Assembly (NCBI RefSeq): GCF_000515355.1
Contig: NZ_KI911740.1
Span: 64,219 to 128,218 of the forward strand
Reading direction: 5' to 3'
DNA: 64,000 bases
Source of the DNA: Promicromonospora kroppenstedtii DSM 19349
GTDB lineage: Bacteria; Actinomycetota; Actinomycetes; Actinomycetales; Cellulomonadaceae
Shown here: piece after piece, positions 1-64,000 of the stretch
Position numbering within the stretch: the first letter of the stretch is position 1
How the letters are laid out: every line of letters starts with the position of its first letter
Made by a program: the position numbers and the translations under genes
Notes under the pieces: model-generated
Told to the model about the DNA's origin: nothing
What the model saw: only the letters and a program-made list of their open reading frames with translations
Database searches by the model: none

Positions 1-1
1 G

Positions 2-1612
2 CCCGCGGGCGTGCACGGGCCGTCGCGCACCTTCGACGCCGGCGCCTTCCCGTGGTCCGACGGCGACTGGCCCGGCCGGGACGTGCGCGGCGCCGTCGTC
101 TACGAGCTGCACGTCGGCACGTTCACGCCCGAGGGCACGCTCGACGCCGCCGTCGGGCGCCTCGACCACCTCGCCGACCTGGGGGTCGACGTCGTCGAGC
201 TGATGCCGGTCGCCGCGTTCGGCGGGCACCACGGTTGGGGGTACGACGGCGTCGCCCTGTGGGCGGTGCACGAACCGTACGGAGGCCCGGCCGCGCTCCA
301 GCGCTTCGTGGACGCCGCGCACGCGCGCGGGCTCGCCGTGTGCCTCGACGTCGTCGACAACCACCTCGGACCGTCCGGCAACTACCTCGCCGAGTTCGGC
401 CCCTACTTCACCGACCGGCACCAGACGCCGTGGGGCGCGGCCGTGAACCTCGACGGCGACGGCTCCGCCGAGGTGCGCGCCTTCGTGGTCGACAAGGCGC
501 TGCGGTGGTTCCGGGACTTCCACGTGGATGCGCTGCGGCTCGATGCCGTCCACGCGTTGGTCGATGACTCGCCGCGGCATGTGCTGGCGGAGCTGTCGGA
601 CGCCGTTGCTGTCCTTGCTGCCGATCTCGGGCGACCGTTGTTGCTGGTGGCCGAGTCGGACGCCAACGATCCGCGGACCGTTACGCCCACTCGCGAGGCT
701 TTCCAGGGCCGGGCCGGGTACGGGATGACGGCCCAGTGGGCCGACGACGTCCACCACGCCCTGCACACCCTGCTGACCGGCGAACGGCAGGGGTACTACG
801 TCGACTTCGGCACCCCGCAGACGCTCGCCAAGGCGCTCACCGACGTCTTCGTGCACGACGGCGGCTGGTCCACCTTCCGCGGCAAGAACTGGGGCGCGCC
901 CGTGCCCGCCGACCTGGACCGACGGCGCTTCGTCGTCTGCTCCCAGAACCACGACCAGGTCGGCAACCGCGCGCTGGGCGACCGGCCGTCGCGCGTGCTG
1001 ACACCGGGGGCGCTCGCGGTGAGCGCGGCCGTGGTCCTGCTCGGGCCGTTCACGCCGATGCTGTTCATGGGCGAGGAGTGGGGCGCGACCACCCCGTTCC
1101 AGTACTTCTCGGACCACGAGGAGCCGGAGCTCGCGGCGGCGATCTCGCGCGGGCGGGCGGCGGAGTTCGGCGGGCACGGGTGGGTCGAGCTGTACGGGGC
1201 TGATGTTGTGGTGCCTGATCCGCAAGCCCTCTCGACGTTCGAGGCTTCTCGATTGGACTGGGGGGAGGCCTCGACGCGTGATGGGCGGCGGATGCTGGAG
1301 CTGTACCGGCGGTTGGTGGGGTTGCGCCGGGCGGAGGCGGCTGTGGCTTCGGGGGATTCTTTCGGGACGTCGGTGCGGGTTGGGGACGGGGTGCTGGTGA
1401 TGACGCGTGCGGCCGTTTCTGGTGGTGGGCCGGTCGATGTGGTGCTGGCGCTGGGTGAGGGGCCGGTGTCGGTGGTGGTGGAGCGGGACGGCGAGGCGGA
1501 GGTCGTGCTCGACTCCGAAGTGGTGCTCGGGGGTGAGCCCGCGGTCGTGGAGCGCGGAGCCGGTGGGACGAGGGTGACCGTGTCGGGGCCGGGGGTTGTT
1601 GTGCTGGGGTGA
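2..1612 (+). CDS. treZ: Malto-oligosyltrehalose trehalohydrolase, 5' partial
   Basis: This is a GH13 enzyme that releases trehalose from maltooligosyl-trehalose, the last step of the cytosolic TreY-TreZ route from glycogen. The reading frame is open to the window edge, so the N-terminal CBM48-like part and the true start lie outside. Counting from the GTG at 11, visible family motifs are YELHVGTFTPEG (31-42), the nucleophile Asp178 in LRLDAVHAL, the acid/base Glu215 in VAESDAND and the transition-state Asp315 in NHDQVGNR. The C-terminal beta domain ends at the TGA at 1610. The 5' part uses strongly GC-rich codons, while the last third is looser and GTG/GGG rich. treY would be expected upstream, outside the window. 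The family assignment is firm. Confidence 0.95.
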   Translation, partial: PAGVHGPSRTFDAGAFPWSDGDWPGRDVRGAVVYELHVGTFTPEGTLDAAVGRLDHLADLGVDVVELMPVAAFGGHHGWGYDGVALWAVHEPYGGPAALQRFVDAAHARGLAVCLDVVDNHLGPSGNYLAEFGPYFTDRHQTPWGAAVNLDGDGSAEVRAFVVDKALRWFRDFHVDALRLDAVHALVDDSPRHVLAELSDAVAVLAADLGRPLLLVAESDANDPRTVTPTREAFQGRAGYGMTAQWADDVHHALHTLLTGERQGYYVDFGTPQTLAKALTDVFVHDGGWSTFRGKNWGAPVPADLDRRRFVVCSQNHDQVGNRALGDRPSRVLTPGALAVSAAVVLLGPFTPMLFMGEEWGATTPFQYFSDHEEPELAAAISRGRAAEFGGHGWVELYGADVVVPDPQALSTFEASRLDWGEASTRDGRRMLELYRRLVGLRRAEAAVASGDSFGTSVRVGDGVLVMTRAAVSGGGPVDVVLALGEGPVSVVVERDGEAEVVLDSEVVLGGEPAVVERGAGGTRVTVSGPGVVVLG

Positions 1613-1642
1613 TGGTTGCCTGAGGTCGCGCGTTCATGTGGC

Positions 1643-1723
1643 GTCGGCAGTCTGCATCCAGGTCGGTACAGGCCTGGACCGATCTCGATGCCAACTGCCG
1701 ACTCTGCGCTGCAAACTGCCGAC
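1643..1723. repeat. Repeated nonamer ACTGCCGAC / GTCGGCAGT
   Basis: GTCGGCAGT lies at 1643-1651 and its reverse complement ACTGCCGAC at 1694-1702 and 1715-1723, the latter two 21 bp apart. Between them an imperfect hairpin pairs AGGTCGGT with ACCGATCT. It occupies the 244-bp gap between treZ and the glutaminase gene and could be an operator for the glutaminase gene or a treZ terminator. Confidence 0.45.
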
Positions 1724-1856
1724 CACCCGGGACAGTCGCCGGTCGGCGTCTTCGAGTCCGCCGGGTGGCGGTCGATCCATGCCACCCTGCCGCACGGGTA
1801 GGAGCGAAATGTGACAACCTGACCTGCCGGACGGCACGGACCACGGGGGAGACCTG

Positions 1857-3137
1857 ATGCGATCACCAATTCTCGATTACCTCGACACCATCATCGAGCA
1901 GACGGCGCACATCGAGTCCGGCGCTCTGGCCGACTACATCCCGGAGCTGGCGGCGGCCGACCCCGACCGGGTGGCGGTCGCACTGTGCACGGTCAACGGG
2001 ACCGTCTACGCCAGCGGCGACACCGACCACGAGTTCAGCATCCAGTCGATGTCCAAGCCGTTCGCCTATGCCCAGGCGATCGAGGAACGTGGGCTGAAGA
2101 CCGTGCTCAAGCACATCGGCGTCGAGCCCAGCGGCGAGGCCTTCAACGAGCTCTCCCTGGACCCGCAGACCGGCAAGCCGCGCAACCCGATGATCAACGC
2201 GGGCGCCATCACCACCCACGCCCTCCTGGACGATGACGAGGAGTCGGCGGTGGACCGCATGCTCGGTCTGTTCTCGCGGCTCGCCGAGCGGCCGATCAAG
2301 GTGGACGAGGCGGTCGCCGCCTCGGAGCTGGCTACCGGGGACCGCAACCTCGGCCTCGCCTACCTGCTGCACTCCTCGGGCGCGCTGCGCCAGGAACCCC
2401 GCACGGCGGTGACCGGCTACATCCGGCAGTGCGCGGCGTCGGTCACCGTGCGCGACCTCGCCCTGATGGCCGCGACACTCGCCAACGGCGGCGTGCAGCC
2501 CAACACCGGCGAGCGGCTGTTCAGCAGGACCGGCACCCGGCACCTGCTCAGCGTGATGGCCTCGTGCGGCATGTACGACGCTGCGGGCGACTGGCTCACC
2601 ACGGTCGGCATCCCCGCGAAGAGCGGCGTGGCCGGCGGCATCATCGGCGTGCTGCCCGGGCAGATCGGCGTCGCCGTCTTCTCCCCGCGCCTGGACCCGC
2701 ACGGCAACAGCGCGCGCGGCGTCGAGATGATGCAGCTGCTCTCCGACGACCTGGGGCTGCACCTGATGGAGGCCAGCCGGCCCGCCCGGTCGTCGCTGCG
2801 CGAGACGCGCGAGGTGACGGTCGAGGGGCAGCCGGCCACGGTCTACGTGCTGCAGGGTGACCTGGTGCTGAGCAGCATCGAGTCGCTGGTGCGTGTGCTC
2901 ATCGAGGACCCGCCCGCCACCGAGCTCGTGGTGTTCGACCTGAGCCGCGTGGACGAGGTGCTGCCGGTGGCGCGCCGCACGGCGTCCGAGACGGCGACCA
3001 AGCTGATCGACGAGGGGCACCGGATCGCGCTGGTCGATCCCGAGGAGACGGTCGTCGGCTTCTCGGACAGTCAGGGGCGCGCGGTGGAGTGGTGGAGCGT
3101 GGAGCGGCTGGAGAAGGGGACGGTGGGCTCGGTGTGA
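1857..3137 (+). CDS. glsA: Glutaminase with C-terminal STAS domain
   Basis: This enzyme hydrolyses L-glutamine to glutamate and ammonia in the cytosol. The 426-residue protein has the serine-dependent beta-lactamase-fold glutaminase domain at about residues 1-310, with the catalytic S-x-x-K element in SIQSMSKPF (Ser64, Lys67) and the family motif NPMINAGAI. Residues from about 320 form a STAS-like domain (VTVEGQPATVYVLQGDLVL... then VVFDLSRVDEV), an architecture known in actinobacterial glutaminases and thought to be regulatory. ATG 1857 is preceded by GGGGGAGACCTG, a good ribosome site. It stands alone between treZ and small remnants. The enzyme call is firm and the role of the STAS part is inferred. 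Confidence 0.95.
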   Translation: MRSPILDYLDTIIEQTAHIESGALADYIPELAAADPDRVAVALCTVNGTVYASGDTDHEFSIQSMSKPFAYAQAIEERGLKTVLKHIGVEPSGEAFNELSLDPQTGKPRNPMINAGAITTHALLDDDEESAVDRMLGLFSRLAERPIKVDEAVAASELATGDRNLGLAYLLHSSGALRQEPRTAVTGYIRQCAASVTVRDLALMAATLANGGVQPNTGERLFSRTGTRHLLSVMASCGMYDAAGDWLTTVGIPAKSGVAGGIIGVLPGQIGVAVFSPRLDPHGNSARGVEMMQLLSDDLGLHLMEASRPARSSLRETREVTVEGQPATVYVLQGDLVLSSIESLVRVLIEDPPATELVVFDLSRVDEVLPVARRTASETATKLIDEGHRIALVDPEETVVGFSDSQGRAVEWWSVERLEKGTVGSV

Positions 3138-3197
3138 GGTGCTGCTTGACCTGCCCGCCTGGGTCCAGGCCCGCTTCCGCTCAGTCCCGCGGCGACC

Positions 3198-3325
3198 TCA
3201 GCAGCACTGCATGACGAACCGGGTGTCGGACAGGTCGCCGCGGGCGAGAGGTCCTTGGTGCGGGCCAGCCAGTAGAGCGTGCCGACGTCGCCCCACAGGA
3301 CGCCGTCGTAAATGAATGACCGCGG
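3198..3325 (-). pseudogene. Relic of YwqG-like (DUF1963) gene, C-terminal end only
   Basis: On the minus strand the segment reads YDGVLWGDVGTLYWLARTKD and, after a shift of frame, GDLSDTRFVMQCC followed by a stop at 3198. WGD-GTLY followed by a terminal MQCC resembles my memory of the C-terminal end of YwqG/DUF1963 proteins. Only about 40 codons remain, broken by at least one frameshift, and nothing of the rest of such a gene lies upstream, so I read it as a deletion remnant. The stretch 3138-3444 holds no intact gene. Confidence 0.45.
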
Positions 3326-3332
3326 GGTCATT
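3315..3332. promoter_or_regulatory. Palindrome AATGACC-gcgg-GGTCATT
   Basis: Seven-bp arms with a four-base centre lie about 115 bp upstream of the small gene at 3445. There is no T tract, so an operator is as likely as a terminator. No protein partner can be assigned. Confidence 0.35.
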
Positions 3333-3444
3333 TGCGTCGTCGAGCCCGGCCATGGCTGCGGGCGGGTCAAACGTCTGCGGTGATTCACGTGATCGCAAAA
3401 TTTGCGTATCCTCGCAGGCCTGTCTGCATACGAGGGGGTCGCTG

Positions 3445-3591
3445 ATGGCTGGTCTGTGGGGTAGGAAGTCGCGCGCGAAGAGCTTGAAGCGCGGCACGTG
3501 GGGAAGCACGACCAAGGGCCGGAGCAAGAACCTGACCAAGCGGCTGTGGGGAAGCAGCAAGCGCTCCAAGCGCGGCGGAGGCCTCTTCTAA
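3445..3591 (+). CDS. 48-residue highly basic protein with repeated Trp-Gly motifs
   Basis: I do not recognise a family. The product is 48 residues, very rich in Lys, Arg, Gly and Ser, with no acidic residue, and has three spaced Trp-Gly units (LWGRKSRAKSL, TWGSTTKGRSKNL, LWGSSKRSKRGGG), so it looks like a three-fold internal repeat. The start ATG 3445 has GAGGGGG seven bases upstream, a strong ribosome site. A clean hairpin terminator follows 15 bp after the stop. Its charge suggests nucleic-acid or membrane binding; that is inference. Supporting reality: good ribosome site, its own terminator, and an internal repeat at protein level. Against: short, with no recognised homologue. Confidence 0.6.
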   Translation: MAGLWGRKSRAKSLKRGTWGSTTKGRSKNLTKRLWGSSKRSKRGGGLF

Positions 3592-3606
3592 CGCACGATG
3601 TCCACG

Positions 3607-3663
3607 GGTGCCGACCGGGGAGTCCCGCTTCGCTGGCTGACAGCGGACGCCCCGGTCGGCACC
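3607..3663. terminator. Bidirectional hairpin terminator between convergent genes
   Basis: A perfect 14-bp inverted repeat (GGTGCCGACCGGGG at 3607-3620, its complement at 3650-3663) encloses 29 bases. It sits between the small basic-protein gene and the convergent peptidase gene ending at 3671. No U tract follows, as is usual in high-GC actinobacteria. Confidence 0.75.
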
Positions 3664-3670
3664 TGGCGCG

Positions 3671-5308
3671 TTACCGGCCCGCCGGCACCCGCGTCGTCCC
3701 CGCCGGCACCGCCTCGCAGACCGTTCCCTCAGCCGGCAGCACGCCGTCGATCAGCGCGGCATCCACCGCGTCGTCGATGCACGGCCCGCTCGTCCGGTAG
3801 GACGTGTGGCCGACGCCCGTCCGGGTGAGCAGGACGGCGCCCTCCAGGCGCTCGGTCATGGCCTGCGCCCAGTGGTACGGCGACACGTTGTCCACCTTGC
3901 CGCCCACCACCAGGATCGGCGGGGCACCGGCGCCCGTGAGCTCGTCGGTGAACCGGTCCTTGTTCGCGGCGGGCCAGAACGCGCAGTTCAGCGCGCTGTA
4001 GGCGGCCCGGCTGCCGAGGCGCTCACCGCGGGCGTCGATCTCGCGAGCGGCCGCGCGGTGCTCCCCGAGGTTCCGGAGGGAGGGCCAGTCAGCGCAGCGG
4101 ACGGCGGTGTGGGGCTCCTGCAGGGTGGTGGCGAACGGGCCGCCGAACGGCGCGACCGTCAGGTTCACGACCATGAAGTGAAGGAAGGCGCCGTTGCCCT
4201 GCTGCGCGGCGAGCAGGCCCGCGGTGAGCTGTGGCCAGAGCGTGCGGACGCCCGCCGCGGCCCGGACACCCTCCAGCGCCATGGCGCCGTCGAGCGTCCC
4301 GCCGGGGGTGAGGCCCTCGATCGGCGGGACCTGCAGGGGCTCCCGCTCCAGGTCGGCGATCAGGGCGTCGAACGCGGCCTCCGGGTCGCCGTCGCCGAAC
4401 GGGCAGGCCTCCACGCCCTCGGCGCGGCACGTCTCGAACCAGAGGTCGAGCGTCTCCTCGTTGGACCGGGCGACGTCGTCGAGCAGCTGGAGCGGGTCGT
4501 TCTGCCACAGGTCGGTGTCGACGGGGGCATCGACCACCATCTGGCGCACGCGCTCGGGGAACAGCGTGGCGTACATCGGACCGACCACCGTGCCGTACGA
4601 GGCGCCGTAGAACGTGATCTGCTCCTCGCCGATCGCGGCGCGCACCTGGTCCAGGTCACGGGCCACGTTGTCGGTGGACAGACTCGCCAGGAACACGCGG
4701 TCCTGGTGCGTGGCGCAGCCCTTCGTGAAGGTGCGGGCGTCCTGGACCAGCCGCCGGAACGGCTTGCCGCCGGGGATGGTCGGGTCGCGGTCCTCGGCCG
4801 CCTGCTCGGCGCGCTGCTCGTCGGTGAGGCAGCGGACGGCGTCCGACTCCCCGACGCCGCGCGGGTCCATGCCGACGACGTCGAAGCGCGCCACGACGTC
4901 GGGTGAGAACGGGCCGGTCTTACCCGTGGGGTCGATCGACCGGACCATGTCGGACGCCGGCACGCCCGGGCCGCCCGGGTTGATGAACAGGCTGCCGATG
5001 CGGTTGTCCGGGTCCGTGGCGCGGTGCCGGACGACGGAGAGCGGGGTCTGCTCGCCGTCCGGGTCGCTGTACTCCAGTGGAACCTCGACGGTGGCGCAGT
5101 CCAGGCCCGGGCCGCACTCGGTCCAGTCGATCGGGTCGGGGGTCGGGGCCTGCGCGGTCGGGCTGGGCGCGGCATCGTTCGCCGACGCCGTCAGCGCAAC
5201 GCTGGCGCCACTGGCGCACCCGGTCGCGGCCAGGGAGACGGCGGCGAGCACCGCGGCGATCCGAAGCACCACGTGCGACGAGCGGGATGGTCGTGTGGGT
5301 GAAGGCAT
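3671..5308 (-). CDS. Secreted alpha/beta-hydrolase lipoprotein, tripeptidyl-aminopeptidase-like
   Basis: This is predicted to be an exported peptidase of the SlpD/SlpE/Tap family that cleaves N-terminal tripeptides outside the cell. From ATG 5308 the N-terminus has a basic stretch, a hydrophobic helix and a lipobox LAATGC, so it is probably lipid-anchored. Catalytic elements are the nucleophile elbow GASYG (Ser), the Asp in VGGKVDNVSP and the His in TGVGHTSY near the C-terminus, the last part matching the TAP-like C-terminal domain. A longer reading frame starts at 5344, but AGGG lies eight bases before 5308 and the signal peptide begins there, so 5308 is preferred. It converges on the terminator at 3607-3663. 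The substrate is unknown. Confidence 0.9.
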   Translation of the reverse strand: MPSPTRPSRSSHVVLRIAAVLAAVSLAATGCASGASVALTASANDAAPSPTAQAPTPDPIDWTECGPGLDCATVEVPLEYSDPDGEQTPLSVVRHRATDPDNRIGSLFINPGGPGVPASDMVRSIDPTGKTGPFSPDVVARFDVVGMDPRGVGESDAVRCLTDEQRAEQAAEDRDPTIPGGKPFRRLVQDARTFTKGCATHQDRVFLASLSTDNVARDLDQVRAAIGEEQITFYGASYGTVVGPMYATLFPERVRQMVVDAPVDTDLWQNDPLQLLDDVARSNEETLDLWFETCRAEGVEACPFGDGDPEAAFDALIADLEREPLQVPPIEGLTPGGTLDGAMALEGVRAAAGVRTLWPQLTAGLLAAQQGNGAFLHFMVVNLTVAPFGGPFATTLQEPHTAVRCADWPSLRNLGEHRAAAREIDARGERLGSRAAYSALNCAFWPAANKDRFTDELTGAGAPPILVVGGKVDNVSPYHWAQAMTERLEGAVLLTRTGVGHTSYRTSGPCIDDAVDAALIDGVLPAEGTVCEAVPAGTTRVPAGR

Positions 5309-5390
5309 GCCAACGACCCTAGAAATCTCACCCGCTCCCCGCATCGGCCGATGGGTCCGAACCCGCCGACCGGAAGTCGGAGCGTGCCCG

Positions 5391-6089
5391 CTACTCCGGG
5401 TCGGCGGGCGAGCCGAGCCCCGCCTCCTGCACCAGCAGCGCCACCTGCACCCGGTTGTTCAGCCCGAGCTTGGACAGGATCGACGACACATGGGTCTTCA
5501 CCGTCGTCAGCCCCAGGAAGTAGCGCGCCGCGATCTCCGCGTTGGACCTCCCGGCCCCGATCTCGACCGCGACCTCCCGCTCACGCTCCCCGAGGACGCC
5601 GAGGCGCTCGCGGGCCGTGGCGCGGCGGCCGTCCTGGTCCGACTCGGCGACCTTGGCGATGAGCCGTCGGGTCACCTCGGGGGAGAGCACGGGCCGACCC
5701 TGGGCCGCGTGCCGGACGGCGACGACGAGCTCGTCGGGCGGGGTGTCCTTGAGCAGGAACCCGGCCGCCCCGGCGCGGAGCGCGCGCAGCACGTGGGCGT
5801 CGGCGTCGAACGTGGTGAGCACCATGACCTGCGGGGCGGGGGAGTCCTTGCGCAGGATCTCGGTCGCGGTGAGCCCGTCCGTGCCGGGCATCCGGATGTC
5901 CATGAGGACGACGTCGGGGTGGTGACGCCGGGCCAGCTCGATCGCCTCGGCGCCGTCGCCGGCCTCTGCGACCACGTTGAGGTCGGGGGCGCCGTCGAGC
6001 ATCATCTTGAGGCCGAAGCGGACCATGGCGTCGTCGTCGGCGATGAGGACGTTGATGGCCGGCTCGGCGCCGGGCGTGGGATCACTCAC
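5391..6089 (-). CDS. NarL/LuxR-family response regulator
   Basis: This is a two-component DNA-binding response regulator of 232 residues. The receiver domain (about 10-130) has the acidic pocket ADDD (17-20) and the phospho-acceptor Asp64 in LMDIRMPG. The C-terminal LuxR-type helix-turn-helix spans about 155-225 (RSNAEIAARYFLGLTTVKTH). Its ATG overlaps the TGA of the upstream kinase gene by four bases (6086-6089), so the pair is co-translated. Target genes are not evident; the nearest is the divergently placed DUF1963 relic and peptidase region. The call is firm. Confidence 0.95.
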   Translation of the reverse strand: MSDPTPGAEPAINVLIADDDAMVRFGLKMMLDGAPDLNVVAEAGDGAEAIELARRHHPDVVLMDIRMPGTDGLTATEILRKDSPAPQVMVLTTFDADAHVLRALRAGAAGFLLKDTPPDELVVAVRHAAQGRPVLSPEVTRRLIAKVAESDQDGRRATARERLGVLGEREREVAVEIGAGRSNAEIAARYFLGLTTVKTHVSSILSKLGLNNRVQVALLVQEAGLGSPADPE

Positions 6090-7264
6090 GACGGCCAGGG
6101 TAGGCGCAGGCGGACGTGCCAGCCGCCCAGGTCGGTCGGGCCGTAGTCGAGGGTGCCGTTGACGAGGCGGGTGCGCTCCTGGAGCCCTTGGAGTCCGGTG
6201 CTGTTTCCTTGTGGTTGTCTCGGTCGGGTGGTCGGGGGTGCGTTGATCACCTCGGCGACGACGGCGTCCTCGGGCCGCCCGGTGATCCGGACGCTGACGG
6301 GGGCGCCCGGGGCGTGCTTGCGGGCGTTGGTCAGGGACTCCTGGACGACGCGGTAGACGGTGCGGCCGTGGAGGTCGGGGATCGCTTGATGGCCGGTGGT
6401 GAGGCCGGCTTCGTCGTGGAGTTCTACTTCTGTGTCGGCCTTGCGGGCTTCGTCGACGAGTTCGAGGACGTCTGCCACGGCCGGCATCGGCAGCTCGCCC
6501 ACGGGGGCGCGGAGGACGCCGATCACCTCGCGGAGGTCCTGGAGGGCGCGATGCGCGTTCTCGCGGACCACCTCGGCGGCGCGGCCGACGTCGTCGGGCG
6601 GTGCGGTGCGGGCGTAGGCGAGGGCGCCGGCGTGGACGCTGAGCAGGGAGAGGCGGTGACCCAGGACGTCGTGCATCTCGCGGGCGATGGCCTGGCGGGC
6701 CTCGCGTTCGGACTGCTCGGCGCGGAGCTGAGCCTCACGCTCGGCGGCCGCGGCGCGGTCGCGGAGGGAAGCGACGAGGGCTCGCCGGTTGCGGATGGAC
6801 AGGCCCCAGGCGACGGTCGCGGCGTGGCCCAGGGCGATGATGACGAAGACGGTGATGGGTGGGGTGGTCTGGTCGGGCCAGAGGAGCTGGTAGGTGCTGA
6901 GGGACGTGATGCTGATCGCGGTCACGGTCGCGGTGGCGCGGATCGAGCTGTGGATGGCGACGGTGAAGAGGGCGACGATCGCTGCGCCCGTGACCGTTTC
7001 GGAGTAGACGCTGGCCGTGGCCAGGGCGATACCGATCTGGACCGGGTACTTGCGGCGCCACCAGAGGGCGAGGCAGCCGAGGAGGCCGGTTGCGCGGTCG
7101 GCGATGAGGAGGGCGGTGGGGAGAGGGTCTGGTTCGTTGGTCTGGATCTGGAACGAGATCAGGGCGAGGGCTGCGGCGATGGCGACGAGGGCGGCGTCGT
7201 TCAGGCGGGGGCGGAAGGCGGTGCTCGCGGGTGGCGCGGCGGGGGTGGTACGTGCGGTGGGCAT
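6086..7264 (-). CDS. Membrane sensor histidine kinase (HisKA_3 type)
   Basis: This kinase is the partner of the response regulator immediately downstream. The 392-residue protein has a hydrophobic N-terminal half with about four to six membrane segments (roughly 22-40, 52-68, 76-125, 136-155), a short coiled segment rich in Arg/Glu (about 165-193) and the dimerisation and phospho-acceptor box AREMHDVLGHRLSLL with His198. The ATP-binding domain carries the N box LTNARKHAPG and the G box STGLQGLQERTRLVNG. This is the common actinobacterial NarX-like architecture, and the signal sensed is unknown. The gene lies alone upstream with a start at 7264; the ATG reads into MPTARTTPAAPP. Confidence 0.94.
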   Translation of the reverse strand: MPTARTTPAAPPASTAFRPRLNDAALVAIAAALALISFQIQTNEPDPLPTALLIADRATGLLGCLALWWRRKYPVQIGIALATASVYSETVTGAAIVALFTVAIHSSIRATATVTAISITSLSTYQLLWPDQTTPPITVFVIIALGHAATVAWGLSIRNRRALVASLRDRAAAAEREAQLRAEQSEREARQAIAREMHDVLGHRLSLLSVHAGALAYARTAPPDDVGRAAEVVRENAHRALQDLREVIGVLRAPVGELPMPAVADVLELVDEARKADTEVELHDEAGLTTGHQAIPDLHGRTVYRVVQESLTNARKHAPGAPVSVRITGRPEDAVVAEVINAPPTTRPRQPQGNSTGLQGLQERTRLVNGTLDYGPTDLGGWHVRLRLPWPS

Positions 7265-7344
7265 CGGGTCGAGCCTAGGGCGAGGGCACGATACCGACCC
7301 GTCTGAGCGGTCGTGAGGGCACCTTCGGCACTGTCAGGCCGCGC

Positions 7345-7713
7345 TCAGTCGTCGAAGTCGAACCCGTCCGCATCGGCTGCAGCGACCAGGCTCCGCATCC
7401 TGTTGTCGTCCTTGGCGACGCCGTCCATCAGTTCGCCCAACGCTTCGAGTGCGGCTCTGTCCTCGCCGTAGGCGCAGAACATGTCGCCCTCCGGGTCGTA
7501 GCCGAACCGGCTCTCGAGCGAAGGCGCCTCGGTAGCGACCAGCCTGCGCGCGACGCCCTCCCAGAAGTATCCGTTCGGCTCGTGCCCGAGTTCCTCGACC
7601 AGTGCGTCGACCGGCGTCGTCCCTGCGTGCAGCAGCAGCGAGAACCTTCCGGGGGTGGTCTCGACCAGCTTCGGTAGCGTCATGCGCCGGAACGTAGCAG
7701 CCGTCACCGACAC
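7345..7713 (-). CDS. Imm51-like small protein, third gene of TIR operon
   Basis: The core (PGRFSLLLHAGTTPVDALV, then HEPNGYFWEGVARRL, then YDPEGDMFCAYGEDRAALE) resembles the Imm51 family, named as immunity proteins of polymorphic toxin systems; I judge this from the NGYxWxxVAxxL and DPExxMFxAYG signatures. GTG 7713 has GGAG five bases upstream and overlaps the end of the preceding gene by ten bases; an alternative ATG at 7683 begins the conserved part directly but has a poor ribosome site. It lies downstream of the TIR-NTPase gene and a second small gene, all minus strand. No toxin gene is present, so a role as a regulator or inhibitor within this operon is possible but inferred. Confidence 0.65.
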   Translation of the reverse strand: MSVTAATFRRMTLPKLVETTPGRFSLLLHAGTTPVDALVEELGHEPNGYFWEGVARRLVATEAPSLESRFGYDPEGDMFCAYGEDRAALEALGELMDGVAKDDNRMRSLVAAADADGFDFDD

Positions 7714-8108
7714 TGCTGCTCCGTGCGGTGCCAGGTCGCACCCTGTCGATCGATACCCACCGCTACGACCTGAGTCGCTGCGGTATCGATCTCCTCCCAC
7801 AGCTGCACCGATATGAGTCGGAGTCCGCCCTCGCTCGGGTCGGCGTCCGGGAAGACGTCGCGTGCGTCCTGCTGGGCGGACTCGATGAAACGCTGCAGGC
7901 CCTCCAGGTCGACGACGAACTCGATGGGTGCCAGCTCAGGTGACACGCGCACAAGGGCGCGAGCCTCGCGCGAGTCGACCTCGATGTGGTCCACGACGTC
8001 ACCGCTACGGGATATCAGGTCCCGGGCTAGGTCCCGGGTGGAGTCGGAGATCAGCACGGGGATCCTGAGAGGTAGGGCGGCGATGATGTGATGACTGACG
8101 CGGGCCAC
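7704..8108 (-). CDS. Unknown 134-residue protein, second gene of TIR operon
   Basis: I do not recognise this protein. It is soluble, acidic and mixed alpha/beta, with a stretch IEFVVDLEGLQRFIESAQ and a C-terminal LRLISVQLWEEID. There is no signal peptide or membrane segment. It begins 29 bp after the TIR-NTPase gene and overlaps the following Imm51-like gene by ten bases, which indicates one transcript. Reality is supported by the coding-type composition and the tight packing. Function is unknown; by position it may be an accessory factor of the TIR protein. Confidence 0.7.
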   Translation of the reverse strand: MARVSHHIIAALPLRIPVLISDSTRDLARDLISRSGDVVDHIEVDSREARALVRVSPELAPIEFVVDLEGLQRFIESAQQDARDVFPDADPSEGGLRLISVQLWEEIDTAATQVVAVGIDRQGATWHRTEQQCR

Positions 8109-8137
8109 CGATCCGGTGAGGATGACGTCGATCGATC

Positions 8138-9691
8138 TTAGGGCGCCCGACGTAGCCGGAGGGCACTCGGGGAGATCTCCTGCGCCGAGGCGAGCTTCTC
8201 CAGAACGAAATCCGCGACCTTCTCCATCGGCTGGTCCTGCAGGCTGAGGAAGCCGAAGGTCGCGGGCAGTCCGACGATGGGTGGCCGATTTCCGACGAGA
8301 AGGGGCAGCAGATATTCCTCGGTGCGCTTGCTCGCCGCGTTCCGTCCGACCTCGTATTCGAACGTCGTCCAGTCGCGCTCGGGGTAGTCGTCGGACAGGC
8401 AGATGATCATGAACTGTGCCTGCTCCCCGTAGATGCGGGCGAGCCCGCGGCGCAGGTCCTTCCCCCAGAGTTCCGCCTGCTGGTTGTAGTCGTAGAAGAC
8501 CTTGATGTGCCGTTCCTCGAGCACCTCGACGAACTTGTCGACGACCGGCCGGTCGTTCCCCGCGAACGACACCGCCACGTCGTACTCGTACCTGCGTCGA
8601 CGGGGGACTACCCCGGAGCTGACCCGGGTGAGGTCGAGATGGTCGAGGTAGAAGCGGAACGCCGGGTCGTCGATCCGTAGGGTCCGGTGCTCGTAGGTCA
8701 GGGTCTCGTTCAGGCCGCTCTCCTCGATCAAGGTCGGGAGGACGTCGATGGCGCGGTTGAACGCACTCCTGACCCGGCCTCTGTCGGCCGGGTCGGCGAT
8801 TCCGACGACTGCGGCCTCCAGTTCTTTGTAGGCGGTGCGGAATCCCGGGCTGGCCGCGGCGCGCTGGACGAGCTTGAAGTACACGTCATGCACAGAACGC
8901 CGCCCCTGTGTCAGGTGGACGAGACTGCGGATGTAGCGACCGTCGAACTGCTTGGCGATCTGGGGGGTGACGACGGCGAGGTCGATGGCGACCTGTTGCG
9001 GCTCCGCGGCGGTTCGCATCACGTCGGCCTCGACGCAGGCAGCCCGGCAGATCGCCTGGAAGATCGACGGCGACCCCCTGGCGGCTCTGATCGCCGCGCC
9101 CCGGGTCGCGTCGTCGAACCGGATGTTGAGGGCGCGTTCCCCCTGTGTCATGAGCGCGTCCATGAACGTGTCGCTCTGCGTGCCCAGGTACCAGGTGTCG
9201 TTCCGGATCGCGAGCTCCGGGTCGTGGCCCAGGATGGCGTCGCTCGTCTTGGCTATCCCGATCATGAACAGGCGGATGCCGCTCTCGTGCCAGAGCTTGA
9301 GGCGCGAGGCGAGCTGCGTGCGCGCCTTGAGCGAGAGGCGGTGGACGTCCTCGATCTTGATCAGGTCGAAGTCCCGCAGCCCCTGCTCCACCGCCTTCAC
9401 CGTCCGTCCGACGCCGAGCTCGGCGCCCAGGACGGTGAAGATGCTCTGCGCACTGGTGTGGGCCCGCGCGTTGAAGGAGAGGATCCGGTCGGCATCGAAC
9501 CCGGCCGCAGCGAGTGCCCGCTCGGCGACTGTCGACTTGCCGCTGCCGGACGGTCCGACGAGCGTGACGTGCTTACCCGGCGTCATAAGCGAACCCTTGA
9601 GCCGTTGTGCTTCGGCGGGCGCTACGTAGGTGATGCCCGACGCCTGCGACTCGTTGAAGACCTGGGCGAGCTGGTACACGTCCCGCGTCAT
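8138..9691 (-). CDS. P-loop NTPase with C-terminal TIR domain (candidate defence effector)
   Basis: The 517-residue protein (ATG 9691, GAGGAG four bases upstream) has an AAA/STAND-like ATPase at about 30-230: Walker A GPSGSGKST (46-54), Walker B-like LIKIEDVHR and a sensor strand LFMIGIAKTSD. A helical middle (about 250-360) precedes a TIR domain (about 366-505) starting EYDVAVSFAGNDR. Its DWTTFE matches the D-W-x3-E spacing of catalytic TIR NADases such as SARM1, so Glu445 is the likely NAD-cleaving residue. NTPase-TIR proteins are known anti-phage sensors in which the ATPase module detects infection and TIR consumes NAD or makes a nucleotide signal. Two small genes follow in the same operon and a HIT-membrane gene is divergent. 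Family calls are firm; defence is inferred. Confidence 0.85.
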   Translation of the reverse strand: MTRDVYQLAQVFNESQASGITYVAPAEAQRLKGSLMTPGKHVTLVGPSGSGKSTVAERALAAAGFDADRILSFNARAHTSAQSIFTVLGAELGVGRTVKAVEQGLRDFDLIKIEDVHRLSLKARTQLASRLKLWHESGIRLFMIGIAKTSDAILGHDPELAIRNDTWYLGTQSDTFMDALMTQGERALNIRFDDATRGAAIRAARGSPSIFQAICRAACVEADVMRTAAEPQQVAIDLAVVTPQIAKQFDGRYIRSLVHLTQGRRSVHDVYFKLVQRAAASPGFRTAYKELEAAVVGIADPADRGRVRSAFNRAIDVLPTLIEESGLNETLTYEHRTLRIDDPAFRFYLDHLDLTRVSSGVVPRRRRYEYDVAVSFAGNDRPVVDKFVEVLEERHIKVFYDYNQQAELWGKDLRRGLARIYGEQAQFMIICLSDDYPERDWTTFEYEVGRNAASKRTEEYLLPLLVGNRPPIVGLPATFGFLSLQDQPMEKVADFVLEKLASAQEISPSALRLRRAP

Positions 9692-9870
9692 TGCACTCCT
9701 CACCTGGGTGGAGATGCTCGGTGCCCGTCATCCTCCCCGACCGGCGTCGTCCGGCGCCACCACTCGGTGGCATCTGTTTCCGTCATGCGAACCGTCTGGA
9801 AGGATCGTCGCGAAGGTGACATCCGGGACACGGTCGGCGGTGACGCCCGTGCCCTGCCCTGCGCGGAGAG

Positions 9871-10794
9871 GTGCCGACCTTGACGACGTCCGTCAGATGC
9901 TCGTTCTGCAGGATCGTGAGCGGGGACGATCCGGGTGCCCGTGTGATCTACGAGAACGAACGCGTGGTGGCCTTCTTCCCGACCACGCCCGCGGTCGTCG
10001 GGCACGTCCTCGTCGTTCCGCGCCGTCACGTACCGGACATCTGGACGCTGGACGAGAGCGAGGCCGCCTACCTCGGGCGGGTCTGCGCGCGGCTCGCCGG
10101 CGTCGTCAGAAGGGTGCTTCGCCCCGAAGGCCTCAACGTGATCCAGTCGAACGGCGCGGCCGCCACGCAGACCGTCTTCCACCTGCACGTGCACCTCGTG
10201 CCGAGACGGGCCGGGGACGCGATGGGACGCATCTGGCCCGTCGGGACGAGCTACTCGGAGGTTGAGAAGGATGAGGCCTGGGCGCTGCTGCGCGCGGCGT
10301 GCCAGACGGGAGTGGCCTTGGGGGACGGACCGAGCGGTGAGGACCGTCGCAAGCATCTCGAGCTCGTCCAGGCCGTCGTGACCCGCATGGCCGGTGCCTC
10401 GGCGAACGTGAAGACCTGGCTGCTGCCGGTGGTCACCGCCCTGTACGGGTTCGGTGTGACCGAACGGTCCGCCGGACTGGCGCTGCTCGGGCTGGCCACG
10501 GTGCTCCTGCTCATGTACATCGACGCCAACTACCTGCGTGTCGAGCGTGAGTACCGGCAGCTCTACGACGCCGTCGCGCGGAACGCCGCGCCGATCAGGG
10601 CCTTCTCGCTGGACCCATCCGGTGTCGCGGTGCCGCCGTCGCGACCCGGTTCACCGCCGGGCCGGCTGTCGGGAGCGCGTAGGGCATGGCTGCCCGGCTG
10701 GAGCATCTGGAAGTCGTGGTCGATCCTGCCGTTCTACGGGGTGCTCGCGTTGATCGGTGTGGTGATCGCGATCAGTGGGGTGTGGCGGGGCTGA
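9871..10794 (+). CDS. HIT-domain nucleotide hydrolase fused to a membrane module
   Basis: Residues about 8-145 are a complete HIT protein: CSFCRIVSG at the N-terminus, GHVLVVPRRHV, and the active-site triad HLHVHLV (His104, 106, 108). HIT enzymes act on nucleotide phosphoramidates and dinucleotides. After a linker, residues about 158-240 (RRKHLELVQAVVTRM, hydrophobic runs near 181-196 and 201-220, then NYLRVEREYRQLYDAV) resemble a small two-helix membrane protein family I recall as a separate gene, often in defence loci. A third membrane segment lies at 285-305. The start is uncertain: GTG 9871 has no spacing from GGAGAG, whereas TTG 9880 is well spaced. It is divergent from the TIR-NTPase gene across about 180 bp. 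A link to a TIR-made nucleotide is inference. Confidence 0.85.
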   Translation: MPTLTTSVRCSFCRIVSGDDPGARVIYENERVVAFFPTTPAVVGHVLVVPRRHVPDIWTLDESEAAYLGRVCARLAGVVRRVLRPEGLNVIQSNGAAATQTVFHLHVHLVPRRAGDAMGRIWPVGTSYSEVEKDEAWALLRAACQTGVALGDGPSGEDRRKHLELVQAVVTRMAGASANVKTWLLPVVTALYGFGVTERSAGLALLGLATVLLLMYIDANYLRVEREYRQLYDAVARNAAPIRAFSLDPSGVAVPPSRPGSPPGRLSGARRAWLPGWSIWKSWSILPFYGVLALIGVVIAISGVWRG

Positions 10795-10854
10795 TGTCGG
10801 GAGCCTGCGTGGGGCGATCGCCTGGTGATGAGCAGCTCCATCAACCCGCACTGC

Positions 10855-10889
10855 ATATACGCTTGTATGTATATACGGTGATGTGTATG
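10855..10889. promoter_or_regulatory. AT-rich palindromic operator/promoter candidate
   Basis: In very GC-rich surroundings this short stretch reads ATATAC-gctt-GTATGTATATAC, including the self-complementary GTATATAC at 10869-10876 and repeats of ATATACG. It lies just upstream of the four-gene operon that encodes an ArsR regulator, so it is a plausible autoregulatory site. The -10 element could lie within it. Confidence 0.45.
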
Positions 10890-10897
10890 TTGAGGTC

Positions 10898-11614
10898 ATG
10901 TCCATTCGAGAGACCGATCCACGCCTGATCCGACCCGCTGCGGCGGTCTCGTCGATCGTCTGCGCCGCCGCGTTCGTGCTGCTGATGAGCTTCGCCCAGG
11001 CCACCCAGCCAGAGGTGGTACCGAGCTGGCAGCCGCCCAGTGAGCTGGCGCTGGGGGCGACGGGGTGGGCGATGACGTCAGGCTTCGCCCTCCTCGGCCT
11101 CGCGTGCGTGCTGCTCTTTGCGGCGCTTCGCGGGCAACCGGCGTCCCGCACGGCTCACGTCGGGCGCTACGCCTTGTTGGTCGGGGCGGCAGGCGGCGTG
11201 CTCGGGGCAGTGTTTCCGACCGATCGATGGGACGCCTCGGAGCCCACCGCGACCGGGATGGTCCACAATGTCGCGCCGGTGCTGCTGGACGCCGTCCCGC
11301 TCGCCGCGATCCTGCTCGGGGTGTCACTCGTACGGCGCAGCCAAGGCTGGCGGCCCGTACGCCGGTGGTTGTGGACGGCCGCCGGGCTGGTCGTGAGTGC
11401 GGTCGTCCTGCTGTCGGTCAGCATGGGGATCCTCCTGCCGCAGGGTGGAGGCCTCGGTCCCGATGTGCCGATCGGCTGGCAGGCGCGTGGACTTCTCGTC
11501 GCCGTTGCCGCATGGGTGGCGATCACCGCGGGTTGCGCGCTCGCCGTGGCCCGGACGTCGCACACGGCGGACGTCGACCCGGTGCCGGCCGACACGGCAG
11601 GAGCGGCCCGATGA
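10898..11614 (+). CDS. DUF998-like multi-pass membrane protein
   Basis: This is an integral membrane protein of about 238 residues with seven or so hydrophobic segments: an N-terminal one (AAVSSIVCAAAFVLLMSF), a pair around GWAMTSGFALLGLACVLLFAAL and YALLVGAAGGVLGAVFPTD, and more toward the C-terminus. The FPTDRWD and WDASEPTATGMVHN elements are typical of DUF998 proteins, whose function is unknown. Starts at 10883 (GTG) and 10898 (ATG) are both possible; the ATG is preceded closely by GAGG. The ATG of the next gene overlaps its stop (ATGA, 11611-11614), so it heads a coupled operon with ArsR, SRPBCC and hydrolase genes. Confidence 0.8.
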   Translation: MSIRETDPRLIRPAAAVSSIVCAAAFVLLMSFAQATQPEVVPSWQPPSELALGATGWAMTSGFALLGLACVLLFAALRGQPASRTAHVGRYALLVGAAGGVLGAVFPTDRWDASEPTATGMVHNVAPVLLDAVPLAAILLGVSLVRRSQGWRPVRRWLWTAAGLVVSAVVLLSVSMGILLPQGGGLGPDVPIGWQARGLLVAVAAWVAITAGCALAVARTSHTADVDPVPADTAGAAR

Positions 11615-11979
11615 CGGACTCCTCGCTTACGCCCTCGCTCGCCGTCCTGACGGCCCTGGCCGAACCGAACAGGCTCGCGATCGTGGGACTGCTGCGCGCC
11701 GGACCACGCGCGGTGGGGGACATCGCCGCCCACGTCAAGATCGCTCAGCCGCACGCGTCCCGACATCTGCGCATCCTGGCCGACGCCGGTCTGGTCAGTG
11801 CACGCCGGGAGGCACAGTCGAGGATCTACCGGCTGGAACGCAGCCCGTTCGCCTCGCTCGAACAGTGGCTCGACACGTTCGCCGTCGTCTGGGAGGAGCG
11901 CGCCGACCGGCTCGGCGACTACCTCGAAGACCTCGACGAGGACCCGAGCGACGCACACCGACAGGAGGGGACCCGATGA
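11611..11979 (+). CDS. ArsR/SmtB-type winged-helix repressor
   Basis: This 122-residue DNA-binding protein begins with LAVLTALAEPNRLAIVGLL, the standard ArsR helix 2 region, followed by the recognition helix segment IAQPHASRHLRILADAGLV and the wing ARREAQSRIYRLE. There are no Cys-based metal motifs, so it belongs to the non-metal ArsR group often paired with SRPBCC proteins. GGAG lies eight bases before ATG 11611. It overlaps both neighbours by four bases. It probably represses its own operon, perhaps through the AT-rich palindrome at 10855-10889; the ligand is unknown. Confidence 0.92.
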   Translation: MTDSSLTPSLAVLTALAEPNRLAIVGLLRAGPRAVGDIAAHVKIAQPHASRHLRILADAGLVSARREAQSRIYRLERSPFASLEQWLDTFAVVWEERADRLGDYLEDLDEDPSDAHRQEGTR

Positions 11980-12491
11980 CCGCGACCGTCGTGCGGGACC
12001 GCACGAACAAACGACTCATCGTCCGACGCACGGTGCGGGGTACCCCTGCGCTGGTCTGGGCCTGCTGGACCGAGCCCGAGCACCTGCGACAGTGGTGGGG
12101 CCCCAAGGGCTGGCGGTCCGACGTCTTCGAGCTCGACCTCCGCCCTGGCGGGGTCTGGCGCTACCGCCTCCGTCCCGACCAGAGCCACGAGATCGAGGCG
12201 GAGCACTGGGGCCGCGCCGTCTACGAAGAGATCGACCCGTACGCATCGCTGCAGTTCCTCGACGGCTCCTGCACACCGGACGGAACCCCGATCCCCGGAA
12301 CCGAGCAGCTGACCCGCGTGACGATCCAGGAACTGGAACCGCGGCGTTGCGAGGTCGGCATCGTCGTCCGGTTCCCCTCGCTCCAGGCGCTGGAGCAAGC
12401 CGAACCGACCGGCATGATCGAAGGTTTCACCGACGCACTCGAACGACTCGATGTGTACGTCCGACCCGCATCACGAGAGGCACGGCCATGA
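11976..12491 (+). CDS. SRPBCC / AHSA1-like protein
   Basis: The 171-residue protein has the START/Bet v1-like AHSA1 signature: RTVRGTPALVWACWTEPEHLRQWWGPKG near the N-terminus, then DLRPGGVWRY and a C-terminal helix with TGMIEGFTDALERLD. These small proteins bind hydrophobic ligands and are very often encoded beside an ArsR regulator, as here. It starts in the ATGA overlap with the ArsR gene and ends in an ATGA overlap with the hydrolase gene. The ligand is unknown; the family call is firm. Confidence 0.9.
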   Translation: MTATVVRDRTNKRLIVRRTVRGTPALVWACWTEPEHLRQWWGPKGWRSDVFELDLRPGGVWRYRLRPDQSHEIEAEHWGRAVYEEIDPYASLQFLDGSCTPDGTPIPGTEQLTRVTIQELEPRRCEVGIVVRFPSLQALEQAEPTGMIEGFTDALERLDVYVRPASREARP

Positions 12492-13321
12492 GCACTTCCG
12501 CCACCGTAACCCAGGACCGGACGGTGACCTCCTCCGACGGGTCGACGATCGCGTACGACCTTTCCGGAAGCGGCCCCGTCGTCGTCCTTGTCGCACCGGC
12601 CCTTGCCGACCGGTCCGACCACCGGCGGCTCGCCGCGCTCCTGTCGCGGGACCACACCGTGATCAACTATGACCGGCGAGGCCGCGGGCGCAGCACCGAA
12701 GCCTCGCCGTGGAGCCCGGGCCGAGAGGTGGAGGACCTCGCCGCCCTGATCGCTGCCCACGGCGGCTCGGCCTCCCTCTTCGGAGCGTCCTCGGGCGCCG
12801 TGCTCGCGCTCGACGCCGCGAACAGCCTTGCCGGCATGGTCGAACGGGTCGTGGCCTTCGAGGCACCGGTGATCGTCGACGACGGCCGGCCACCCGTCCC
12901 GCGCGAGCTGTCCCGGCAGCTGGACCAGCTCGTCCGCGAGGAGCGTCGGGGCCAGGCGGTGACCCGGTTCATGCGGGACGCCCTTGAGGCGCCTGCCGCG
13001 ATGGTGCTCGCGATGCGGATGATGGTCCCGGCATGGCGCCAGATGACCGCGATGGCCCACACCACGGTGTACGACGTCGAGCTCTGCGCCGGCCTCCAGG
13101 ACGGCGGACCGATTTCGGGCGACCGGTGGAAGGCGATCAGCGTTCCGGTCCTGGCGCTCGTGGGGCAGAAGAGCAAGCCCTGGGCGCATGCCGGCACGAA
13201 GGCTGTGGCTGCCGCGACCGGCGGGCGGGCCGTGACTGTCAGTGGTGCCCATCACGGCACGCCCACCATGCAGCCGCAGGCGATCGTCCCGCATCTGAGG
13301 GAGTTTCTTCGGGAGGGTTAG
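12488..13321 (+). CDS. Alpha/beta hydrolase
   Basis: The 277-residue soluble alpha/beta-fold hydrolase starts with VTSSDGSTIAYDLSGSGP and has the oxyanion strand VVVLVAP, the turn NYDRRGRGRS, the nucleophile elbow FGASSGAV (Ser) and a C-terminal SGAHHGTP (His). Proteins of this build are common in actinobacteria as general esterases or lactonases and are usually of unknown substrate. It is the last gene of the coupled operon starting at 10898 and is followed by a hairpin at 13348-13369. Confidence 0.9.
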   Translation: MSTSATVTQDRTVTSSDGSTIAYDLSGSGPVVVLVAPALADRSDHRRLAALLSRDHTVINYDRRGRGRSTEASPWSPGREVEDLAALIAAHGGSASLFGASSGAVLALDAANSLAGMVERVVAFEAPVIVDDGRPPVPRELSRQLDQLVREERRGQAVTRFMRDALEAPAAMVLAMRMMVPAWRQMTAMAHTTVYDVELCAGLQDGGPISGDRWKAISVPVLALVGQKSKPWAHAGTKAVAAATGGRAVTVSGAHHGTPTMQPQAIVPHLREFLREG

Positions 13322-13347
13322 CGGTGGGGTGGTCGGTGCTTTTCTGA

Positions 13348-13369
13348 CCGACGATCTCGGCATCGTCGG
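13348..13369. terminator. Hairpin after the ArsR operon
   Basis: CCGACGAT (13348-13355) pairs perfectly with ATCGTCGG (13362-13369) around six bases; a weaker GTCGGT/ACCGAC pair lies just before it. The position, 27 bp after the last stop of the operon, suggests termination. There is no U tract. Confidence 0.55.
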
Positions 13370-13507
13370 GATCTGCAAATACGCTCGCGCCACGCGGTCG
13401 GCATCTCTGACCAGCCGCTATGCTCAGCTCTCACGGGTGCGAGCTGGATTGATGGTTGGACGCCTCAACGACACGCATCGCCAGAAGCCGTTCGAAAGGG
13501 CCCCGTC

Positions 13508-13795
13508 ATGAGTGCGTACGTCGTGTTCTTCAAGGAAAGCACGCACGATCAGTCCGAGGTCGATGCCTACCTGGAGAATGTCGGGAAGTCGTTCGAGGGG
13601 CATGACGCGAAAATCCTCGCCGCCTATGGCGAGCAGCAGGTACTCGAAGGCACCGCGCCCGAGGGGGTCGTGGTGATCGAGTTCCCGACCACGGCCGCAG
13701 CGCGTGCGTGGTACGACAGCCCCGCCTACAAGTCTGCGGCGGAGCACCGGTTCAGGGGAGCTATCTTCCGGGTCGTACTTGTCGAAGGTGCCTGA
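13508..13795 (+). CDS. DUF1330 family protein
   Basis: The 95-residue protein of the dimeric ferredoxin-like fold family DUF1330 has AYVVFFKES at the start, EGTAPEGVVVIEFPTTAAAR in the middle and WYDSPAYKSAAEHRF near the end. All are characteristic; the biochemical role of the family is not settled. ATG 13508 has AAGGG nine bases upstream. It stands alone between the hairpin at 13348 and the MazG-like gene. Confidence 0.92.
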   Translation: MSAYVVFFKESTHDQSEVDAYLENVGKSFEGHDAKILAAYGEQQVLEGTAPEGVVVIEFPTTAAARAWYDSPAYKSAAEHRFRGAIFRVVLVEGA

Positions 13796-13875
13796 GGGGC
13801 GACCGACGATGCCTACTTCCTACCCCTGAACGGATCGAAGTAGGGGAGCGGTACGGGCGGGGCAGAATCAACCTC

Positions 13876-14214
13876 ATGGATGACGCCACCACCATTGAGT
13901 CCGTCAGGGACCGACTCCGCGATTTCGCTCGTGTCCGTGACTGGGGCCAGTTCCACACGCCCAAGAACCTCGCGATGGCGCTGGGTGGCGAAGTCGGCGA
14001 GCTCCTCGCCGAGATGCAGTGGCTCACGGACGACCAGATCCACGAGAAGTTGGCCGACCCGCACACCCGAGGCGAGGTCGAGGAAGAGTTCGCCGACGTC
14101 TTCCTCTACCTGGTCCAGTTGGCCGACGTCTGCGGTGTCGACCTCGTGCAGGCCGGTCACGCGAAGATCACGCGGAACGACGGACGTTTTCCGCCGGCCA
14201 TTTCTGCGTCCTGA
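13876..14214 (+). CDS. MazG-like nucleotide pyrophosphohydrolase
   Basis: This small all-alpha NTP pyrophosphatase of the MazG/RS21-C6 type has 112 residues. The metal-binding motif EVGELLAEMQW and the second helix EVEEEFADVFLYLVQLAD carry the expected acidic residues. Such enzymes remove non-canonical or damaged dNTPs; the substrate here is unknown. The product ends with FPPAISAS, slightly short after the usual NxxRxP-like tail. The gene is monocistronic by position. Confidence 0.9.
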   Translation: MDDATTIESVRDRLRDFARVRDWGQFHTPKNLAMALGGEVGELLAEMQWLTDDQIHEKLADPHTRGEVEEEFADVFLYLVQLADVCGVDLVQAGHAKITRNDGRFPPAISAS

Positions 14215-14358
14215 TCGGACGAATCGCCCGCGCTCTACCGACCCGTCGGCTCCTGACCTGCCTAGACTCGACCTGCCTACGCGGCATCGACGGACTTCCG
14301 GCTCGACCTGCGGACATGTCCCCGCCGCACGTTCATTCGTGCTGCTCAGGGGACGTAC

Positions 14359-16271
14359 TTGTCGGTCATCCGCTATTCGGCGGCGTCGTTGTCGTCGTCG
14401 CTCAACTCAGACTCTTCTTCCGTGGAGACGCATCTCGCAGACCAGCTCTCGCATCAGGGCGTGCATGTCGGCGAGGGGGAGCGGCGTTCGTGGCGCAACT
14501 CGCTGCCAGCCCTCGCACGGGACCTCAGTGATGCGGGCCTGGATCAGGTTGAGGTGGTACTGGAACATCGGCTGCCGCTGACCTCGAAGCGTACCGACGC
14601 GATCCTCGCCGGAGTGCACCCGCGAACTGGCGATCACTCCTACGTCGTTGTCGAGCTCAAGCAGTGGAGCGAGGCGCACCTGTGGGAGGACAACGACGCG
14701 CTCGTCGAGGTCGATGGCGCTCGATACCTCTCGTCGCACCCGAGCACCCAGGTCGCAGGCTACGTCCAGTACCTGCGCGACTTCTCGAAGGCCTTCGAGC
14801 ACACCCCCGACCAGCTTCAAGGCGTGGTGTACCTCCATAATGCGACCGATTTCGGCGTCGGCGATCTGCTTGCCAGCAAGGAGCTGGCTCAGGCTCCCAT
14901 GTTCACGGGGGAGCGTCGCAGCCAGTTCATCGCTCACCTGCAGTCGCTGCTGGCGAAGGATGCGTCGGGAGCGGAGGCGGCGGACCGGCTGATTGGCTCC
15001 AAGACCGCACCCTCGAAGCAGCTCATGTCGGTGGTGGCCAAGGAGATTCGCGAGCAGGAGCAGTTCGTTCTCCTGGACGAGCAGAAGACCGCACGGGACC
15101 TGGTGCTGCACCAGGTGAAGAAGGCAGTTTCCTCTGATTCCAAGTCCGTGGTCCTGGTGACGGGTGGCCCGGGTTCGGGTAAGTCCGTGATCGCACTGTC
15201 GCTCATGGGGAACTTGCCCGTGAGGGTCGGACGGCGATCCACGCGACGGGGTCGCGCAGCTTCACACAGACGCTTCGGAAGGTCGCGGGCAAGGGCTCCA
15301 CGCGGACGCAGGGCCTGTTCAAGTACTTCAACAACTTCATGGAGGCAGAGCGCAACGGCCTCGAGGTGTTGATCCTGGACGAGGCTCACCGCATTCGGGA
15401 GAAGTCGGTGGACCGGTACGCACGCAAGGAACTCCGGGAGAAGGCACGTGCGCAGGTCGACGAGCTGCTCGACGCCGCTCGCGTGCCCGTATTCCTTCTG
15501 GATCAGAACCAGGTGGTACGGCCCGGCGAGATGGGTACACCCGACGAAATTCGTCTCGCGGCTGAGGCCAAGGGGCTCGAGGTTCGGCAGATCGATCTGA
15601 CCGACCAGTTCCGCTCCGGCGGCAGCCTCGCGTACATCGAGTGGGTCGAGCGGCTGCTCGGCCTGCGTGATGTCGAGGACGGGCCGCAGCCTTGGGACGG
15701 CGTCGACGAGAATTTCGAGGTCGACGTCGTGGACTCGCCGGAGGAGCTCGAGGCTCGGTTGCAGGCCTACCGGAATGCGGGCAAGGGCGCGCGGATGACG
15801 GCCGGCTACTGCTGGCCGTGGTCCGATCCGCGTGACGATGGGTCTCTGGTTCCGGACGTCACGATCGGTGCGTGGCAACGTCCGTGGAACCTGCGTGGCG
15901 AACGCTCGGTGGGCGGAGCACCGCCGTCTCCGTTGTGGGCGACTGATCCGGCTGGGTTTGGTCAGGTGGGATGCGTCTATACGGCGCAAGGATTCGAGTA
16001 CGACTGGAACGGAGTGATTCTCGGGCCGGATCTCATCTGGCGGCAGGCGGCCGATGGGGGTGGAGGGGGCTGGGTTGTGCGGCGAGCCGAGAGCCGTGAC
16101 GGGGAACTGACCAAGAAGAGCGTCACCGAGGGTCAGTTCGAGCGGCTCACTCGGAACACATACAAGGTTCTGCTGACACGGGGGATGGTCGGGACACTGA
16201 TCTATTCGACGGATGAGGAGACGCGGGCGTTTCTTCGGTCGCTGATGTCTGGGCGACGTCTGGTCACATGA
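14359..16271 (+). pseudogene. DUF2075-type ATPase/helicase-like gene with a single frameshift
   Basis: The first segment (TTG 14359 to about 15210) encodes an N-terminal nuclease-like part (VVELKQWSEAHLW) and the Walker A of a DUF2075 NTPase (LVTGGPGSGKSVIALSLMG). The second segment, one frame over (about 15211-16271), continues ELAREGRTAIHATGSRSFTQ, then the Walker B LILDEAHRIREKS, LTDQFRSGGSL, CVYTAQGFEYDWNGVI and a terminal RLTRNTYKVLLTRGM. The join falls at the four-G run 15207-15210; five Gs would restore one protein of about 637 residues. DUF2075 genes are frequent in defence or mobile contexts. It may be truly broken or a base-calling error; everything else is intact. Confidence 0.8.
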
Positions 16272-16321
16272 TCAACTTCTAGTTGGTCGCTCGGCCGCCT
16301 TTGGGCGGTCGGCCTGGTCAG

Positions 16322-16360
16322 AGGCCTGGATCCGCGGAATTCCGCGGATCCGGGCCTTTT
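16322..16360. terminator. Terminator built on a perfect 24-bp palindrome
   Basis: A self-complementary 24-mer at 16328-16351 (BamHI-SacII-EcoRI-SacII-BamHI core) is extended by AGGCC/GGCCT arms with one mismatch and followed by TTTT. A second short hairpin (CCGCC-ttt-GGGCGG) lies just before it. It separates the DUF2075 gene from the integrase gene and may mark the chromosomal edge of the element. Confidence 0.75.
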
Positions 16361-16464
16361 CGCGTGCCGGGGTGTCGTGGACACCTATGGACGTGAGGAG
16401 CCCCGAATTGCCTCCCCGAGAGGCACGCAGGAGGCACGCCGACACGACCAGGAGGGAACCGACG

Positions 16465-17772
16465 ATGGGCACGAAAACCGAGGTACGGCCTCAGAAGCGA
16501 GAGGCATGGGGCAGGCTGCGCAAGCTGCCCTCGAAGCGCTGGCAGGCACGTTATGTGGGTCCGGACGACAGGGTCTACTCGGCGCGCACCGAGGACGACA
16601 AGCCACTGACCTTCCTCACGAAGGGTGACGCTCGCGAGTGGCTCAACGGGGTGCACGCGAAGATCAGCCGAGGGGAGTGGCTTCCGCCCGACGAGGCTGT
16701 GCGACGGCGTCGGGCCGCAGCAGAGGCCGCTGCCGCGCGGGACGTGACGTTTCGCGAGTATGCCGAGCGGTGGCTGGAGCGCATCGCGACCGAGCCTGGC
16801 AAGGGTGGCAAGCTCCGTCGGCCGGGGACCGTGATCGCCTACCGAGGGCGGGTACGCAACTACCTTTTGGCGCCGCTCGGGGACGTGAAGGTTCGGGAGA
16901 TCGACACCGAGCGGGTGCGTGCCCTCGTGATCAAGCTCGTCGCGATGCCGTCGGTGCTCAAGGAGGGCGCCAAGCACAACGGCATCGCGGGCGACGCCGT
17001 CGACGTGTTGAAGATGGTCCTCCGGGCGGCGGTGCGCGACGGGCTGCTCGCGGCGATGCCGGACGCGCCGACGCCGACCCGGAAGTCCGTGCGGCACAAC
17101 GACGCCCACACACCCGAGGACGACGTCGCCACACCCACGCAGGTCGACGCGCTCTACGCGGCCGTGCCGCAGCCCTGGCGGATCGCCGTGCTCTTCGCGG
17201 CGTGGTGCCAGCTCAGGCGCGGGGAGGCGCTGGGGCTGCAGCGGCACGACATCGTCTGGAACGGCGACCGGACTGCGGCGACCCTGTACGTGCGGCGGCA
17301 GAAGAACGGGAGCACGGGCAAGCTCACGGACCCGAAGTCGGACAGCGGCCGCCGGTCGATGGCTGTGCCTCCGCTCATGATCGAGCGGCTGCGCGACCAT
17401 CTCGACCAGCACGTGGGGCGGGGGCGGACGGCGCCGGTGGTACCGAGTGAAGCGCGAGGTAGCCAGTACCTGTCGGCGTCGCGATGGAATGGCATCTGGG
17501 TGGGCGCTCGGGGCGCAGTGTCGGGACTTCCGGAGGGCTACCGGTTCCATGACCTGAGGCACACGGGGTTGACCCGGATCGCGCAGGAGGGGGCGACCCT
17601 GGCCGAGCTCATGCGACGTGGCGGGCACTCTGACGTCTCGGTGGTGCTGCGGTACCAGAAGGCGACGATGGCCCGGGATATCGAGCTCGCCGCGCGCATG
17701 AGTGCGGCGGTGGGGGAGGAGATCCGGCTGGAGAAGGAGCGCGCGAACACACCGGAGGGCAACGCTGCGTGA
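16465..17772 (+). CDS. Tyrosine site-specific recombinase (integrase)
   Basis: This phage/ICE integrase of 435 residues (ATG 16465, GGAGGG eight bases upstream; an in-frame earlier ATG at 16372 lacks support) has an N-terminal arm-binding segment, a SAM-like core-binding domain around FREYAERWLERIA, and a catalytic domain. The catalytic Arg lies in WCQLRRGEALGL, HxxR in FHDLRHTGL, the second His in RRGGHSDVSVV and the nucleophile Tyr in LRYQKAT. The excisionase-like gene is convergent immediately downstream. It probably mediates integration of the element that occupies the rest of the window. The attachment site is not identified; no tRNA gene is visible beside it. Confidence 0.95.
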   Translation: MGTKTEVRPQKREAWGRLRKLPSKRWQARYVGPDDRVYSARTEDDKPLTFLTKGDAREWLNGVHAKISRGEWLPPDEAVRRRRAAAEAAAARDVTFREYAERWLERIATEPGKGGKLRRPGTVIAYRGRVRNYLLAPLGDVKVREIDTERVRALVIKLVAMPSVLKEGAKHNGIAGDAVDVLKMVLRAAVRDGLLAAMPDAPTPTRKSVRHNDAHTPEDDVATPTQVDALYAAVPQPWRIAVLFAAWCQLRRGEALGLQRHDIVWNGDRTAATLYVRRQKNGSTGKLTDPKSDSGRRSMAVPPLMIERLRDHLDQHVGRGRTAPVVPSEARGSQYLSASRWNGIWVGARGAVSGLPEGYRFHDLRHTGLTRIAQEGATLAELMRRGGHSDVSVVLRYQKATMARDIELAARMSAAVGEEIRLEKERANTPEGNAA

Positions 17773-17775
17773 CGC

Positions 17776-17829
17776 ATCAACGGCTGGGCCCGCACCGCTG
17801 CGCGTCCAGCCGTCTCCGCGGTCGTTGAT
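17776..17829. terminator. Bidirectional terminator between integrase and excisionase-like gene
   Basis: Nested inverted repeats: ATCAACG (17776-17782) with CGTTGAT (17823-17829), and inside it ACGGCTGG (17780-17787) with CCAGCCGT (17806-17813). The position between two convergent stops fits a shared terminator. Confidence 0.65.
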
Positions 17830-17839
17830 CAGCGAGCGC

Positions 17840-18052
17840 TCACACGGAGTGCGCTGAGGGGATCGTGACGACAAGGCGTTGGGTCAGTTCGTTGAGGTCT
17901 ACCCGGATGAGACGACCGACGCGATATCCAGTGATGGTGCCGTCGGCGATACGGCGGCGCAGCGTCTTGGTGGATACGTGGAAGTGCGCGGCGGCCTCAG
18001 TCAGCGGGACCAGGCGGGCGGAATGGGCAGGTGCTGGGCTGGTGCGCGGCAT
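17840..18052 (-). CDS. Excisionase-like MerR-type helix-turn-helix protein
   Basis: The 70-residue DNA-binding protein has VPLTEAAAHFHVSTKTLRRRI, DGTITGYRVGRLIRVD and DLNELTQRL, the standard small winged-helix fold of excisionases and MerR-like element proteins. ATG 18052 has AAGGAG seven bases upstream and is preferred to the longer frame from 18130. It would direct excision with the integrase or regulate it. It is convergent with the integrase gene, an arrangement that lets the two be expressed separately. The family call is good; the excision role is inferred. Confidence 0.88.
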   Translation of the reverse strand: MPRTSPAPAHSARLVPLTEAAAHFHVSTKTLRRRIADGTITGYRVGRLIRVDLNELTQRLVVTIPSAHSV

Positions 18053-18130
18053 GATCGCTCCTTTCGGGAGTTCGGGCTCTACGTCGGAGGTGAGCAGCGA
18101 ACTCCGGCGCTGAGTCGCCACAGAGCACAA

Positions 18131-18148
18131 CCGAGCTAGTTAACTCGG
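18131..18148. promoter_or_regulatory. Imperfect palindrome upstream of excisionase-like gene
   Basis: CCGAG (18131-18135) and CTCGG (18144-18148) flank an AT-rich centre containing AGTTAACT. It lies about 80 bp before the start at 18052, a reasonable promoter/operator position. Confidence 0.35.
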
Positions 18149-18213
18149 CACCGAGCAGGTGAGGTACGGCGCGTACGGGTCCTGGCCGCGGGCTGTCGCA
18201 AGGGGAGTCGAGC

Positions 18214-18420
18214 GTGCTGGTCGCCGAGGCGGCCACCGCAGTGCGTGACCCAACCCAACGTGCCCGCTTCGATCGCATCCTGGTTGGTCTGACCAGCACC
18301 GGGCGTCACGTCCCCCTGCCCGATGGTGACCGCGCGTCGGTGAGAGACCTGGTCACTAGCCGGCGCAACGACCGCACGTCGACCACGACGAGCGAGGCGC
18401 TCGACGGCGAGCTTCATAAT
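18214..18420 (+). pseudogene. Relic fragment of a MobF relaxase-helicase gene
   Basis: The frame encodes LVAEAATAVRDPTQRARFDR and VPLPDGDRASVRDLVTSRRN, which align without gaps to residues about 716-782 of the intact relaxase encoded at 51736-55209 (LVAEAINVVHNLNQRARADR, VPLADGGRASVGDLVITRRN), roughly two-thirds identical by eye. Nothing of the remaining more than 1000 codons is present on either side. It is therefore a deletion remnant of a second, diverged relaxase gene. It has no credible ribosome site and runs into unrelated sequence after 18420. Confidence 0.85.
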
Positions 18421-18448
18421 CCGGCGATTTGCGGCAAACCCTTGCAGT

Positions 18449-18491
18449 GTGATCGATCACTCGGTAACGTCTGGTTCAGGTGATCGATCAC
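18449..18491. promoter_or_regulatory. Two copies of palindrome GTGATCGATCAC, 31 bp apart
   Basis: Perfect 12-bp palindromes at 18449-18460 and 18480-18491, on the same helical face (three turns), lie ahead of the long biosynthetic operon; TAACGT/ACGTTA arms and an AGGAGG follow closely. This looks like a dimeric repressor or activator site controlling the operon. No regulator gene is found inside the cluster. The stretch 18492-18725 contains only a possible leader frame (GTG 18544) that I cannot support. Confidence 0.6.
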
Positions 18492-18725
18492 TTACGACGA
18501 CGTTAGGAGGATCCGCCGCCACGTAGAGGGGGGCGCACTGACCGTGAAGAGCACTGGTTCCTCAGGCTGCGGTCGGCACCTGAAAGTGTCGCCATGGGAA
18601 TACTGCAGGCCCTTTCTCTCTACGACGACCTGGACAAAGGGCCACGTCGCAAGGAGGCGCCGGAGTACCCGCGTGGAGGCCGGAATCGAGTTGAGCCGCG
18701 TCCGCAAAGAAGCAAGGGAGAGGCG

Positions 18726-19826
18726 TTGCGCGATCCAATTGTCATTACGTCGCCACATTACAACAGGTACTCAGCTGGGAACGTCGACGTTACGCTGCTC
18801 TTTCGAGAGTTCGAGAGGATCGCGAGTGTAGAAGTAAGAGATTTCTCGCTAAATGCCGCGAGACGTGGGGATTACGACATCATCCACGTCCATTGGCCGG
18901 AATGGCTGCCTAGACGAGAGAAGACACCCTGGCTAGCGGCGTTGTCAGCCATGTGGGTACTTAATTCGCTTGCGGCCGCGCAGAAGCGCGGTACGAAACT
19001 TGTGTGGGATGCGAACAACACCATGCCGCACGAACCAGTATTCCGGGAACTGACTGACAAGTTCATGATGCGATTCGCCGCGATGTCCGACCTATTCGTC
19101 TCCTGCAACGCTTCCCTAGGTGACGAATTCATCGCAAAGTTCCCAGTTCTAATTAGCAAGAAGCGCCGGCTGCTAGGAAACCGCAACTATGTAGGCGTCT
19201 ACGCCCACGAGACCGAATCGAGCGAGAACGCACGGCGACTATTGGGCCTGCCGACGGACGAGCCCATAGCACTCGCATTCGGATCCGCCCGCCACTACAA
19301 GAACCTTCCCGGCATGATCGATACGTTTGCACGCTACAGGCAGCGGACGAACCGCGCGTGCACCCTACTCGTCGCCGGTGGCGTAACAGACAGCGCGCTG
19401 GAACGAGAGATCAGACAGGCTGGTGAGCGTGACCCCCGGGGCATAAGACTGGACCTGCATTTTGTCCCGGAGAGCGACGTCGCGCTCTACTTCCGCGCCG
19501 CGAGTCTGGCTTTGATTGGGACGGTTCAGGCCGTGAAGTCGAGTGTCGCGGGATTGGCCCTGTCGCTCGGCACTCCTGTCTGGGTTCCCCGGCGTGGGGC
19601 GGCAATCGACGATGCCGACGAAATCGATGAGCCGATGCTAAACACGTATGACGGAGGTATCACTGAGGCGATTATCCATCGTGCGCTCGATATGTCTGAG
19701 AACGTGCGTCACCACATCCCACCAGCGTTGAGGGATGGGCGCATCGGGGAGTCCTGGTCAGCGTACGCGCAGCGAATGCTCGACGAATATAGAAGTGTCC
19801 TCAGTTCGAGAAATGACGGGAGATAG
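18726..19826 (+). CDS. GT-B-fold glycosyltransferase (GT4-like)
   Basis: This is predicted to transfer a sugar from a nucleotide donor in the cytosol. The N-terminal Rossmann half starts at DPIVITSPHYNRYSAGNVD and has YDIIHVHWPEW and LVWDANNTMPHEP, similar to exopolysaccharide-type transferases with an xHVHWPE motif. The C-terminal half has ALAFGSARHYKNLPGMIDTF and LLVAGGVTD. An open frame starts at ATG 18594, but its first 44 residues are low-quality, and TTG 18726 sits after AAGGGAGAGG, so the later start is preferred. It is the first gene of the operon, two bases before the epimerase gene. Codon use is less GC-biased than the flanks. Acceptor and sugar are unknown. Confidence 0.8.
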   Translation: MRDPIVITSPHYNRYSAGNVDVTLLFREFERIASVEVRDFSLNAARRGDYDIIHVHWPEWLPRREKTPWLAALSAMWVLNSLAAAQKRGTKLVWDANNTMPHEPVFRELTDKFMMRFAAMSDLFVSCNASLGDEFIAKFPVLISKKRRLLGNRNYVGVYAHETESSENARRLLGLPTDEPIALAFGSARHYKNLPGMIDTFARYRQRTNRACTLLVAGGVTDSALEREIRQAGERDPRGIRLDLHFVPESDVALYFRAASLALIGTVQAVKSSVAGLALSLGTPVWVPRRGAAIDDADEIDEPMLNTYDGGITEAIIHRALDMSENVRHHIPPALRDGRIGESWSAYAQRMLDEYRSVLSSRNDGR

Positions 19827-19828
19827 GC

Positions 19829-20845
19829 GTGCGCGTTCTAGTCACGGGGGCCAATGGATTCGTGGCGAGTCACTTGATACCGCACCTAATCGAGCGCGGT
19901 TTCGACGTGGTTGGGGTGGACGATGACTCGAAGTACGGGGAACGCCAGCCGTTTGCTCACGAGGCGTACACGCACGTTAGAGGCTCAGTCCTCGACGAAA
20001 GTCTTCTGAGCGGGCTGATGGATGGCGCGGACTATGTCGTTGCTAACGCCGCGGCGGTCGGAGGGCTTCCGTACTTGACTGTTAATGACGGCTCAGTCGG
20101 CCTTTATAATTCTGGACTTACCGCGGCCACTCTCGGCGCAGCTATCCGTTATCACGAGCGGACACGTGGGCTGAAGCGCTACGTAGCTGTCAGTTCCTCG
20201 ATAGTTTTCGCCGAGGCTAAGACGTGGCCCACTCCTGAAGGCCTCGAGTCGAAACTGCCCCCGCCCCACCTCTCCTACGGAATGGAAAAGCGCGCCATGG
20301 AGACATATGTGCGTGCCGCAGGGCACCACTATGGCTTGCCGTACACGATCGTTCGCCCGTTCAATTGCGTGGGTACCGGTGAGACCCGAGCGGTCCGCGG
20401 CTTTAGCCGAGAATCCGGAAGCGTCAAACTGGTGATGGGCCATGTCATTCCGGACCTGATTCACAAGGTGTTGCTCGGCCAGGCGCCTTTGCATATTCTC
20501 GGCGACGGTCAGCAGCGAAGGCACTTTACTGCCGCCGAGGATATTGCACGGGGCATTGCAATGGCGATGACCACCGAAAAGGGTAGGGGAGAGGATTTCA
20601 ATCTTTCGATCGAACAGTCACATTCGATCATAGAGGTGGCAGAGATGATCTGGCGCAGAATGAGGCCGGATGTTGGGTTCGATGTCGTGTTTGATCCGGC
20701 TATCGACGGAGATGTGGCACAACGCAGTCCGTCCGTTTCGAAAGCTGCAGACCTGCTCAATTTTCGAGCAGAGAAGCAACTCTCCGAAGTTCTCGATGAT
20801 TTAGTTCCATGGGTCTCAAACCAATTCATGGAGGGGCGGCTTTGA
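19829..20845 (+). CDS. NAD-dependent sugar-nucleotide epimerase/dehydratase (extended SDR)
   Basis: The 338-residue extended short-chain dehydrogenase has the cofactor motif VTGANGFVASHL (third Gly replaced by Ala), DDDSKYGE after strand 2, VSSSIVFAEAKTWP as the Ser-containing strand and the catalytic YGMEK (Y-x3-K). GHVIPDLIHKVLLGQ and ILGDGQQRRHFTAAEDIARG are typical of UDP-sugar epimerases and decarboxylases. It probably shapes the sugar donor used by the pathway together with the dehydrogenase encoded next, whose TTG start overlaps its stop. The exact reaction cannot be read from sequence. Confidence 0.85.
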   Translation: MRVLVTGANGFVASHLIPHLIERGFDVVGVDDDSKYGERQPFAHEAYTHVRGSVLDESLLSGLMDGADYVVANAAAVGGLPYLTVNDGSVGLYNSGLTAATLGAAIRYHERTRGLKRYVAVSSSIVFAEAKTWPTPEGLESKLPPPHLSYGMEKRAMETYVRAAGHHYGLPYTIVRPFNCVGTGETRAVRGFSRESGSVKLVMGHVIPDLIHKVLLGQAPLHILGDGQQRRHFTAAEDIARGIAMAMTTEKGRGEDFNLSIEQSHSIIEVAEMIWRRMRPDVGFDVVFDPAIDGDVAQRSPSVSKAADLLNFRAEKQLSEVLDDLVPWVSNQFMEGRL

Positions 20846-22044
20846 GTTTCGACGGATTCGCTTTTGAGATGGCAGATGAATCGGGGAGCGCACACGGGGA
20901 GAAACAACGCGTCGCAGTAGTCGGGGGGTGTGGCGAGATTGGATCGTCGCTCTCGGCCGCGATCGCTGGGTTTTGTGAGACGTTGGTAATTGACAAGGAT
21001 GCCGATCGCGTTGAACTTTGGCGAGCGCGATTTGACGAGCGGCCAGACCTCAGAATTCGCGAAGTTTCGACGAAAATCGAACTTGTCGCAGACGCGACGG
21101 TGATTGTCGTTGTGGTGGGAACTGAAGGCGACAACGGCGCGACAAGGGGAAGTATCAATGGTGTGGTCGAGGAATTGGCGCCATTCCTGAACTCATCACA
21201 TCTGCTCCTCATTCGATCGACGGTCTCGCCAGGTACCACGCGGGGCATTGGCGAATATCTCGCCGAGCGCGGCGTCGCGTGCGACCTCGTCGTCGCGCCA
21301 GAGCGATCGCTTGAAGGGGTAGTCGAGCGGGAGGTTCTTGAGATCCCACAGCTGCTGGGTGGTCCCCTTCCTGCTGTGGAACGTGCAACGTCGTGGTTTG
21401 AGAGCATGGGAATGGACTGCATCTCGCTCCCGAATTGGGAGGCGGCCGAACTCTCGAAACTCATAACTAATGGGTATCGCTACTTTAACTTCCAACTTGC
21501 CAACTATTTTGAGGTGCTGGCTACTCAGTATGAATGTTCGTTCGATGAGATTCGGACGGCTCTGCGGGCGAGTTATCCTCGTGCGCACGGGCTTAGTAGA
21601 GCGGGCTTCGTAGGGGGACCTTGTCTGCCGAAAGATGCCAAAGCCCTCGCGGTGCTCGACGGCCCATTCGGTGCCGCGGACTTTATGTGGGCTCCGATCA
21701 AGTTGTCCGAGCGATACGAGGAATGGGTAGTCGGACGTATCGAGCGCGAGATCGGCGAACTCCATCGAAAGGCCGTGGGCATCGTCGGAATGGGGTTCAA
21801 GCGAGGCTCCAGTGATAAGCGGGGATCACGGGCAGTGTGGCTTGCCGAGGAGCTCCGGCTACGTGGGGCCGAAGTTCTCGAATTGGAAGCCGACGGACAG
21901 TTGACAGCGCTGTCCAACTTGGACTGCCTGATCGATGTCCACGGCGAAGTTCACGACAGTGCGGTGCTTACCGAGCAGGCCCGTCGGAGCGCGACACCTC
22001 TGTACACCGTTGGAGTTGGGTGGCACCGGAAGGACGGTCGGTAG
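20842..22044 (+). CDS. UDP-glucose/GDP-mannose dehydrogenase family protein
   Basis: This NAD-dependent dehydrogenase oxidises the C6 hydroxyl of a nucleotide sugar to the uronic acid. The N-terminal domain has the nucleotide loop VVGGCGEIGSSL, the middle has LLIRSTVSPGTTRG, the linker helix has WEAAELSKLITNGYRYFNFQ, and the catalytic cysteine lies in GGPCLPKDAKAL, which is diagnostic. The C-terminal half is short (GMGFKRGSSDKRGSR, then DCLIDVHGEVHD), giving about 400 residues rather than 430-450. TTG 20842 has GGAGGGG five bases upstream and forms a TTGA overlap with the preceding stop. With the epimerase it suggests a uronic-acid sugar donor. Confidence 0.88.
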   Translation: MSFDGFAFEMADESGSAHGEKQRVAVVGGCGEIGSSLSAAIAGFCETLVIDKDADRVELWRARFDERPDLRIREVSTKIELVADATVIVVVVGTEGDNGATRGSINGVVEELAPFLNSSHLLLIRSTVSPGTTRGIGEYLAERGVACDLVVAPERSLEGVVEREVLEIPQLLGGPLPAVERATSWFESMGMDCISLPNWEAAELSKLITNGYRYFNFQLANYFEVLATQYECSFDEIRTALRASYPRAHGLSRAGFVGGPCLPKDAKALAVLDGPFGAADFMWAPIKLSERYEEWVVGRIEREIGELHRKAVGIVGMGFKRGSSDKRGSRAVWLAEELRLRGAEVLELEADGQLTALSNLDCLIDVHGEVHDSAVLTEQARRSATPLYTVGVGWHRKDGR

Positions 22045-22046
22045 GC

Positions 22047-23483
22047 ATGCCATGGGACGTGTTGTCCAAAATTCTGACTCGCGCAGAGAGCGACAACGGG
22101 AGTGTAGCCGTTGTGGACAGAACAGCGACGCTCACCTACCCGGAGCTGATCGACCGGGCGGAACTGATGGCAGCCGCGCTACGAGACGCCGGCGTGGGGG
22201 CCGGGGACCGGGTCGCTGTGCGGACCACCCACTCGTGCGGGGACGTCGTGTCCCTACTTGCAGCTATGTCCGTGGACGCAACCGTCGTCCCGTATGACAG
22301 CGAGTGGCCCAGTTCTCGCCGCCGTGCTGTCGTCGAGGATGCGGGTGCGAGCGTAGAGCTGCTCGAGGGTGAGGTCGTTCCGGTGGCGTTGCGCAGCAGT
22401 CGACAGGTAGACACCAAGGCGATGTCCGCCCTCGCATTGCTGATGTATACATCTGGTTCGACAGGGATTCCGCGCGGGGTCATGCTCGCGCGTGAGCAAA
22501 TTGAGTTCTGCCTTGAAATGATCAATGAGCGACTTCGGTATAGCCATGGCGATCATGTTCTGTCGCCCATCCGTCTATCGTTCGATTACGGCTTGTACCA
22601 GATGCTGCTCAGCCTCTCGGTTCGTGCCACTCTCTTCCTGTGCAATCCCTCAGGCGAGTTCGGCTGGTTCCAGCGGGCTGTTGAATGGTCATCCGCGACC
22701 GTGTTGGCCCTGACGCCGTCGCTTGCGCGCTTGGCAACAGTGAAAAGCAACCCTCTTGCGATGAGCAATGTGTTGCGGTTGGTGACACTCACCGGCGAAC
22801 CCGTCGACAGATCGGTCCTTGAGCGAATCGCGAGCCTCGCGCCGAACGCAGGAATCGTGACGATGTACGGCATCACGGAGTGCAAGAGGGTCTCGATATC
22901 TGAGCCAAATGAATGGAAGGTGTCGGCCACCAGCAGCGGCACGCCGCTCAGGGACACAGAAGTGGTTATACGCGACGGAAGTGGCAGAACGGTGAGCCCT
23001 GGAACGGTTGGACGCATACATGTGCGAGGGCCGCACCTCGCGGTCGGGTATTGGCGGGACCCAATCTCGACGAGCTTGAAGTTCCCAACAATTGACGGCG
23101 TCCGAGAGCTCGATACAGAGGACCTTGGCATGCTAGATCTCGACGGTCGGATACACGTGGTCGGGCGACTCGGTGATGGTTACAAGGAACGGGGCCACCG
23201 AGTGTCCGTCGCTGAGATCGAGGTCGCAGCACGATCGTGTGCCGGCGTTGAAGCGGCGGTTTGCGTGCCACCACATGAGGCCGGCAGGTCGACGCTATTT
23301 GCCGTCTGCGGAGACGATGTCTCACGAGCAACGCTCATCGAGCACATGGCGTCGTTTCTCGGCACAGAGCGGTTGCCACAACGGTTTGTCAGACTGGCCG
23401 CGATCCCGTTGACCTCAAACGGCAAACCGGACCGCGCGACGTTGCGTGCCCTTGCACGAGACGACGTTTCGGGAGGCTGGTGA
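22047..23483 (+). CDS. Free-standing adenylation enzyme 1 (amino-acid type)
   Basis: This ANL-superfamily adenylate-forming enzyme of 478 residues carries all core motifs: LLMYTSGSTGIPRGV (A3), SFDYGLYQ (A4 with the Asp that contacts an amino group), MYGITECKR (A5), RIHVRGPHLAVGYW (A6), DLGMLDLDGRIHVVGR (A7-A8) and PLTSNGKPDR (A10 with the catalytic Lys). The A4 Asp suggests an alpha-amino acid substrate. There is no carrier or condensation domain attached. It should load one of the two separate carrier proteins in the cluster. ATG 22047 follows the dehydrogenase stop by two bases. Confidence 0.9.
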   Translation: MPWDVLSKILTRAESDNGSVAVVDRTATLTYPELIDRAELMAAALRDAGVGAGDRVAVRTTHSCGDVVSLLAAMSVDATVVPYDSEWPSSRRRAVVEDAGASVELLEGEVVPVALRSSRQVDTKAMSALALLMYTSGSTGIPRGVMLAREQIEFCLEMINERLRYSHGDHVLSPIRLSFDYGLYQMLLSLSVRATLFLCNPSGEFGWFQRAVEWSSATVLALTPSLARLATVKSNPLAMSNVLRLVTLTGEPVDRSVLERIASLAPNAGIVTMYGITECKRVSISEPNEWKVSATSSGTPLRDTEVVIRDGSGRTVSPGTVGRIHVRGPHLAVGYWRDPISTSLKFPTIDGVRELDTEDLGMLDLDGRIHVVGRLGDGYKERGHRVSVAEIEVAARSCAGVEAAVCVPPHEAGRSTLFAVCGDDVSRATLIEHMASFLGTERLPQRFVRLAAIPLTSNGKPDRATLRALARDDVSGGW

Positions 23484-24769
23484 TGATGATCGACTTGTCC
23501 TGGGGCCAGGCCGAGGAGTGGTCCTGGATACGAGAGATGAATCGTGAGCCAGAAAGATGGGTAGTTGTAGGGGACGTACTGCCACAAGGCACCAAATCGA
23601 AAGACGAGCTGGCGATGCACATCCGGGAGTTGTGCGCGGATTTCGAACTGCAGAGATGGGTCCTGGTGCAGACCAGGTCGGGTATGGCCGGCCTGCAGGC
23701 GGGTTCATTTCCGATTCCCGTCACGGATACAACACTGCGCGGCAGCCGCGACTGGGCGGTCCGTGTAATACATAATCGTTTCACGGTCGGCAGCTGGCGG
23801 ATCCAACTCGATGCCGCACCGGTCCAGTTCTTCACATACGAACGCGAGGATGGAATCTACTCGGCGGTGATCGCCGCGTCGCACATGTTTGCTGATGCGG
23901 CAGGGCTCAAAGCATTCACACAACAGCTCTCGCGGCGCATCGCCAACACTTCCCAGGCCGGCCGCACGATGCAGATTCTGCCGCTTTCGAGTGTATTGGA
24001 GCACGAGAATAGAAGACTTCACTCACGGCGGAGTAAGTTGAACGCGCAGCAGAGTGCATCGTCGCTTCTTGAGTATGAGTCGTACTGGTCAGGATTCGAA
24101 TGGGAAAGACTGCGGGTGCGCGAGAAGGGCACCGCGATTTACAGTCTTCCGATATCCAGAACCAGTAGGTTAATTAACTCCAACCCCACGAGCATATTGC
24201 TTATGTGCATCGGCGCGGCGTGGCGTGAATGCATTCGGGCACCCAAAGACCTCAGAGTACCCATGAGTCTACTCCACCGCCGGGCGAGTCCAGTGCCCGG
24301 TGCAGCATATATGGGCCCCGGCAATGTGAACCTCACACTGCCAGCGACGGAGCTCCAACTGCCGGTGCTCTCTGGAGTATTCGCATCCAAATTGTGGCGC
24401 ACACTACTTAACGAGGCCCGGGCCAGCGAGCACCATCCGCTTGACTTTGACTCGAATCTAAACCTAGACCGCGCCCGGTCGCTCAGAGCGCGGAGCCTCC
24501 GACTAAATGTCAGGCGGAATGCGAACGAACTTGGTCGCGCATCGAGCGGGGAAGTTTTGGAGGTCCAGGGCGCAAGCTTCGAACTGGAGATCGTGCCGGA
24601 GGTTGCAAGGGCGTTCGTCGATCTGAGCTTCGCCGACGAATGGATCTCACTTCGCTGGGATCTGCCGAGGGCAAGGGAGCCTCGCGACGCAACCAAGTCC
24701 TTTGGCGGTGTGCTGAATTCACTTCTCGAGAATTTGGTCGGCAGATCGACGGAGGCTCGAATTGATTGA
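23483..24769 (+). CDS. Free-standing condensation-domain-like protein 1
   Basis: The 428-residue protein has the length and fold signature of an NRPS condensation domain. The expected HHxxxDG is present as SHMFADA in YSAVIAASHMFADAAGLKAF, keeping the second His (catalytic) and the Asp but losing the first His and the Gly. Later elements include YMGPGNVNLTLP, placed like the family's C-terminal latch region, and SFADEWISLRWD. It probably forms the amide between carrier-bound units, or acylates a small amine. GGGAGG lies six bases before ATG 23483, which overlaps the previous stop by one base. Fold is likely; activity is unproven. Confidence 0.7.
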   Translation: MMIDLSWGQAEEWSWIREMNREPERWVVVGDVLPQGTKSKDELAMHIRELCADFELQRWVLVQTRSGMAGLQAGSFPIPVTDTTLRGSRDWAVRVIHNRFTVGSWRIQLDAAPVQFFTYEREDGIYSAVIAASHMFADAAGLKAFTQQLSRRIANTSQAGRTMQILPLSSVLEHENRRLHSRRSKLNAQQSASSLLEYESYWSGFEWERLRVREKGTAIYSLPISRTSRLINSNPTSILLMCIGAAWRECIRAPKDLRVPMSLLHRRASPVPGAAYMGPGNVNLTLPATELQLPVLSGVFASKLWRTLLNEARASEHHPLDFDSNLNLDRARSLRARSLRLNVRRNANELGRASSGEVLEVQGASFELEIVPEVARAFVDLSFADEWISLRWDLPRAREPRDATKSFGGVLNSLLENLVGRSTEARID

Positions 24770-26198
24770 TCCGGCCGATGACGGAGGGGTCGTGATCGCC
24801 GAGATCGATGGCGCCGTCCTCTGCTCCTGGGATGAACTGGTCCGCCAGGCGCGTGCCGTCCTACACGGATGGCATGAAAGCATTCGCGATCGCGAGCTCG
24901 TTGTGATGACGCCAAGGCGCGGGCTCAACGGAATCGTTGACCTGATTGCGGCCGCGCTCCATCCGGGAGTCGTGGCCGTGGTTCCGGAGGGATTCCTGAC
25001 CACGCCAGCTGCGGATGAGAAGGGGTCTTCCGCCGGAGCTGAACTCAAAGCGTACGTTCATGTGGAACGCGGAGTAGCCGGCTATCGTTCGGCGGATCTG
25101 CGGATCGCGAGCGCTCCGCACCTAGCGCAGCGATTGAGACAGCGCGAAGACGCGGTGTATGTCGCGAGCGGGGGAACGACAGGCGCCAAGAAGCTCGGCG
25201 AGATACCGGTCGGCCAGCTCTCGCCAATGCCCTCGGGGTACCAGGTCACGGGCCTGACAGATTCCTCAGTCTGCTATATCGGTGGCGTATGGACGCATTC
25301 GGCATTTCTCTGGGCGTTCTACTGTGCATTCGAGGGACGCCTGCGCGTCGTGGTCGCCGACACTTTCCGATCGGCGAGTGTTGCGCGGCTCATTGATACC
25401 GGCCACGTGACGTGGGCGTTGTTTCCTCCGGCTGAGTTCCAGGCACTGGCCAGCCTCCTAGACACCCAAAAATGGAGTCCCCGAACAATAGAGAACGTCG
25501 TGACGACAGGTGGCCCCACTCCTCCCGATTCCCGTCAGGCATGGACGGACCACCTGGGGGCATCGAGAGTGTTTGATATGTATGCGACGACAGAAGGGAT
25601 TGGGACGCTCGTAGCTAGCGGGATCGATCAGAGTGTGCGACCGGGGACCTCAGGACGGCCCGTTTGGGGACGTGCGGAAGTGCGCACAAGCGATGGGCGC
25701 CGCCTCACGGAGCCCAACGTGGTCGGCGAGCTCTTTATCAAATCTCTCTCGCGAATCCGAGGAGCACTCAACGAGTACCGGAGCGCCGGGGATCTGGCGA
25801 GAATCGATGCCGATGGGTACGTCTTTCTTGCAGGGCGAGTCGACGAAATGGTCGTAGTGCACGGGGAGAACATCGATGTGCGCGCACTGACGCTGTTGTT
25901 GCTTTCGGTCCGGGGCGTTCAAGATGCGGCGGTCGTCCCGCTCGCCAGCGATGACGAGTACGTCCGCGGCCTCGGTGTAGCAATCGTCGGTGCCTTGGAC
26001 ATCTCGCTCCTACGCCGCGAACTGACGCCAATCATTGGGAAGAGGTGGGGCCCGACGGCAGTGCCGCGCCGATGGCTCAACATGCACCGCCTGCCAACGA
26101 CCGCAAATGGAAAGGTCGACCGGATGAAGATACGGGAGCGCCTTCTCAATAGTAGTGCGACCCGAACTGCGGAGGGATTCAGCAGCGATGCGGATTGA
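24762..26198 (+). CDS. Free-standing adenylation enzyme 2 (divergent)
   Basis: This is an adenylate-forming enzyme of 478 residues with a modified A3 loop (VYVASGGTTGAKKLG), MYATTEGIG (A5), SAGDLARIDADGYVFLAGR (A7-A8) and LPTTANGKVDR (A10, catalytic Lys). The A4 region reads YIGGVWTHSAF without the usual Asp, so an alpha-amino acid is less likely than an aryl, hydroxy or other acid. The N-terminal subdomain is shortened. TTG 24762 has GGAGG six bases upstream and overlaps the preceding gene by eight bases. It would charge the second carrier protein or a free amine; the substrate is unknown. Confidence 0.85.
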   Translation: MIDPADDGGVVIAEIDGAVLCSWDELVRQARAVLHGWHESIRDRELVVMTPRRGLNGIVDLIAAALHPGVVAVVPEGFLTTPAADEKGSSAGAELKAYVHVERGVAGYRSADLRIASAPHLAQRLRQREDAVYVASGGTTGAKKLGEIPVGQLSPMPSGYQVTGLTDSSVCYIGGVWTHSAFLWAFYCAFEGRLRVVVADTFRSASVARLIDTGHVTWALFPPAEFQALASLLDTQKWSPRTIENVVTTGGPTPPDSRQAWTDHLGASRVFDMYATTEGIGTLVASGIDQSVRPGTSGRPVWGRAEVRTSDGRRLTEPNVVGELFIKSLSRIRGALNEYRSAGDLARIDADGYVFLAGRVDEMVVVHGENIDVRALTLLLLSVRGVQDAAVVPLASDDEYVRGLGVAIVGALDISLLRRELTPIIGKRWGPTAVPRRWLNMHRLPTTANGKVDRMKIRERLLNSSATRTAEGFSSDAD

Positions 26199-27117
26199 CG
26201 TAGTCGACGGAACACGCCTGAGCGATCGAGACGCAGGCGCGCTTGTCCGTGACAGATGGACGCAAGAGGGAAATCGCTTGCGCAGTCCCGTGTTGATCAG
26301 GAACGTGAAACATCTTGGGGAGCCCGAGACGTGGCTGGAAACCCTGAGCCAGGGCGCAGGTCTCGAGGCCATGGAGTACATCGGCGGAAACTCACCGCGG
26401 AAGAAACTTGCAGACGCTGTCTACACTTCAACGGAGTACCCAAATCGGCAGACTCTCAGCCTTCACCAGGAATTATCCTATGAGGTTAAGGTTCCGCAAC
26501 TACTCGTCTTTGTCTGCGTCGACCCGCCGTCCACGGGTGGTGAGACTCCCCTTTGTGACGCATCCGAACTGCTCGAAGCTTTACCGCGACGCATCGTCAG
26601 TGATTTCGCTTCCAGGGGTGTGCGCTACTCACAGCTGCTCCCCCACGACGGCCGCCGTCCCGGAAAAACTTGGATGGAACAATACCAAACGGACTCTCGC
26701 GCCGAATGCGAGGCACACCTCGCAAAGCGCAAGGTCTCCTTTTTGTGGGAGGAGAATGGCGACCTGCGCATTATCAGGCACCGCCCGGGGCTGCGCGCGC
26801 ACCGCGAGACGGGAAGCGCTCTATGGTTCAACCAAGCAGACCAGTGGGATCCTCGGATGAGCATGAGTGAACGTGAGCGTAATGTCTTCGAGCGCATGTT
26901 CGGGCCTAACGCTATTCCCCACAGCGTGTCTTATGGCGATGGTGAAGAGATCGAACTCCACGACCTTAGGCAGGTCCGGGATCTAGCGCTGAACCTGGCG
27001 GCAAAACCGAAGTGGGCGCGCGGAGACGTGATCGCACTCGACAACCAACAGCACATGCATGGACGAATGCCCTTCGAGGGGAATCGTCGAATTCTAGTGA
27101 CAATGGGCGACATGTGA
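26188..27117 (+). CDS. Fe(II)/2-oxoglutarate dioxygenase, TauD/SyrP-like
   Basis: This is a non-haem iron oxygenase of 309 residues. The metal facial triad is His93 and Glu95 in SLHQELSY and His291 in DNQQHMHGRMPFEGNRR; Arg300 is positioned to hold 2-oxoglutarate. An H-x-E rather than H-x-D motif is seen in clavaminate-synthase-like and SyrP-like enzymes, which hydroxylate free or carrier-bound amino acids. Its position between an adenylation gene and a carrier gene suggests beta-hydroxylation of an aminoacyl-S-carrier. ATG 26188 overlaps the previous gene by 11 bases with GGAGGG ten bases upstream. Family is firm; substrate is inferred. Confidence 0.88.
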   Translation: MRIDVVDGTRLSDRDAGALVRDRWTQEGNRLRSPVLIRNVKHLGEPETWLETLSQGAGLEAMEYIGGNSPRKKLADAVYTSTEYPNRQTLSLHQELSYEVKVPQLLVFVCVDPPSTGGETPLCDASELLEALPRRIVSDFASRGVRYSQLLPHDGRRPGKTWMEQYQTDSRAECEAHLAKRKVSFLWEENGDLRIIRHRPGLRAHRETGSALWFNQADQWDPRMSMSERERNVFERMFGPNAIPHSVSYGDGEEIELHDLRQVRDLALNLAAKPKWARGDVIALDNQQHMHGRMPFEGNRRILVTMGDM

Positions 27118-27134
27118 ATATGGAGGCGTATCCT

Positions 27135-27386
27135 GTGGCTGGAGTTTCGTGGGAGAGATTTGCCGAAGTTCTCGAACCTTATATGTCCCGGCTTACCGGC
27201 GGAATCTCGCGTCAAACCGAACTCGAGGCGGCGGGACTGGACTCGCTGTCGCTCGTTGAGCTGGTCGTCGTGATCGAGACAGAGTGGGATGTAGAACTGC
27301 CGCTCGATGCCCTTAACTGGGACACGTTCGCAACGGCTGGAACGCTTTTCGATGCCGTGACAGGCGTCGTTGCGAGGGCGAAATAG
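27135..27386 (+). CDS. Free-standing acyl/peptidyl carrier protein 1
   Basis: The small four-helix carrier protein has the phosphopantetheine site Ser37 in GLDSLSLVELVV, preceded by GGISRQTELEAA and followed by an acidic third helix (EWDVELPLDAL). GTG 27135 has GGAGG eight bases upstream; an in-frame ATG at 27120, with a poor ribosome site, would add five residues. It lies three genes upstream of the ABC exporter and directly ahead of the phosphopantetheinyl transferase that should activate it. Confidence 0.9.
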   Translation: MAGVSWERFAEVLEPYMSRLTGGISRQTELEAAGLDSLSLVELVVVIETEWDVELPLDALNWDTFATAGTLFDAVTGVVARAK

Positions 27387-27388
27387 CC

Positions 27389-27979
27389 GTGGCAGTAACT
27401 ACACCACCTATTGTCTGCCGCCTGCCAGGCTCAGTGTCAACGATCTTCATTGCCGTCGCAGAACTAGTCGGCGGCGCGGAACCCGACCGAGAGGCGCAAA
27501 GATGGCGGTGCTTCGAGCTCTTCGAGGGCATCCTGCAAGGTGAGGGGTATGACTACTCGAACTATGAGGAGATGGTGGGCCACGAGTCGAGCGGGAGGCC
27601 GTTTCTGCGCGGTGTCCCAGGCAGATCGATCTCCATATCGCACGATGGGCCATGGTGTGCCGTCGCCTACACACCGGTGAACGTGAGAATTGGCGTAGAC
27701 ATTCAGTGCTCCCGGCCAGTTTCGTGGCGGCTTCGGCAGCTGCTTGCTCCCAAACTAACTGCGATGGGCAGATTGGAGGCACAGTTTGCCGAATTTGCGT
27801 GGCGCTGGGCTTGCCGCGAATCGGTGGCGAAATCGCTCGGAGTTGGTATGCGAGGGGCCATGGTGGCGACGCCTCTTCCGATCGAGGCGGCCGGTGTCGA
27901 GTTCGGCGTGGACTACCAACGAGTGAAACTCACGAATTGCCCACCTCTGGCGATCGCGAGAACAAGGAATCTTGAATGA
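27389..27979 (+). CDS. 4'-phosphopantetheinyl transferase
   Basis: This cluster-encoded Sfp-like PPTase of 196 residues activates carrier proteins by moving phosphopantetheine from CoA to serine. Motifs: SSGRPFLRG (P1), SISISHDGPW, IGVDIQ (usual GVDIE, here Gln in place of Glu) and FAWRWACRESVAKSLG (usual WxxKEAxxK). The metal-binding Asp104 and the Glu of the last motif are kept. GTG 27389 follows the carrier gene by two bases, and its stop overlaps the ABC transporter start (ATGA). Its presence supports a self-contained carrier-protein pathway. Confidence 0.85.
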   Translation: MAVTTPPIVCRLPGSVSTIFIAVAELVGGAEPDREAQRWRCFELFEGILQGEGYDYSNYEEMVGHESSGRPFLRGVPGRSISISHDGPWCAVAYTPVNVRIGVDIQCSRPVSWRLRQLLAPKLTAMGRLEAQFAEFAWRWACRESVAKSLGVGMRGAMVATPLPIEAAGVEFGVDYQRVKLTNCPPLAIARTRNLE

Positions 27980-29763
27980 TCCGGAACAGCATTTTCATCG
28001 TTGGCGCAAGCTTTAAGGCTTCTCCAGTATGTGGCGCGTTGGTCGCGCTATTCTCGATTGCCTTCGCTTGCGTGCCCGCCGCACAAGTCCTGTTGATGGC
28101 TTCGCTGATTGAGGAACTGGGAACAGATAATGCCACATATCAGACGATCGCACCGCAAATCGCGTCCATAATAGTCCTGGTGGGACTTGTCAGTTCGCTG
28201 CGAACAGTTCGCGACTTCATCGCCGAGATCGTGCAACTGGAGACGGGAGCAACCCTTCAGGGTCAGCTGGCGGACCGCACCGCGAAACTCGAACCGCACG
28301 AGATTGCGACAGAGGACCTCGCGTCGGAGATCGAAGGACACAGCAGGGCGATAGTCGATCACATCTCACGCGTCTACGGCGATGCGCTTATGGCCGTTGA
28401 ATCAATCCTGGGTGCTATCGGCGTAGTGATTGCCCTTGCAAACTACAGCCTAGCTGCTGCGGGACTGACAGTGCTCACGATAATCCCAGCAGTCACAATC
28501 GGCGTATACATTAGCCGCGCCCACAAGAGGATGTGGCTCCTCCTCGGGAAGATCTACAGGCGCGAGCGATACCTGAGAGAAACACTTGGCAGCAGGTCCG
28601 CATTACTCGAGCTGACATCATTCGGGACAGTCGATCGCATCGGTGAGCTTGAGAAAGAAGCACAAGCCCGAATATGCGAGGTCCGCAAAGGTCCGATCCG
28701 AGCAGGTCTTCAAGCTACCGGAATCGCAGCTGCAGTCAACGGCACGTTGTTCGCGCTGGCAATTGGTGCAGTCTTCTTAGGTGTCGGATTCACACCGGTG
28801 GCGACTGCGGCGGTCTATGGAGTCTTCGGTGCTGTGAATGCTGTCGCAACGGGTGGATCGAAGATTGCACTATTGGTCCAATACGGGCCCACGGTGGCGT
28901 CTCTCGTCGTATTCCTCAGTCGGCCAGTCCCACCCCAGGTAAGTCGATTCGCCTCCGAAGAGGCCGGACCAATTGAGACCCTCGAAGTTCGTGATCTCAC
29001 CCTGTTCTATCCTGAAAGCTCGCGGCCAGCAGTTCGCGAGGCCTCACTGTCCTTAAGTCGAGGCGAGATGATTGCGATCGTCGGGCGCAATGGCGCAGGG
29101 AAAACGACGCTGCTCAACGGGCTCCTCGGAATGCTGCCCATTGCGGGTGGGCGGGTGTTGGTCAACGGCAGGCCAGTGGCGCCGGCTGCACAAGACTGGT
29201 GGCTATCCAATTTTGGCGCCATGGCCCAGGACTTCGGCAAGTACGAACTCACCGTGTCTCAATCAGTGGCATTGGGCCGCTCGGGTGGAGCGACCGACAG
29301 CGAAGTCATGGACGCGCTTCGATCGGCACGAGCCGAAGATTTCGTTGATGGTCTGGGGCAGGGAGTGAGCACCCAGCTGGGCGAGGTGTGGGGAGGCGTA
29401 GGTCTATCTGGCGGGCAATGGCAACGACTTGCACTCGCAAGGGTCTATTTGCGCAATGCGGATATCTGGGTGCTGGACGAACCGTCGTCTGCCATCGACG
29501 CCGAGACCGAAGTGGAGATCTTCGATGAGTTGCGACGGTCGCGTAAGGAACGCGCCACCATCGTGGTCTCCCATAGGGCATGGACGCTCCGGGAAATGGA
29601 ACGTATTTACGTGATGGAGGCCGGTCAGATCGTCGAAGCTGGCAGTTTCGAGGAACTCCTCTCGCGGGAGGGCTACTTCGCGCGTCTTTTCCGTGAACAG
29701 ACACTGGAGCGCGAGAGGCCTAGCGCACCTGTAGTCGACATGCAGAGCTCGACAGAGAGTTAG
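27976..29763 (+). CDS. ABC exporter half-transporter (permease plus ATPase)
   Basis: This is a type IV (B-family) exporter of 595 residues. The N-terminal membrane domain (about 1-310) has roughly six helices, including AALFSIAFACVPAAQVLLMASL and VNGTLFALAIGAVFLGVGF. The ATPase domain (about 330-580) has Walker A IVGRNGAGKTTL, a Q loop at AQDF, signature LSGGQWQRLALAR, Walker B DIWVLDEPSSAID and the switch His in VVSHRAW. It probably dimerises and exports the pathway product, giving self-protection. It overlaps the PPTase gene by four bases and is followed seven bases later by carrier 2. Confidence 0.93.
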   Translation: MIRNSIFIVGASFKASPVCGALVALFSIAFACVPAAQVLLMASLIEELGTDNATYQTIAPQIASIIVLVGLVSSLRTVRDFIAEIVQLETGATLQGQLADRTAKLEPHEIATEDLASEIEGHSRAIVDHISRVYGDALMAVESILGAIGVVIALANYSLAAAGLTVLTIIPAVTIGVYISRAHKRMWLLLGKIYRRERYLRETLGSRSALLELTSFGTVDRIGELEKEAQARICEVRKGPIRAGLQATGIAAAVNGTLFALAIGAVFLGVGFTPVATAAVYGVFGAVNAVATGGSKIALLVQYGPTVASLVVFLSRPVPPQVSRFASEEAGPIETLEVRDLTLFYPESSRPAVREASLSLSRGEMIAIVGRNGAGKTTLLNGLLGMLPIAGGRVLVNGRPVAPAAQDWWLSNFGAMAQDFGKYELTVSQSVALGRSGGATDSEVMDALRSARAEDFVDGLGQGVSTQLGEVWGGVGLSGGQWQRLALARVYLRNADIWVLDEPSSAIDAETEVEIFDELRRSRKERATIVVSHRAWTLREMERIYVMEAGQIVEAGSFEELLSREGYFARLFREQTLERERPSAPVVDMQSSTES

Positions 29764-29770
29764 GTGGAAC

Positions 29771-29998
29771 ATGAGCAGTGTCCGTTCCGAACTTGAGGCA
29801 GCAGTTCGTGACGTCTACGGGAGGTCACCTGAGCCGGGCGACGACATCTTCAGTCTAGAAGGCACCTCATTACAGGCGATTGACCTAATCGCTCGATTCG
29901 AGACGATCGTCGGGCGAACGATTGCGATCGAGAGGCTGGTTGCGAGCGAATCGATCGTCCATTTGATATCGGAACTCGGCGAAGAGGCTCGCTATTAG
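29771..29998 (+). CDS. Free-standing carrier protein 2
   Basis: The 75-residue carrier protein has the attachment Ser33 in FSLEGTSLQAIDLIARFE, a GTSL variant of the usual GGDSL, and a preceding PEPGDDIFSL loop. The acidic helix-2 face fits recognition by partner enzymes. ATG 29771 follows the ABC gene closely. With carrier 1 and three adenylation enzymes it implies at least two loaded building blocks. Confidence 0.88.
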   Translation: MSSVRSELEAAVRDVYGRSPEPGDDIFSLEGTSLQAIDLIARFETIVGRTIAIERLVASESIVHLISELGEEARY

Positions 29999-30158
29999 TG
30001 CGGCTATGTCATAGGCCCGTTGTCTGGCTCCGTTAGTAGAGCCGTCGATCGTGGCACGCACGCGAAAGGAGAAGGCACGCGCTGCTCGCGCGAGATCACC
30101 GATACGCCGCGTTCAGCGGAGCGAAGTACTCACAAATCGTCAGCAGAAGTCGTCTCAG

Positions 30159-31601
30159 ATGGAGGCCATAATCAATCGGGACAAGAGAACGAATTCGGGT
30201 GTCCTTCTGAATCTCGCTCCGAGGTCAGCCTCGTTGCAGCGGTTGGCAGATGGGACTGACGCGACCCCGGTGGTCGATTTGCTGGAGAGTTTCGGGCACT
30301 CCTCATGGCCGACTTTAAACGAGGCTGATTCGCAGTCACTCGTGGTCTGCTCCTTGCACCGAAATGTCGAGGACTTGACTGCGCTGCTCTGGCTTTTGGA
30401 CGAGGGACTGCCAGTCGTACTTGTCGACGCCGCCAATACCGGTCAAGCAGCGATCGCTGCTCGGAATCTTGGCGCCACACATATATATTCTCGTGGCGAA
30501 ATAGCCCCGAGTGGCGTCAGCACGGATACTGCCGTGCACCGGGATAGAAGGGTAATACTTCCGACGTCGGGATCGAGCGGGCGGCCAAAGTACGTCTCGA
30601 TGGGGGCAGGCGCAATAGTAGGCAACGCCCTGTCGGTAGCTAAGAAGCTCGGGCTGAATTCGCAGGACGTCGGTATGACCACGCTTACGCCTGCGTATTC
30701 CTATGGCCTTTCGAACCTATTAGCCCATTTGCTGGTCGGCGCGCGTTTGGTCGTTTCTTCGTCGTCTGTGACGGCGGGAGAGTTCTGGGATTCTGTGGAG
30801 AACGGAGGGGTTACGAGCTTAGCGTTTGCCGCAGGTTCCGCCCCCATGGTCTTAGCGGCCATGAAGCGCGGACGAGACCTGTCCGGGGTCCGACGGATTA
30901 TGTTCGCCGGGGGGGCCGTGCCAAAAGAACTCGTGTCACCATTATATGAGCTGTGTGGTGCTAGAGGGATCGACCTGCGCCTAATGTATGGGCAAACTGA
31001 GACCGGGCCAAGAATCTCAATCAGTCCTCCCGGTCTCGCCCGAGAGAAGTGGGGTAGTTGTGGGCGCCCGATCCCGGGTGTCTCCCTCGAGATCGTCGAT
31101 GACCTCGGTCGTCCGGTTCCTAATGGCGTAGTTGGCAGGATCGTCGCGAAGACTGACTACAACATGTCGGGATATGTTGCGAGTGCCTGCGACCTATTTG
31201 AGCCCCGTGAGTGCAAAGCTTCCCGCCCGACGGGGGATCGGGGGTCAATTGATGATGACGGCCTTCTTTGGCTCGTTGGTCGCACTGACGACGTGGTCAA
31301 AATATCCGGATACCGCGTGGATCTCGGTGACGTTCGAGATATCGCAAGACAACTGTTGGGTCCGGAAGTTGCGGCACATGCGACCCGTGACCGATTGTAT
31401 GTCTGCGTGAAAGTGTCGAATCAATCTTCGTCTTTGACATCGATCAATTCCGTAATCGCAGATCGCATCGGGATTCCTCGAGAGCATGTAAGCCTGGTGA
31501 TGGTCGACGACATCCCACGTTCGGTTGCCGGAAAGGTGGACACTTTACGGCTCGAGTCATTGATCCACCGATCGCGCACCGGAGCGCACAAGGAGGCCTG
31601 A
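30159..31601 (+). CDS. Free-standing adenylation enzyme 3 (acyl-ligase type)
   Basis: This is an ANL-family enzyme of about 480 residues with VILPTSGSSGRPKYVS (A3), PAYSYGLSNLLAHLLVGA (A4 region without the amino-acid Asp), LMYGQTETGPR (A5), LWLVGRTDDVVKISGYRVDLGD (A8) and IPRSVAGKVDTLR (A10). The YSYGLSxLLxHL signature is commoner in acyl- or hydroxy-acid ligases than in amino-acid activators. The start is unclear: an open frame extends to GTG 30051, but its first 36 residues are Arg-rich and unlike the family, so ATG 30159 is used. The 160 bp before it may hold an internal promoter. Confidence 0.82.
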   Translation: MEAIINRDKRTNSGVLLNLAPRSASLQRLADGTDATPVVDLLESFGHSSWPTLNEADSQSLVVCSLHRNVEDLTALLWLLDEGLPVVLVDAANTGQAAIAARNLGATHIYSRGEIAPSGVSTDTAVHRDRRVILPTSGSSGRPKYVSMGAGAIVGNALSVAKKLGLNSQDVGMTTLTPAYSYGLSNLLAHLLVGARLVVSSSSVTAGEFWDSVENGGVTSLAFAAGSAPMVLAAMKRGRDLSGVRRIMFAGGAVPKELVSPLYELCGARGIDLRLMYGQTETGPRISISPPGLAREKWGSCGRPIPGVSLEIVDDLGRPVPNGVVGRIVAKTDYNMSGYVASACDLFEPRECKASRPTGDRGSIDDDGLLWLVGRTDDVVKISGYRVDLGDVRDIARQLLGPEVAAHATRDRLYVCVKVSNQSSSLTSINSVIADRIGIPREHVSLVMVDDIPRSVAGKVDTLRLESLIHRSRTGAHKEA

Positions 31602-31605
31602 AGTA

Positions 31606-32868
31606 ATGCCGTTGAACATTCTCATGGGTGCCGAACCCTATGGGTTCGGTCCTTCATCCAAAGCCATCGCGATTGCACGAATATTTGGGCGGAGGTTTGA
31701 ACAGCGCGTCGATTTCGTGGGGTCGGGCACTGCGTTGGCAGCGGCTCAACGCGAGGCAGACCTCTTTGCGTCGGTCGCGCCTACAAGTACGTTCGACCTC
31801 GACACGCTGGTCGGCATGGTAGAAGGGCGCGACCTGGTGGTCTCGGTGATGGAGCCGTCGATCGCACTCGCGGCAGCCTTCTCACGTGTGCCATGTGTCT
31901 ACGTCGACTCTCTCTTCTGGATGTGGGACTGGCCGGATGACCTGGCCGAGATCGACGGCCCGCACGAGGGTCTCATCAAGGACCTCGTATCCAGTAGTAG
32001 CCCCGGCGCGCGCAGACAGGCCCTAGAGGCGGCTGGCGCACTCCCGATGCACGAAGCGCAGTACGTCGCTCACAGGGTCTCAACGCTCGTGTGTTTTCAG
32101 CGGTATGACGAGGGCGCACGAGCCCACATTTCTGCGGCTCGAGAACGCTGCAGGACGCTGGCGGTTGGTGCCATCATCGACCCGGCATCGGACGGTGAAT
32201 CCTCAACGTCTGGTGATGTTCGTGTGATGGTCAGTGTTGGAGGCCTGTCGAACGAGCTGACTGACAGCATGGCCGCGGTGTCGTGGGCAGACACAATAAT
32301 TCAGTTGGTCCTTGAGGCGGCGCAGATCAGTGGTGTCGGCGACGGCGCAGTGCGAGTCGGGGGGAACCCGATCGTGCTCGGGCAGTCCATAGCCGCCACG
32401 AGTCGTCTCGTTCATGCCTGGCCGACACATGCCATGTTCATGAGTGACCTGAGTGCTTGTGAGTTCTTCTTTGCACCGCCTGGAATCACATCTATCGCGG
32501 AGGCATGGTCCGCCAAGGTTCCGTTCTTCGCGCTCCCCGGTCAGCACTACGCCCATGGCTCCATTCTTCGTCGCCTTCGGGCGGGGACCGATGAGGTATT
32601 TCCGGGTATTGACGTGGGTTCTCAACGACAGAACCGCGAAATCTCCGAGCTGACCTCGCTGATCCTTCAGGACGTTGCCGCGCAGTTCGGGCGCGGTGGC
32701 CGGCTTCACGATCTAGCAGTCGAAACTCTTGCATCCCACCTGTCGCTTCCCGGTGTGGAGAGGACCGACCTGGCGAGACTGCAAGGAGGCCGTCTCAGTT
32801 CTGTATTCGGCACGGATCAGGGTGCATCGGAGGTTGCCGCTGCGGCGCTGAACGTTGCTCATTCATGA
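31606..32868 (+). CDS. GT-B glycosyltransferase, GT28-like
   Basis: The 420-residue protein begins NILMGAEPYGFGPSSKAIAI, has a variable N-terminal half with SVMEPSIALAAAFSRVPCVYVDS, and a C-terminal half ending in FFAPPGITSIAEAWSAKVPFFALPG, the donor-binding G(I/M)T-EAW-PFF signature of GT1/GT28-type enzymes. It could glycosylate the pathway intermediate using the nucleotide sugar made by the epimerase and dehydrogenase. GGAGG lies nine bases before ATG 31606, four bases after the adenylation enzyme 3 stop. Acceptor unknown. A cytosylglucuronate-synthase-like role was considered but not supported by anything decisive. Confidence 0.72.
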   Translation: MPLNILMGAEPYGFGPSSKAIAIARIFGRRFEQRVDFVGSGTALAAAQREADLFASVAPTSTFDLDTLVGMVEGRDLVVSVMEPSIALAAAFSRVPCVYVDSLFWMWDWPDDLAEIDGPHEGLIKDLVSSSSPGARRQALEAAGALPMHEAQYVAHRVSTLVCFQRYDEGARAHISAARERCRTLAVGAIIDPASDGESSTSGDVRVMVSVGGLSNELTDSMAAVSWADTIIQLVLEAAQISGVGDGAVRVGGNPIVLGQSIAATSRLVHAWPTHAMFMSDLSACEFFFAPPGITSIAEAWSAKVPFFALPGQHYAHGSILRRLRAGTDEVFPGIDVGSQRQNREISELTSLILQDVAAQFGRGGRLHDLAVETLASHLSLPGVERTDLARLQGGRLSSVFGTDQGASEVAAAALNVAHS

Positions 32869-32959
32869 CGCGGCCCAGCCGGGCTCGCCAGACCAGTAAA
32901 TGCAACCGTTGTTCCGGGGCGGACGCTCCACTCCCGGCGAATAGAGCAGGAAGTGTAGA

Positions 32960-33817
32960 TTGACTAATCATGCGGCATATCGCCCATTCAGGTTTGACTC
33001 GCAGGGTGTGTTGTACGACCACGGCCCAGACTCCTTCCGGCGTCCGGGCGTTCCGCCAGGACGGACAATCGAGCTGCATTGGGATTCGAGCAGCATCTAC
33101 CCAGGAACGTCGCGCCGAGTTTGGATCCATATTCCTGACGCGTATGACCCAGCGGAAGCTGCAGGACTCGCGGTGTTTCAAGACGGGTGGTGGTACCTGG
33201 ACCCAGACGGTGACGTCAGAGGCGCGATCGTGTTGGACAACCTCGTGCACAGCGGTGACATCCCTGTGACAGTCGGAGTTTTCGTAGACCCCGGCGTCTT
33301 CGAGTCCGTCGGGGACCCATCGCTGCGCAAGAACCGTAATGCCGAGTACGACGCCTTTGATTCCCGCTATGGCAGTTTCCTCGTTGATGAAATCGTCCGT
33401 GAGGTCAGAAGCCATGTCAATGTCAGCGACAACCCGGACCGTTGGGCGATCATCGGGGGAAGCAGCGGTGGAGACTGCGCCTTTACCGCGGCCTGGCACC
33501 ACACCGACCGATTTCGTCGCGTAGTGTGTTTTCTCTCGAGCTTCGCGCAGATTCCCGGTGGTAATCCGTACCCCGAGCTCATTCCAAACACACCACGCAA
33601 GCCGCTTCGGATCGTGATGCAGGCTGGCCACCGTGACCTGCGTTGGAATCAGCCTGAGAGGAACTGGCTCGCAGAGAATCTACGAGTCGGTGCCGCCCTG
33701 GCCGAAGCTGGGTACGACTTCCATCTCGTCCTCGGGGACGGCGGGCATAACGCGAACCATGCGGGAGTGCTCCTGCCTGACGCGCTTCGCTGGCTCTGGC
33801 GTGAACCGATCACTTGA
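32960..33817 (+). CDS. Esterase D / Fes-like alpha/beta hydrolase
   Basis: This is a hydrolase of about 285 residues in the enterochelin-esterase-like group: RRVWIHIPDAYDPAE near the start, FQDGWWYLD, VTVGVFVDPG, the nucleophile elbow IIGGSSGGDCAF (Ser), an acid region MQAGHRDLRWN and the histidine in GDGGHNANHAG. TTG 32960 is preceded by AGGAAG eight bases upstream. In siderophore and peptide clusters such enzymes release or trim the product; here it may replace the missing thioesterase, which is inference. No signal peptide is seen. Confidence 0.82.
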   Translation: MTNHAAYRPFRFDSQGVLYDHGPDSFRRPGVPPGRTIELHWDSSSIYPGTSRRVWIHIPDAYDPAEAAGLAVFQDGWWYLDPDGDVRGAIVLDNLVHSGDIPVTVGVFVDPGVFESVGDPSLRKNRNAEYDAFDSRYGSFLVDEIVREVRSHVNVSDNPDRWAIIGGSSGGDCAFTAAWHHTDRFRRVVCFLSSFAQIPGGNPYPELIPNTPRKPLRIVMQAGHRDLRWNQPERNWLAENLRVGAALAEAGYDFHLVLGDGGHNANHAGVLLPDALRWLWREPIT

Positions 33818-33939
33818 GCCTTCGGGGACGCGTAGGCGTGCCGGTGTTATTTGCGTTTCTGTTGGCGTGGAACGGTCGGCGGCTCGTGCCGGCGCCGAGG
33901 GAACCACGTGCTCGGTGCGGCCATGGTTCGCCTGTGGGC

Positions 33940-35220
33940 ATGGCAATGTCAGAATGGCCCCTTTATTTGTCGCGCAAGAATCGAACTGTGTTGGTTCGAG
34001 TTCCTCGAACCGCATCGTTCTTAGCCGATCGGGATTTGCACGATATGTGTGATAATTTGCAAGCTGGCGCAATCGGGACTCAGCTTAAGCATCTCCGAAG
34101 GTCCGAACAAGGCCGCGACCAGTGGCTGACTGCGACCATCAAATTAGGTGCTGAAGATGCTGAGTATCGTCTGTACCGGGCTGTCGAGGTCTTCGAATGC
34201 CTTCGGATTTTCGCGTGGAACCACAACGGTAACTGGCACTCGGCGGTGCTGCCGACGAGAGAGGCGGTTGCCCGTGGAAGGATCCAGGCTGTTCGGCCCT
34301 CCAGTTCCGGTTTCTTTTGCTCACGATTCTTGATCAGCACCAGGGGTCTTGAAATATGGGTTCATCACAGCGTGGCAGATCTCCTGACAATCAACGCGAT
34401 CGCACTTTTTGTCTCAAGTGGGGCGTCTTTCAGTAGCGCCTGCGACGAGTCCGAGATCTTGCAGCCGTCCGAACTGGCGCGTGCGCAGACGACGGCCCGA
34501 GCGCGCTCCACAACCGAGTACTGGCAGGAATTTCATGCTAGCCCGCGATGGGTGGGAAGGGACGTACGTGCGACGACGTATAGGACGGAGAATTGGAGCG
34601 GCTCGTTACGTATCCCGAATCGGCCCGCTTATGGTCGTCTGGCCGCGGATTCGGGCGTATCGGTGCCGTCACTCTTGATGGCCGAATGTACACGGATAGC
34701 GGCCGATTTGTGTGCGATCAGCGCGCCGACGGTGATGACCGTATTCTCGAACGCGACAATCCTGCGCGGACGTAAACCAGGAGCATGTCTGGCAGACGAT
34801 GTGTCGTTCGTTGCGCCCGACCCTGCTGGCGTGCGACGCCCGGAATACTGGTCAGGGTTTCACCGGAAGGTGATGGTCGCGTACTTGAACGGACTGTACG
34901 ACTTCGCGGAACTGGAAACAGCCGGCAATTATGTATCGTTGGAGCCCAATTTCTATCGTGACGTCACGATCTTCGTATTCGATGCGCGATCGTCCGAGGT
35001 TACGAGTGGGTCCGCAGAGAGCGCACCGTTCGAGATTTCTGTGGTGCCTGGCCAGCCAGATGTTGCATCGCATGGAGCGCTTGTGCTGTCTCTTTTGCAC
35101 TTTCAAATTACGATAACGTCGACTGAAATTGCGGTTAGGTGCACCAGTCGGCTCGACAAATGGATGGTTGAGTCGGCGCTTAGCGCGCTATCTCGGGCTC
35201 TCGATGGCTATATTTCTTGA
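33940..35220 (+). CDS. Free-standing condensation-domain-like protein 2
   Basis: This is a second condensation-like protein of about 426 residues. The active-site motif reads VHHSVADLLTIN, so both His and the Asp of HHxxxDG are kept but Gly is replaced by Leu. Other regions (RFLISTRGLEIW before it, SVSFVAPD-like latch and a C-terminal FQITITSTEIAVRCTSRLDKW) fit the fold. A longer frame starts at TTG 33814 inside the preceding stop, but its first 42 residues are unlike a condensation domain; ATG 33940 begins the conserved part. It is the last gene of the operon. Local base composition is clearly less GC-rich than downstream DNA. Confidence 0.65.
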   Translation: MAMSEWPLYLSRKNRTVLVRVPRTASFLADRDLHDMCDNLQAGAIGTQLKHLRRSEQGRDQWLTATIKLGAEDAEYRLYRAVEVFECLRIFAWNHNGNWHSAVLPTREAVARGRIQAVRPSSSGFFCSRFLISTRGLEIWVHHSVADLLTINAIALFVSSGASFSSACDESEILQPSELARAQTTARARSTTEYWQEFHASPRWVGRDVRATTYRTENWSGSLRIPNRPAYGRLAADSGVSVPSLLMAECTRIAADLCAISAPTVMTVFSNATILRGRKPGACLADDVSFVAPDPAGVRRPEYWSGFHRKVMVAYLNGLYDFAELETAGNYVSLEPNFYRDVTIFVFDARSSEVTSGSAESAPFEISVVPGQPDVASHGALVLSLLHFQITITSTEIAVRCTSRLDKWMVESALSALSRALDGYIS

Positions 35221-35388
35221 ACTCTATGGTGGTGGATTTGCTCCCATAGCGCATGTCGTGCTCGGGCCTTCTGGGCGACCGTCGAACCTCTTGCCGCTGC
35301 GAGGCAAGCATTCACGGGTGTCGAGACCGGGCTGACAAGCCTGGCGCGCGCGGGCTGCTCGATCAGGCAGGCGTGGTGCGCAACCGGC

Positions 35389-35762
35389 TCAGCGCTTGCG
35401 GAATCGCGATGCGTGCGTCGTGATGAGGTCTTGCATTGGCGCGATGTCTTCGGGTCGTAGCGCTCGCTTCGGCACCAGGACGGGTTTCGATAGGACGGCT
35501 GGCGAGACGTAGCGCACGAACGCCGTCGTGGACACGATCGCGAGGTCAACCGCACCCCACGTGTACGTCGACGTCACGACGTCTTGTTCTACAGTGATGC
35601 CATCGGGTGCGACCCGGCAGCTCGTGGGGCGCCGGGAGCCTAGCCGCGTCTTCCAGGTCCAGCGGGCACCAAAGTCCGGGCGAGGAGAAGGCAGACCAAG
35701 AACGTGAGCGGTGCGAGCAGTGGCAGCGTTGCGATCGCGGTTGCCTCGTTCTTGGTCATCAT
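35389..35762 (-). pseudogene. Frameshifted YcxB-like membrane protein fragment
   Basis: From ATG 35762 (minus) one frame encodes MMTKNEATAIATLPLLAPLT and a hydrophobic helix ending LLLARTLV. The next frame over continues TWKTRLGSRRPTSCRV, GITVEQDVVTSTYTWGAVDL and VLVPKRALRPED to a stop at 35389. The second part resembles the C-terminal half of YcxB-like proteins. One base change near 35690 would join them, but a second helix and the start of the YcxB domain seem missing. It is adjacent to the end of the ParB-like gene and may be junk left at a cargo boundary. The gap 35221-35388 shows no feature. Confidence 0.45.
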
Positions 35763-35788
35763 GCTCCAGGACGCGGCCCGGTTGACGA

Positions 35789-36874
35789 TCACCGGGCGTT
35801 CGGTCTTTTCGTGGTTCGGGCGGCCTCGGCGGCGCGGGCGAAGGCGTTGGTCTCGGCGAGTACCTCACGAAAGGTGTCCCAGTCCGTCTCAGAGGCGGCC
35901 TCGGCGATGACGGTGGGGTTGTACTGAGTGGTCCAGCCCTTAAGGCCGGGCCAGATCGCGGCCCACTGCCGCAGGCTGGCCGACGGGACGCTGCGTCGCG
36001 TGCCGCCAGAGTGGTCGCTGTCGTGGTTGTCGGCCTTGCTCCTGTTGTTGTCTGAGGCGCGGTGGCGGTTCTCGTTCTTCTTGACCGTGGCCAGTAGCTC
36101 TTGGACGTCCTCAGAGGTCACGGGTTCGATGGTCTGCTGGTCGGGATCGGTGGCGGCGAGAGTTGCCCGTACGGCCTCGTACTCGGGGAAGACCGGGTGC
36201 CCGTCCTGGATCCGCGCCAGGGCCGCTGTGGCGAGGCTGCGGATGTGGTCAGGCCGGGTGGCGTCGCGGGTGAGGTCGACGAGCATGCTGAGGCGTTCGA
36301 GGGTGTTCTGCGACTTGCGGCCGGTGACGATCAGCGCAGCCTGCTCTCGGACCTTGCCTTGCCCAGGGTGCTCCTGTGCGATCTTCGTCGGTTCGGCAGG
36401 TTGCCCTGGTGGGGTCCGGTGGACTCCACCGTCGGCGTCGACCTGGCTGGTCTTCTTGTTCTCGTTGCGGCGTGTGCCCCCGAAGCGGGTCTCGGCTTGG
36501 CGGCGTGCGGCATCCTCGCGGAGTAGTTCCTTGATCTCGCGATAGAGGGCTTCCTTCTCCAGCGGGGTGTAGTCCTTGCGTTGGGTGTTCTCATCGCGTT
36601 CGGCGAGCAGAGCCGTGACCGGGTCGGAGATCCCAGAGCGCACCCAGACCTCGACCGACCTCCAGCCCAGACGCTTGACGGCCTCCAGACGCCGCCACCC
36701 GCACACCAGCACCCGGTCCGGCGTGACGGTGATGGGCTGCAGCAGCCCGAGCTGGTCGATCGACGCGGCGAGCGAATCAAGGTCGCCAGCGTCCTTGCGA
36801 TGGCGAGCCCCGACGATGATCGAGTCAACTGTCACGGTGAGCGCCCCGGCGAGGGCGTCGGCTTCGTTAGGCAT
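35789..36874 (-). CDS. ParB-like nuclease/partition-domain protein
   Basis: The 361-residue protein has an N-terminal ParB/Srx-fold domain (about 13-110): VDSIIVGARHRKDAGDLDSL, LGLLQPITVTPDRVLVCGWRR (the Arg-rich CTP/NTP-binding box) and a helical region with ERDENTQRKDYTPLE. A central helix-turn-helix-like part follows, then charged and low-complexity sequence (KKNENRHRASDNN) and a Trp-rich C-terminal domain. Such proteins occur in actinobacterial conjugative elements and plasmids for partition or regulation. Its ATG overlaps the end of the upstream gene by eight bases. No ParA gene is present, so partition alone is doubtful. Confidence 0.85.
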   Translation of the reverse strand: MPNEADALAGALTVTVDSIIVGARHRKDAGDLDSLAASIDQLGLLQPITVTPDRVLVCGWRRLEAVKRLGWRSVEVWVRSGISDPVTALLAERDENTQRKDYTPLEKEALYREIKELLREDAARRQAETRFGGTRRNENKKTSQVDADGGVHRTPPGQPAEPTKIAQEHPGQGKVREQAALIVTGRKSQNTLERLSMLVDLTRDATRPDHIRSLATAALARIQDGHPVFPEYEAVRATLAATDPDQQTIEPVTSEDVQELLATVKKNENRHRASDNNRSKADNHDSDHSGGTRRSVPSASLRQWAAIWPGLKGWTTQYNPTVIAEAASETDWDTFREVLAETNAFARAAEAARTTKRPNAR

Positions 36875-38039
36875 TGCGCACCGTCCGTGTCATGCCCGAT
36901 CGATCTGTCGCGGGCGTGATGGCCTCGCGTCCTGACAGCCAGGAATGGGTGACCTGGCTGATGAGCTTCTGATCCGTCAGCAGAGTGGCGATCGGTTCGC
37001 CGGACAGGACACGGCGCAGGAGACCGGAGACCTGCCCGAGGCCATCGTCGGGTCCCAGGACGATGCGGCACAGAGCGGTCCACGAGCGGTGCGAGATGTC
37101 CAGCAGGGTCAGCGGCGTCAGGTCACGGCGCAGGTACTCGAACGCGGTGGCTGGGTTGCGGGCCTCGACCAGACGCGAGCAGATGTAGTCCAAGCCGTTC
37201 GTGGAGACGGCGCGGGGCCAGCCGAGCGCGACGAGCAGCTCGACGATGTTCGCCACGGCCACTGGAACCTCCCCGGGAGCGACGCCGTTGACTGGACTCG
37301 GGTCGGCGGGAGCGTTGTCCGACGACCGGCGCCGAGCATCAGCGGTCGCGTCGAGGTGGTCCGTCCAGGAGCGGTCGTCGTCATCGCGCTCGCCGAATCG
37401 GACCACGTCATGGTGCCCGCCGGACATCAGGCGCCGAGCCTTGCCCGTGGAGCACAGCAGGGCGTCTGCGCGCTCGTTCGCCTGCAAGGTCAGCTCCACC
37501 GCTCTGGTCACCACCGCCCACGGATCCACGGCACGCGCCGTCGCAGCGGCACGCAGCACCTCGAACGCGGCCACCGCGGCGTCGTGCGGAGTCTGCCGGT
37601 ACCGGCGCGCCAGCGCACCGAACCGGCGGGCGCAGTGCTCAAGTAGGGCCTCTGCCTCCGGATCGGTGGCCCAGACGTCGGGGCCTGCGGCATGCAGTCG
37701 AAGCAAGAGTTGGCGCAGGCCTTCTGGTGAAGCGAATCCGCGTGGCTCTGCCGTCCGGCCGAGCGGGGCGGGCGGCGTCATGCGATCGGTGGCGTCCATG
37801 TCCTGCACCGTGACATGCACCTGTACCCGTCGAGGTACCACGCGACGTCCCCCTGGGCGCGCATTCTGCAGTCCAGGCGGTTGGGGGACATGGCGTTCAC
37901 GCAGGTCGATGTGTGGGTCGTCCATGTCCCCCAACTCGTGCAGATTGGCCGCGGTGTCTGGTGGTCGCGGGCCGCACGAAGTGCATGGGTCACCGTGCAA
38001 CGCGGGATCTGTCGGGGGAACGTTTGGCTTCGTGTTCAT
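36867..38039 (-). CDS. Element-encoded protein of unknown function, upstream of ParB-like gene
   Basis: I do not recognise the family. The well-formed part begins around residue 80 (FASPEGLRQLLLRLHAAGPD), is Ala/Arg/Leu-rich and helical, and ends in TLLDISHRSWTALCRIVLG and GLLRRVLSGEPIATLLTDQK. There is no membrane segment. It is translationally coupled to the ParB-like gene, so the two probably act together, perhaps as a replication or transfer regulator. The start is uncertain: ATGs at 38039, 37925, 37799 and 37781 are in frame; the longest plausible one that leaves the upstream hairpin region free is given. The frame remains open further to 38306 but that part reads as non-coding. Confidence 0.6.
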   Translation of the reverse strand: MNTKPNVPPTDPALHGDPCTSCGPRPPDTAANLHELGDMDDPHIDLRERHVPQPPGLQNARPGGRRVVPRRVQVHVTVQDMDATDRMTPPAPLGRTAEPRGFASPEGLRQLLLRLHAAGPDVWATDPEAEALLEHCARRFGALARRYRQTPHDAAVAAFEVLRAAATARAVDPWAVVTRAVELTLQANERADALLCSTGKARRLMSGGHHDVVRFGERDDDDRSWTDHLDATADARRRSSDNAPADPSPVNGVAPGEVPVAVANIVELLVALGWPRAVSTNGLDYICSRLVEARNPATAFEYLRRDLTPLTLLDISHRSWTALCRIVLGPDDGLGQVSGLLRRVLSGEPIATLLTDQKLISQVTHSWLSGREAITPATDRSGMTRTVRNA

Positions 38040-38071
38040 GGGCGCGATCATGCAGACCGTGCGCGCACTTT

Positions 38072-38141
38072 CCGCACACCCAAGGAGCGCACACCTGTTG
38101 GTGTGCGGGGCGTACGCCCTGGTCAGGAGCGCGCACCTATT
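38072..38141. repeat. Hairpin and helically phased direct repeats upstream of ParB-like operon
   Basis: AGGAGCGCACACCTGTT (38083-38099) recurs as AGGAGCGCGCACCTATT (38125-38141) exactly 42 bp later, four helical turns. CCGCACACC (38072-38080) is inverted at 38100-38108, and CGCACACC-tgtt-GGTGTGCG (38088-38107) forms a competing 8-bp hairpin. An operator for the operon, a ParB binding region or an origin/transfer site are all possible. Confidence 0.5.
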
Positions 38142-38212
38142 TGTCGTCGTGGGGCCCGCTTCGTGGCACAGTCGCTCGAGATTGGCATCCTGGTCTGCTG
38201 CATCTCCCCGGG

Positions 38213-38297
38213 CGGTGCGCGTCGGTGCGCATCGTCCGCCTCCTATCGTCTGCGAAGGCGGGGGCACACCGGCGCCGGCCGCTGTTCGCCGGCCGCT
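38213..38297. repeat. Short tandem repeats before the HAD gene
   Basis: CGGTGCGC occurs at 38213-38220 and 38223-38230 (10 bp apart), and CGCCGGCCGCT at 38273-38283 and 38287-38297 (14 bp apart). The latter pair ends 11 bp before the GTG start at 38309 and could affect its promoter or ribosome access. Confidence 0.4.
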
Positions 38298-38308
38298 ATC
38301 GTGCATGC

Positions 38309-38815
38309 GTGACTGCTGCCCACCCGCTGTTGTTCCTCGACGTCGACGGGACCCTCTTGCCGTTCGGCGGGCCCGGGATGCTGCCTCAGCCTCGCGACGG
38401 TAAGCCTGAGGACCCCGACATGCCGCGCCCGGAGTTCGACTTCATCGATCCGGCCCTTGGTCCGCTCCTGCTGGGTCTGGGTTGCGACCTGGTGTGGGCG
38501 ACGGCCTGGATGAATGACGCGAACGAAGTGATCGCGCCGCGGGTCGGGCTACCAGAGCTGTCGGTCGCGGACCTGCCGCCCTACGGGGATGGCGACCCGA
38601 ACAGTCTGGGGTGGAAGACGCGTGCCCTGGTCCGGGTCGCGGCGGGCCGACCGTTCGTGTGGGTCGACGACGTCATCACGGAGACGGACTGCTCGTTCGT
38701 CGAGCGGGAACATCCTGGGCCCGCGCTGCTGTTCCAGGTCGAATCGTCTGTCGGGCTGACTGCCGAGGGCGTCGCCGAGATCGCGACATGGCTGCGAGGT
38801 CTGGAGCTGCTGTGA
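38309..38815 (+). CDS. HAD-superfamily protein (HAD_SAK-like)
   Basis: The 168-residue HAD-fold protein has motif I LLFLDVDGTLLPFG, CDLVWATAWMNDANEVIAP and the acidic motif IV FVWVDDVITETD. The VWATxWMxDAN element is typical of the family described as HAD domain in Swiss Army Knife RNA repair proteins, which is frequent as stand-alone genes in actinobacteria. The substrate is unknown; a phosphatase acting on nucleic-acid ends or small phosphates is possible. GTG 38309 is the first in-frame start that gives the family N-terminus. Confidence 0.82.
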   Translation: MTAAHPLLFLDVDGTLLPFGGPGMLPQPRDGKPEDPDMPRPEFDFIDPALGPLLLGLGCDLVWATAWMNDANEVIAPRVGLPELSVADLPPYGDGDPNSLGWKTRALVRVAAGRPFVWVDDVITETDCSFVEREHPGPALLFQVESSVGLTAEGVAEIATWLRGLELL

Positions 38816-39007
38816 CTGGCCGCGCTACGCCGTCGGCCGGATCGAATGTTCCGTCGGTTTCGCGGATCTGCGGGTTCCAGCGGGCGGTCCGATTGCGGAA
38901 CGAGAGCCGGACGTCCCCAGGCAAACAGCGCGTTCACAGGCATTGACTGCCGCCAATAGGCGCATCGCCGATACCGATGACGCGAACTCGCAACGTGAAG
39001 GACGGTC

Positions 39008-39712
39008 ATGACGCAAGTCGCCGATGAGGTCGGCGGATTCGGGCCGGTAGCCGACCCACAGGCAGCGCTCGCGTGGATCCCGCAGGACGTTCGTGAGGAC
39101 GGGGTTACCTGTGGAATGGACGCTTCCGGCTGGGAGGACGACACGTGGGTCTTGCACGACCTGACGGTTCCGATCGATCTTGCAGATCGTGAGGAAGGGC
39201 CACGTGTCCGGCGTCGATGGCATGACGTCACTGACGAGGATCTGGCGGCAGTGTCGAAGGCAAGGGGATGGCCGCCGAACGCCATGTACCTGATCAGGAA
39301 ACTTCACTGGCCGGACGTAGAGGTTGAGGAGGGCGTCTTCGATGGCGAGTCGCAGACAGCGTTGCTCGACATCGTGAGTGAGTTCTCCGGACCTGACGTG
39401 GCCTGCTTCGCCTACTACGGGATGGTGCCCGCCAACGAGTACGAGAGGCTCACCGTCCTGGAGGGAACGCTGTCGGCCATCGGCAGTCTGACGCGAAATG
39501 AGGACCTGTTCCGCGGTCTGAGCCCGTCGAACTGGTGGCCCTCGGACCGATCTTGGTTCGTGTGGACGGACTACGACCTCACCGCGACCCGAGTGTCCGG
39601 ATCGCGTGCCCTCATCGAAGCAGTCCGCTCGGACTCGCGGCTGGAGACTCTCGACTGGCGGTGCCCCGGCGGAAGCCGATCCGCGGCTGAACGTCTTCGT
39701 GAGCGCGGGTGA
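39008..39712 (+). CDS. Unknown 234-residue protein
   Basis: I cannot name the family. It is a soluble acidic protein with a C-terminal signature SNWWPSDRSWFVWTDYDL, VSGSRALIEAV and LETLDW that looks like a conserved actinobacterial hypothetical. An RRRWHDVTDEDL segment lies in the middle. No signal or membrane segment is seen. ATG 39008 has GAAGGACG nine bases upstream. It lies in a row of plus-strand cargo genes (HAD, this one, GNAT, CYTH) with gaps of about 100-200 bp. Confidence 0.7.
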   Translation: MTQVADEVGGFGPVADPQAALAWIPQDVREDGVTCGMDASGWEDDTWVLHDLTVPIDLADREEGPRVRRRWHDVTDEDLAAVSKARGWPPNAMYLIRKLHWPDVEVEEGVFDGESQTALLDIVSEFSGPDVACFAYYGMVPANEYERLTVLEGTLSAIGSLTRNEDLFRGLSPSNWWPSDRSWFVWTDYDLTATRVSGSRALIEAVRSDSRLETLDWRCPGGSRSAAERLRERG

Positions 39713-39814
39713 CCTGCGCGGTCGAGTCGCTGGACGAACGGCCGGAGGCTGGATCGCAAGCGATGCTTCGCAAATGCCTCGCGGCCAACGCGCGTCAGGT
39801 GCCATCGTGAGCCG

Positions 39815-40309
39815 ATGAGCGAGCCACTGGTGCGACCCGCGGTCCTCGATGACGCCGAGGCGATCGCCGTCGTGCACCACACCTCCTGGGTGGAGACCTA
39901 CTCAAACCTGCTCCCGGCCGAGCATTGGGAGACCGACACGGTCGAGCGCCGTGCGCAGCGGTGGCAAGAACGACTGTCCAACGACGCTGCCGCGTACCCC
40001 TTCGTCGCCGTCGTCGACCAACTCGTGGTGGGCTTCGCCAAGGCTGGTCCGACGCGGAAGAAGCAGGACGTGCCGCCGCCCGTCCGGGCCGATGAGCTGT
40101 GGTCGCTCTACGTGCTCGGTGAGCACCATGGCACCGGGATCGGCAGCCTCCTGCTCGACACCGTTCTGCCGCCCAACCGGCCCGCCGAACTCTGGGTGGC
40201 TGGTGCGAACCCGCGTGCCCGTAGGTTCTACGAGAAGCACGGGTTCATGCCGGACGGCGCAGGCCTTACCGACAGTCTCGGCTTCGCCCTGATCCGCATG
40301 GTGCGATGA
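39815..40309 (+). CDS. GNAT family N-acetyltransferase
   Basis: The 164-residue acetyl-CoA-dependent acyltransferase has LVRPAVLDDAEAIAVVHHTSW at the N-terminus, the acetyl-CoA-binding strand and loop LYVLGEHHGTGIGSLLLD (motif A, Q/RxxGxG/A type), ELWVAGANPRARRFYEKHGF (motif B). The acceptor is unknown; such proteins often modify small amines or antibiotics. It starts at ATG 39815 and is not coupled to its neighbours. Confidence 0.92.
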   Translation: MSEPLVRPAVLDDAEAIAVVHHTSWVETYSNLLPAEHWETDTVERRAQRWQERLSNDAAAYPFVAVVDQLVVGFAKAGPTRKKQDVPPPVRADELWSLYVLGEHHGTGIGSLLLDTVLPPNRPAELWVAGANPRARRFYEKHGFMPDGAGLTDSLGFALIRMVR

Positions 40310-40331
40310 ACCCATCGCAATTCGACCGAGC

Positions 40332-40889
40332 GTGATTCTGCTAACGAATGGACCCGTTGTGCCGATCGAGCACGAGGGCAAGATCCTCGATATCGACCCA
40401 GCCGCCGTCGAGCGGACGATCCTCGACAAAGGTGGCCAGAAGTTCGGCGAGAAGCTGATGCGCCGGTATGTCTATGACATCGTGCCTGGCGACATGTCCA
40501 AGTGGATCAGGCTGCGGGACACAGGCCAGGAAACGACACTCACGGTCAAGGAGATCAAGAGCGACGCGATCGATGGCACCCATGAGACCGAGGTCGTCGT
40601 CGACAGCTTCGAGGAGACGAATGCGCTGCTCGGGATGCTCGGTTTCACCGCGAAGTCGTACCAGGAGAACAAGCGGGTGAGCTTCGTTCTGGACGGCGCC
40701 GAGATCGAGATCGACAGCTGGCCGCGGATTCCCACCTACCTGGAGATCGAAGCCGCAACAGCCGAGGAGGTGATCCGAATCGCCGGCCTGCTCGGCTTCG
40801 GCGCCGATGACCTCACCGGGGAGAACACGATGAAGGTCTACGACCGGTATAGCATCGACCTGGCTGCGATCCCCGAACTCCGCTTCTGA
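40332..40889 (+). CDS. CYTH-domain protein (class IV adenylate cyclase/triphosphatase fold)
   Basis: The 185-residue triphosphate-tunnel enzyme has the diagnostic ExExK as IEHEGKILDID, further tunnel strands KWIRLRDTGQ, TLTVKEIKS, ETEVVVDSFEET, RVSFVLDGAEIEID and TYLEIEA. CYTH enzymes hydrolyse inorganic triphosphate or thiamine triphosphate or make cAMP; the sequence does not decide which. GTG 40332 is the longest start; GTG 40359 would begin one residue before the ExExK strand. It ends about 135 bp before the convergent tyrS gene. Confidence 0.85.
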   Translation: MILLTNGPVVPIEHEGKILDIDPAAVERTILDKGGQKFGEKLMRRYVYDIVPGDMSKWIRLRDTGQETTLTVKEIKSDAIDGTHETEVVVDSFEETNALLGMLGFTAKSYQENKRVSFVLDGAEIEIDSWPRIPTYLEIEAATAEEVIRIAGLLGFGADDLTGENTMKVYDRYSIDLAAIPELRF

Positions 40890-41024
40890 AGCGCCAGGCT
40901 GAACGGCAGTTCCAGCAAGCCACGCTGCCGTCGAGGAGCGACCGACTGCGGTCAGCGCCACGACCAGAGTTCCGAAGAGATCGAAGAAGACGGTGCGCTC
41001 CCCGGGGCGCCGCCGGCCATGGGC

Positions 41025-42413
41025 TCAGCCGGCGATCTTGGCGAGTTTGCGGCCGACCTTGAGGAAGACCTTGCCCGCAGTCGTGTCGATCCCCGCGAGG
41101 ACCGTCGCCAGGCTCTCGCGGGCATCGTCCGGTGTCAGCGTCGTCTGCGCCCGCCCGCCATCGGTCTCGACGACGATCCGCAGTCCATTCTGTTCTGCCA
41201 CGCGGCGCACGTCGCCGTTCGATTTCGCGAATCCGAGGCTCTTCACGATCTCGGTGACCGGCACGTCGAGGTCCGCCACTACCGGGAGATCGGAGACGTC
41301 ACTGAAGGAGCGCTTCGAGAACTGGGCGGTGAACTCCTCACGAGCCTTCATCGCGGCGTCGACGCCGTGGATCGCAGCAGTGACCTCGCCCGCGAGGATC
41401 TTCTTCAGGTCCATCGGGTGCAGGGTCCCGGCCTCGAGCCGCTCGATGACGACGGCGAGCTCGGCATCGGTCCACTCCGACAGCGCGCGGAAGTAGGGCT
41501 CGACCAACCGGTCCGGCACGGACATGAGCTTGCCGAAGATCTCGCCTGCCGGGGCCGCGACAGGCACGTAGTTGCCCAGCGACTTGGACATCTTCGCGCC
41601 TGTGCCGTCGGTGCCCTCGATGAGCGAGGTCGCCGCGACGATCTCGGGCGTCTGGCCGCTGATCTCCATGACCTTGCGGCCCATCTGCATGTTGAGGAAC
41701 TGGTCGATCCCGCCGATCTCCACGTCACTGTTGATCTCGACCGAGTCCAAGGCCATGACGACGGAGTAGATCAGCTCTGCCATCGACAGCCCCTGGCCAG
41801 CTTCGAGCCGCTTGCGGAAGTCCTCGCGCTGCAGCGGCATCGAGACCGGGATCTTCGTGAGGATCTCGATGATCTGCGGAAGCTTCACATCGCGCAGCCA
41901 GTCGCCGTTGTAGCGGAACTGGGCGTGCGAGAAGTCGAAGAACGGGGTGACCTGATCTTTGTAGGTCGCCAGGTTCCGGGCAATGTCCTCGTCGGTCAGC
42001 GTCGGGCGCTCGTCGGACCGCCCCGAGGGGTCGCCGATCTTCGCGGTGATGTCGCCGACGATGAAGACGACCTGGTGGCCCATCCGTTGGAACCGGGACA
42101 GCAGCATCATCGGTACGGAGTGGCCGAGGTGGACCTCCGAGCCGGTCGGGTCGATGCCGAACTTCGCGATGAACTTCCGATCCTCGGCAGCGGCCCTGGC
42201 GACGCGCTCGGCGAGCGCGGGCGTCGACGGCTGTAGCTGCTGGGTTCGGGCTGCGATCAGCTCGGCCTGCTCGGACGGTGAGAGGTCCGACAGGTCCATC
42301 GTGCGGCGGGCCGTCGTCTCGGTGAGCAGGTCGCTGACCGCCTGATAGCCGGCCAGGTCGGCTCCACGCAGCAGCATGGTTGCGGTCTGGACGGACTGGG
42401 CGAGGCGGGTCAT
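41025..42413 (-). CDS. tyrS: Tyrosyl-tRNA synthetase within lasso peptide operon
   Basis: This class I synthetase charges tRNA-Tyr. Signatures: FGIDPTGSEVHLGHSVPM (HIGH element HLGH), IVGDITAKIGDPSGR, GGIDQFLNMQMGR and AKMSKSLGN (KMSKS). The C-terminal part (about 390-460) is S4-like (VKSLGFAKSNGDVRRVAEQN). ATG 42413 is given because AGGAG lies 12 bases upstream; ATG 42298 would remove 38 poorly conserved residues. It is the last gene of the minus-strand lasso operon, about 95 bp after the methyltransferase gene. A housekeeping copy elsewhere is expected; an extra copy here may give resistance or serve biosynthesis, both inference. Confidence 0.93.
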   Translation of the reverse strand: MTRLAQSVQTATMLLRGADLAGYQAVSDLLTETTARRTMDLSDLSPSEQAELIAARTQQLQPSTPALAERVARAAAEDRKFIAKFGIDPTGSEVHLGHSVPMMLLSRFQRMGHQVVFIVGDITAKIGDPSGRSDERPTLTDEDIARNLATYKDQVTPFFDFSHAQFRYNGDWLRDVKLPQIIEILTKIPVSMPLQREDFRKRLEAGQGLSMAELIYSVVMALDSVEINSDVEIGGIDQFLNMQMGRKVMEISGQTPEIVAATSLIEGTDGTGAKMSKSLGNYVPVAAPAGEIFGKLMSVPDRLVEPYFRALSEWTDAELAVVIERLEAGTLHPMDLKKILAGEVTAAIHGVDAAMKAREEFTAQFSKRSFSDVSDLPVVADLDVPVTEIVKSLGFAKSNGDVRRVAEQNGLRIVVETDGGRAQTTLTPDDARESLATVLAGIDTTAGKVFLKVGRKLAKIAG

Positions 42414-42507
42414 GGTCGTCTGCTACTCCTGAGGTCAGTAATGGGTTCGTGCTTGGTCGAACCTGTCGGCGGGGTGGACCGGCAGAGGACTCCGCCGTAG
42501 ACAGCGC

Positions 42508-43758
42508 TTAGGTGATGAGCACGGGCCAGTTGATCGCGAGCGTGCCGTGCGGGCGTGGCAGGACCGCCACGGACGATGAGACATCCTCGTCTGGCTCGGT
42601 ACCGACGGGCCACCACTGGAACAGCGGTTCGGCGCCTCGGTAGTCGGCGCCGTAGCGGGCGATCGTGTCGGCGAGCCGTCGGGTGAGGCGGGCTGCGTCG
42701 GGGCCTTTGCCGATCGCGCCGACTTCGAGCGTGGTCTCTGTGGCGGGACGGCGGTGCAGAGCCGCGAACGAAGCCCCGTCGACGAGGGCCGGGTAGAACG
42801 ACATGTCTGAGCCGCGGTCCGCCGGGTCCTCGGCTTCCATCGCGCAGGCGCCCGGCTGGACCAGGACGTAGGTGAGCAGGTCGAGCCAGATGGTGCGGTT
42901 CTTGTAGATCACGCCGGACCAGGCCTCGACCGGTTCGGTCGCCAGGACGTCGTCCGACACCGCGAATCCTTCGGGGACCTTGGTACCGGGGAACGTGAAC
43001 GTGACGGGCTTGCCCGACGGGCCGGTCAGCTGGACCGAGGGCGGGTTGAAAATCCCCGCGCCCTGTAGGGGCACGAATCCACCCGGCACTGTTGACTCCG
43101 AGACGAGTCGACCGTGCCTGTTGCGGAACCCGATGATGCGTTGAAGTCCTGGTGCGATCTGGAGGGGGACGACCAGGATCCCGTCGGGCGCGAGCTGCTC
43201 GATCCAGGTTTGCGGGAGGGACCAGGGGGAGACGGTGACCATGATCCGGTCGAACACGCCGCGCCCGAGGAGTTCGGCGGCATCGGCGGTGATGACCTCG
43301 ACCCGGTCGGTCAGGCCGAGATCTTGGAGGCCGGTGCGGGTGCGGGAGCTGACGTCTTCGTCTATGTCGACGCTGACCACGGTGCCGGTGGGTCCGACAA
43401 GGTGGGCGAGCATGGCGGCATTGGGGCCGCCGGACCCGATCTCCAGCACGCGCTGCCCTTCCTGGACCTCGGCCTGCGCGAGGTTGCCGGCGTGCATCGT
43501 TGGTGCGGACAGCGAGGACAGGGCCTTGCCGTCGTCGCCGAACCGCGTCCGCAAGGCATCGTGGATCGCGTATGGCAGGTCTGCCGGGGTGCCAGCGGGT
43601 GCGAACACCTCGCGGGGTACTGCACGGAACGTTGCCTCGATCTTCGGGTCCGAGAGCACGCCAGACTCTATGAGCTCAGCGATCATCCGCTCACGCAAGG
43701 CTTCGGAACTCAACGTCGGGTCGGCGTCGATGCCGCTCTGCGCATCGGTCTGTGTCAT
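42508..43758 (-). CDS. PIMT/FxLD-type O-methyltransferase
   Basis: This 416-residue SAM-dependent methyltransferase has an N-terminal half related to protein-L-isoaspartate methyltransferase: IESGVLSDPKIEATFRAVPR, APTMHAGNLAQAEVQEGQRV, motif I VLEIGSGGPNAAMLAHLVG and VSVDID. The C-terminal half (about 210-410) matches the extra domain of the FxLD-system methyltransferases found in RiPP clusters. In RiPP pathways such enzymes methylate an Asp side chain of the precursor, which then closes to an aspartimide. The start overlaps the upstream GNAT stop (ATGA). It probably acts on the lasso precursor, whose core has Asp10. Confidence 0.85.
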   Translation of the reverse strand: MTQTDAQSGIDADPTLSSEALRERMIAELIESGVLSDPKIEATFRAVPREVFAPAGTPADLPYAIHDALRTRFGDDGKALSSLSAPTMHAGNLAQAEVQEGQRVLEIGSGGPNAAMLAHLVGPTGTVVSVDIDEDVSSRTRTGLQDLGLTDRVEVITADAAELLGRGVFDRIMVTVSPWSLPQTWIEQLAPDGILVVPLQIAPGLQRIIGFRNRHGRLVSESTVPGGFVPLQGAGIFNPPSVQLTGPSGKPVTFTFPGTKVPEGFAVSDDVLATEPVEAWSGVIYKNRTIWLDLLTYVLVQPGACAMEAEDPADRGSDMSFYPALVDGASFAALHRRPATETTLEVGAIGKGPDAARLTRRLADTIARYGADYRGAEPLFQWWPVGTEPDEDVSSSVAVLPRPHGTLAINWPVLIT

Positions 43759-44462
43759 GCGTTCCCCCTGTCAGTTGACTGCTTCGGTTGATCGATTCCG
43801 AACAACTGGCGGACCGACGGGGCTCCGTCGAGTGCAATCTCGGCACGCAGGTGGTCCGGGCGGGCATCCCACAGCGCTCGGGACATGCGGTAACTGTTCT
43901 CGAAAACCGAGCGTCCTTCGCGGGCGGTGACCCGCGACCCGTTTGCCGTGTACCCGAGACGGCGGGACACGGCGTTCGAGGCGGGATTGTCGTCGTATGC
44001 CTCGCTGACCATCTCTGCCGCGCTGAGCCCTTCGAACGCGAGGTGCAGCGCCATGAGTCGCATCCGGGTGCCGATGCCCTGGCCATGGTGTCGAAGCCCG
44101 AGCCAGGAGCCGGTACTTCCCGATCGGGTGACCTGGAAGTTCTTCGCAGAGATCTGTTGCTCCCCGACGATCTCGCCGTCGCGGAACACGGCAAGCGACA
44201 GCGCCCAGTCGTCGGCGGCGGTCCGGCTCCGGTTCTTCCACTGGTGCGCGAGAACGTTCCGCTTGACCTCTTCGTCGGTGCCACGGGTCCATGGCCAGGA
44301 GAACGGGGCGACCTCGGGGTTGTGCACGCCATCGGCGGCGAGACTGGCGAGCGCGAGCAGCTCGACGTCGTCGGGCAGGCGCAACTCCAGGTCATCCCAA
44401 CGGACCCGCAATCCGAATGTCGGTAGGACTGCGCTCAGAGCGTCCCGAGAAGTACCCGTCAT
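43755..44462 (-). CDS. GNAT acetyltransferase 1 of lasso operon
   Basis: This is an N-acetyltransferase of 235 residues, RimJ/RimL-like: DLELRLPDDVELLALASLAA at the start, a middle WALSLAVFRDGEIVGEQQIS, the CoA loop GSWLGLRHHGQGIGTRMRLM and EAYDDNPASNAVSRRLGY. It overlaps both neighbours by four bases, so it is fully integrated in the operon. Acetylation of a core lysine is a known feature of the albusnodin lasso group, and this enzyme or its neighbour is the natural candidate. Which of the two acts on the peptide is unknown. Confidence 0.85.
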   Translation of the reverse strand: MTGTSRDALSAVLPTFGLRVRWDDLELRLPDDVELLALASLAADGVHNPEVAPFSWPWTRGTDEEVKRNVLAHQWKNRSRTAADDWALSLAVFRDGEIVGEQQISAKNFQVTRSGSTGSWLGLRHHGQGIGTRMRLMALHLAFEGLSAAEMVSEAYDDNPASNAVSRRLGYTANGSRVTAREGRSVFENSYRMSRALWDARPDHLRAEIALDGAPSVRQLFGIDQPKQSTDRGNA

Positions 44463-45076
44463 GGGTGGGGTCGCTGGGTACCGAGGACGGCGGCTTCGAC
44501 GAGTTGCGGTCCGCTGTACTCCTCAGGGATGGCGTCCATGATGATCTCGTCGGCGGGTTGGCCGAGCCAGGAGCCGGTGCGGCGTCGGGTGCCGACGGTG
44601 CGGAACCCAGCCTTCTCGTAGACGCGGATCGCGGCGGTGTTGTTGGCCAGGACCTCGAGGTAGACGCAGCGCAGCGCGGTGACGTGGAAGGCCCAGTCCA
44701 GGACCATCGTGGTTGCGGTAGTGCCGGTGCCGTGCCCGCGGTGGTCGGGTTCGCCGATGTAGATGAAGAACTCGGCGGTGCGGTAGCGGTCGTCGATGAG
44801 CAGGGACGTCATCCCGACTGGCGTCCAGGTGTCGTCGTGTCGACGGTAGATGGTGAAGCGGGTCTGGTCGGCGCTGCCTTCGAGCTGGGCTTCGAGGCCG
44901 GCGGTGCGTTCGGTGAGGGATTCCGGGGTCTGGCGGGCGTAGCCGGCCATGACCGGGACGGAGTTCTCCCAGCGCCAGTAGGTCTCGGCCAGGTCGGCGC
45001 GGAGCGGGCCGAGGCCGACTCCGTCGTGGGTCAGCCACAGGTCGGGGCTTGCAGTGTTGTTGATGACGAGCTCCAA
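44459..45076 (-). CDS. GNAT acetyltransferase 2 of lasso operon
   Basis: This is a second GNAT protein of about 205 residues: LELVINNTASPDLWL, RFTIYRRHDDTWTPVGMTSL, the CoA loop EPDHRGHGTGTTATTMVLDW and LEVLANNTAAIRVYEKAGF. The start is unclear. The frame is open to 45199 inside the B2 gene, but the family begins at LELVI, so TTG 45076 or CTG 45085, eight to ten bases beyond the B2 stop on the minus strand, is likely. Coupling to B2 and to GNAT 1 (ATGA at 44459-44462) is tight. It could acetylate another lysine of the core, which has four, or protect the host. Confidence 0.82.
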   Translation of the reverse strand: MELVINNTASPDLWLTHDGVGLGPLRADLAETYWRWENSVPVMAGYARQTPESLTERTAGLEAQLEGSADQTRFTIYRRHDDTWTPVGMTSLLIDDRYRTAEFFIYIGEPDHRGHGTGTTATTMVLDWAFHVTALRCVYLEVLANNTAAIRVYEKAGFRTVGTRRRTGSWLGQPADEIIMDAIPEEYSGPQLVEAAVLGTQRPHP

Positions 45077-45081
45077 GTGGG

Positions 45082-45684
45082 TCAGGGGATGGCACGTAGG
45101 ACGGTGTAGCGACTTGTTGTCGGGGGCTCCGCGACGGGGGAGCCGTGAGCCTGGATCCAAGCGTGGAACTGCACCGGATCCGGCGCAACGCCATGGCACC
45201 AGGTCACGCTGCGTCGACGCAGTGCGAGGACCAGTACGGCGGCGGCCGACTCCTCAAGGCACGCGACCCGGAACGGCGCCCAGCGCGACGCCCAACGGAC
45301 GGCGCACACGGCCTGTTCCGCCTCGCCTGTCGCCGACGGCGTGGTGGTGAGGCCGGCTGCCGTCGCCACAAGGTTCGTCAGCCGTGACATCGCTCGCTCG
45401 GGCGGACCGAGCGAGCGGACCACCAGCGTCACGACGAGTGCCGCTGCAGCAGCGACAGCGTGGCGGACAGTGGGCGGCGGAGAAGGGGGGAATTCGACGT
45501 CGGCCTCCTCGGTGCCGAACGACAGCCCCCAGCGGGCTCCATGGATAGCCCCGGGTGCCGCCGCCCACGCTTCGGCTGTGGTGCCGGTAGCGGCGGTGAT
45601 ACGACCGGTCGCGTAATCGACCCGGATGGTCACGCCGTCGAAGACGCAGACCCTTACGTCAGGGATCGCAAATGCAGACATCAT
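45082..45684 (-). CDS. Lasso peptide B2 leader peptidase with N-terminal RRE-like segment
   Basis: This 200-residue transglutaminase-fold cysteine protease cuts the lasso leader. The C-terminal domain (about 75-180) has the catalytic Cys142 in RVACLEESAAAVLVLALRR, VTWCHGVAPDP and His174 in FHAWIQAHG. The first 50 residues (VRVCVFDGVTIRVDYATGRI, TTAEAWAAAPG) look like a short PqqD-like leader-recognition element. No separate B1 gene is found, so a B1-B2 fusion or a reduced system is proposed. Its ATG overlaps the cyclase stop (ATGA). The B2 call is good; the RRE reading is tentative. Confidence 0.82.
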   Translation of the reverse strand: MMSAFAIPDVRVCVFDGVTIRVDYATGRITAATGTTAEAWAAAPGAIHGARWGLSFGTEEADVEFPPSPPPTVRHAVAAAAALVVTLVVRSLGPPERAMSRLTNLVATAAGLTTTPSATGEAEQAVCAVRWASRWAPFRVACLEESAAAVLVLALRRRSVTWCHGVAPDPVQFHAWIQAHGSPVAEPPTTSRYTVLRAIP

Positions 45685-47507
45685 GGCGTGAGCACCTCCG
45701 ATCTGACGTTGTCGCTGGTGCTCTCCCAGACGGGAAGTGCAGTGGAGTGGTGAGCCCGTAGCCAGGTCTCGCAGACGATCGCGGCGTCCAAGAGCCAGAG
45801 GCCGCCGGTGAGTCCGGCCGCGGCCCGACGCAAGCCGTTGACCAAGCCCGCGGGGTCGATCAACCCGAGTGCGGCGAGGTGCCCGTCGGCGATGCTGCTG
45901 AGACCGCTCAGGTGGGTGCGCAGCCCGAGGTGGTAGTCGGGGGTGTAAACGCCCTTCGTGGTTCGTGTCAGCAACGAGGCCGGCAGGATGCCGCCCATCT
46001 CTGCTCGAAGCACTGGTTTGTACGCGGCCGGGCTCGGCATCCTTCCAGCGACCCCGGACAGGTAAGAGTCGATGACACGGGAGTCCGCGAACGGGTTATG
46101 CAGGTGGACGCCGGACTCGGCCGCTAGCTGAGCATCAGCGTAGGCCGTGCGTCCGACCTCGCCCATCTGCTCGACGACGTCCCAGACCGCCCGCTGGCCC
46201 GCCGGTACCGCCAGAGCTGACTCGGCCGCCTGGTCCGCGCGTACTGCGGCGTGGTTCCGAGCCATAGGGGTAGCCCAGGGTTGCAGGTTGACTAGCGGCA
46301 GCAGCTGCCTCAGGCGCCGGACTGCGCGAGGACTTGGAACCTGCCCGCGTGCCAGCCGTGCCCATGCTTCAAGCGCGTCGGCAGGGTCACTGCGTAGGGA
46401 GTCAAGGACATCGCTCAGGACTCGACCCGGTGAGCGGCGGCGCATACGGGCAAGGCGAACTGCCTCCTCCACAGCCTCGCGGTACCGCCCGGTTGCGAAG
46501 AGGTCAGCGATCCACGCGTCCGGCGTACCCAGCAACGAGTCTCCGCCGTCACCCGTCAAGTGTGCATCGGTGCCCACTCGGTCAACCATCGCGGTCATCT
46601 GGTAGTCGAATCGAGCGTAGGCGCATGTCGATGGCGCCGGTTCGTCGGTAGCCGGGATGGTGTCCAAGCCGCCGTAAGGGAGGTGCCCCGCCTCCAGCGG
46701 GACGAGGTGATGTGCGAGCCCGGGCCGTTCGGCCGCTTCGAGGGCGTAGCGCAGGTCGCCCGCTGGGCGGTCGAACGGTGCATGGACGGTGAAGGCAGCC
46801 ACGGACCGGTCGGGGCTGAGTCGGTGTGCGGCCAAGAGTGCGAGGGAGCTGGAGTCGAGGCCGCCGGACAGGTCCGACGACGGCGACTCGGTGTCGTCCA
46901 CCCGAACCCCGACGGCGGCGTCGAGCTCCGCACGGAGTGAAACCCCAGGATCCGGTGCCCCACCCGGCCACCACACGCGGGCCACAGCCGTCGCGCTGCT
47001 GCTGATCTTCATCCGGTGGCCGGCGGGCACCAGGTCGACCCCTTCGAAGTAGGTGGTGGTGCCCGCAAGGAGGGGGCTGCTTGGGGCGAGCAGCTCCACC
47101 GCGAGGCGCTCGCTGCTCACAGCAGCATTGATCAGCCCGGCCAGGCCGCGCGCCGACGTTGCCCAGTACGTGGTTCCGTCGAACACCGTGGTGTAGACGG
47201 GGACGGAGGACGCAAGGTCCGTCCAGATGGTGGTGGCTACCGTCGTCTGCTCGACGACGGCGTATGCGCCCGGCCACCGTAGGACGACGTCGTCCGGAAC
47301 ACCGGATGCAGCAAGGTGGCTCAGCTCGTCATCGCTGGCGCCGCACGTCCCGACGACAACGACACACCGCATTGGAGCGTTCGCGGTGCGAACCCATGCT
47401 CGGGGTGGGTCGCCGACCAGCCAGAGGTCCGACACGCCGTCGACGGGTACGCTGCCAGCCGGACGCCGAGCAGTATCCGTGCAGAGCGATCCTGCGAGCC
47501 AATGCAT
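45681..47507 (-). CDS. Lasso macrolactam cyclase (asparagine-synthetase-like, C protein)
   Basis: This 608-residue enzyme activates the ring Glu/Asp side chain with ATP and closes the macrolactam with the core N-terminus. The N-terminal half is an amidotransferase-like domain without the catalytic Cys2; the C-terminal half has the PP-loop SDLSGGLDSSSLALL (SGGLDS at 214-219), HLTGDGGDSLLGTPDA and HNPFADSRVIDSYLSG. The set resembles the albusnodin-type cyclases. ATG 47507 follows GAGGGG by six bases; longer frames to 47588 lack a ribosome site. It sits between the precursor gene and B2, the normal order. Confidence 0.88.
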   Translation of the reverse strand: MHWLAGSLCTDTARRPAGSVPVDGVSDLWLVGDPPRAWVRTANAPMRCVVVVGTCGASDDELSHLAASGVPDDVVLRWPGAYAVVEQTTVATTIWTDLASSVPVYTTVFDGTTYWATSARGLAGLINAAVSSERLAVELLAPSSPLLAGTTTYFEGVDLVPAGHRMKISSSATAVARVWWPGGAPDPGVSLRAELDAAVGVRVDDTESPSSDLSGGLDSSSLALLAAHRLSPDRSVAAFTVHAPFDRPAGDLRYALEAAERPGLAHHLVPLEAGHLPYGGLDTIPATDEPAPSTCAYARFDYQMTAMVDRVGTDAHLTGDGGDSLLGTPDAWIADLFATGRYREAVEEAVRLARMRRRSPGRVLSDVLDSLRSDPADALEAWARLARGQVPSPRAVRRLRQLLPLVNLQPWATPMARNHAAVRADQAAESALAVPAGQRAVWDVVEQMGEVGRTAYADAQLAAESGVHLHNPFADSRVIDSYLSGVAGRMPSPAAYKPVLRAEMGGILPASLLTRTTKGVYTPDYHLGLRTHLSGLSSIADGHLAALGLIDPAGLVNGLRRAAAGLTGGLWLLDAAIVCETWLRAHHSTALPVWESTSDNVRSEVLTP

Positions 47508-47595
47508 CTGTATCCCCTCTGCGCTCGTCATGCCCGACCTTGTGTGGTGCCGGGTTGTGGTGGCCCGACGGAGTCGCCGAGCCACCACCGTCAGA

Positions 47596-47730
47596 TCAGC
47601 GGTAGGCGTACCGCTTGTCCTCTGTGCCGGCCTTCTTCTTGCTGCCCTCTGTGAGCGTGACGATGCCGCCGAGGTCAGTCACTTCCTGCTCCGTGGGCTC
47701 GGCCGCCGTCGTGATCGCGTCGCTCTCCAT
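47596..47730 (-). CDS. Lasso peptide precursor, albusnodin-like
   Basis: The 44-residue precursor has ATG 47730 with AGGAGAG six bases upstream. The leader (1-28) ends VTLTE with Thr at position -2, the usual lasso cleavage rule. The predicted core is GSKKKAGTEDKRYAYR (16 residues): Gly1 with Glu9 as ring acceptor gives a nine-residue ring, leaving the tail DKRYAYR. The EDKR-x-AY segment resembles the albusnodin family as I recall it. Core lysines at 3, 4, 5 and 11 are possible acetylation sites and Asp10 a methylation/aspartimide site. It precedes the cyclase gene by about 90 bp, room for a partial terminator. Confidence 0.85.
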   Translation of the reverse strand: MESDAITTAAEPTEQEVTDLGGIVTLTEGSKKKAGTEDKRYAYR

Positions 47731-47751
47731 CGCTATCTCTCCTCTCATCGG

Positions 47752-47770
47752 GTCCGGGTAGGTCCCGGAC
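47752..47770. promoter_or_regulatory. Hairpin GTCCGGG-taggt-CCCGGAC upstream of precursor gene
   Basis: A perfect 7-bp stem lies 22 bp upstream of the precursor start on the minus strand, in the 106-bp gap after the HAD gene. It may terminate the HAD transcript, act as an operator or stabilise the precursor mRNA 5' end. Confidence 0.45.
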
Positions 47771-47836
47771 AACTGTGGGGCCACGGCCGACTACTGGCCG
47801 GCGGATCCGCTCGGCAGGCGACCAGGGCGCGGCGTG

Positions 47837-49057
47837 TCAGTGCGGGAAGTCGTGTGCGGCCGTGGAAGTCAGCGCTTCGAGCCGCTCGTGCAGAGGCAGC
47901 TCGAAACCGGTCCGGCCTCCGCCGTCGTGCACGCTGCGCCAGTGCGCACGACGGCGGCCGACATCGCCGCGTGGAAAAGCGAGACCGGCCTCGGCGGCGG
48001 CCAGCTCGATCGCACGCATGGTCGCCCCGGTGGCAGAGGGGATCGGGCCGTGCCGTACCCAGACGCCGTCGCGAAGGACCCAGGTGTCGCAACGCGAGAT
48101 CTCTGAGCGGTCCTCGTGCCATACCCGCAAGGCCATAAGGCCCGATGAGGTATGAGCAGCGACCGCGAGCTGCCCCGCGAGCGGTGAGAGTGCATCCGTA
48201 TGGATGTCCCTGGGAAGCAGAGAGCGGAGAACTGTGATGGCCCCATGCTGGTCGATGGTGCCGGTGACCTCGTCCGCCGCCTGTCGCACCTCATCGGAGG
48301 CCTGTCCCATCGCGACACCGCGGCGCGCCCAGGTAAGCATTCCCAAGTCGTTGTGCCCGTCGCCGACCGCAACCGTTGCCGCGGGCCCGATGCCGAGCTG
48401 GGTGCGGAGGCGCTCCAGGGCGGGTGCTTTTCCGGTTCCAGGCGCCGTCAGGTCCAGCCAGTCCTGCCCGCCGGGGGTCACCGTGACTCCGGTAGCGGCC
48501 AGGTCCTCGACGTGCTGGCTGATTCCTGGCGCGTGCAGCGCGATCCTCGTTGCCGGCATCCTGCACAGATCCACGACTGGGACGTGCTTCTGTTCGCCGT
48601 TCAGCAACTCAGGTTCGAACGGCTCGGACACCTGCCAGCCCCACCCGACGTCCTCGACACCGATCCGGACCCCAGGCGCAAGGTCGAGAGCACGCCGGAC
48701 CGCCGGAGCAGGGTCGAACTGCTGCGCACGCTGGATCACGTAGCCAGAGGCGACAGCTTGGTCCAGACGCACCGTCAGAGCGCCGTTCGAACACACTGCA
48801 AACCCGTCGATCAGGCCGAGCTGCGTGGCGACCGGACTCAGCCCCACGAGAGACCGACCCGTCGCCAGCACCACCTCGTGCCCGGCCGCGCGAGCCAGGT
48901 CCAGCGCCGCAACCGTTCCGGTCGGCACTCTGCCGTCACGCCCAAGGAGCGTTCCGTCGATGTCCAGGGCGACCATGCGCCGGGAGACGATGTCAGTGGT
49001 CTCGTTGCGCGGTGTCACCGGCCTCATGCGAGGGGGGCTTGCTGGGGTGTGGGCCAT
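47837..49057 (-). CDS. Cof-type HAD hydrolase with extra C-terminal domain
   Basis: This is a HAD phosphatase of 406 residues. Motif I is MVALDIDGTLLGRDG, motif II VLATGRSLV, the cap spans about 110-215, and motifs III-IV read GTGKAPALERLRTQLG and VAVGDGHNDLGMLTWARRG, the Cof/YbhA pattern. Residues from about 300 (LMALRVWHEDRSEIS, GPIPSATGATMRAIELAAAE) form an additional unrecognised domain. ATG 49057 has GGAG eight bases upstream; the frame is open to 49324 but that part is non-coding in character. It is upstream of and co-directional with the lasso genes, so a dedicated role cannot be excluded. Confidence 0.87.
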   Translation of the reverse strand: MAHTPASPPRMRPVTPRNETTDIVSRRMVALDIDGTLLGRDGRVPTGTVAALDLARAAGHEVVLATGRSLVGLSPVATQLGLIDGFAVCSNGALTVRLDQAVASGYVIQRAQQFDPAPAVRRALDLAPGVRIGVEDVGWGWQVSEPFEPELLNGEQKHVPVVDLCRMPATRIALHAPGISQHVEDLAATGVTVTPGGQDWLDLTAPGTGKAPALERLRTQLGIGPAATVAVGDGHNDLGMLTWARRGVAMGQASDEVRQAADEVTGTIDQHGAITVLRSLLPRDIHTDALSPLAGQLAVAAHTSSGLMALRVWHEDRSEISRCDTWVLRDGVWVRHGPIPSATGATMRAIELAAAEAGLAFPRGDVGRRRAHWRSVHDGGGRTGFELPLHERLEALTSTAAHDFPH

Positions 49058-49259
49058 CGGAAGTGCTCCCTTGACGGGCTGCGGTATCGACGTGGACTGG
49101 CGAAGATCCAATGCCTTAACGAAATCGCAGGTCAGGCGCTCAAAACACCCCACAGGTCGGTGAACATGCCGTACGAACGCTCCCTGTTCAACCGGGATAT
49201 CTTGCGGTGGGTCGCCATAACGTGTTCGGTGGGAGCCACACCGAACGAGAGGGCCGGCC

Positions 49260-50303
49260 ATGGGGGCGAGGAGCGTCCGACAGGAGCAGCGGGAACTCGC
49301 CGCGGCCCTGCGCGCCGAGCACAAGACCTGGGTTCAAGTCGCCACAGTGTTCCGCGAGCGATATCACGTCAACCTCCGCGCCGGACTGCGGATGGCACGC
49401 GACTGGAGTCAGCGGGACGCCGCCGACCGCTGGAACCAGCGTTGGCCCGACGACCCGAAGACGGACAAGAATTTCTCATACTGGGAACTGTGGCCCAGCC
49501 GTACAGGCCACGCACCATCGTTGGACGTGCTGGCGCGGCTCGCGGAACTGTACGAGTGCAGTGTGGCCGACCTCGTCGCCGACGGCGCAGACTTCCGAAC
49601 GCGGGACCAGGCCTTCGGCGGTCCCGCGGGGTTTGATGCCGCCCAGCTGGCTGGGCTTACGAGCGCCGGTGACGCCGGCGCGGAGGCGCCCGAAGAACTG
49701 GCAACTCTGCTGGAGCACTCAGACATGGGCGAGATCGCTCGCCTGGCGACTGAGTGGTCGCGCCAGCTGGGCAACCCGGACGAACGCCGCGCGCTCCTGC
49801 TCAAGCTCAGTGCCGGGCTTTCTCTCGCCGTTGCATCACCTGAGTTCACAGGGCAAGCCTCGTCTGGCGGAACTACGAGCGCGCACTCGCCGGCATCGGC
49901 CGGTTTCGAAGGGATCTGGCACAGCCGGTACGTGTATCGCAGCGCGAGGACGGAGGACGATCTGGTCGATGAGCACTACCTGGTGGCCAGGCAGAGCGCG
50001 AACAAGCTCATCGCGCAGAGCCTCCCGCACTCGACCGGCTCCCGCGTACGGGTCGAGCTCGCGCTCGACCCGCCCGTCGCCACGGGGAGCTGGAGCGAGA
50101 CGACGGCGCCCGACGGGTACTACCGAGGCGCGACCTACCATGGGGCTCTGCAGCTTGTGATCGACCCGAGCCGCCGGCGCATGAGCGGGCGCTGGCTCGG
50201 TTTCGGACGGGACTTCACCGTCAACACCGGCGAGTGGACACTTACCTGGGAAGAAGGTTCTACCGCCAAGTCCGTCCAGCGCCGCTACCACGAGCGGGTC
50301 TGA
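49260..50303 (+). CDS. Actinobacterial helix-turn-helix regulator with C-terminal beta domain
   Basis: The 347-residue protein has an N-terminal DNA-binding part (1-110) of the type [36 protein letters not shown] and [20 protein letters not shown], found in many streptomycete-like regulators. A linker follows, and a beta-rich C-terminal domain (about 215-345) starts [13 protein letters not shown] and ends [10 protein letters not shown], a small lipocalin-like fold. The ATG follows GAGAGGGCC. It is divergent from the HAD-lasso block and may regulate it; that is positional inference. Confidence 0.8.
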
Positions 50304-50323
50304 CCAATTGCACGGCTGGCAGG

Positions 50324-51226
50324 TCATCCCTCGGCGGTGAAGTTTGGTCCGGTGATGGCCGCGATCACGGTCGTGCCCGGTGGAAACCGCCGCTGTTGAA
50401 TCAGGTCGAACAGGCCGTACATCATCTTGGCGACGTACACCCACTCCAGCCGTAAGCCGTGCTTGCTCTCGAAGTCGTCGATGAAAGCGCGCAGAGAGTC
50501 GTTCGTCTTGGCGAACCCGCCGAAGTGGTAGCCGGTCTCGATCGACCAGTTTTCTGTGACGCGGCCGTAGGCGTCGCGTTGGAAGGAGGCGACGTCGTCG
50601 CGCAGGAAGTCGCCACCCTTCAGCACCGAGAATCCGATGGCAGCACGTGAAGCGGGAAGTGCCGCGGCGATTCCGGCCAGCGTTCCGCCGGTGCCGCTGG
50701 CGCAGCAGATGACGTCGAAGTCCTGGTCGATCTCGTCGACCAGCTCGGCGCATCCCCGCAGCGCGAGCGCGTTGCTGCCGCCCTCGGGGATCAAGTAGAA
50801 GTCCCCGAACTGCTCGCGCAGGCGGTCGATCACCGCCGGATTGGTCTTGGACCGGTAGGTGGTTCGGTCCAGGTAGGTCAGCCGCATGCCGCGCTCGACG
50901 GCGAATTGCAGCGATGGATTCAGCGGGAGGTGCTCTTCCCCGCGGATCACGCCGATCGTGTCGAACGCGAAGATCTGGCCTGCGGCCGCTACGGCACGGA
51001 TGTGGTTGGAGTATGCGCCACCGAACGTCAGGAGACGGCGGGCGCCGGCGTCGCGCGCAGTGGCCAGGTTGTACTTCAACTTGCGCCACTTGTTGCCCGG
51101 CAGCTCGGGGTGGATCAGGTCGTCCCGTTTGAGCAGCAGCCGCACACCCGCGTCAGACAGGCGATCGTCGTGCAGCTCCGTCAACGGCGAGGGCAGGTGG
51201 AGGTCGGGAGCCTCAGCAGCGCACAT
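50324..51226 (-). CDS. PLP-dependent D-cysteine desulfhydrase / ACC deaminase-like enzyme
   Basis: This is a fold-type II PLP enzyme of 300 residues: LKRDDLIHPELPGNKWRKLK with the Schiff-base Lys in GNKWRK, FGGAYSNHIRAVAAAG, IPEGGSNALALRGCAEL and CCASGTGGTLAGIAAAL (phosphate-binding loop). The family contains ACC deaminase and D-cysteine desulfhydrase, which sequence alone does not separate. ATG 51226 follows GGAGG by eight bases and is preferred to 51268 or 51244. It converges with the regulator gene at 50303. A role in the lasso or transfer modules is not apparent; it is probably cargo. Confidence 0.88.
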   Translation of the reverse strand: MCAAEAPDLHLPSPLTELHDDRLSDAGVRLLLKRDDLIHPELPGNKWRKLKYNLATARDAGARRLLTFGGAYSNHIRAVAAAGQIFAFDTIGVIRGEEHLPLNPSLQFAVERGMRLTYLDRTTYRSKTNPAVIDRLREQFGDFYLIPEGGSNALALRGCAELVDEIDQDFDVICCASGTGGTLAGIAAALPASRAAIGFSVLKGGDFLRDDVASFQRDAYGRVTENWSIETGYHFGGFAKTNDSLRAFIDDFESKHGLRLEWVYVAKMMYGLFDLIQQRRFPPGTTVIAAITGPNFTAEG

Positions 51227-51735
51227 GCCGACGACCTCCATGACACCGATCCGGACCAGTGCAGTCACAGTAGACGACGGCGGGACGCGGGCCGCACAGG
51301 CGACTCAAGCCGCGGCACGAGCACACCGTCCGCTGGATGTGGGAACCAGACCTCCGCAGAAGGATGGGAAAGCGGAACTGCTGTACGGAATGGCGACACC
51401 TAGGCCCGCCCGCCCTCGGGGATGGGCGGGATGTGCCAAGCCAGGGACCAGGCGAACGCAACCGCGTCCGAGGCGCTACCCGATGGCAGCCACCGACTGG
51501 CTTGGTGCGACGTCGACACGGGCACAGGCGACTCACCGGCACGCGAAAGCCGCGACGTCGCGGCAGCGGCGCGGGCGTCGAGCTGAGGGACAGCAAGTCC
51601 CGCGGGCCGCTTCGGCAGGACCACACCTCTGGCACCAATGGCGGATTGAGTCGTTTGATAGCGGTTGCCGAATGCATGCTGAGGTGCGTTCCGACAATCG
51701 TGCCGGGCCTGGGACGGGCCGCACACCTGACTGGT
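51227..51735. other. Non-coding region before relaxase gene, candidate oriT
   Basis: About 500 bp without a credible gene. It contains CCCGCCC (51405-51411) inverted at 51424-51430 and several shorter GC-rich repeats. MobF-type transfer origins commonly lie directly upstream of the relaxase gene, so oriT may be here, but no conserved nick site was recognised. Confidence 0.3.
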
Positions 51736-54700
51736 GTGGCGGTGTCGATCAGCGTGGTCGCAGCAGGGGACGGAGTCGGGTACCTGCTGCGATCGGTCGT
51801 GCGTGGCGACTGCGACCTGGGTGAGCCGTCGTCGGTGCTTCGCTACTACACAGAGGCTGGCACTCCGCCGGGGCGGTGGCTCGGCAAGGGCGTCACGGAG
51901 TTCGGCGACGGGAAACTGAAGCCCAGCGACGCGGTGACCGAGGAACACCTTAAACGCCTCATCGGCGCGGGCTTGGACCCGGTCACGGGGGAGCCGCTTG
52001 GGCTGACGTTCCCGGAGGCCGCCGGGGCCAGTGACCGGAAGGTGGTAGCCGGATTCGATCTGACGTTCTCGCCGCCGAAGTCGGTCTCGGTGCTGTGGGG
52101 CCTGGCCGACCGCCAGAGCCAGGCGCTGATCCTGGCCGCGCACCACGCCGCGCTGGCGGAGGTGGTGGAGTTCTTCGAGCGGGAGATCGCCGCCACCCGG
52201 ATTGGGCACGGTGGCACCGCGCAGGTCGACATCGCCGGGATAGCTGCCGTCGCGTACGACCATTGGGACTCGCGGGCGCACGACCCGCAGCTGCACACCC
52301 ACCTGGTCATCTCCAACAAGGTCCGCACCCTGATCGACGGCCAGTGGCGCACTCTGGATTCTCGGGCGATGTACAGGGCGCAGGTCGCGCTCTCGGAGCA
52401 CTACAACGCCGTCCTGATGGACCGCCTGACGGGCACCTTCGGGATCGGCTGGGACCAGCGCGACCGCGGCGAGCGGCGCACCAAGGCATGGGAAATCACC
52501 GGTGTCCCCGAGAGCCTGATCAGGGAGTTCTCCTCCCGGTCGCGGGATGTCGACGTCCGCACCGACGAGCTCATCGCCCAGTACGAAGCCCGGCACGGGC
52601 GGCGGCCCTCGCCTGAGACGATCAACAAGCTCCGCTCCCAGGCGACGTTGGAGACCCGGCCGGGGAAGCAGATCCGGTCGCTGGCCGACCTGACCACCGA
52701 ATGGCACCACCGCGCCGGACAGTTGGTGGGGGGCACCGCCGGGTGGGCGCAGGACGTGATCACCTCCGGCCTCGGGCACGTCTTCCGCGCCGACGACGTC
52801 CCGGCGGACCTCGTCGACAAGCTCGCCGCCCGGGCCGTCGACGTCGTCTCCCAGAAGCGCGCCACGTGGACGTACTGGAACCTGTGGGCCGAAGCCACCC
52901 GCCAGACGATGGGCGTGCGCCTGGCATCTCACGAGGAGCGCGAACTGCTCGTGACCCGGGTCGTGGCAGCCGCCCAGGCTCGGTCGCTGCCGCTGACCCC
53001 ACCCGAGCTCGCACCCACCCCGGAGATGCTGCTGCGGGCAGACGGGTCCAGCGCACTACGACCACGGCACCACGTCGTGTACTCCAACACCCGGGTCATG
53101 GCCGCCGAGACCCGGCTCCTGACCCGTGCCGAGGACACCTCCGGTCCGGTGACCGGTCAGAGCGGATTGCGGGTCGCGGTCCGGGCCCGGTACCGCGGCC
53201 ACCACCTGACCATGGAGCAGGCCACGGCGTTGGCGTCAATCGCGACATCGGGCCGACTGGTGGACGTGCTGGTCGGCCCAGCAGGGACCGGGAAGACCAC
53301 TGCGATGTCCGCCCTGCTGACCGCCTGGCACCACGACCACGGGCCAGGGTCAGTGATCGGGCTGGCGCCCTCGGCCGCCGCCGCGAAGGTCCTGGCCGAG
53401 GACCTCGGTATCCCGTGCGACACCACCGCCCGGTGGCTCACTTCCTATCACCACGGGCACACGCAGTTCACGCAGGGGCAGATGGTGATCGTGGATGAGG
53501 CCTCCCTCGCAAGCACCATGGACCTGGACCGCATGACTGCCGCTGCCGAACAAGCGGGCGCGAAGGTGCTCCTCGTGGGAGACCCCGCGCAGTTGCAGTC
53601 GGTGGACGCGGGCGGTGCGTTCGGCATGCTCGTCGAAGCACGCAACACTGCTGCCGTCGAGGATCCAACCCTCGTAGCCAGGGGTGCGCCGACGTTGTCC
53701 GGGGTGCACCGGTTCCGCCACGACTGGGAGAAAACGGCCTCCCTCGCCCTCCGCGATGGAGACGCCTCGGTGATCGACACCTACGACCATCACGACCGCA
53801 TCCGCGAAGGCACCACCGCGGAGATGATCGACACGGCGTATGCCGCCTGGCAACGGTCCATCGCGGTGGGGGAGACCAGTGTGCTGGTGGCCGAGGCCAT
53901 CAACGTCGTGCACAACCTGAACCAGCGCGCCCGCGCGGACCGCATCCTGACCGGCCTCACCAGCCCTGGACGCGACGTCCCCCTGGCCGACGGCGGCCGT
54001 GCCTCGGTGGGGGACCTTGTCATCACCCGCCGCAACGACCGCACGCTGACCACCAGGCGGGACGTGCTCGACGGCGGCTTCGTTCGCAACGGCGACCGCT
54101 GGCAGATCATTGCGGTGCACCAGGACGGGTCGGTCGAGGCGCACCGCGAAGGACAGAAGTTGGGTGCCAGCGTGCTGCTGCCGGCCGACTACGTCGCTGA
54201 GCACCTTGACCTCGGCTACGCGGTCACAGCTCACCGTGCCCAAGGCCTGACCGTGGACACCTCCCACGTCCTAGTCACCCGCACCACTACCCGCGAGAAC
54301 GTCTACGTCGCGATGACCCGCGGCCGTGACACCAACATGGCGTACGTCGCGCTGGACCAGCCCACCACCGACCACAACCCACGCCCCGACGACAAGACCA
54401 CCGCCCGCAGCATCCTGTTCGGGGTGCTCCAGCATTCCGGCGCCGAGCTGTCCGCCCACCAGACCCGGACCGTCGAACATTACAAGTGGACCGGCATCGC
54501 GCAGCTCGCGGCCGAGTACGAAGTCATCGCGAGCCTCGCCCAACGCGACCGCTGGGCCGATGTGGCTCTGCGGACGTTCGTCACTGACGGCAGGCTCACT
54601 CCTGCCGAAGCGCGCACCGCGATCGACAGCGACTCGTTCTGGTCCCTGTGTGCCGAACTGCGCCGCATCGAAGCCACCGGCCATGACGTCCACGCGACAC

Positions 54701-55209
54701 TGCGGCGGGTCGTCAGGCAGCGCAACCTCATCGACGCCGACGACCCCTGTGCCGTCGTCCTGACCCGACTCGCCCGTGACGAGCGTCGCAACGCACGACC
54801 GTCAAAGCGCGCGGTACCGCTGATCGCCGGCCTGATCCCGCCTGCCCGCGGACCGATGCCCGACGACGTGCGCGAAGCCCTCGACGAACGTGCTCGCCTG
54901 CTCGAAGAACGCGCCACGACACTGGCACGGACCGCGATCCAAGACCGGGCCGGATGGGTGCACCGCATGGGATACGGCGTCAGGCTGTACGGCCACGGGC
55001 CGGTGCCACGCGAACTCGTCGTTGTTGCCGCCTACCGCGACAAGTACGGCATCACGGGGCGCGAACCGCTCGGCCCAGCGGCGAACGACCCGCGTCAAGG
55101 ACACGACCGCGAGACGGTCCGCGCCGCGGTCAGCAAGGCTCACAGGACGACACAGGTCGCGCCCCTGATCCCTGCGCTATCCATACCTTCGCCATCGATC
55201 GGCATGTGA
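51736..55209 (+). CDS. MobF-family relaxase with C-terminal helicase (TrwC/TraA-like)
   Basis: This conjugative relaxase of about 1157 residues nicks and unwinds transfer DNA. The N-terminal TrwC domain has the nucleophile tyrosines in LRYYTEAG (Tyr37/38), FDLTFSPPKSVSVLWGL and the HUH metal site HDPQLHTHLV (His182, 187, 189). The helicase part has Walker A VGPAGTGKTTAM, Walker B VIVDEASLAST, VGDPAQLQSVDAGG, YAVTAHRAQGLTVD and VYVAMTRGRD. A helical C-terminal domain follows from about residue 890. The start is GTG 51736 or 51742; the frame is open upstream but non-coding. It marks this DNA as a mobilisable or conjugative element, although no type IV secretion genes lie in the window. Confidence 0.95.
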   Translation: MAVSISVVAAGDGVGYLLRSVVRGDCDLGEPSSVLRYYTEAGTPPGRWLGKGVTEFGDGKLKPSDAVTEEHLKRLIGAGLDPVTGEPLGLTFPEAAGASDRKVVAGFDLTFSPPKSVSVLWGLADRQSQALILAAHHAALAEVVEFFEREIAATRIGHGGTAQVDIAGIAAVAYDHWDSRAHDPQLHTHLVISNKVRTLIDGQWRTLDSRAMYRAQVALSEHYNAVLMDRLTGTFGIGWDQRDRGERRTKAWEITGVPESLIREFSSRSRDVDVRTDELIAQYEARHGRRPSPETINKLRSQATLETRPGKQIRSLADLTTEWHHRAGQLVGGTAGWAQDVITSGLGHVFRADDVPADLVDKLAARAVDVVSQKRATWTYWNLWAEATRQTMGVRLASHEERELLVTRVVAAAQARSLPLTPPELAPTPEMLLRADGSSALRPRHHVVYSNTRVMAAETRLLTRAEDTSGPVTGQSGLRVAVRARYRGHHLTMEQATALASIATSGRLVDVLVGPAGTGKTTAMSALLTAWHHDHGPGSVIGLAPSAAAAKVLAEDLGIPCDTTARWLTSYHHGHTQFTQGQMVIVDEASLASTMDLDRMTAAAEQAGAKVLLVGDPAQLQSVDAGGAFGMLVEARNTAAVEDPTLVARGAPTLSGVHRFRHDWEKTASLALRDGDASVIDTYDHHDRIREGTTAEMIDTAYAAWQRSIAVGETSVLVAEAINVVHNLNQRARADRILTGLTSPGRDVPLADGGRASVGDLVITRRNDRTLTTRRDVLDGGFVRNGDRWQIIAVHQDGSVEAHREGQKLGASVLLPADYVAEHLDLGYAVTAHRAQGLTVDTSHVLVTRTTTRENVYVAMTRGRDTNMAYVALDQPTTDHNPRPDDKTTARSILFGVLQHSGAELSAHQTRTVEHYKWTGIAQLAAEYEVIASLAQRDRWADVALRTFVTDGRLTPAEARTAIDSDSFWSLCAELRRIEATGHDVHATLRRVVRQRNLIDADDPCAVVLTRLARDERRNARPSKRAVPLIAGLIPPARGPMPDDVREALDERARLLEERATTLARTAIQDRAGWVHRMGYGVRLYGHGPVPRELVVVAAYRDKYGITGREPLGPAANDPRQGHDRETVRAAVSKAHRTTQVAPLIPALSIPSPSIGM

Positions 55210-55285
55210 GATCGAGGCCGGAAACCTCGCGGGATGGACTGAGGGCGGGCATCGGCGTGACGTACTGCCATAGTCCACCACGGTC

Positions 55286-55800
55286 GGCGTCCTCACCCGC
55301 ACGGGCGCCGAGCTCTCCGCCCACGAGACCCTGCGCGCCGAGTACCAGAAGTGGGCCGGCCGCGAACGGCTCATCGCTGAGTACGAGCACCTCGCCGACC
55401 ATGCCTAACTCCCACGCTGGACCCACCTCATGCTCGGAGTGCTCACCGGCGCAGGCCGACTCACCAAGGACGAAGCCGCCGGCGCGATCACGACGGACGC
55501 GTTCGGGCCAATGTGCCGCGAGCTCCGCCGCGCCGAAGACCACGGGCGCGACGTCGAACGAGTCCTGCCCGCAGTCGCCGCCTACGGCACGCTCCTCAGA
55601 GCCGACGACATCTGCGCCGTCCTCAAGCACCGCCTCACCCGCGCCACAGCAAGTCAGGCCCAGGCGGGGTCCGGGTCCTGCCCGGCGGGATCCCGCAAAC
55701 GGCCGGTCCGATGCCCGACGACGAACGCATGGCCCTTGACGCACGAGCTGCCGCTGGGAGCACCCGCCGGGAGGACGAGCACCGCAGGCCCGCATCGCCG
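55286..55800 (+). pseudogene. Decayed C-terminal part of a second relaxase
   Basis: GVLTRTGAELSAHETLRAEY, then LIAEYEHLADHA with an in-frame TAA at 55406, then LTGAGRLTKDEAAGAITTDA and CRELRRAEDHGRDVERVL, and after a frameshift GPMPDDERMALDARA. Each segment aligns in order with the C-terminal domain of the intact relaxase just upstream (GVLQHSGAELSAHQTRTVEH, DGRLTPAEARTAIDS, CAELRRIEATGHDVHATL, GPMPDDVREALDERA). It is thus the tail of a diverged homologue with one nonsense codon and one frameshift, left directly behind the intact gene, consistent with recombination between related elements. Confidence 0.85.
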
Positions 55801-55804
55801 GACC

Positions 55805-56059
55805 TCACATGACGGGTCGTGGGCCGTCCCCTCGTCGGCTGATGTGGCCCCAGTCGTCGCCGACGACGGTCTCGGCTGCGTCCTCGCCCCAGTCGAGGCT
55901 CCAGACCAGGTGGGTGAGTTCCTGTGCGGTCTGGGCGTCGATGCGTGTTCCGTTCGTGGTCAGGTCGAATCCGGCCGCCACGGCGCTTGCGGTCGAGCGG
56001 GGAAGCACGAGGGTGTCTTGTGCGTTGCGCAGGGCGATTAGGTAGTCGAGAACCTGCAT
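55805..56059 (-). CDS. Small unknown element protein (84 residues)
   Basis: No family is recognised. The acidic soluble protein has LDYLIALRNAQDTLVLPRST and a C-terminal AQELTHLVWSLDWGEDAAET. It is the last gene of a tight minus-strand group, two bases after the 126-residue gene. GC-biased codons and tight packing support it as real. Confidence 0.6.
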   Translation of the reverse strand: MQVLDYLIALRNAQDTLVLPRSTASAVAAGFDLTTNGTRIDAQTAQELTHLVWSLDWGEDAAETVVGDDWGHISRRGDGPRPVM

Positions 56060-56061
56060 CG

Positions 56062-56442
56062 CTAGGGCCGGGTTCCCTGCTCACGCTTGATCCAGAGCGC
56101 GACGTCGCCGGCGTGGTTTTGCGGCAGGTGCCGGATCGCCGGGCTGGTCTTCGTCGGATCCGGGTAGCGGCTGTCGTACCACTGCTGGATGGCCAGCTCG
56201 AGAGCCTCGGCCGGGGCGCGCCCTTCGAGCAGGTGCAAAAGGCCCAGTGGCTCGGGTGCGTCGGGAACGCCGTCGGACGGAGAGACGCGGACGTCGAGCT
56301 CGCCCGGGTCGCGGATCAGCTGTGGTCGGCGGGCACGAACCTCGGTGAGGAGGTATTCGAGGTTGTCTCGAGCGCTCGGCGTGTCCCACTCGGCCTCGCC
56401 GTTCTGATTGTGCGGCCCTTCGTTCGTCGGGGGGCTGGTCAT
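56062..56442 (-). CDS. Small unknown element protein (126 residues)
   Basis: No family is recognised. It is hydrophilic, with ARDNLEYLLTEVRARRPQLI, LLHLLEGRAPAEALELAIQQ and WYDSRYPDPTKTSPAIRHLP. Its ATG overlaps the stop of the broken upstream gene (56439-56442), and the next gene follows after two bases, so the three form one operon. Function unknown. Confidence 0.6.
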   Translation of the reverse strand: MTSPPTNEGPHNQNGEAEWDTPSARDNLEYLLTEVRARRPQLIRDPGELDVRVSPSDGVPDAPEPLGLLHLLEGRAPAEALELAIQQWYDSRYPDPTKTSPAIRHLPQNHAGDVALWIKREQGTRP

Positions 56443-57225
56443 GCGAAGTCCTGGATGAGGACCGGGCGCGCAAGGACGACCCGTTCGGCGCTTTCGACTG
56501 GCTCGGACGTGATGTCGATGACGGTCGCCACGACACGAGCAGCGGAGTGGCGCTGACGGATCCAGCTGTCCGGGGCCCGTGCCACGGCACCCCCCTTCGA
56601 GGCGCGTTCGGTCTCCCGCCAGGCGAACGCGGCGCGATCCCCGGGTCGAGGTTCTGGCTCTTCTCGCTCATGTGGATGTGCTGACGCGCGTGCGGGCTGT
56701 CGAGCCCGAGTTCTGCCGCGATGAACGAGGAGAGGAATCCCGGATCGGAGGGGTACGTGTCCGACTGTCTCCGGCACCTGCGACGCCCAGCTCGCTCTGC
56801 AGACGTTGTCGAGCGACCCGACGAGCACGAGATGGAGTCCAGAGGCCTCCTGGCCATCGGGGGAGCCTGTCGGCTGGTGGAGCGGCGAGATGACCGCGTG
56901 AGCCCAGAACGCGGCGACGCTGACGTTCTCGCCGCGGCGGATATCGCCGAACCTGAGGAAGGGCATGATCCCCGAGTTCAGGGCATTCAGGCGAAGGTCG
57001 AGGATCTGGCCCTCTTCGACCGTGGTCCACGGGTTTGGTGAGCACCGCTCGACCGCGCCTGCGGCTACGTCCGAGCGCGTGGTCCACCTGGTCCTGGAAT
57101 CCGGTCTCGACAGTTCGACTGGTGCTGCCGGTCAGGATCTTGCTCAGCCCGAACGACCTGGTCGTCTCCTTGACGCGGCTGGTCTCGATCTCGTCCAGCG
57201 CTCTCGATGACGTGTAGAACGACAC
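56439..57225 (-). pseudogene. Unknown element gene broken by several frameshifts
   Basis: Reading the minus strand, coherent protein-like segments change frame at least three times: SFYTSSRALDEIETSRVKET and SKILTGSTSRTVETGFQDQV (from 57225), then DVAAGAVERCSPNPWTTVEE, ALNSGIMPFLRFGDIRRGEN and VSVAAFWAHAVISPL, then SDTYPSDPGFLSSFIAAELG and HIHMSEKSQNLDPG, then QRHSAARVVATVIDITSEPV to the stop at 56439. Together they make about 260 residues of one unrecognised soluble protein. The downstream gene is still coupled by an ATGA overlap. It is either true decay or clustered sequencing errors; three shifts in 800 bp in otherwise clean DNA favours checking the reads. Confidence 0.6.
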
Positions 57226-57296
57226 GCTTGGCCCCCCTGGACGTGTTGAGCGACTGGCTCGGTGGTGGTTCGGTGCTACATCCGCAAGCCGCAGGG

Positions 57297-57581
57297 CTAC
57301 GAGACGTGCTCGCCGTCGCGCAGTTGCTTGATCTCGGCGATCCAGCGCTCTTGGAGAGCGAGGACCCTCAACGGCTGCCTGTGCAGATCGGCTTGCATGG
57401 CACGGTCGGCCTCGTCGGTGACGTCGATCCGCGTCTGCCAGTAGTCACGCTCGATGTCGTCAGTGGCCGCATCGCGGTGCTTGCCCAGGAGATGTAGGAG
57501 CATCTGCGCGCCCTGGTGTGTGCCATCGATGAGGGCGGCGTCGTCTCGGATCCGGTCGGCGATGGTCGGCTTCGGCGTCAC
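57297..57581 (-). CDS. Small helical protein (94 residues), unknown
   Basis: No family is recognised. The sequence is almost entirely helical and charged (TIADRIRDDAALIDGTHQGA, LLHLLGKHRDAATDDIERDY, LQERWIAEIKQLRDG), compatible with a small coiled-coil or DNA-associated protein. It lies about 70 bp upstream of the broken gene and is co-directional, so it probably heads the same operon. Confidence 0.6.
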   Translation of the reverse strand: MTPKPTIADRIRDDAALIDGTHQGAQMLLHLLGKHRDAATDDIERDYWQTRIDVTDEADRAMQADLHRQPLRVLALQERWIAEIKQLRDGEHVS

Positions 57582-57786
57582 GACAGGCTGTCTACCAGGA
57601 ACGGAACCCCAGGTGGGGGGTGGGGGCGTGTTCGCGCAGCCTGTCGGGCACGATCGTCGGTAGGGTGTCCAGCGAGCAACTGTGGATGGCCCGCGGCCCG
57701 CCGGTCACCTACGGGGTCCCAGGTGTTTGCTGTGACAGCCTGGGCCGCTTAACCGCCGTAATCGACGCATACCGGGGAGTGGCCGC

Positions 57787-58458
57787 GTGCCGGACTGGCA
57801 GAGAACCGACGCCTTCATCGACGACAACGTCGCGTTCCTCGAGGAAGACCTCGACAACCGGTCAGCCGCCATCGACGACGCACGCGGTGCCCTCGACGAA
57901 GGTCTCGCGGAAACCGACACCGCGGCTGTGGCGTCTGCGGTCGACGAGGTTGCGGCAGCGGCCCGCGGTGCGGCGATCTCCGCGATCAAGCTCACGGTCT
58001 TCAAGGAAGCTCAGGCGGGCCTCGCCGCCGGCCATGGTGCGGGTGTCGAGGAACGGGACCTGCTCCCCGCGCCCTCTTCAACTGAGCCGCTGGAACCCGC
58101 GACCACGCGCAACGTTCTGGGCCACCTCGGCGAAAGCGGCCCTGGCGCGATCCCGGACGAGATACAGCGGGAGTTCACCGCTGTGCTCAAGGAGGTCGTG
58201 ACCCGCGCGGGGGACACGTTGCGACATGCGGCCGAGAGTGTCGGATCCACGCTGACTGCGGCACACGAGGCAGCTGCGGACGGCGACCTGCCCGCCACTG
58301 TGCAGTCGGCGTACGCCATCGACGCCACGGCGGCGATCCTTCCGGCGGCTCATCGCGAGTGGCTCGTCGCTGCCGGCGAGTTGGCGAACATCGACAGCAC
58401 CGGGGTGCCTCAAGGACTCGAGTCCTGGCTGCGGGAGAACGGCGGACCGCAGAGCTGA
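57787..58458 (+). CDS. Acidic helical protein of unknown function upstream of hsd genes
   Basis: No family is recognised. The 223-residue protein is Ala/Glu/Asp-rich and predicted all-helical (FLEEDLDNRSAAIDDARGAL, AVASAVDEVAAAARGAAISA, LKEVVTRAGDTLRHAAESVG). There is no signal or membrane segment. GTG 57787 follows GGGGAG by eight bases. It ends about 270 bp before hsdM; the intervening DNA shows no gene. It could be an accessory protein of the restriction system or unrelated cargo. Confidence 0.65.
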   Translation: MPDWQRTDAFIDDNVAFLEEDLDNRSAAIDDARGALDEGLAETDTAAVASAVDEVAAAARGAAISAIKLTVFKEAQAGLAAGHGAGVEERDLLPAPSSTEPLEPATTRNVLGHLGESGPGAIPDEIQREFTAVLKEVVTRAGDTLRHAAESVGSTLTAAHEAAADGDLPATVQSAYAIDATAAILPAAHREWLVAAGELANIDSTGVPQGLESWLRENGGPQS

Positions 58459-58727
58459 TCTGCATGGCTCGACCTGCATGTTCCGGCAGTGGGCGCCGCG
58501 TCGCGCGACTGGCCGGTGGCGCTCTGGAGCAGACCCGCCGCCGGGTCCAGTTGGAGCGGTTGAAGCGACCTTGGGCGTCTACCTGCACTTGGTCGCCGTC
58601 TGCCGGTGCCAGGACCGGACCCGCGGCCCCAGCGGCCGGTGTCTTCAGACCCACTGACGCCCTCGAACGGGATGGGGCATGTAATGTTCCTGATACACAG
58701 GCGCGGAGATCTAGGATCAAGGTGAAC

Positions 58728-60674
58728 ATGGCAGAACCCACGGCAGCGAGCACGGCGACGACGGCACGAATCGTCTGGGATACAGCGGACAAGTTCCTGC
58801 GCAACGTGGTCGACGAGGAGGACTACGGCGACTACATCCTGCCGTTCACGGTCCTACGCCGGCTGGAGTGCATGCTGGCGAGCTCCAAGGACGAAGTCAC
58901 CAAGTTCGTGGCCGCGCTAGGTGGGATGCCGCCCCATCTGATCGACATCGCGGTCAAGGACAGGTTCAAGCTCAGCTTCTACAACACCTCGCCGCTCGAC
59001 CTGAAGACGATCGCGTCCGTCGATGACAACGTCGCGAAATCACTGAAGTCCTACATCGACGGCTTCTCCCACAACATCGCTGACATCTGGGTAGCCTTCG
59101 ACTTCAATCGGCGTGCTCAGGTCCTGGCTGACTCCAACCGCCTGCACGCGGTGGTCAAGCACTTCTCGACCATCGACCTGGCTCCTGGTCGCCTCGCCAA
59201 TACCGCCATGGGCGACGTCTTCGAGGACGTCATGTACCGCGCCTTCAACAAGAAGGGAAAGGCTGCCGGCAACTTCTATACCCCGCGCGACGCGATCAAG
59301 CTGATGGTCGACATCCTGATCACCAACGACGACGAAACCCTCGCCGGAGACAGCGCGCTGCGCTCGATCTACGACCCTACCGCCGGCTCTGGCGGCATGC
59401 TGCTGGTGGCGCAAGAGGCCCTGCGACGGATGAACGAGAAGATCGACGTCACCCTGTACGGCCAGGAACTGATGCCCTCAGCCTTCGGCCTCGGCAAGGC
59501 CGATCTCCTGATCCAGGGCGGCCGGCCGGACGCGATCAAGCAGGGCAACACGCTCGTCGAGGACCTCTACGAGGGCCAGACGTTCGACTACGTACTGTCG
59601 AATCCGCCTTTCGGCACTGACTGGTCGGCGGACGAGAAGACGGTGCGGGACCAGGCCAAGGTGCCGGGCTCGCGCTTCAGCCACGGCCTGCCGAGCACCG
59701 CTGACGGCCAGATGCTCTTCCTGGCGCACTGCGCATCAAAGCTGACCCCCGCATCGAGGAACGGTCAGGGTGGCCGGGCCGCGGTTGTTTCCAACGCCTC
59801 ACCGTTGTTCGCAGCTGACAACGGCCCCAGTGCGATCCGTCAGTGGCTGCTCGAGGATGACCTCATCGACGCGATCGTCGCCCTGCCCGCTGATATGTTC
59901 TACGGCACCGGGATCGCGACGTACGTTTGGTTCCTGGACACGAACAAGGCCCCTGAGCGAAAGGGCAAGATCCAGCTCATCGACGGCTCGGGGCAGTGGG
60001 AGCTGCTCCGCAGGCCCATGGGCGAGAAGCGTCGCGAGATGGAGCAGCGCCACCGCGAGATCCTGCTCAAGGCTTACGAGGCCTTCGAGCACGCCGACCC
60101 AGCGATCTCCCGGGTCCTTACTCCTGAGGACTTTATGTTCCGCGATGTGCCGGTGTTCAAGCAGGCGCGGCTGGCTACTCGCTTCAGCGATGAGGCCGTT
60201 GAGGTCCTCCGAGGTCGCAAGGACTTCGTCGAAGGTCACGTGGATGTGCTGAAGTCACTCGACGGCACCGCGTGGAACGACCTGCCGCAGTCTCTCCCGG
60301 CGGCGGCGAAGGCGGCGGGCTTGAAAGCACCGATGGGCCTGGTCGACGCGGTCATGGCTGCGATGGCCGTGCCCGATGAGTCAGAGCCTCTCTCGGTCGA
60401 TCGCAGAGGACGGCCGGTAGTCGCCGATGGGTGGAAGCTCACTGAGCGCATTCCGATGACCGAGGACGTTGCCGAGCACATGGAGCGCGAACTGCTGCCG
60501 TTCGCTCCGGACGCCCGCTGGGACGCGACAAAGGCCAAGCACGGCAACGAGATCCCGTTCAAGCGGTTCTTTTACGTGCCCACCGAACCGCGTCCTCTGG
60601 CCGAGATCGATGCTGACGTCGCACGCATCATGCGTGACCTTGCCGCCATGTTTGCGGAAGTGCACGAGTCATGA
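58728..60674 (+). CDS. hsdM: Type I restriction-modification DNA methyltransferase subunit
   Basis: This N6-adenine methyltransferase of 648 residues works with HsdS to protect host DNA and is part of the HsdR complex. The N-terminal helical domain starts TARIVWDTADKFLRNVVDEE; SAM motif I is DPTAGSGGMLLVAQEAL (about 215) and the catalytic motif IV is LSNPPFGTDW (about 291). The C-terminal helical region ends ADVARIMRDLAAMFAEVHES. ATG 58728 has AAGGTG five bases upstream; the open frame to 58359 is non-coding. It overlaps hsdS by four bases. Confidence 0.96.
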   Translation: MAEPTAASTATTARIVWDTADKFLRNVVDEEDYGDYILPFTVLRRLECMLASSKDEVTKFVAALGGMPPHLIDIAVKDRFKLSFYNTSPLDLKTIASVDDNVAKSLKSYIDGFSHNIADIWVAFDFNRRAQVLADSNRLHAVVKHFSTIDLAPGRLANTAMGDVFEDVMYRAFNKKGKAAGNFYTPRDAIKLMVDILITNDDETLAGDSALRSIYDPTAGSGGMLLVAQEALRRMNEKIDVTLYGQELMPSAFGLGKADLLIQGGRPDAIKQGNTLVEDLYEGQTFDYVLSNPPFGTDWSADEKTVRDQAKVPGSRFSHGLPSTADGQMLFLAHCASKLTPASRNGQGGRAAVVSNASPLFAADNGPSAIRQWLLEDDLIDAIVALPADMFYGTGIATYVWFLDTNKAPERKGKIQLIDGSGQWELLRRPMGEKRREMEQRHREILLKAYEAFEHADPAISRVLTPEDFMFRDVPVFKQARLATRFSDEAVEVLRGRKDFVEGHVDVLKSLDGTAWNDLPQSLPAAAKAAGLKAPMGLVDAVMAAMAVPDESEPLSVDRRGRPVVADGWKLTERIPMTEDVAEHMERELLPFAPDARWDATKAKHGNEIPFKRFFYVPTEPRPLAEIDADVARIMRDLAAMFAEVHES

Positions 60675-61870
60675 GGTCGGCAGCGAGCTGGAGGTCGGTG
60701 CCGTTCTGGTGCCTGTATCGGCGTGGCAAGAAGACCGGCTTCCCTGCCGAGGAGCTCTTGTCGGTGTACCGCGACTACGGCGTCATCAGGAAGTCGGACC
60801 GCAGTGACAACTGGAACCGTGCGGGCGAGGACATGTCTGCGTACCAGCTCGTCGAACCTGGCGATCTCGTTCTGAACAAGATGAAGACGTGGCAGGGGTC
60901 GTTGGGCGTCTCCGCTCTCCGCGGCATCGTCTCTCCGGCGTACTTCGTCTACAAGCCGCAGACGGACGACGATCCGCGGTTCCTTCACTACACGTTGCGG
61001 TCGATGCATCACGTCGGGTACTACGCCAGCATCTCGAAGGGCATCCGGCCGAATCAGTGGGATCTGCAGCCAGAGATGCTCGATTCGATGCGGGTCTTCC
61101 TGCCCGACATCGACACCCAGCGCGAGATCGCAAGCAGCCTCGAGAAGGTCGATAGCATGATCACAACACTTGAGGCGCTAGCGGAGGCTCTTCGGCAACG
61201 GACCACGGACACTGCGGCGGTGTTCGGGCTCACAGACGATCACGCCGGCCACAGGCAGGACGCGCACTCCCCGCTGGATGGGATCCCCGAGCACTGGGAA
61301 CGCACGAAGTTCGGCTACGACTTCTTCGAGAGCACCGAGCGGAACGGCGACGACCCACCCGGCCCGCTGCTCTCAATCTCCGAGTATCGGGGCGTCGAGA
61401 TCAACACCCGGACCGACGGTCAGCAGGCGTCGTCAGACGTGTCGAACTACAGGGTTGTTCGACCGGACCAGCTGGCCGCCAACATGATGTGGCTGAACCA
61501 CGGTGGCCTCGGAGTCTCGTCACTGACCGGCTACATCAGCCCCGACTACAAGGCCTTCTCGATCTCACCAAGGTTCTATCCGCGCTACGTGCATCACTTG
61601 CTGCGTAGTCCTCGCTACGTCGACTACTTCGGGACGATCGGCACCGGCGTCCGTCCGAACGCTCAGCGAGTCACTAAGACTGCGCTCGACATGATGCCGG
61701 TGCCGATGCCGCCGATGGAGGAGCAACGGCGGATTGGTGGTCATCTTGACGAGGTGTCCGCCAGCGTCGATCGCATGCTGGAGAAGGTCTCGACGCTTCG
61801 CCAGCTGCTGATCGAACGGCGAGGGGCACTGATCACGAACGTCTTGATCGAGCAAGGGGTAGCCGCATGA
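60671..61870 (+). CDS. hsdS: Type I restriction-modification specificity subunit
   Basis: This DNA-recognition subunit of 399 residues has the classic two-half layout. Target recognition domain 1 spans about 1-140 (AGEDMSAYQLVEPGDLVLNK, GIRPNQWDLQPEML), followed by a coiled-coil spacer DTQREIASSLEKVDSMITTL. Domain 2 spans about 200-345 (RVVRPDQLAANMMWLNHGGL, GTGVRPNAQRVTKTALD), followed by the second spacer MEEQRRIGGHLDEVSASVDR. The recognised DNA sequence cannot be deduced. It overlaps hsdM and hsdR by four bases each. Confidence 0.94.
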   Translation: MRSAASWRSVPFWCLYRRGKKTGFPAEELLSVYRDYGVIRKSDRSDNWNRAGEDMSAYQLVEPGDLVLNKMKTWQGSLGVSALRGIVSPAYFVYKPQTDDDPRFLHYTLRSMHHVGYYASISKGIRPNQWDLQPEMLDSMRVFLPDIDTQREIASSLEKVDSMITTLEALAEALRQRTTDTAAVFGLTDDHAGHRQDAHSPLDGIPEHWERTKFGYDFFESTERNGDDPPGPLLSISEYRGVEINTRTDGQQASSDVSNYRVVRPDQLAANMMWLNHGGLGVSSLTGYISPDYKAFSISPRFYPRYVHHLLRSPRYVDYFGTIGTGVRPNAQRVTKTALDMMPVPMPPMEEQRRIGGHLDEVSASVDRMLEKVSTLRQLLIERRGALITNVLIEQGVAA

Positions 61871-64000
61871 GCCACGCGCAACTGATGGAGCTCGAGTTCG
61901 AGACGAACCTCTGTAAGGAGCTGTCCGAGCGCGGCTGGCTCTACGAGAACGACGGCAAGCCGACCGGCTGGGACATTGGCCTGGCCATGGTCCCCGGAGA
62001 TGTCCTGCGATGGCTGAGCACCCAATACCCAGACGAGTACGAGAAGGCCGTGCCGGCCGACCTGGGCAACGGCCAAAGGGACGACGCCGAGAAGAAGTTG
62101 CTGCTGCACATCACCAAGGAGCTCGCGAAGGCGACCAAGATGGACGCCACCACCGGGCACCCGGTCGGAGGACTCCTCGGTGTGCTTCGCAAGGGCTTTA
62201 CCTACGCCCAGGTGGGGCGCCCCGCTGCCAAGTTCGGTCCGATGATGGAGTTCCCGCCAGCTAACCCGAACCTCACCGAGGTCGTGGAGGCTGCTGATGC
62301 GGTGCGGCTGCGAGTCCTTCGCCAGGTCCGGTTCGACACGACCACCGGCGAGGAGCTCGACGTCGTCCTCACAGCCAACGGCCTCCCCGTGGTGACGATG
62401 GAGCTGAAGACCGACAACACCCAGACCGTCCAGCACGCGATCCGCCAGTACCGCGAGGACCGCAAGCCCGGCAGAACCCGTCCGCTGCTGGCACCGGGCC
62501 GGGCGCTGGTCCACTTCGCAGTCTCCAACGACCTCGTCTACATGACCACGAAGCTCCAGGGTGGGGACACGATCTTCCTGCCCTTCAACCAGGGCAACGA
62601 GGGCCACGAGGGCAACCCGCCTTCCGCGAGCGGCTCTTCGACCAACTATTTGTGGCGCGAGATCCTGGCCCGCCCGATGTTCATGCGGATCCTGAAGGAC
62701 TTCGCACTCTTCGAGCCGAGCAAGTCGGGGAAGAAGGACGGCGGGCGGCTGGTCTTCCCGCGCTTCCATCAATTGCGCGCCGTCGAGCGCATCGTCGCCG
62801 ACATCGAGGCCAGCGGCACCGGCAAGCGGTACCTGATCTGGCACTCGGCCGGCTCCGGCAAGACCAAGACAATCGCCTGGCTCAGCCACCGGCTGATCCG
62901 GCACATGGGCGCGGACTCGAAGTCGACGTTCGACTCGGTCATCGTCGTCACCGACCGGACCGTGCTCGACGAGAATATCCGTCACGACATGCACCTGGTG
63001 CAGTCCAGCAAGGGGCTCGTCGTCACGGTGGGGGAGAAAAAGTCGCAGGCGAAGTCCCCGCAACTGAAGAAGGCGCTGCTCGAGGGCGACCACATCGTCA
63101 CCTGCACCCTGCAGACCTTCCCGGAGGTCATGAAACTGATCGAGGACACCGAGGAACTCCGCGGCCGACGATGGGCCGTCGTCGCCGACGAGGCGCACTC
63201 CTCGCAGTCCGGCTCAGCCGCGCGCCAGCTGAAGGAGCTGCTGGTCGACGTCGAACTCGATCCGGGCGAGGATATCAGCGCCGACGATCTCTTGGAGGCC
63301 AAGGACTCAGCGATCGCGAAGGCCGCGAACATCACGTTCGTCGCATTGACCGCGACACCCAAGGCGAAGACGCTGCGCCTGTTCGGTACTGAGCGGGACG
63401 GCCGCTGGGAGGCGTTCGACACATACACGATGGCGCAGGCGATCGAGGAGGACTTCATTCTCGACGTGTTGACCAACTACTCGACCTACGACATGTTCCT
63501 GCGGGTGAAGAACATCCTGGACAACGAGGACGAGACCGAGATCCAGGTCAACACCGGCGAGGCCGTCTCCAACATTGTCAGGTACGCCCGTCTCCACCCG
63601 ACCGCGATCGCGCAGAAGGTCCGTGTCGTCATCGAGCACTTCCGGCGCAACGTCATGGGAATGCTCGGTGGAGAGGCGAAGGCGATGGTCGTGACCAGCT
63701 CGCGGCTGGAGGCGCTTAACTGGTCGCGGAAGATGGACGAGTACATCGCCGCGCAGGGCTATCACGACATGAGCACGCTCGTGGCGTTCTCCGGCAGTCT
63801 TAAGGACCAGTCCGGCGAGGACGTCACCGAGATCTCCGTCAACGAGCTCGGCGATGTTGCCAACGCGTTCCGCGAGGAGGGGATCTACAAGGTCCTCATC
63901 GTGGCCAACAAGTTCCAGACCGGCTTCGACGAGCCGCGGCTGATGGCGATGTACGTCGACAAGAAGCTCACCGGCGTCGCCACCGTCCAGACCCTCTCGA
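61867..64000 (+). CDS. hsdR: Type I restriction endonuclease subunit, 3' partial
   Basis: This is the translocase-nuclease subunit, open to the window end (at least 711 codons; the family is usually about 1000 residues). The N-terminal PD-(D/E)xK nuclease shows DVVLTANGLPVVTMELKTDN (Asp162, Glu178-Leu-Lys region). The SF2 motor has Walker A WHSAGSGKTKTIAWLSHRL (about 325), motif II ADEAHSS (about 441), VALTATPKAKTLRLFG and ILDVLTNYSTYDMF. ATG 61867 overlaps the hsdS stop. The gene is intact as far as seen. The upstream portion of the element thus ends in a complete restriction system, typical of mobile element defence cargo. Confidence 0.95.
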   Translation, partial: MSHAQLMELEFETNLCKELSERGWLYENDGKPTGWDIGLAMVPGDVLRWLSTQYPDEYEKAVPADLGNGQRDDAEKKLLLHITKELAKATKMDATTGHPVGGLLGVLRKGFTYAQVGRPAAKFGPMMEFPPANPNLTEVVEAADAVRLRVLRQVRFDTTTGEELDVVLTANGLPVVTMELKTDNTQTVQHAIRQYREDRKPGRTRPLLAPGRALVHFAVSNDLVYMTTKLQGGDTIFLPFNQGNEGHEGNPPSASGSSTNYLWREILARPMFMRILKDFALFEPSKSGKKDGGRLVFPRFHQLRAVERIVADIEASGTGKRYLIWHSAGSGKTKTIAWLSHRLIRHMGADSKSTFDSVIVVTDRTVLDENIRHDMHLVQSSKGLVVTVGEKKSQAKSPQLKKALLEGDHIVTCTLQTFPEVMKLIEDTEELRGRRWAVVADEAHSSQSGSAARQLKELLVDVELDPGEDISADDLLEAKDSAIAKAANITFVALTATPKAKTLRLFGTERDGRWEAFDTYTMAQAIEEDFILDVLTNYSTYDMFLRVKNILDNEDETEIQVNTGEAVSNIVRYARLHPTAIAQKVRVVIEHFRRNVMGMLGGEAKAMVVTSSRLEALNWSRKMDEYIAAQGYHDMSTLVAFSGSLKDQSGEDVTEISVNELGDVANAFREEGIYKVLIVANKFQTGFDEPRLMAMYVDKKLTGVATVQTLS

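Follow-up and report, generated by a model that had tools for sequence, protein, structure and literature searches.

Does the lasso peptide gene cluster discussed here encode a product that carries both acetyl groups and a modified aspartate, and does the tyrosyl-tRNA synthetase gene (tyrS) behind it belong to the same operon? The window, i.e., the whole stretch of 64,000 nucleotides that was analysed, is from Promicromonospora kroppenstedtii DSM 19349, a soil bacterium. A sequence-only reading had proposed an albusnodin-like operon with two GNAT acetyltransferases, extended by a PIMT/FxLD-like methyltransferase and tyrS. Comparison with related genomes and clusters favors a narrower reading, which we hold to be fairly probable: a six-gene operon at 42508-47730, borne on a mobile element, would direct synthesis of an acetylated and Asp10-modified albusnodin-type lasso peptide, and tyrS would be unrelated to it. 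The features are as follows.

47837-49018, minus strand: Cof-type HAD phosphatase, upstream of the precursor; membership uncertain
47752-47770, minus strand: 5' UTR hairpin TCCGGG..CCCGGA, located 21 nt ahead of the precursor start codon
47596-47730, minus strand: precursor (NF033525, albusnodin family; 31.6 bits, cut-off 30)
47557-47588, minus strand: stem-loop between precursor and cyclase, from its fold compared with shuffled sequences
45681-47507, minus strand: lasso macrolactam cyclase, C (NF033561; 641.4 bits, cut-off 300)
45082-45684, minus strand: B protein (NF033537; 80 bits, cut-off 33)
44459-45076, minus strand: GNAT1, at the AlbT position of albusnodin-type clusters
43755-44462, minus strand: GNAT2, the second acetyltransferase
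42508-43758, minus strand: methyltransferase (MT) of PIMT type, assigned to the FxLD/LanSA lineage; closes the conserved unit
41025-42413, minus strand: tyrS, a second tyrosyl-tRNA synthetase (TIGR00234; 260 bits, cut-off 113.8)

Profiles confirmed the precursor, cyclase, B2, two GNATs and PIMT-type MT at the places first assigned to them, all on the minus strand. The ATGA-type overlaps said to join most of the genes were found at three junctions when the sequence was read directly, i.e., C/B, GNAT1/GNAT2 and GNAT2/MT. B and GNAT1 are separated by a 5-nt gap; MT and tyrS do not overlap, and a gap of 94 nt separates the MT stop from the start codon (ATG) of tyrS. A terminator-like site was looked for in the latter gap and none was found; a promoter scan of 40800-49200 returned zero sites anywhere and is, thus, uninformative on promoters. 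The ATG at 47507 was chosen as the cyclase start because of a GAGGGG site, with 47534 or a GTG at 47588 as alternatives. In the B protein, the B2 leader peptidase domain occupies residues 76-198; the N-terminal extension of ~75 residues is possibly a fused RRE, and a weak profile comparison related it to B1 proteins with a probability of 36%.

The precursor has 44 amino acids, with the leader MESDAITTAAEPTEQEVTDLGGIVTLTE, including Thr at position -2, and the predicted core GSKKKAGTEDKRYAYR, encoded at 47599-47646. Both the core boundary and the predicted ring between G1 and E9 are inferred from the family pattern. The sole Asp of the core, Asp10 (47617-47619), lies in the predicted loop next to the conserved Lys11 (47614-47616). 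The core is identical in a second Promicromonospora genome, G012, and reads GSKKKKGTEDKRYTYR in a third, G009; Asp10 is in the predicted loop in all three. We take the acetylatable Lys of albusnodin to lie two residues past the ring Glu, as in the window core. As the families suggest, B would cut off the leader and the cyclase would link Gly1 to Glu9.

The gene order A-C-B-T, with a GNAT after B, is identical to that of the albusnodin cluster of Streptomyces albus, where AlbT is described as acetylating Lys10 and its absence left no observable product (PMC9266682; PMC8498205). By position and similarity, GNAT1 likely acetylates Lys11 in the same manner. Unlike albusnodin, the product here would have a predicted 9-residue ring with three to four ring lysines, and its cluster adds a second GNAT and a PIMT-type MT.

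The proposed extension by GNAT2 and MT is sustained by conservation within the genus. The cyclase was found at ≥85% in three of 13 genus genomes, i.e., the window genome, G009 and G012, and all three carry the six genes in one and the same order. Over 583 codons, the window cyclase is 86% identical to its counterparts in G009 and G012. DNA synteny runs to 12 bp (G009) and 16 bp (G012) before the final base of the MT stop codon. The precursor-to-MT unit is under purifying selection in these genomes, with dN/dS values of 0.16-0.43 for the six lasso genes (MT, 0.20-0.22; GNAT2, 0.19-0.24; cyclase, 0.21-0.22). The HAD phosphatase gene adjoins the operon in all three, with a dS to G012 of 1.15 vs. 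0.33-0.50 for the six lasso genes, and whether it belongs to the cluster is uncertain. The operon is probably cargo of an element of the integrative/conjugative type, as genes for an integrase, ParB and a TrwC relaxase are found. G012 also has the integrase (90%) and ParB; its relaxase is only 35% like that of the window.

The place of tyrS is different. If tyrS were an immunity gene encoding a resistant copy of the target, the peptide would inhibit tyrosyl-tRNA synthetase. It lies directly downstream of the operon and is a divergent second copy (27% to the genome's other TyrRS). A further genome, G004, retains tyrS with a remnant of MT but has no cyclase, as might an immune non-producer, and a conserved segment of the family carries Met in 43 and Gln in 36 of 79 members, at a site presumably linked to tyrosine binding. 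However, G012 has the whole operon without such a tyrS, and in G009, a draft assembly, tyrS lies upstream of the operon and the HAD gene and contains an in-frame TAG. Moreover, lasso biosynthesis genes were found near only one of 79 tyrS loci; these were retained from the best 80 of 87 relatives found, and many of their contigs end <10 kb away. On G012, G009, G004 and the 79 relatives, membership in the operon was rejected, as was the immunity role, which we consider highly improbable. We judge tyrS to be a widespread, independently inherited second TyrRS outside the operon, which would be downstream by chance of cargo order. Thereby, a misleading hint about the target of the peptide disappears. 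The adjacency of MT and tyrS probably predates the split between the window genome and G004, since it is common to both. G004 also shows short GNAT1-like (40 residues, 68%) and GNAT2-like (13 residues) alignments, the former located away from the operon scar.

Four records of plasmid relatives of tyrS were found at E ≤ 1e-60, all <60% identical and none covering 80%. An RNA-family search of 38-52 kb yielded a single match, far below the gathering score, so no T-box leader was found for tyrS. Near some tyrS loci, GNAT2-like (37-48%; L036, L039 and L113) and GNAT1/GNAT3-like (L035 and L036) matches occur, which were taken as general GNATs.

To our knowledge, no earlier lasso peptide combines acetylation with Asp modification. 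Among 37 albusnodin-type clusters compared, 34 contain a GNAT and three an MT; all three are from Promicromonospora, and each also has a GNAT. Conversely, a PIMT is present in 14 of 14 lasso clusters with a D(T/S) motif and a GNAT in none of them. Among the 51 classified lasso clusters of the survey, GNAT and MT occur together only in this genus, in line with the claimed novelty of the pairing; the synthetase drops out of the combination. The combination appears new among albusnodin-type clusters and probably yields an acetylated, Asp10-modified product.

The survey took in every row over the cut-off of one search and 42 of 46 rows listed in another, together with the genus mates G006 and G011 and one plasmid. 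G911, G920, G987 and the second row of G1043 were left out, as were matches below the cut-off except G000:C58. The count was restricted to same-strand matches located 0.5-6 kb downstream of the cyclase and so omits a PIMT-like match at L159, which is encoded on the other strand at a distance of 5.6 kb. The two labels, albusnodin-type and DT/DS, are regular expressions, and four of 55 loci fitted neither: L171 and L195, which have a GNAT, and L202 and L207, which have a PIMT. Three loci without a detected GNAT (L169, L192 and L194) were kept as misses; the cyclases of L169 and L192 were matched only in part. L174 was dropped because it coincides with L177, and L175 and L176 for lack of a cyclase. 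L228, with precursor, cyclase, B2 and GNAT and no MT listed, is outside the count.

The MT is of PIMT type (PCMT profile, 104.9 bits vs. a cut-off of 20.3) and scores 315.3 bits with TIGR04364 ("FxLD"), just below the curated cut-off of 320. Lassimiditides such as lihuanodin and cellulonodin-2 are described as having D(T/S)AD cores and a methyltransferase with a WXXXGXP motif (PMC13001092). The present cluster shares with them a PIMT homologue in a lasso context but differs in having GNATs, no D(T/S)AD and an MT of another lineage. All 16 lasso PIMTs included in the tree carry WXXXGXP, which is absent from all three Promicromonospora MTs; two of the latter have WXXXG only. In the tree, the MT falls with FxLD relatives in a clade of 27 rows (support 100/100), apart from the 16 lasso PIMTs; this clade is defined by those relatives, not by OlvSA itself. 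Motif and tree rule out a known lasso PIMT, and by these comparisons the MT descends from the lanthipeptide LanSA/FxLD lineage. Enzymes of this lineage serve class I lanthipeptides of the OlvSA type, according to the source cited above (PMC13001092). Similarity to them extends over the full length, at ~38% for the best relatives. Outside the genus, 24 distinct FxLD-type relatives of the MT were compared, and for 11 of them a small F.LD peptide is encoded no more than four genes away; unlike these, the MT here adjoins a lasso precursor cluster, on a long branch. Its substrate may differ from that of FxLD/LanSA enzymes, given the missed TIGR04364 cut-off, the branch length of 1.14 and altered residues at LanSA-conserved positions.

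Could MT and GNAT2 then be co-transcribed passengers, e.g., for protein repair or detoxification, and the product a plain acetylated albusnodin-like lasso peptide? The D(T/S)AD ring motif of lassimiditide group 1 is missing from the core GSKKKAGTEDKRYAYR, and WXXXGXP is missing from the MT. Asp10 does not covary with MT, since Asp is found at this position also in clusters without MT. The closest plasmid relatives of GNAT2 are GNATs annotated in general terms only, and the best one adjoins the gene for an adenylation-domain protein rather than a lasso cluster. Against this, GNAT2 and MT are ATGA-joined in the window and in G012, both are kept in three operons under constraint like that on the cyclase, and the F.LD peptides beside MT relatives recall RiPP clusters. 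We regard the passenger explanation as unlikely. A conserved loop Asp is reported for group 2 of the aspartimide lasso clusters (PMC10787088). The Promicromonospora clusters may be among the 67 lasso clusters (group 2) of that study, in which case the combination would have been listed before, perhaps without being remarked on. Asp10-Lys11 is other than the favored Asp-Gly or Asp-Thr context. In the preferred reading, the MT, captured from the lanthipeptide lineage, would methylate Asp10 and lead to aspartimide or isoaspartate, a step for and against which the evidence seems evenly balanced.

GNAT2 is confined to the three Promicromonospora clusters within the compared set, and its origin as a duplicate of GNAT1 was ruled out (30% over 53 residues, 27.7 bits). 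A KKK/KKKK run in the ring is likewise found only in these three among the 37 albusnodin-type clusters; ring lysines, singly or paired, also occur in clusters with one GNAT. We tentatively propose, at slightly less than even odds, that GNAT2 acetylates at least one of the extra ring lysines Lys3-5, perhaps for self-protection. GNAT1 and/or GNAT2 might even serve mainly in self-resistance by acetylating a cationic antimicrobial lasso peptide, which is compatible with the main reading. The lysine-rich ring, the absence of an exporter gene among the six genes and the self-resistance by Lys acetylation described for triculamin and lariocidin (PMC13352647), to which the cluster is likened by predicted reaction and not by GNAT sequence, are in line with this. 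However, the loss of albusnodin without AlbT (PMC9266682) favors a biosynthetic role for GNAT1, and mainly protective GNATs remain a minority option.

The complete outcome, i.e., a lasso peptide with acetyl groups on Lys11 and on at least one ring lysine, and with Asp10 converted to aspartimide or isoaspartate by a lanthipeptide-derived MT, is possible but rather doubtful as a whole. Lys acetylation and Asp methylation are each already known in lasso peptides, and the pairing is the new part. If it is correct, the modified Asp10 would have the isopeptide-bonded Glu9 on one side and the acetylated Lys11 on the other, and the tailoring steps may be interdependent; the cluster would offer a natural system for testing which step needs the folded peptide. 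If the MT acts on the lasso peptide, an enzyme of lanthipeptide lineage could be re-targeted to a threaded substrate.

Two RNA structures flank the precursor gene. The 5' UTR hairpin is kept in G009 and G012, and five of 200 shuffles fold equally well (z -2.17). The 66-nt stretch between precursor and cyclase folds at -31 kcal/mol, a stability equaled by none of 200 shuffles. Its stem at 47557-47588 is largely kept across the three species, with some outer pairs broken and one pair changed on both sides, and is probably a processing or attenuation hairpin.

On the minus strand of the window, six genes run in the same direction and encode an albusnodin-family precursor, a lasso macrolactam cyclase, a B protein (leader peptidase), two GNAT acetyltransferases (GNAT1 and GNAT2) and a PIMT-type methyltransferase. 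They were delimited by sequence reading and profile searches, in which precursor, cyclase and B protein passed the NCBIfam cut-offs.

42508-47730, minus strand: lasso operon of six genes
47557-47588, minus strand: strong hairpin 3' of the precursor gene, from RNA folding

A 66-nt stretch with this hairpin folds at -31 kcal/mol, a stability that none of 200 shuffles equalled, and the structure is mostly retained in Promicromonospora panici (G009) and in a further genome of the genus (G012). The sequence-only reading had most genes of the operon joined by ATGA-type overlaps; these are present at cyclase/B, GNAT1/GNAT2 and GNAT2/methyltransferase, but not between B and GNAT1, where a gap of 5 nt is found, nor between the methyltransferase stop and the start of the tyrosyl-tRNA synthetase gene tyrS, which lie 94 nt apart.

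Among 13 genomes of the genus, counting that of the window (contig C179; 209 contigs, 83% complete), five have cyclase matches at E <= 1e-20 and three at >= 85% identity, i.e., the window's own, P. panici and G012. All three share the order HAD (a Cof-type phosphatase gene), precursor, cyclase, B, GNAT1, GNAT2, methyltransferase. The DNA aligns in a single block with P. panici (42520-51284) and with G012 (42524-48973); thus, with both genomes synteny breaks off at the stop codon of the methyltransferase gene, whose last base is 42508. The dN/dS ratios of the six operon genes are 0.16-0.43. Since dS to G012 is 1.15 for the HAD gene vs. 0.33-0.50 for the six genes, the former may have a different history. 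With the profiles and the gene order common to three genomes, the albusnodin-like operon with two GNATs and a PIMT/FxLD-like methyltransferase, as originally proposed, is upheld: it is real, conserved and slightly unusual, with a predicted chemistry.

Lasso clusters for comparison were drawn, not exhaustively, from cyclase searches of the class sample and one family. In this set, all 14 clusters with a D(T/S) motif contain a PIMT and none contains a GNAT, and no methyltransferase was counted in 34 of 37 albusnodin-type clusters; therefore, within the set, the two enzyme types occur together only in the three Promicromonospora clusters. Neither did we see a lasso cluster with both in the literature on albusnodin, acetylated and aspartimide lasso peptides, as far as the accessible parts of these articles go and with few subscription papers covered (PMC9266682, PMC13352647, PMC11451635, PMC13001092, PMC10787088, PMC8498205). 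Two D(T/S)-motif clusters (L197, 3644-6064; L204, 9743-12566) carry, besides the PIMT, a downstream second methyltransferase of the FxLD/LanSA type, which hints at recruitment of this lineage to lasso clusters elsewhere too. The window's genome itself has a second lasso cluster on contig C58 (L173, 6943-10671) with core GQGKNDTADMKKYYY and a WREAGRP methyltransferase, i.e., a lassimiditide-like cluster; a protein of 1169 aa nearby looks, from its sequence, like a relaxase.

The 37 albusnodin-type clusters were chosen by regular expression from the window, its genus mates, the class sample, one further family and one plasmid. A GNAT follows B in 34 of them (it is absent from L169, L192 and L194), and GNAT1 occupies this position, that of AlbT. 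AlbT is reported to acetylate Lys10 of albusnodin, and the product was not seen without AlbT (PMC9266682, PMC8498205); the counterpart here is Lys11 of the predicted core. GNAT2 is of another kind; its nearest matches on plasmids are GNATs at 48%. One other cluster (L164) has two GNATs as well, but both are GNAT1-like, so GNAT2 is confined to the three Promicromonospora clusters in the set. Their cores are also the only ones among the 37 whose ring contains three or four consecutive lysines (KKK or KKKK). A link between GNAT2 and the ring lysines is a hypothesis only, because some other albusnodin-type clusters combine a lone GNAT with a core that has one or two lysines in its ring. Self-resistance by lysine acetylation is reported for triculamin and lariocidin (PMC13352647).

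The methyltransferase is a PCMT by Pfam and is matched along its full length by TIGR04364, with a score slightly below the cut-off. Matches at E <= 1e-45 occur in 48 of 394 class-sample genomes; relatives outside the window's genome are 34-41% identical among the matches listed. In a tree of 43 proteins, the three Promicromonospora enzymes fall, on a branch of 1.14, inside the FxLD-type clade (27 rows, 100/100), separate from 16 lasso PIMTs. All 16 have WXXXGXP near the C-terminus, a motif not found in the three, two of which retain WXXXG. The SxSAP and SAM-binding segments are retained, with alterations at other LanSA-conserved positions. Outside the genus, a small F.LD peptide, in most cases with T.DGC or TDDGC as its core, is encoded at most four genes from 11 of 24 distinct FxLD-type proteins; five have only a protein of > 850 aa nearby, a loose sign also seen with one lasso PIMT, and eight have neither. 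The predicted core contains a single Asp, Asp10, immediately following the predicted ring Glu9, and the methyltransferase would act on this residue, an assignment for which we rate the chances as even. In RiPPs, PIMTs methylate Asp to yield aspartimide or isoAsp, and Lys is among the residues that may follow the modified Asp in graspetides (PMC13001092). Another article reports 67 lasso clusters with PIMT-type enzymes, a second group of which has a conserved loop Asp (PMC10787088); the three Promicromonospora clusters may be among them.

The tyrS gene, which had been counted in the operon, is judged not to be part of it. Its product is 27% identical to the other TyrRS of the genome. Relatives were found in 87 cases in named genomes, and 79 loci were kept (54-95% identity, mostly actinobacteria) and surveyed over flanks of up to 10 kb, as far as each contig reached. 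Lasso biosynthesis genes are near one of the 79, the P. panici locus L073. There, tyrS lies upstream of the operon on the far side of HAD, some 4.7 kb ahead of the precursor gene, and overlaps a NUDIX gene; in the draft assembly as deposited, it is interrupted at codon 114 by an in-frame TAG. G012 has the full operon, with a best TyrRS match of merely 28%. P. iranensis (G004) has an intact tyrS without a cyclase match, and near it (L035) a methyltransferase remnant. An intact tyrS next to the operon is found in only one of its three carriers. The strongest point for membership is the age of the adjacency: because remnant and intact tyrS are also found in P. iranensis, it probably predates the split of the two species. 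The remnant, about 490 bp of the 3' end, adjoins HAD; the locus (also L115) reads as a deletion scar, in which the operon was lost save this piece, fused to the 3' part of HAD.

Streptomyces relatives of tyrS lie mostly beside genes that we take to be TldD/TldE-like and MoaA-like. In several Pseudonocardiales, the second tyrS is within a different conserved gene run (L113, 5325-13170), where it adjoins a short PF00579 synthetase-like paralogue; glycosyltransferase, methyltransferase, HAD and dehydrogenase genes also belong to the run, which may form a separate pathway. At a conserved Y....(A/G)LD segment, the second-TyrRS family splits into Met (43/79) and Gln (36/79) types; the Met type may have a different ligand or confer inhibitor resistance. 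No tyrosyl-tRNA synthetase serving self-resistance in a biosynthetic gene cluster was found in the literature searched, which covered few subscription papers; papers pairing lasso peptides with this enzyme concern genetic code expansion and related engineering, judging by their titles.

The operon is aboard an integrative/conjugative-type element with the following genes.

16465-17772: integrase
35789-36874: ParB-type (ParB_N) protein
51700-55209: TrwC relaxase
58728-63999: type I restriction-modification genes

Beside its lasso operon, G012 has matches to the integrase (90%) and ParB (76% and 68%, two overlapping loci), and GNAT3, but its relaxase is only 35% like that of the window and different genes replace tyrS and CYTH, which would fit gene-by-gene exchange of cargo. 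In the further flanks of P. iranensis and P. panici examined, no window protein was matched at E <= 1e-15. Beside the integrase, a biosynthesis-like gene run at 18594-35220 has a lower GC content (0.58-0.61 vs. 0.63-0.74 elsewhere) and reads as glycosyltransferase, epimerase, sugar dehydrogenase, several AMP-ligases and an ABC exporter; it looks like a second cargo cluster.
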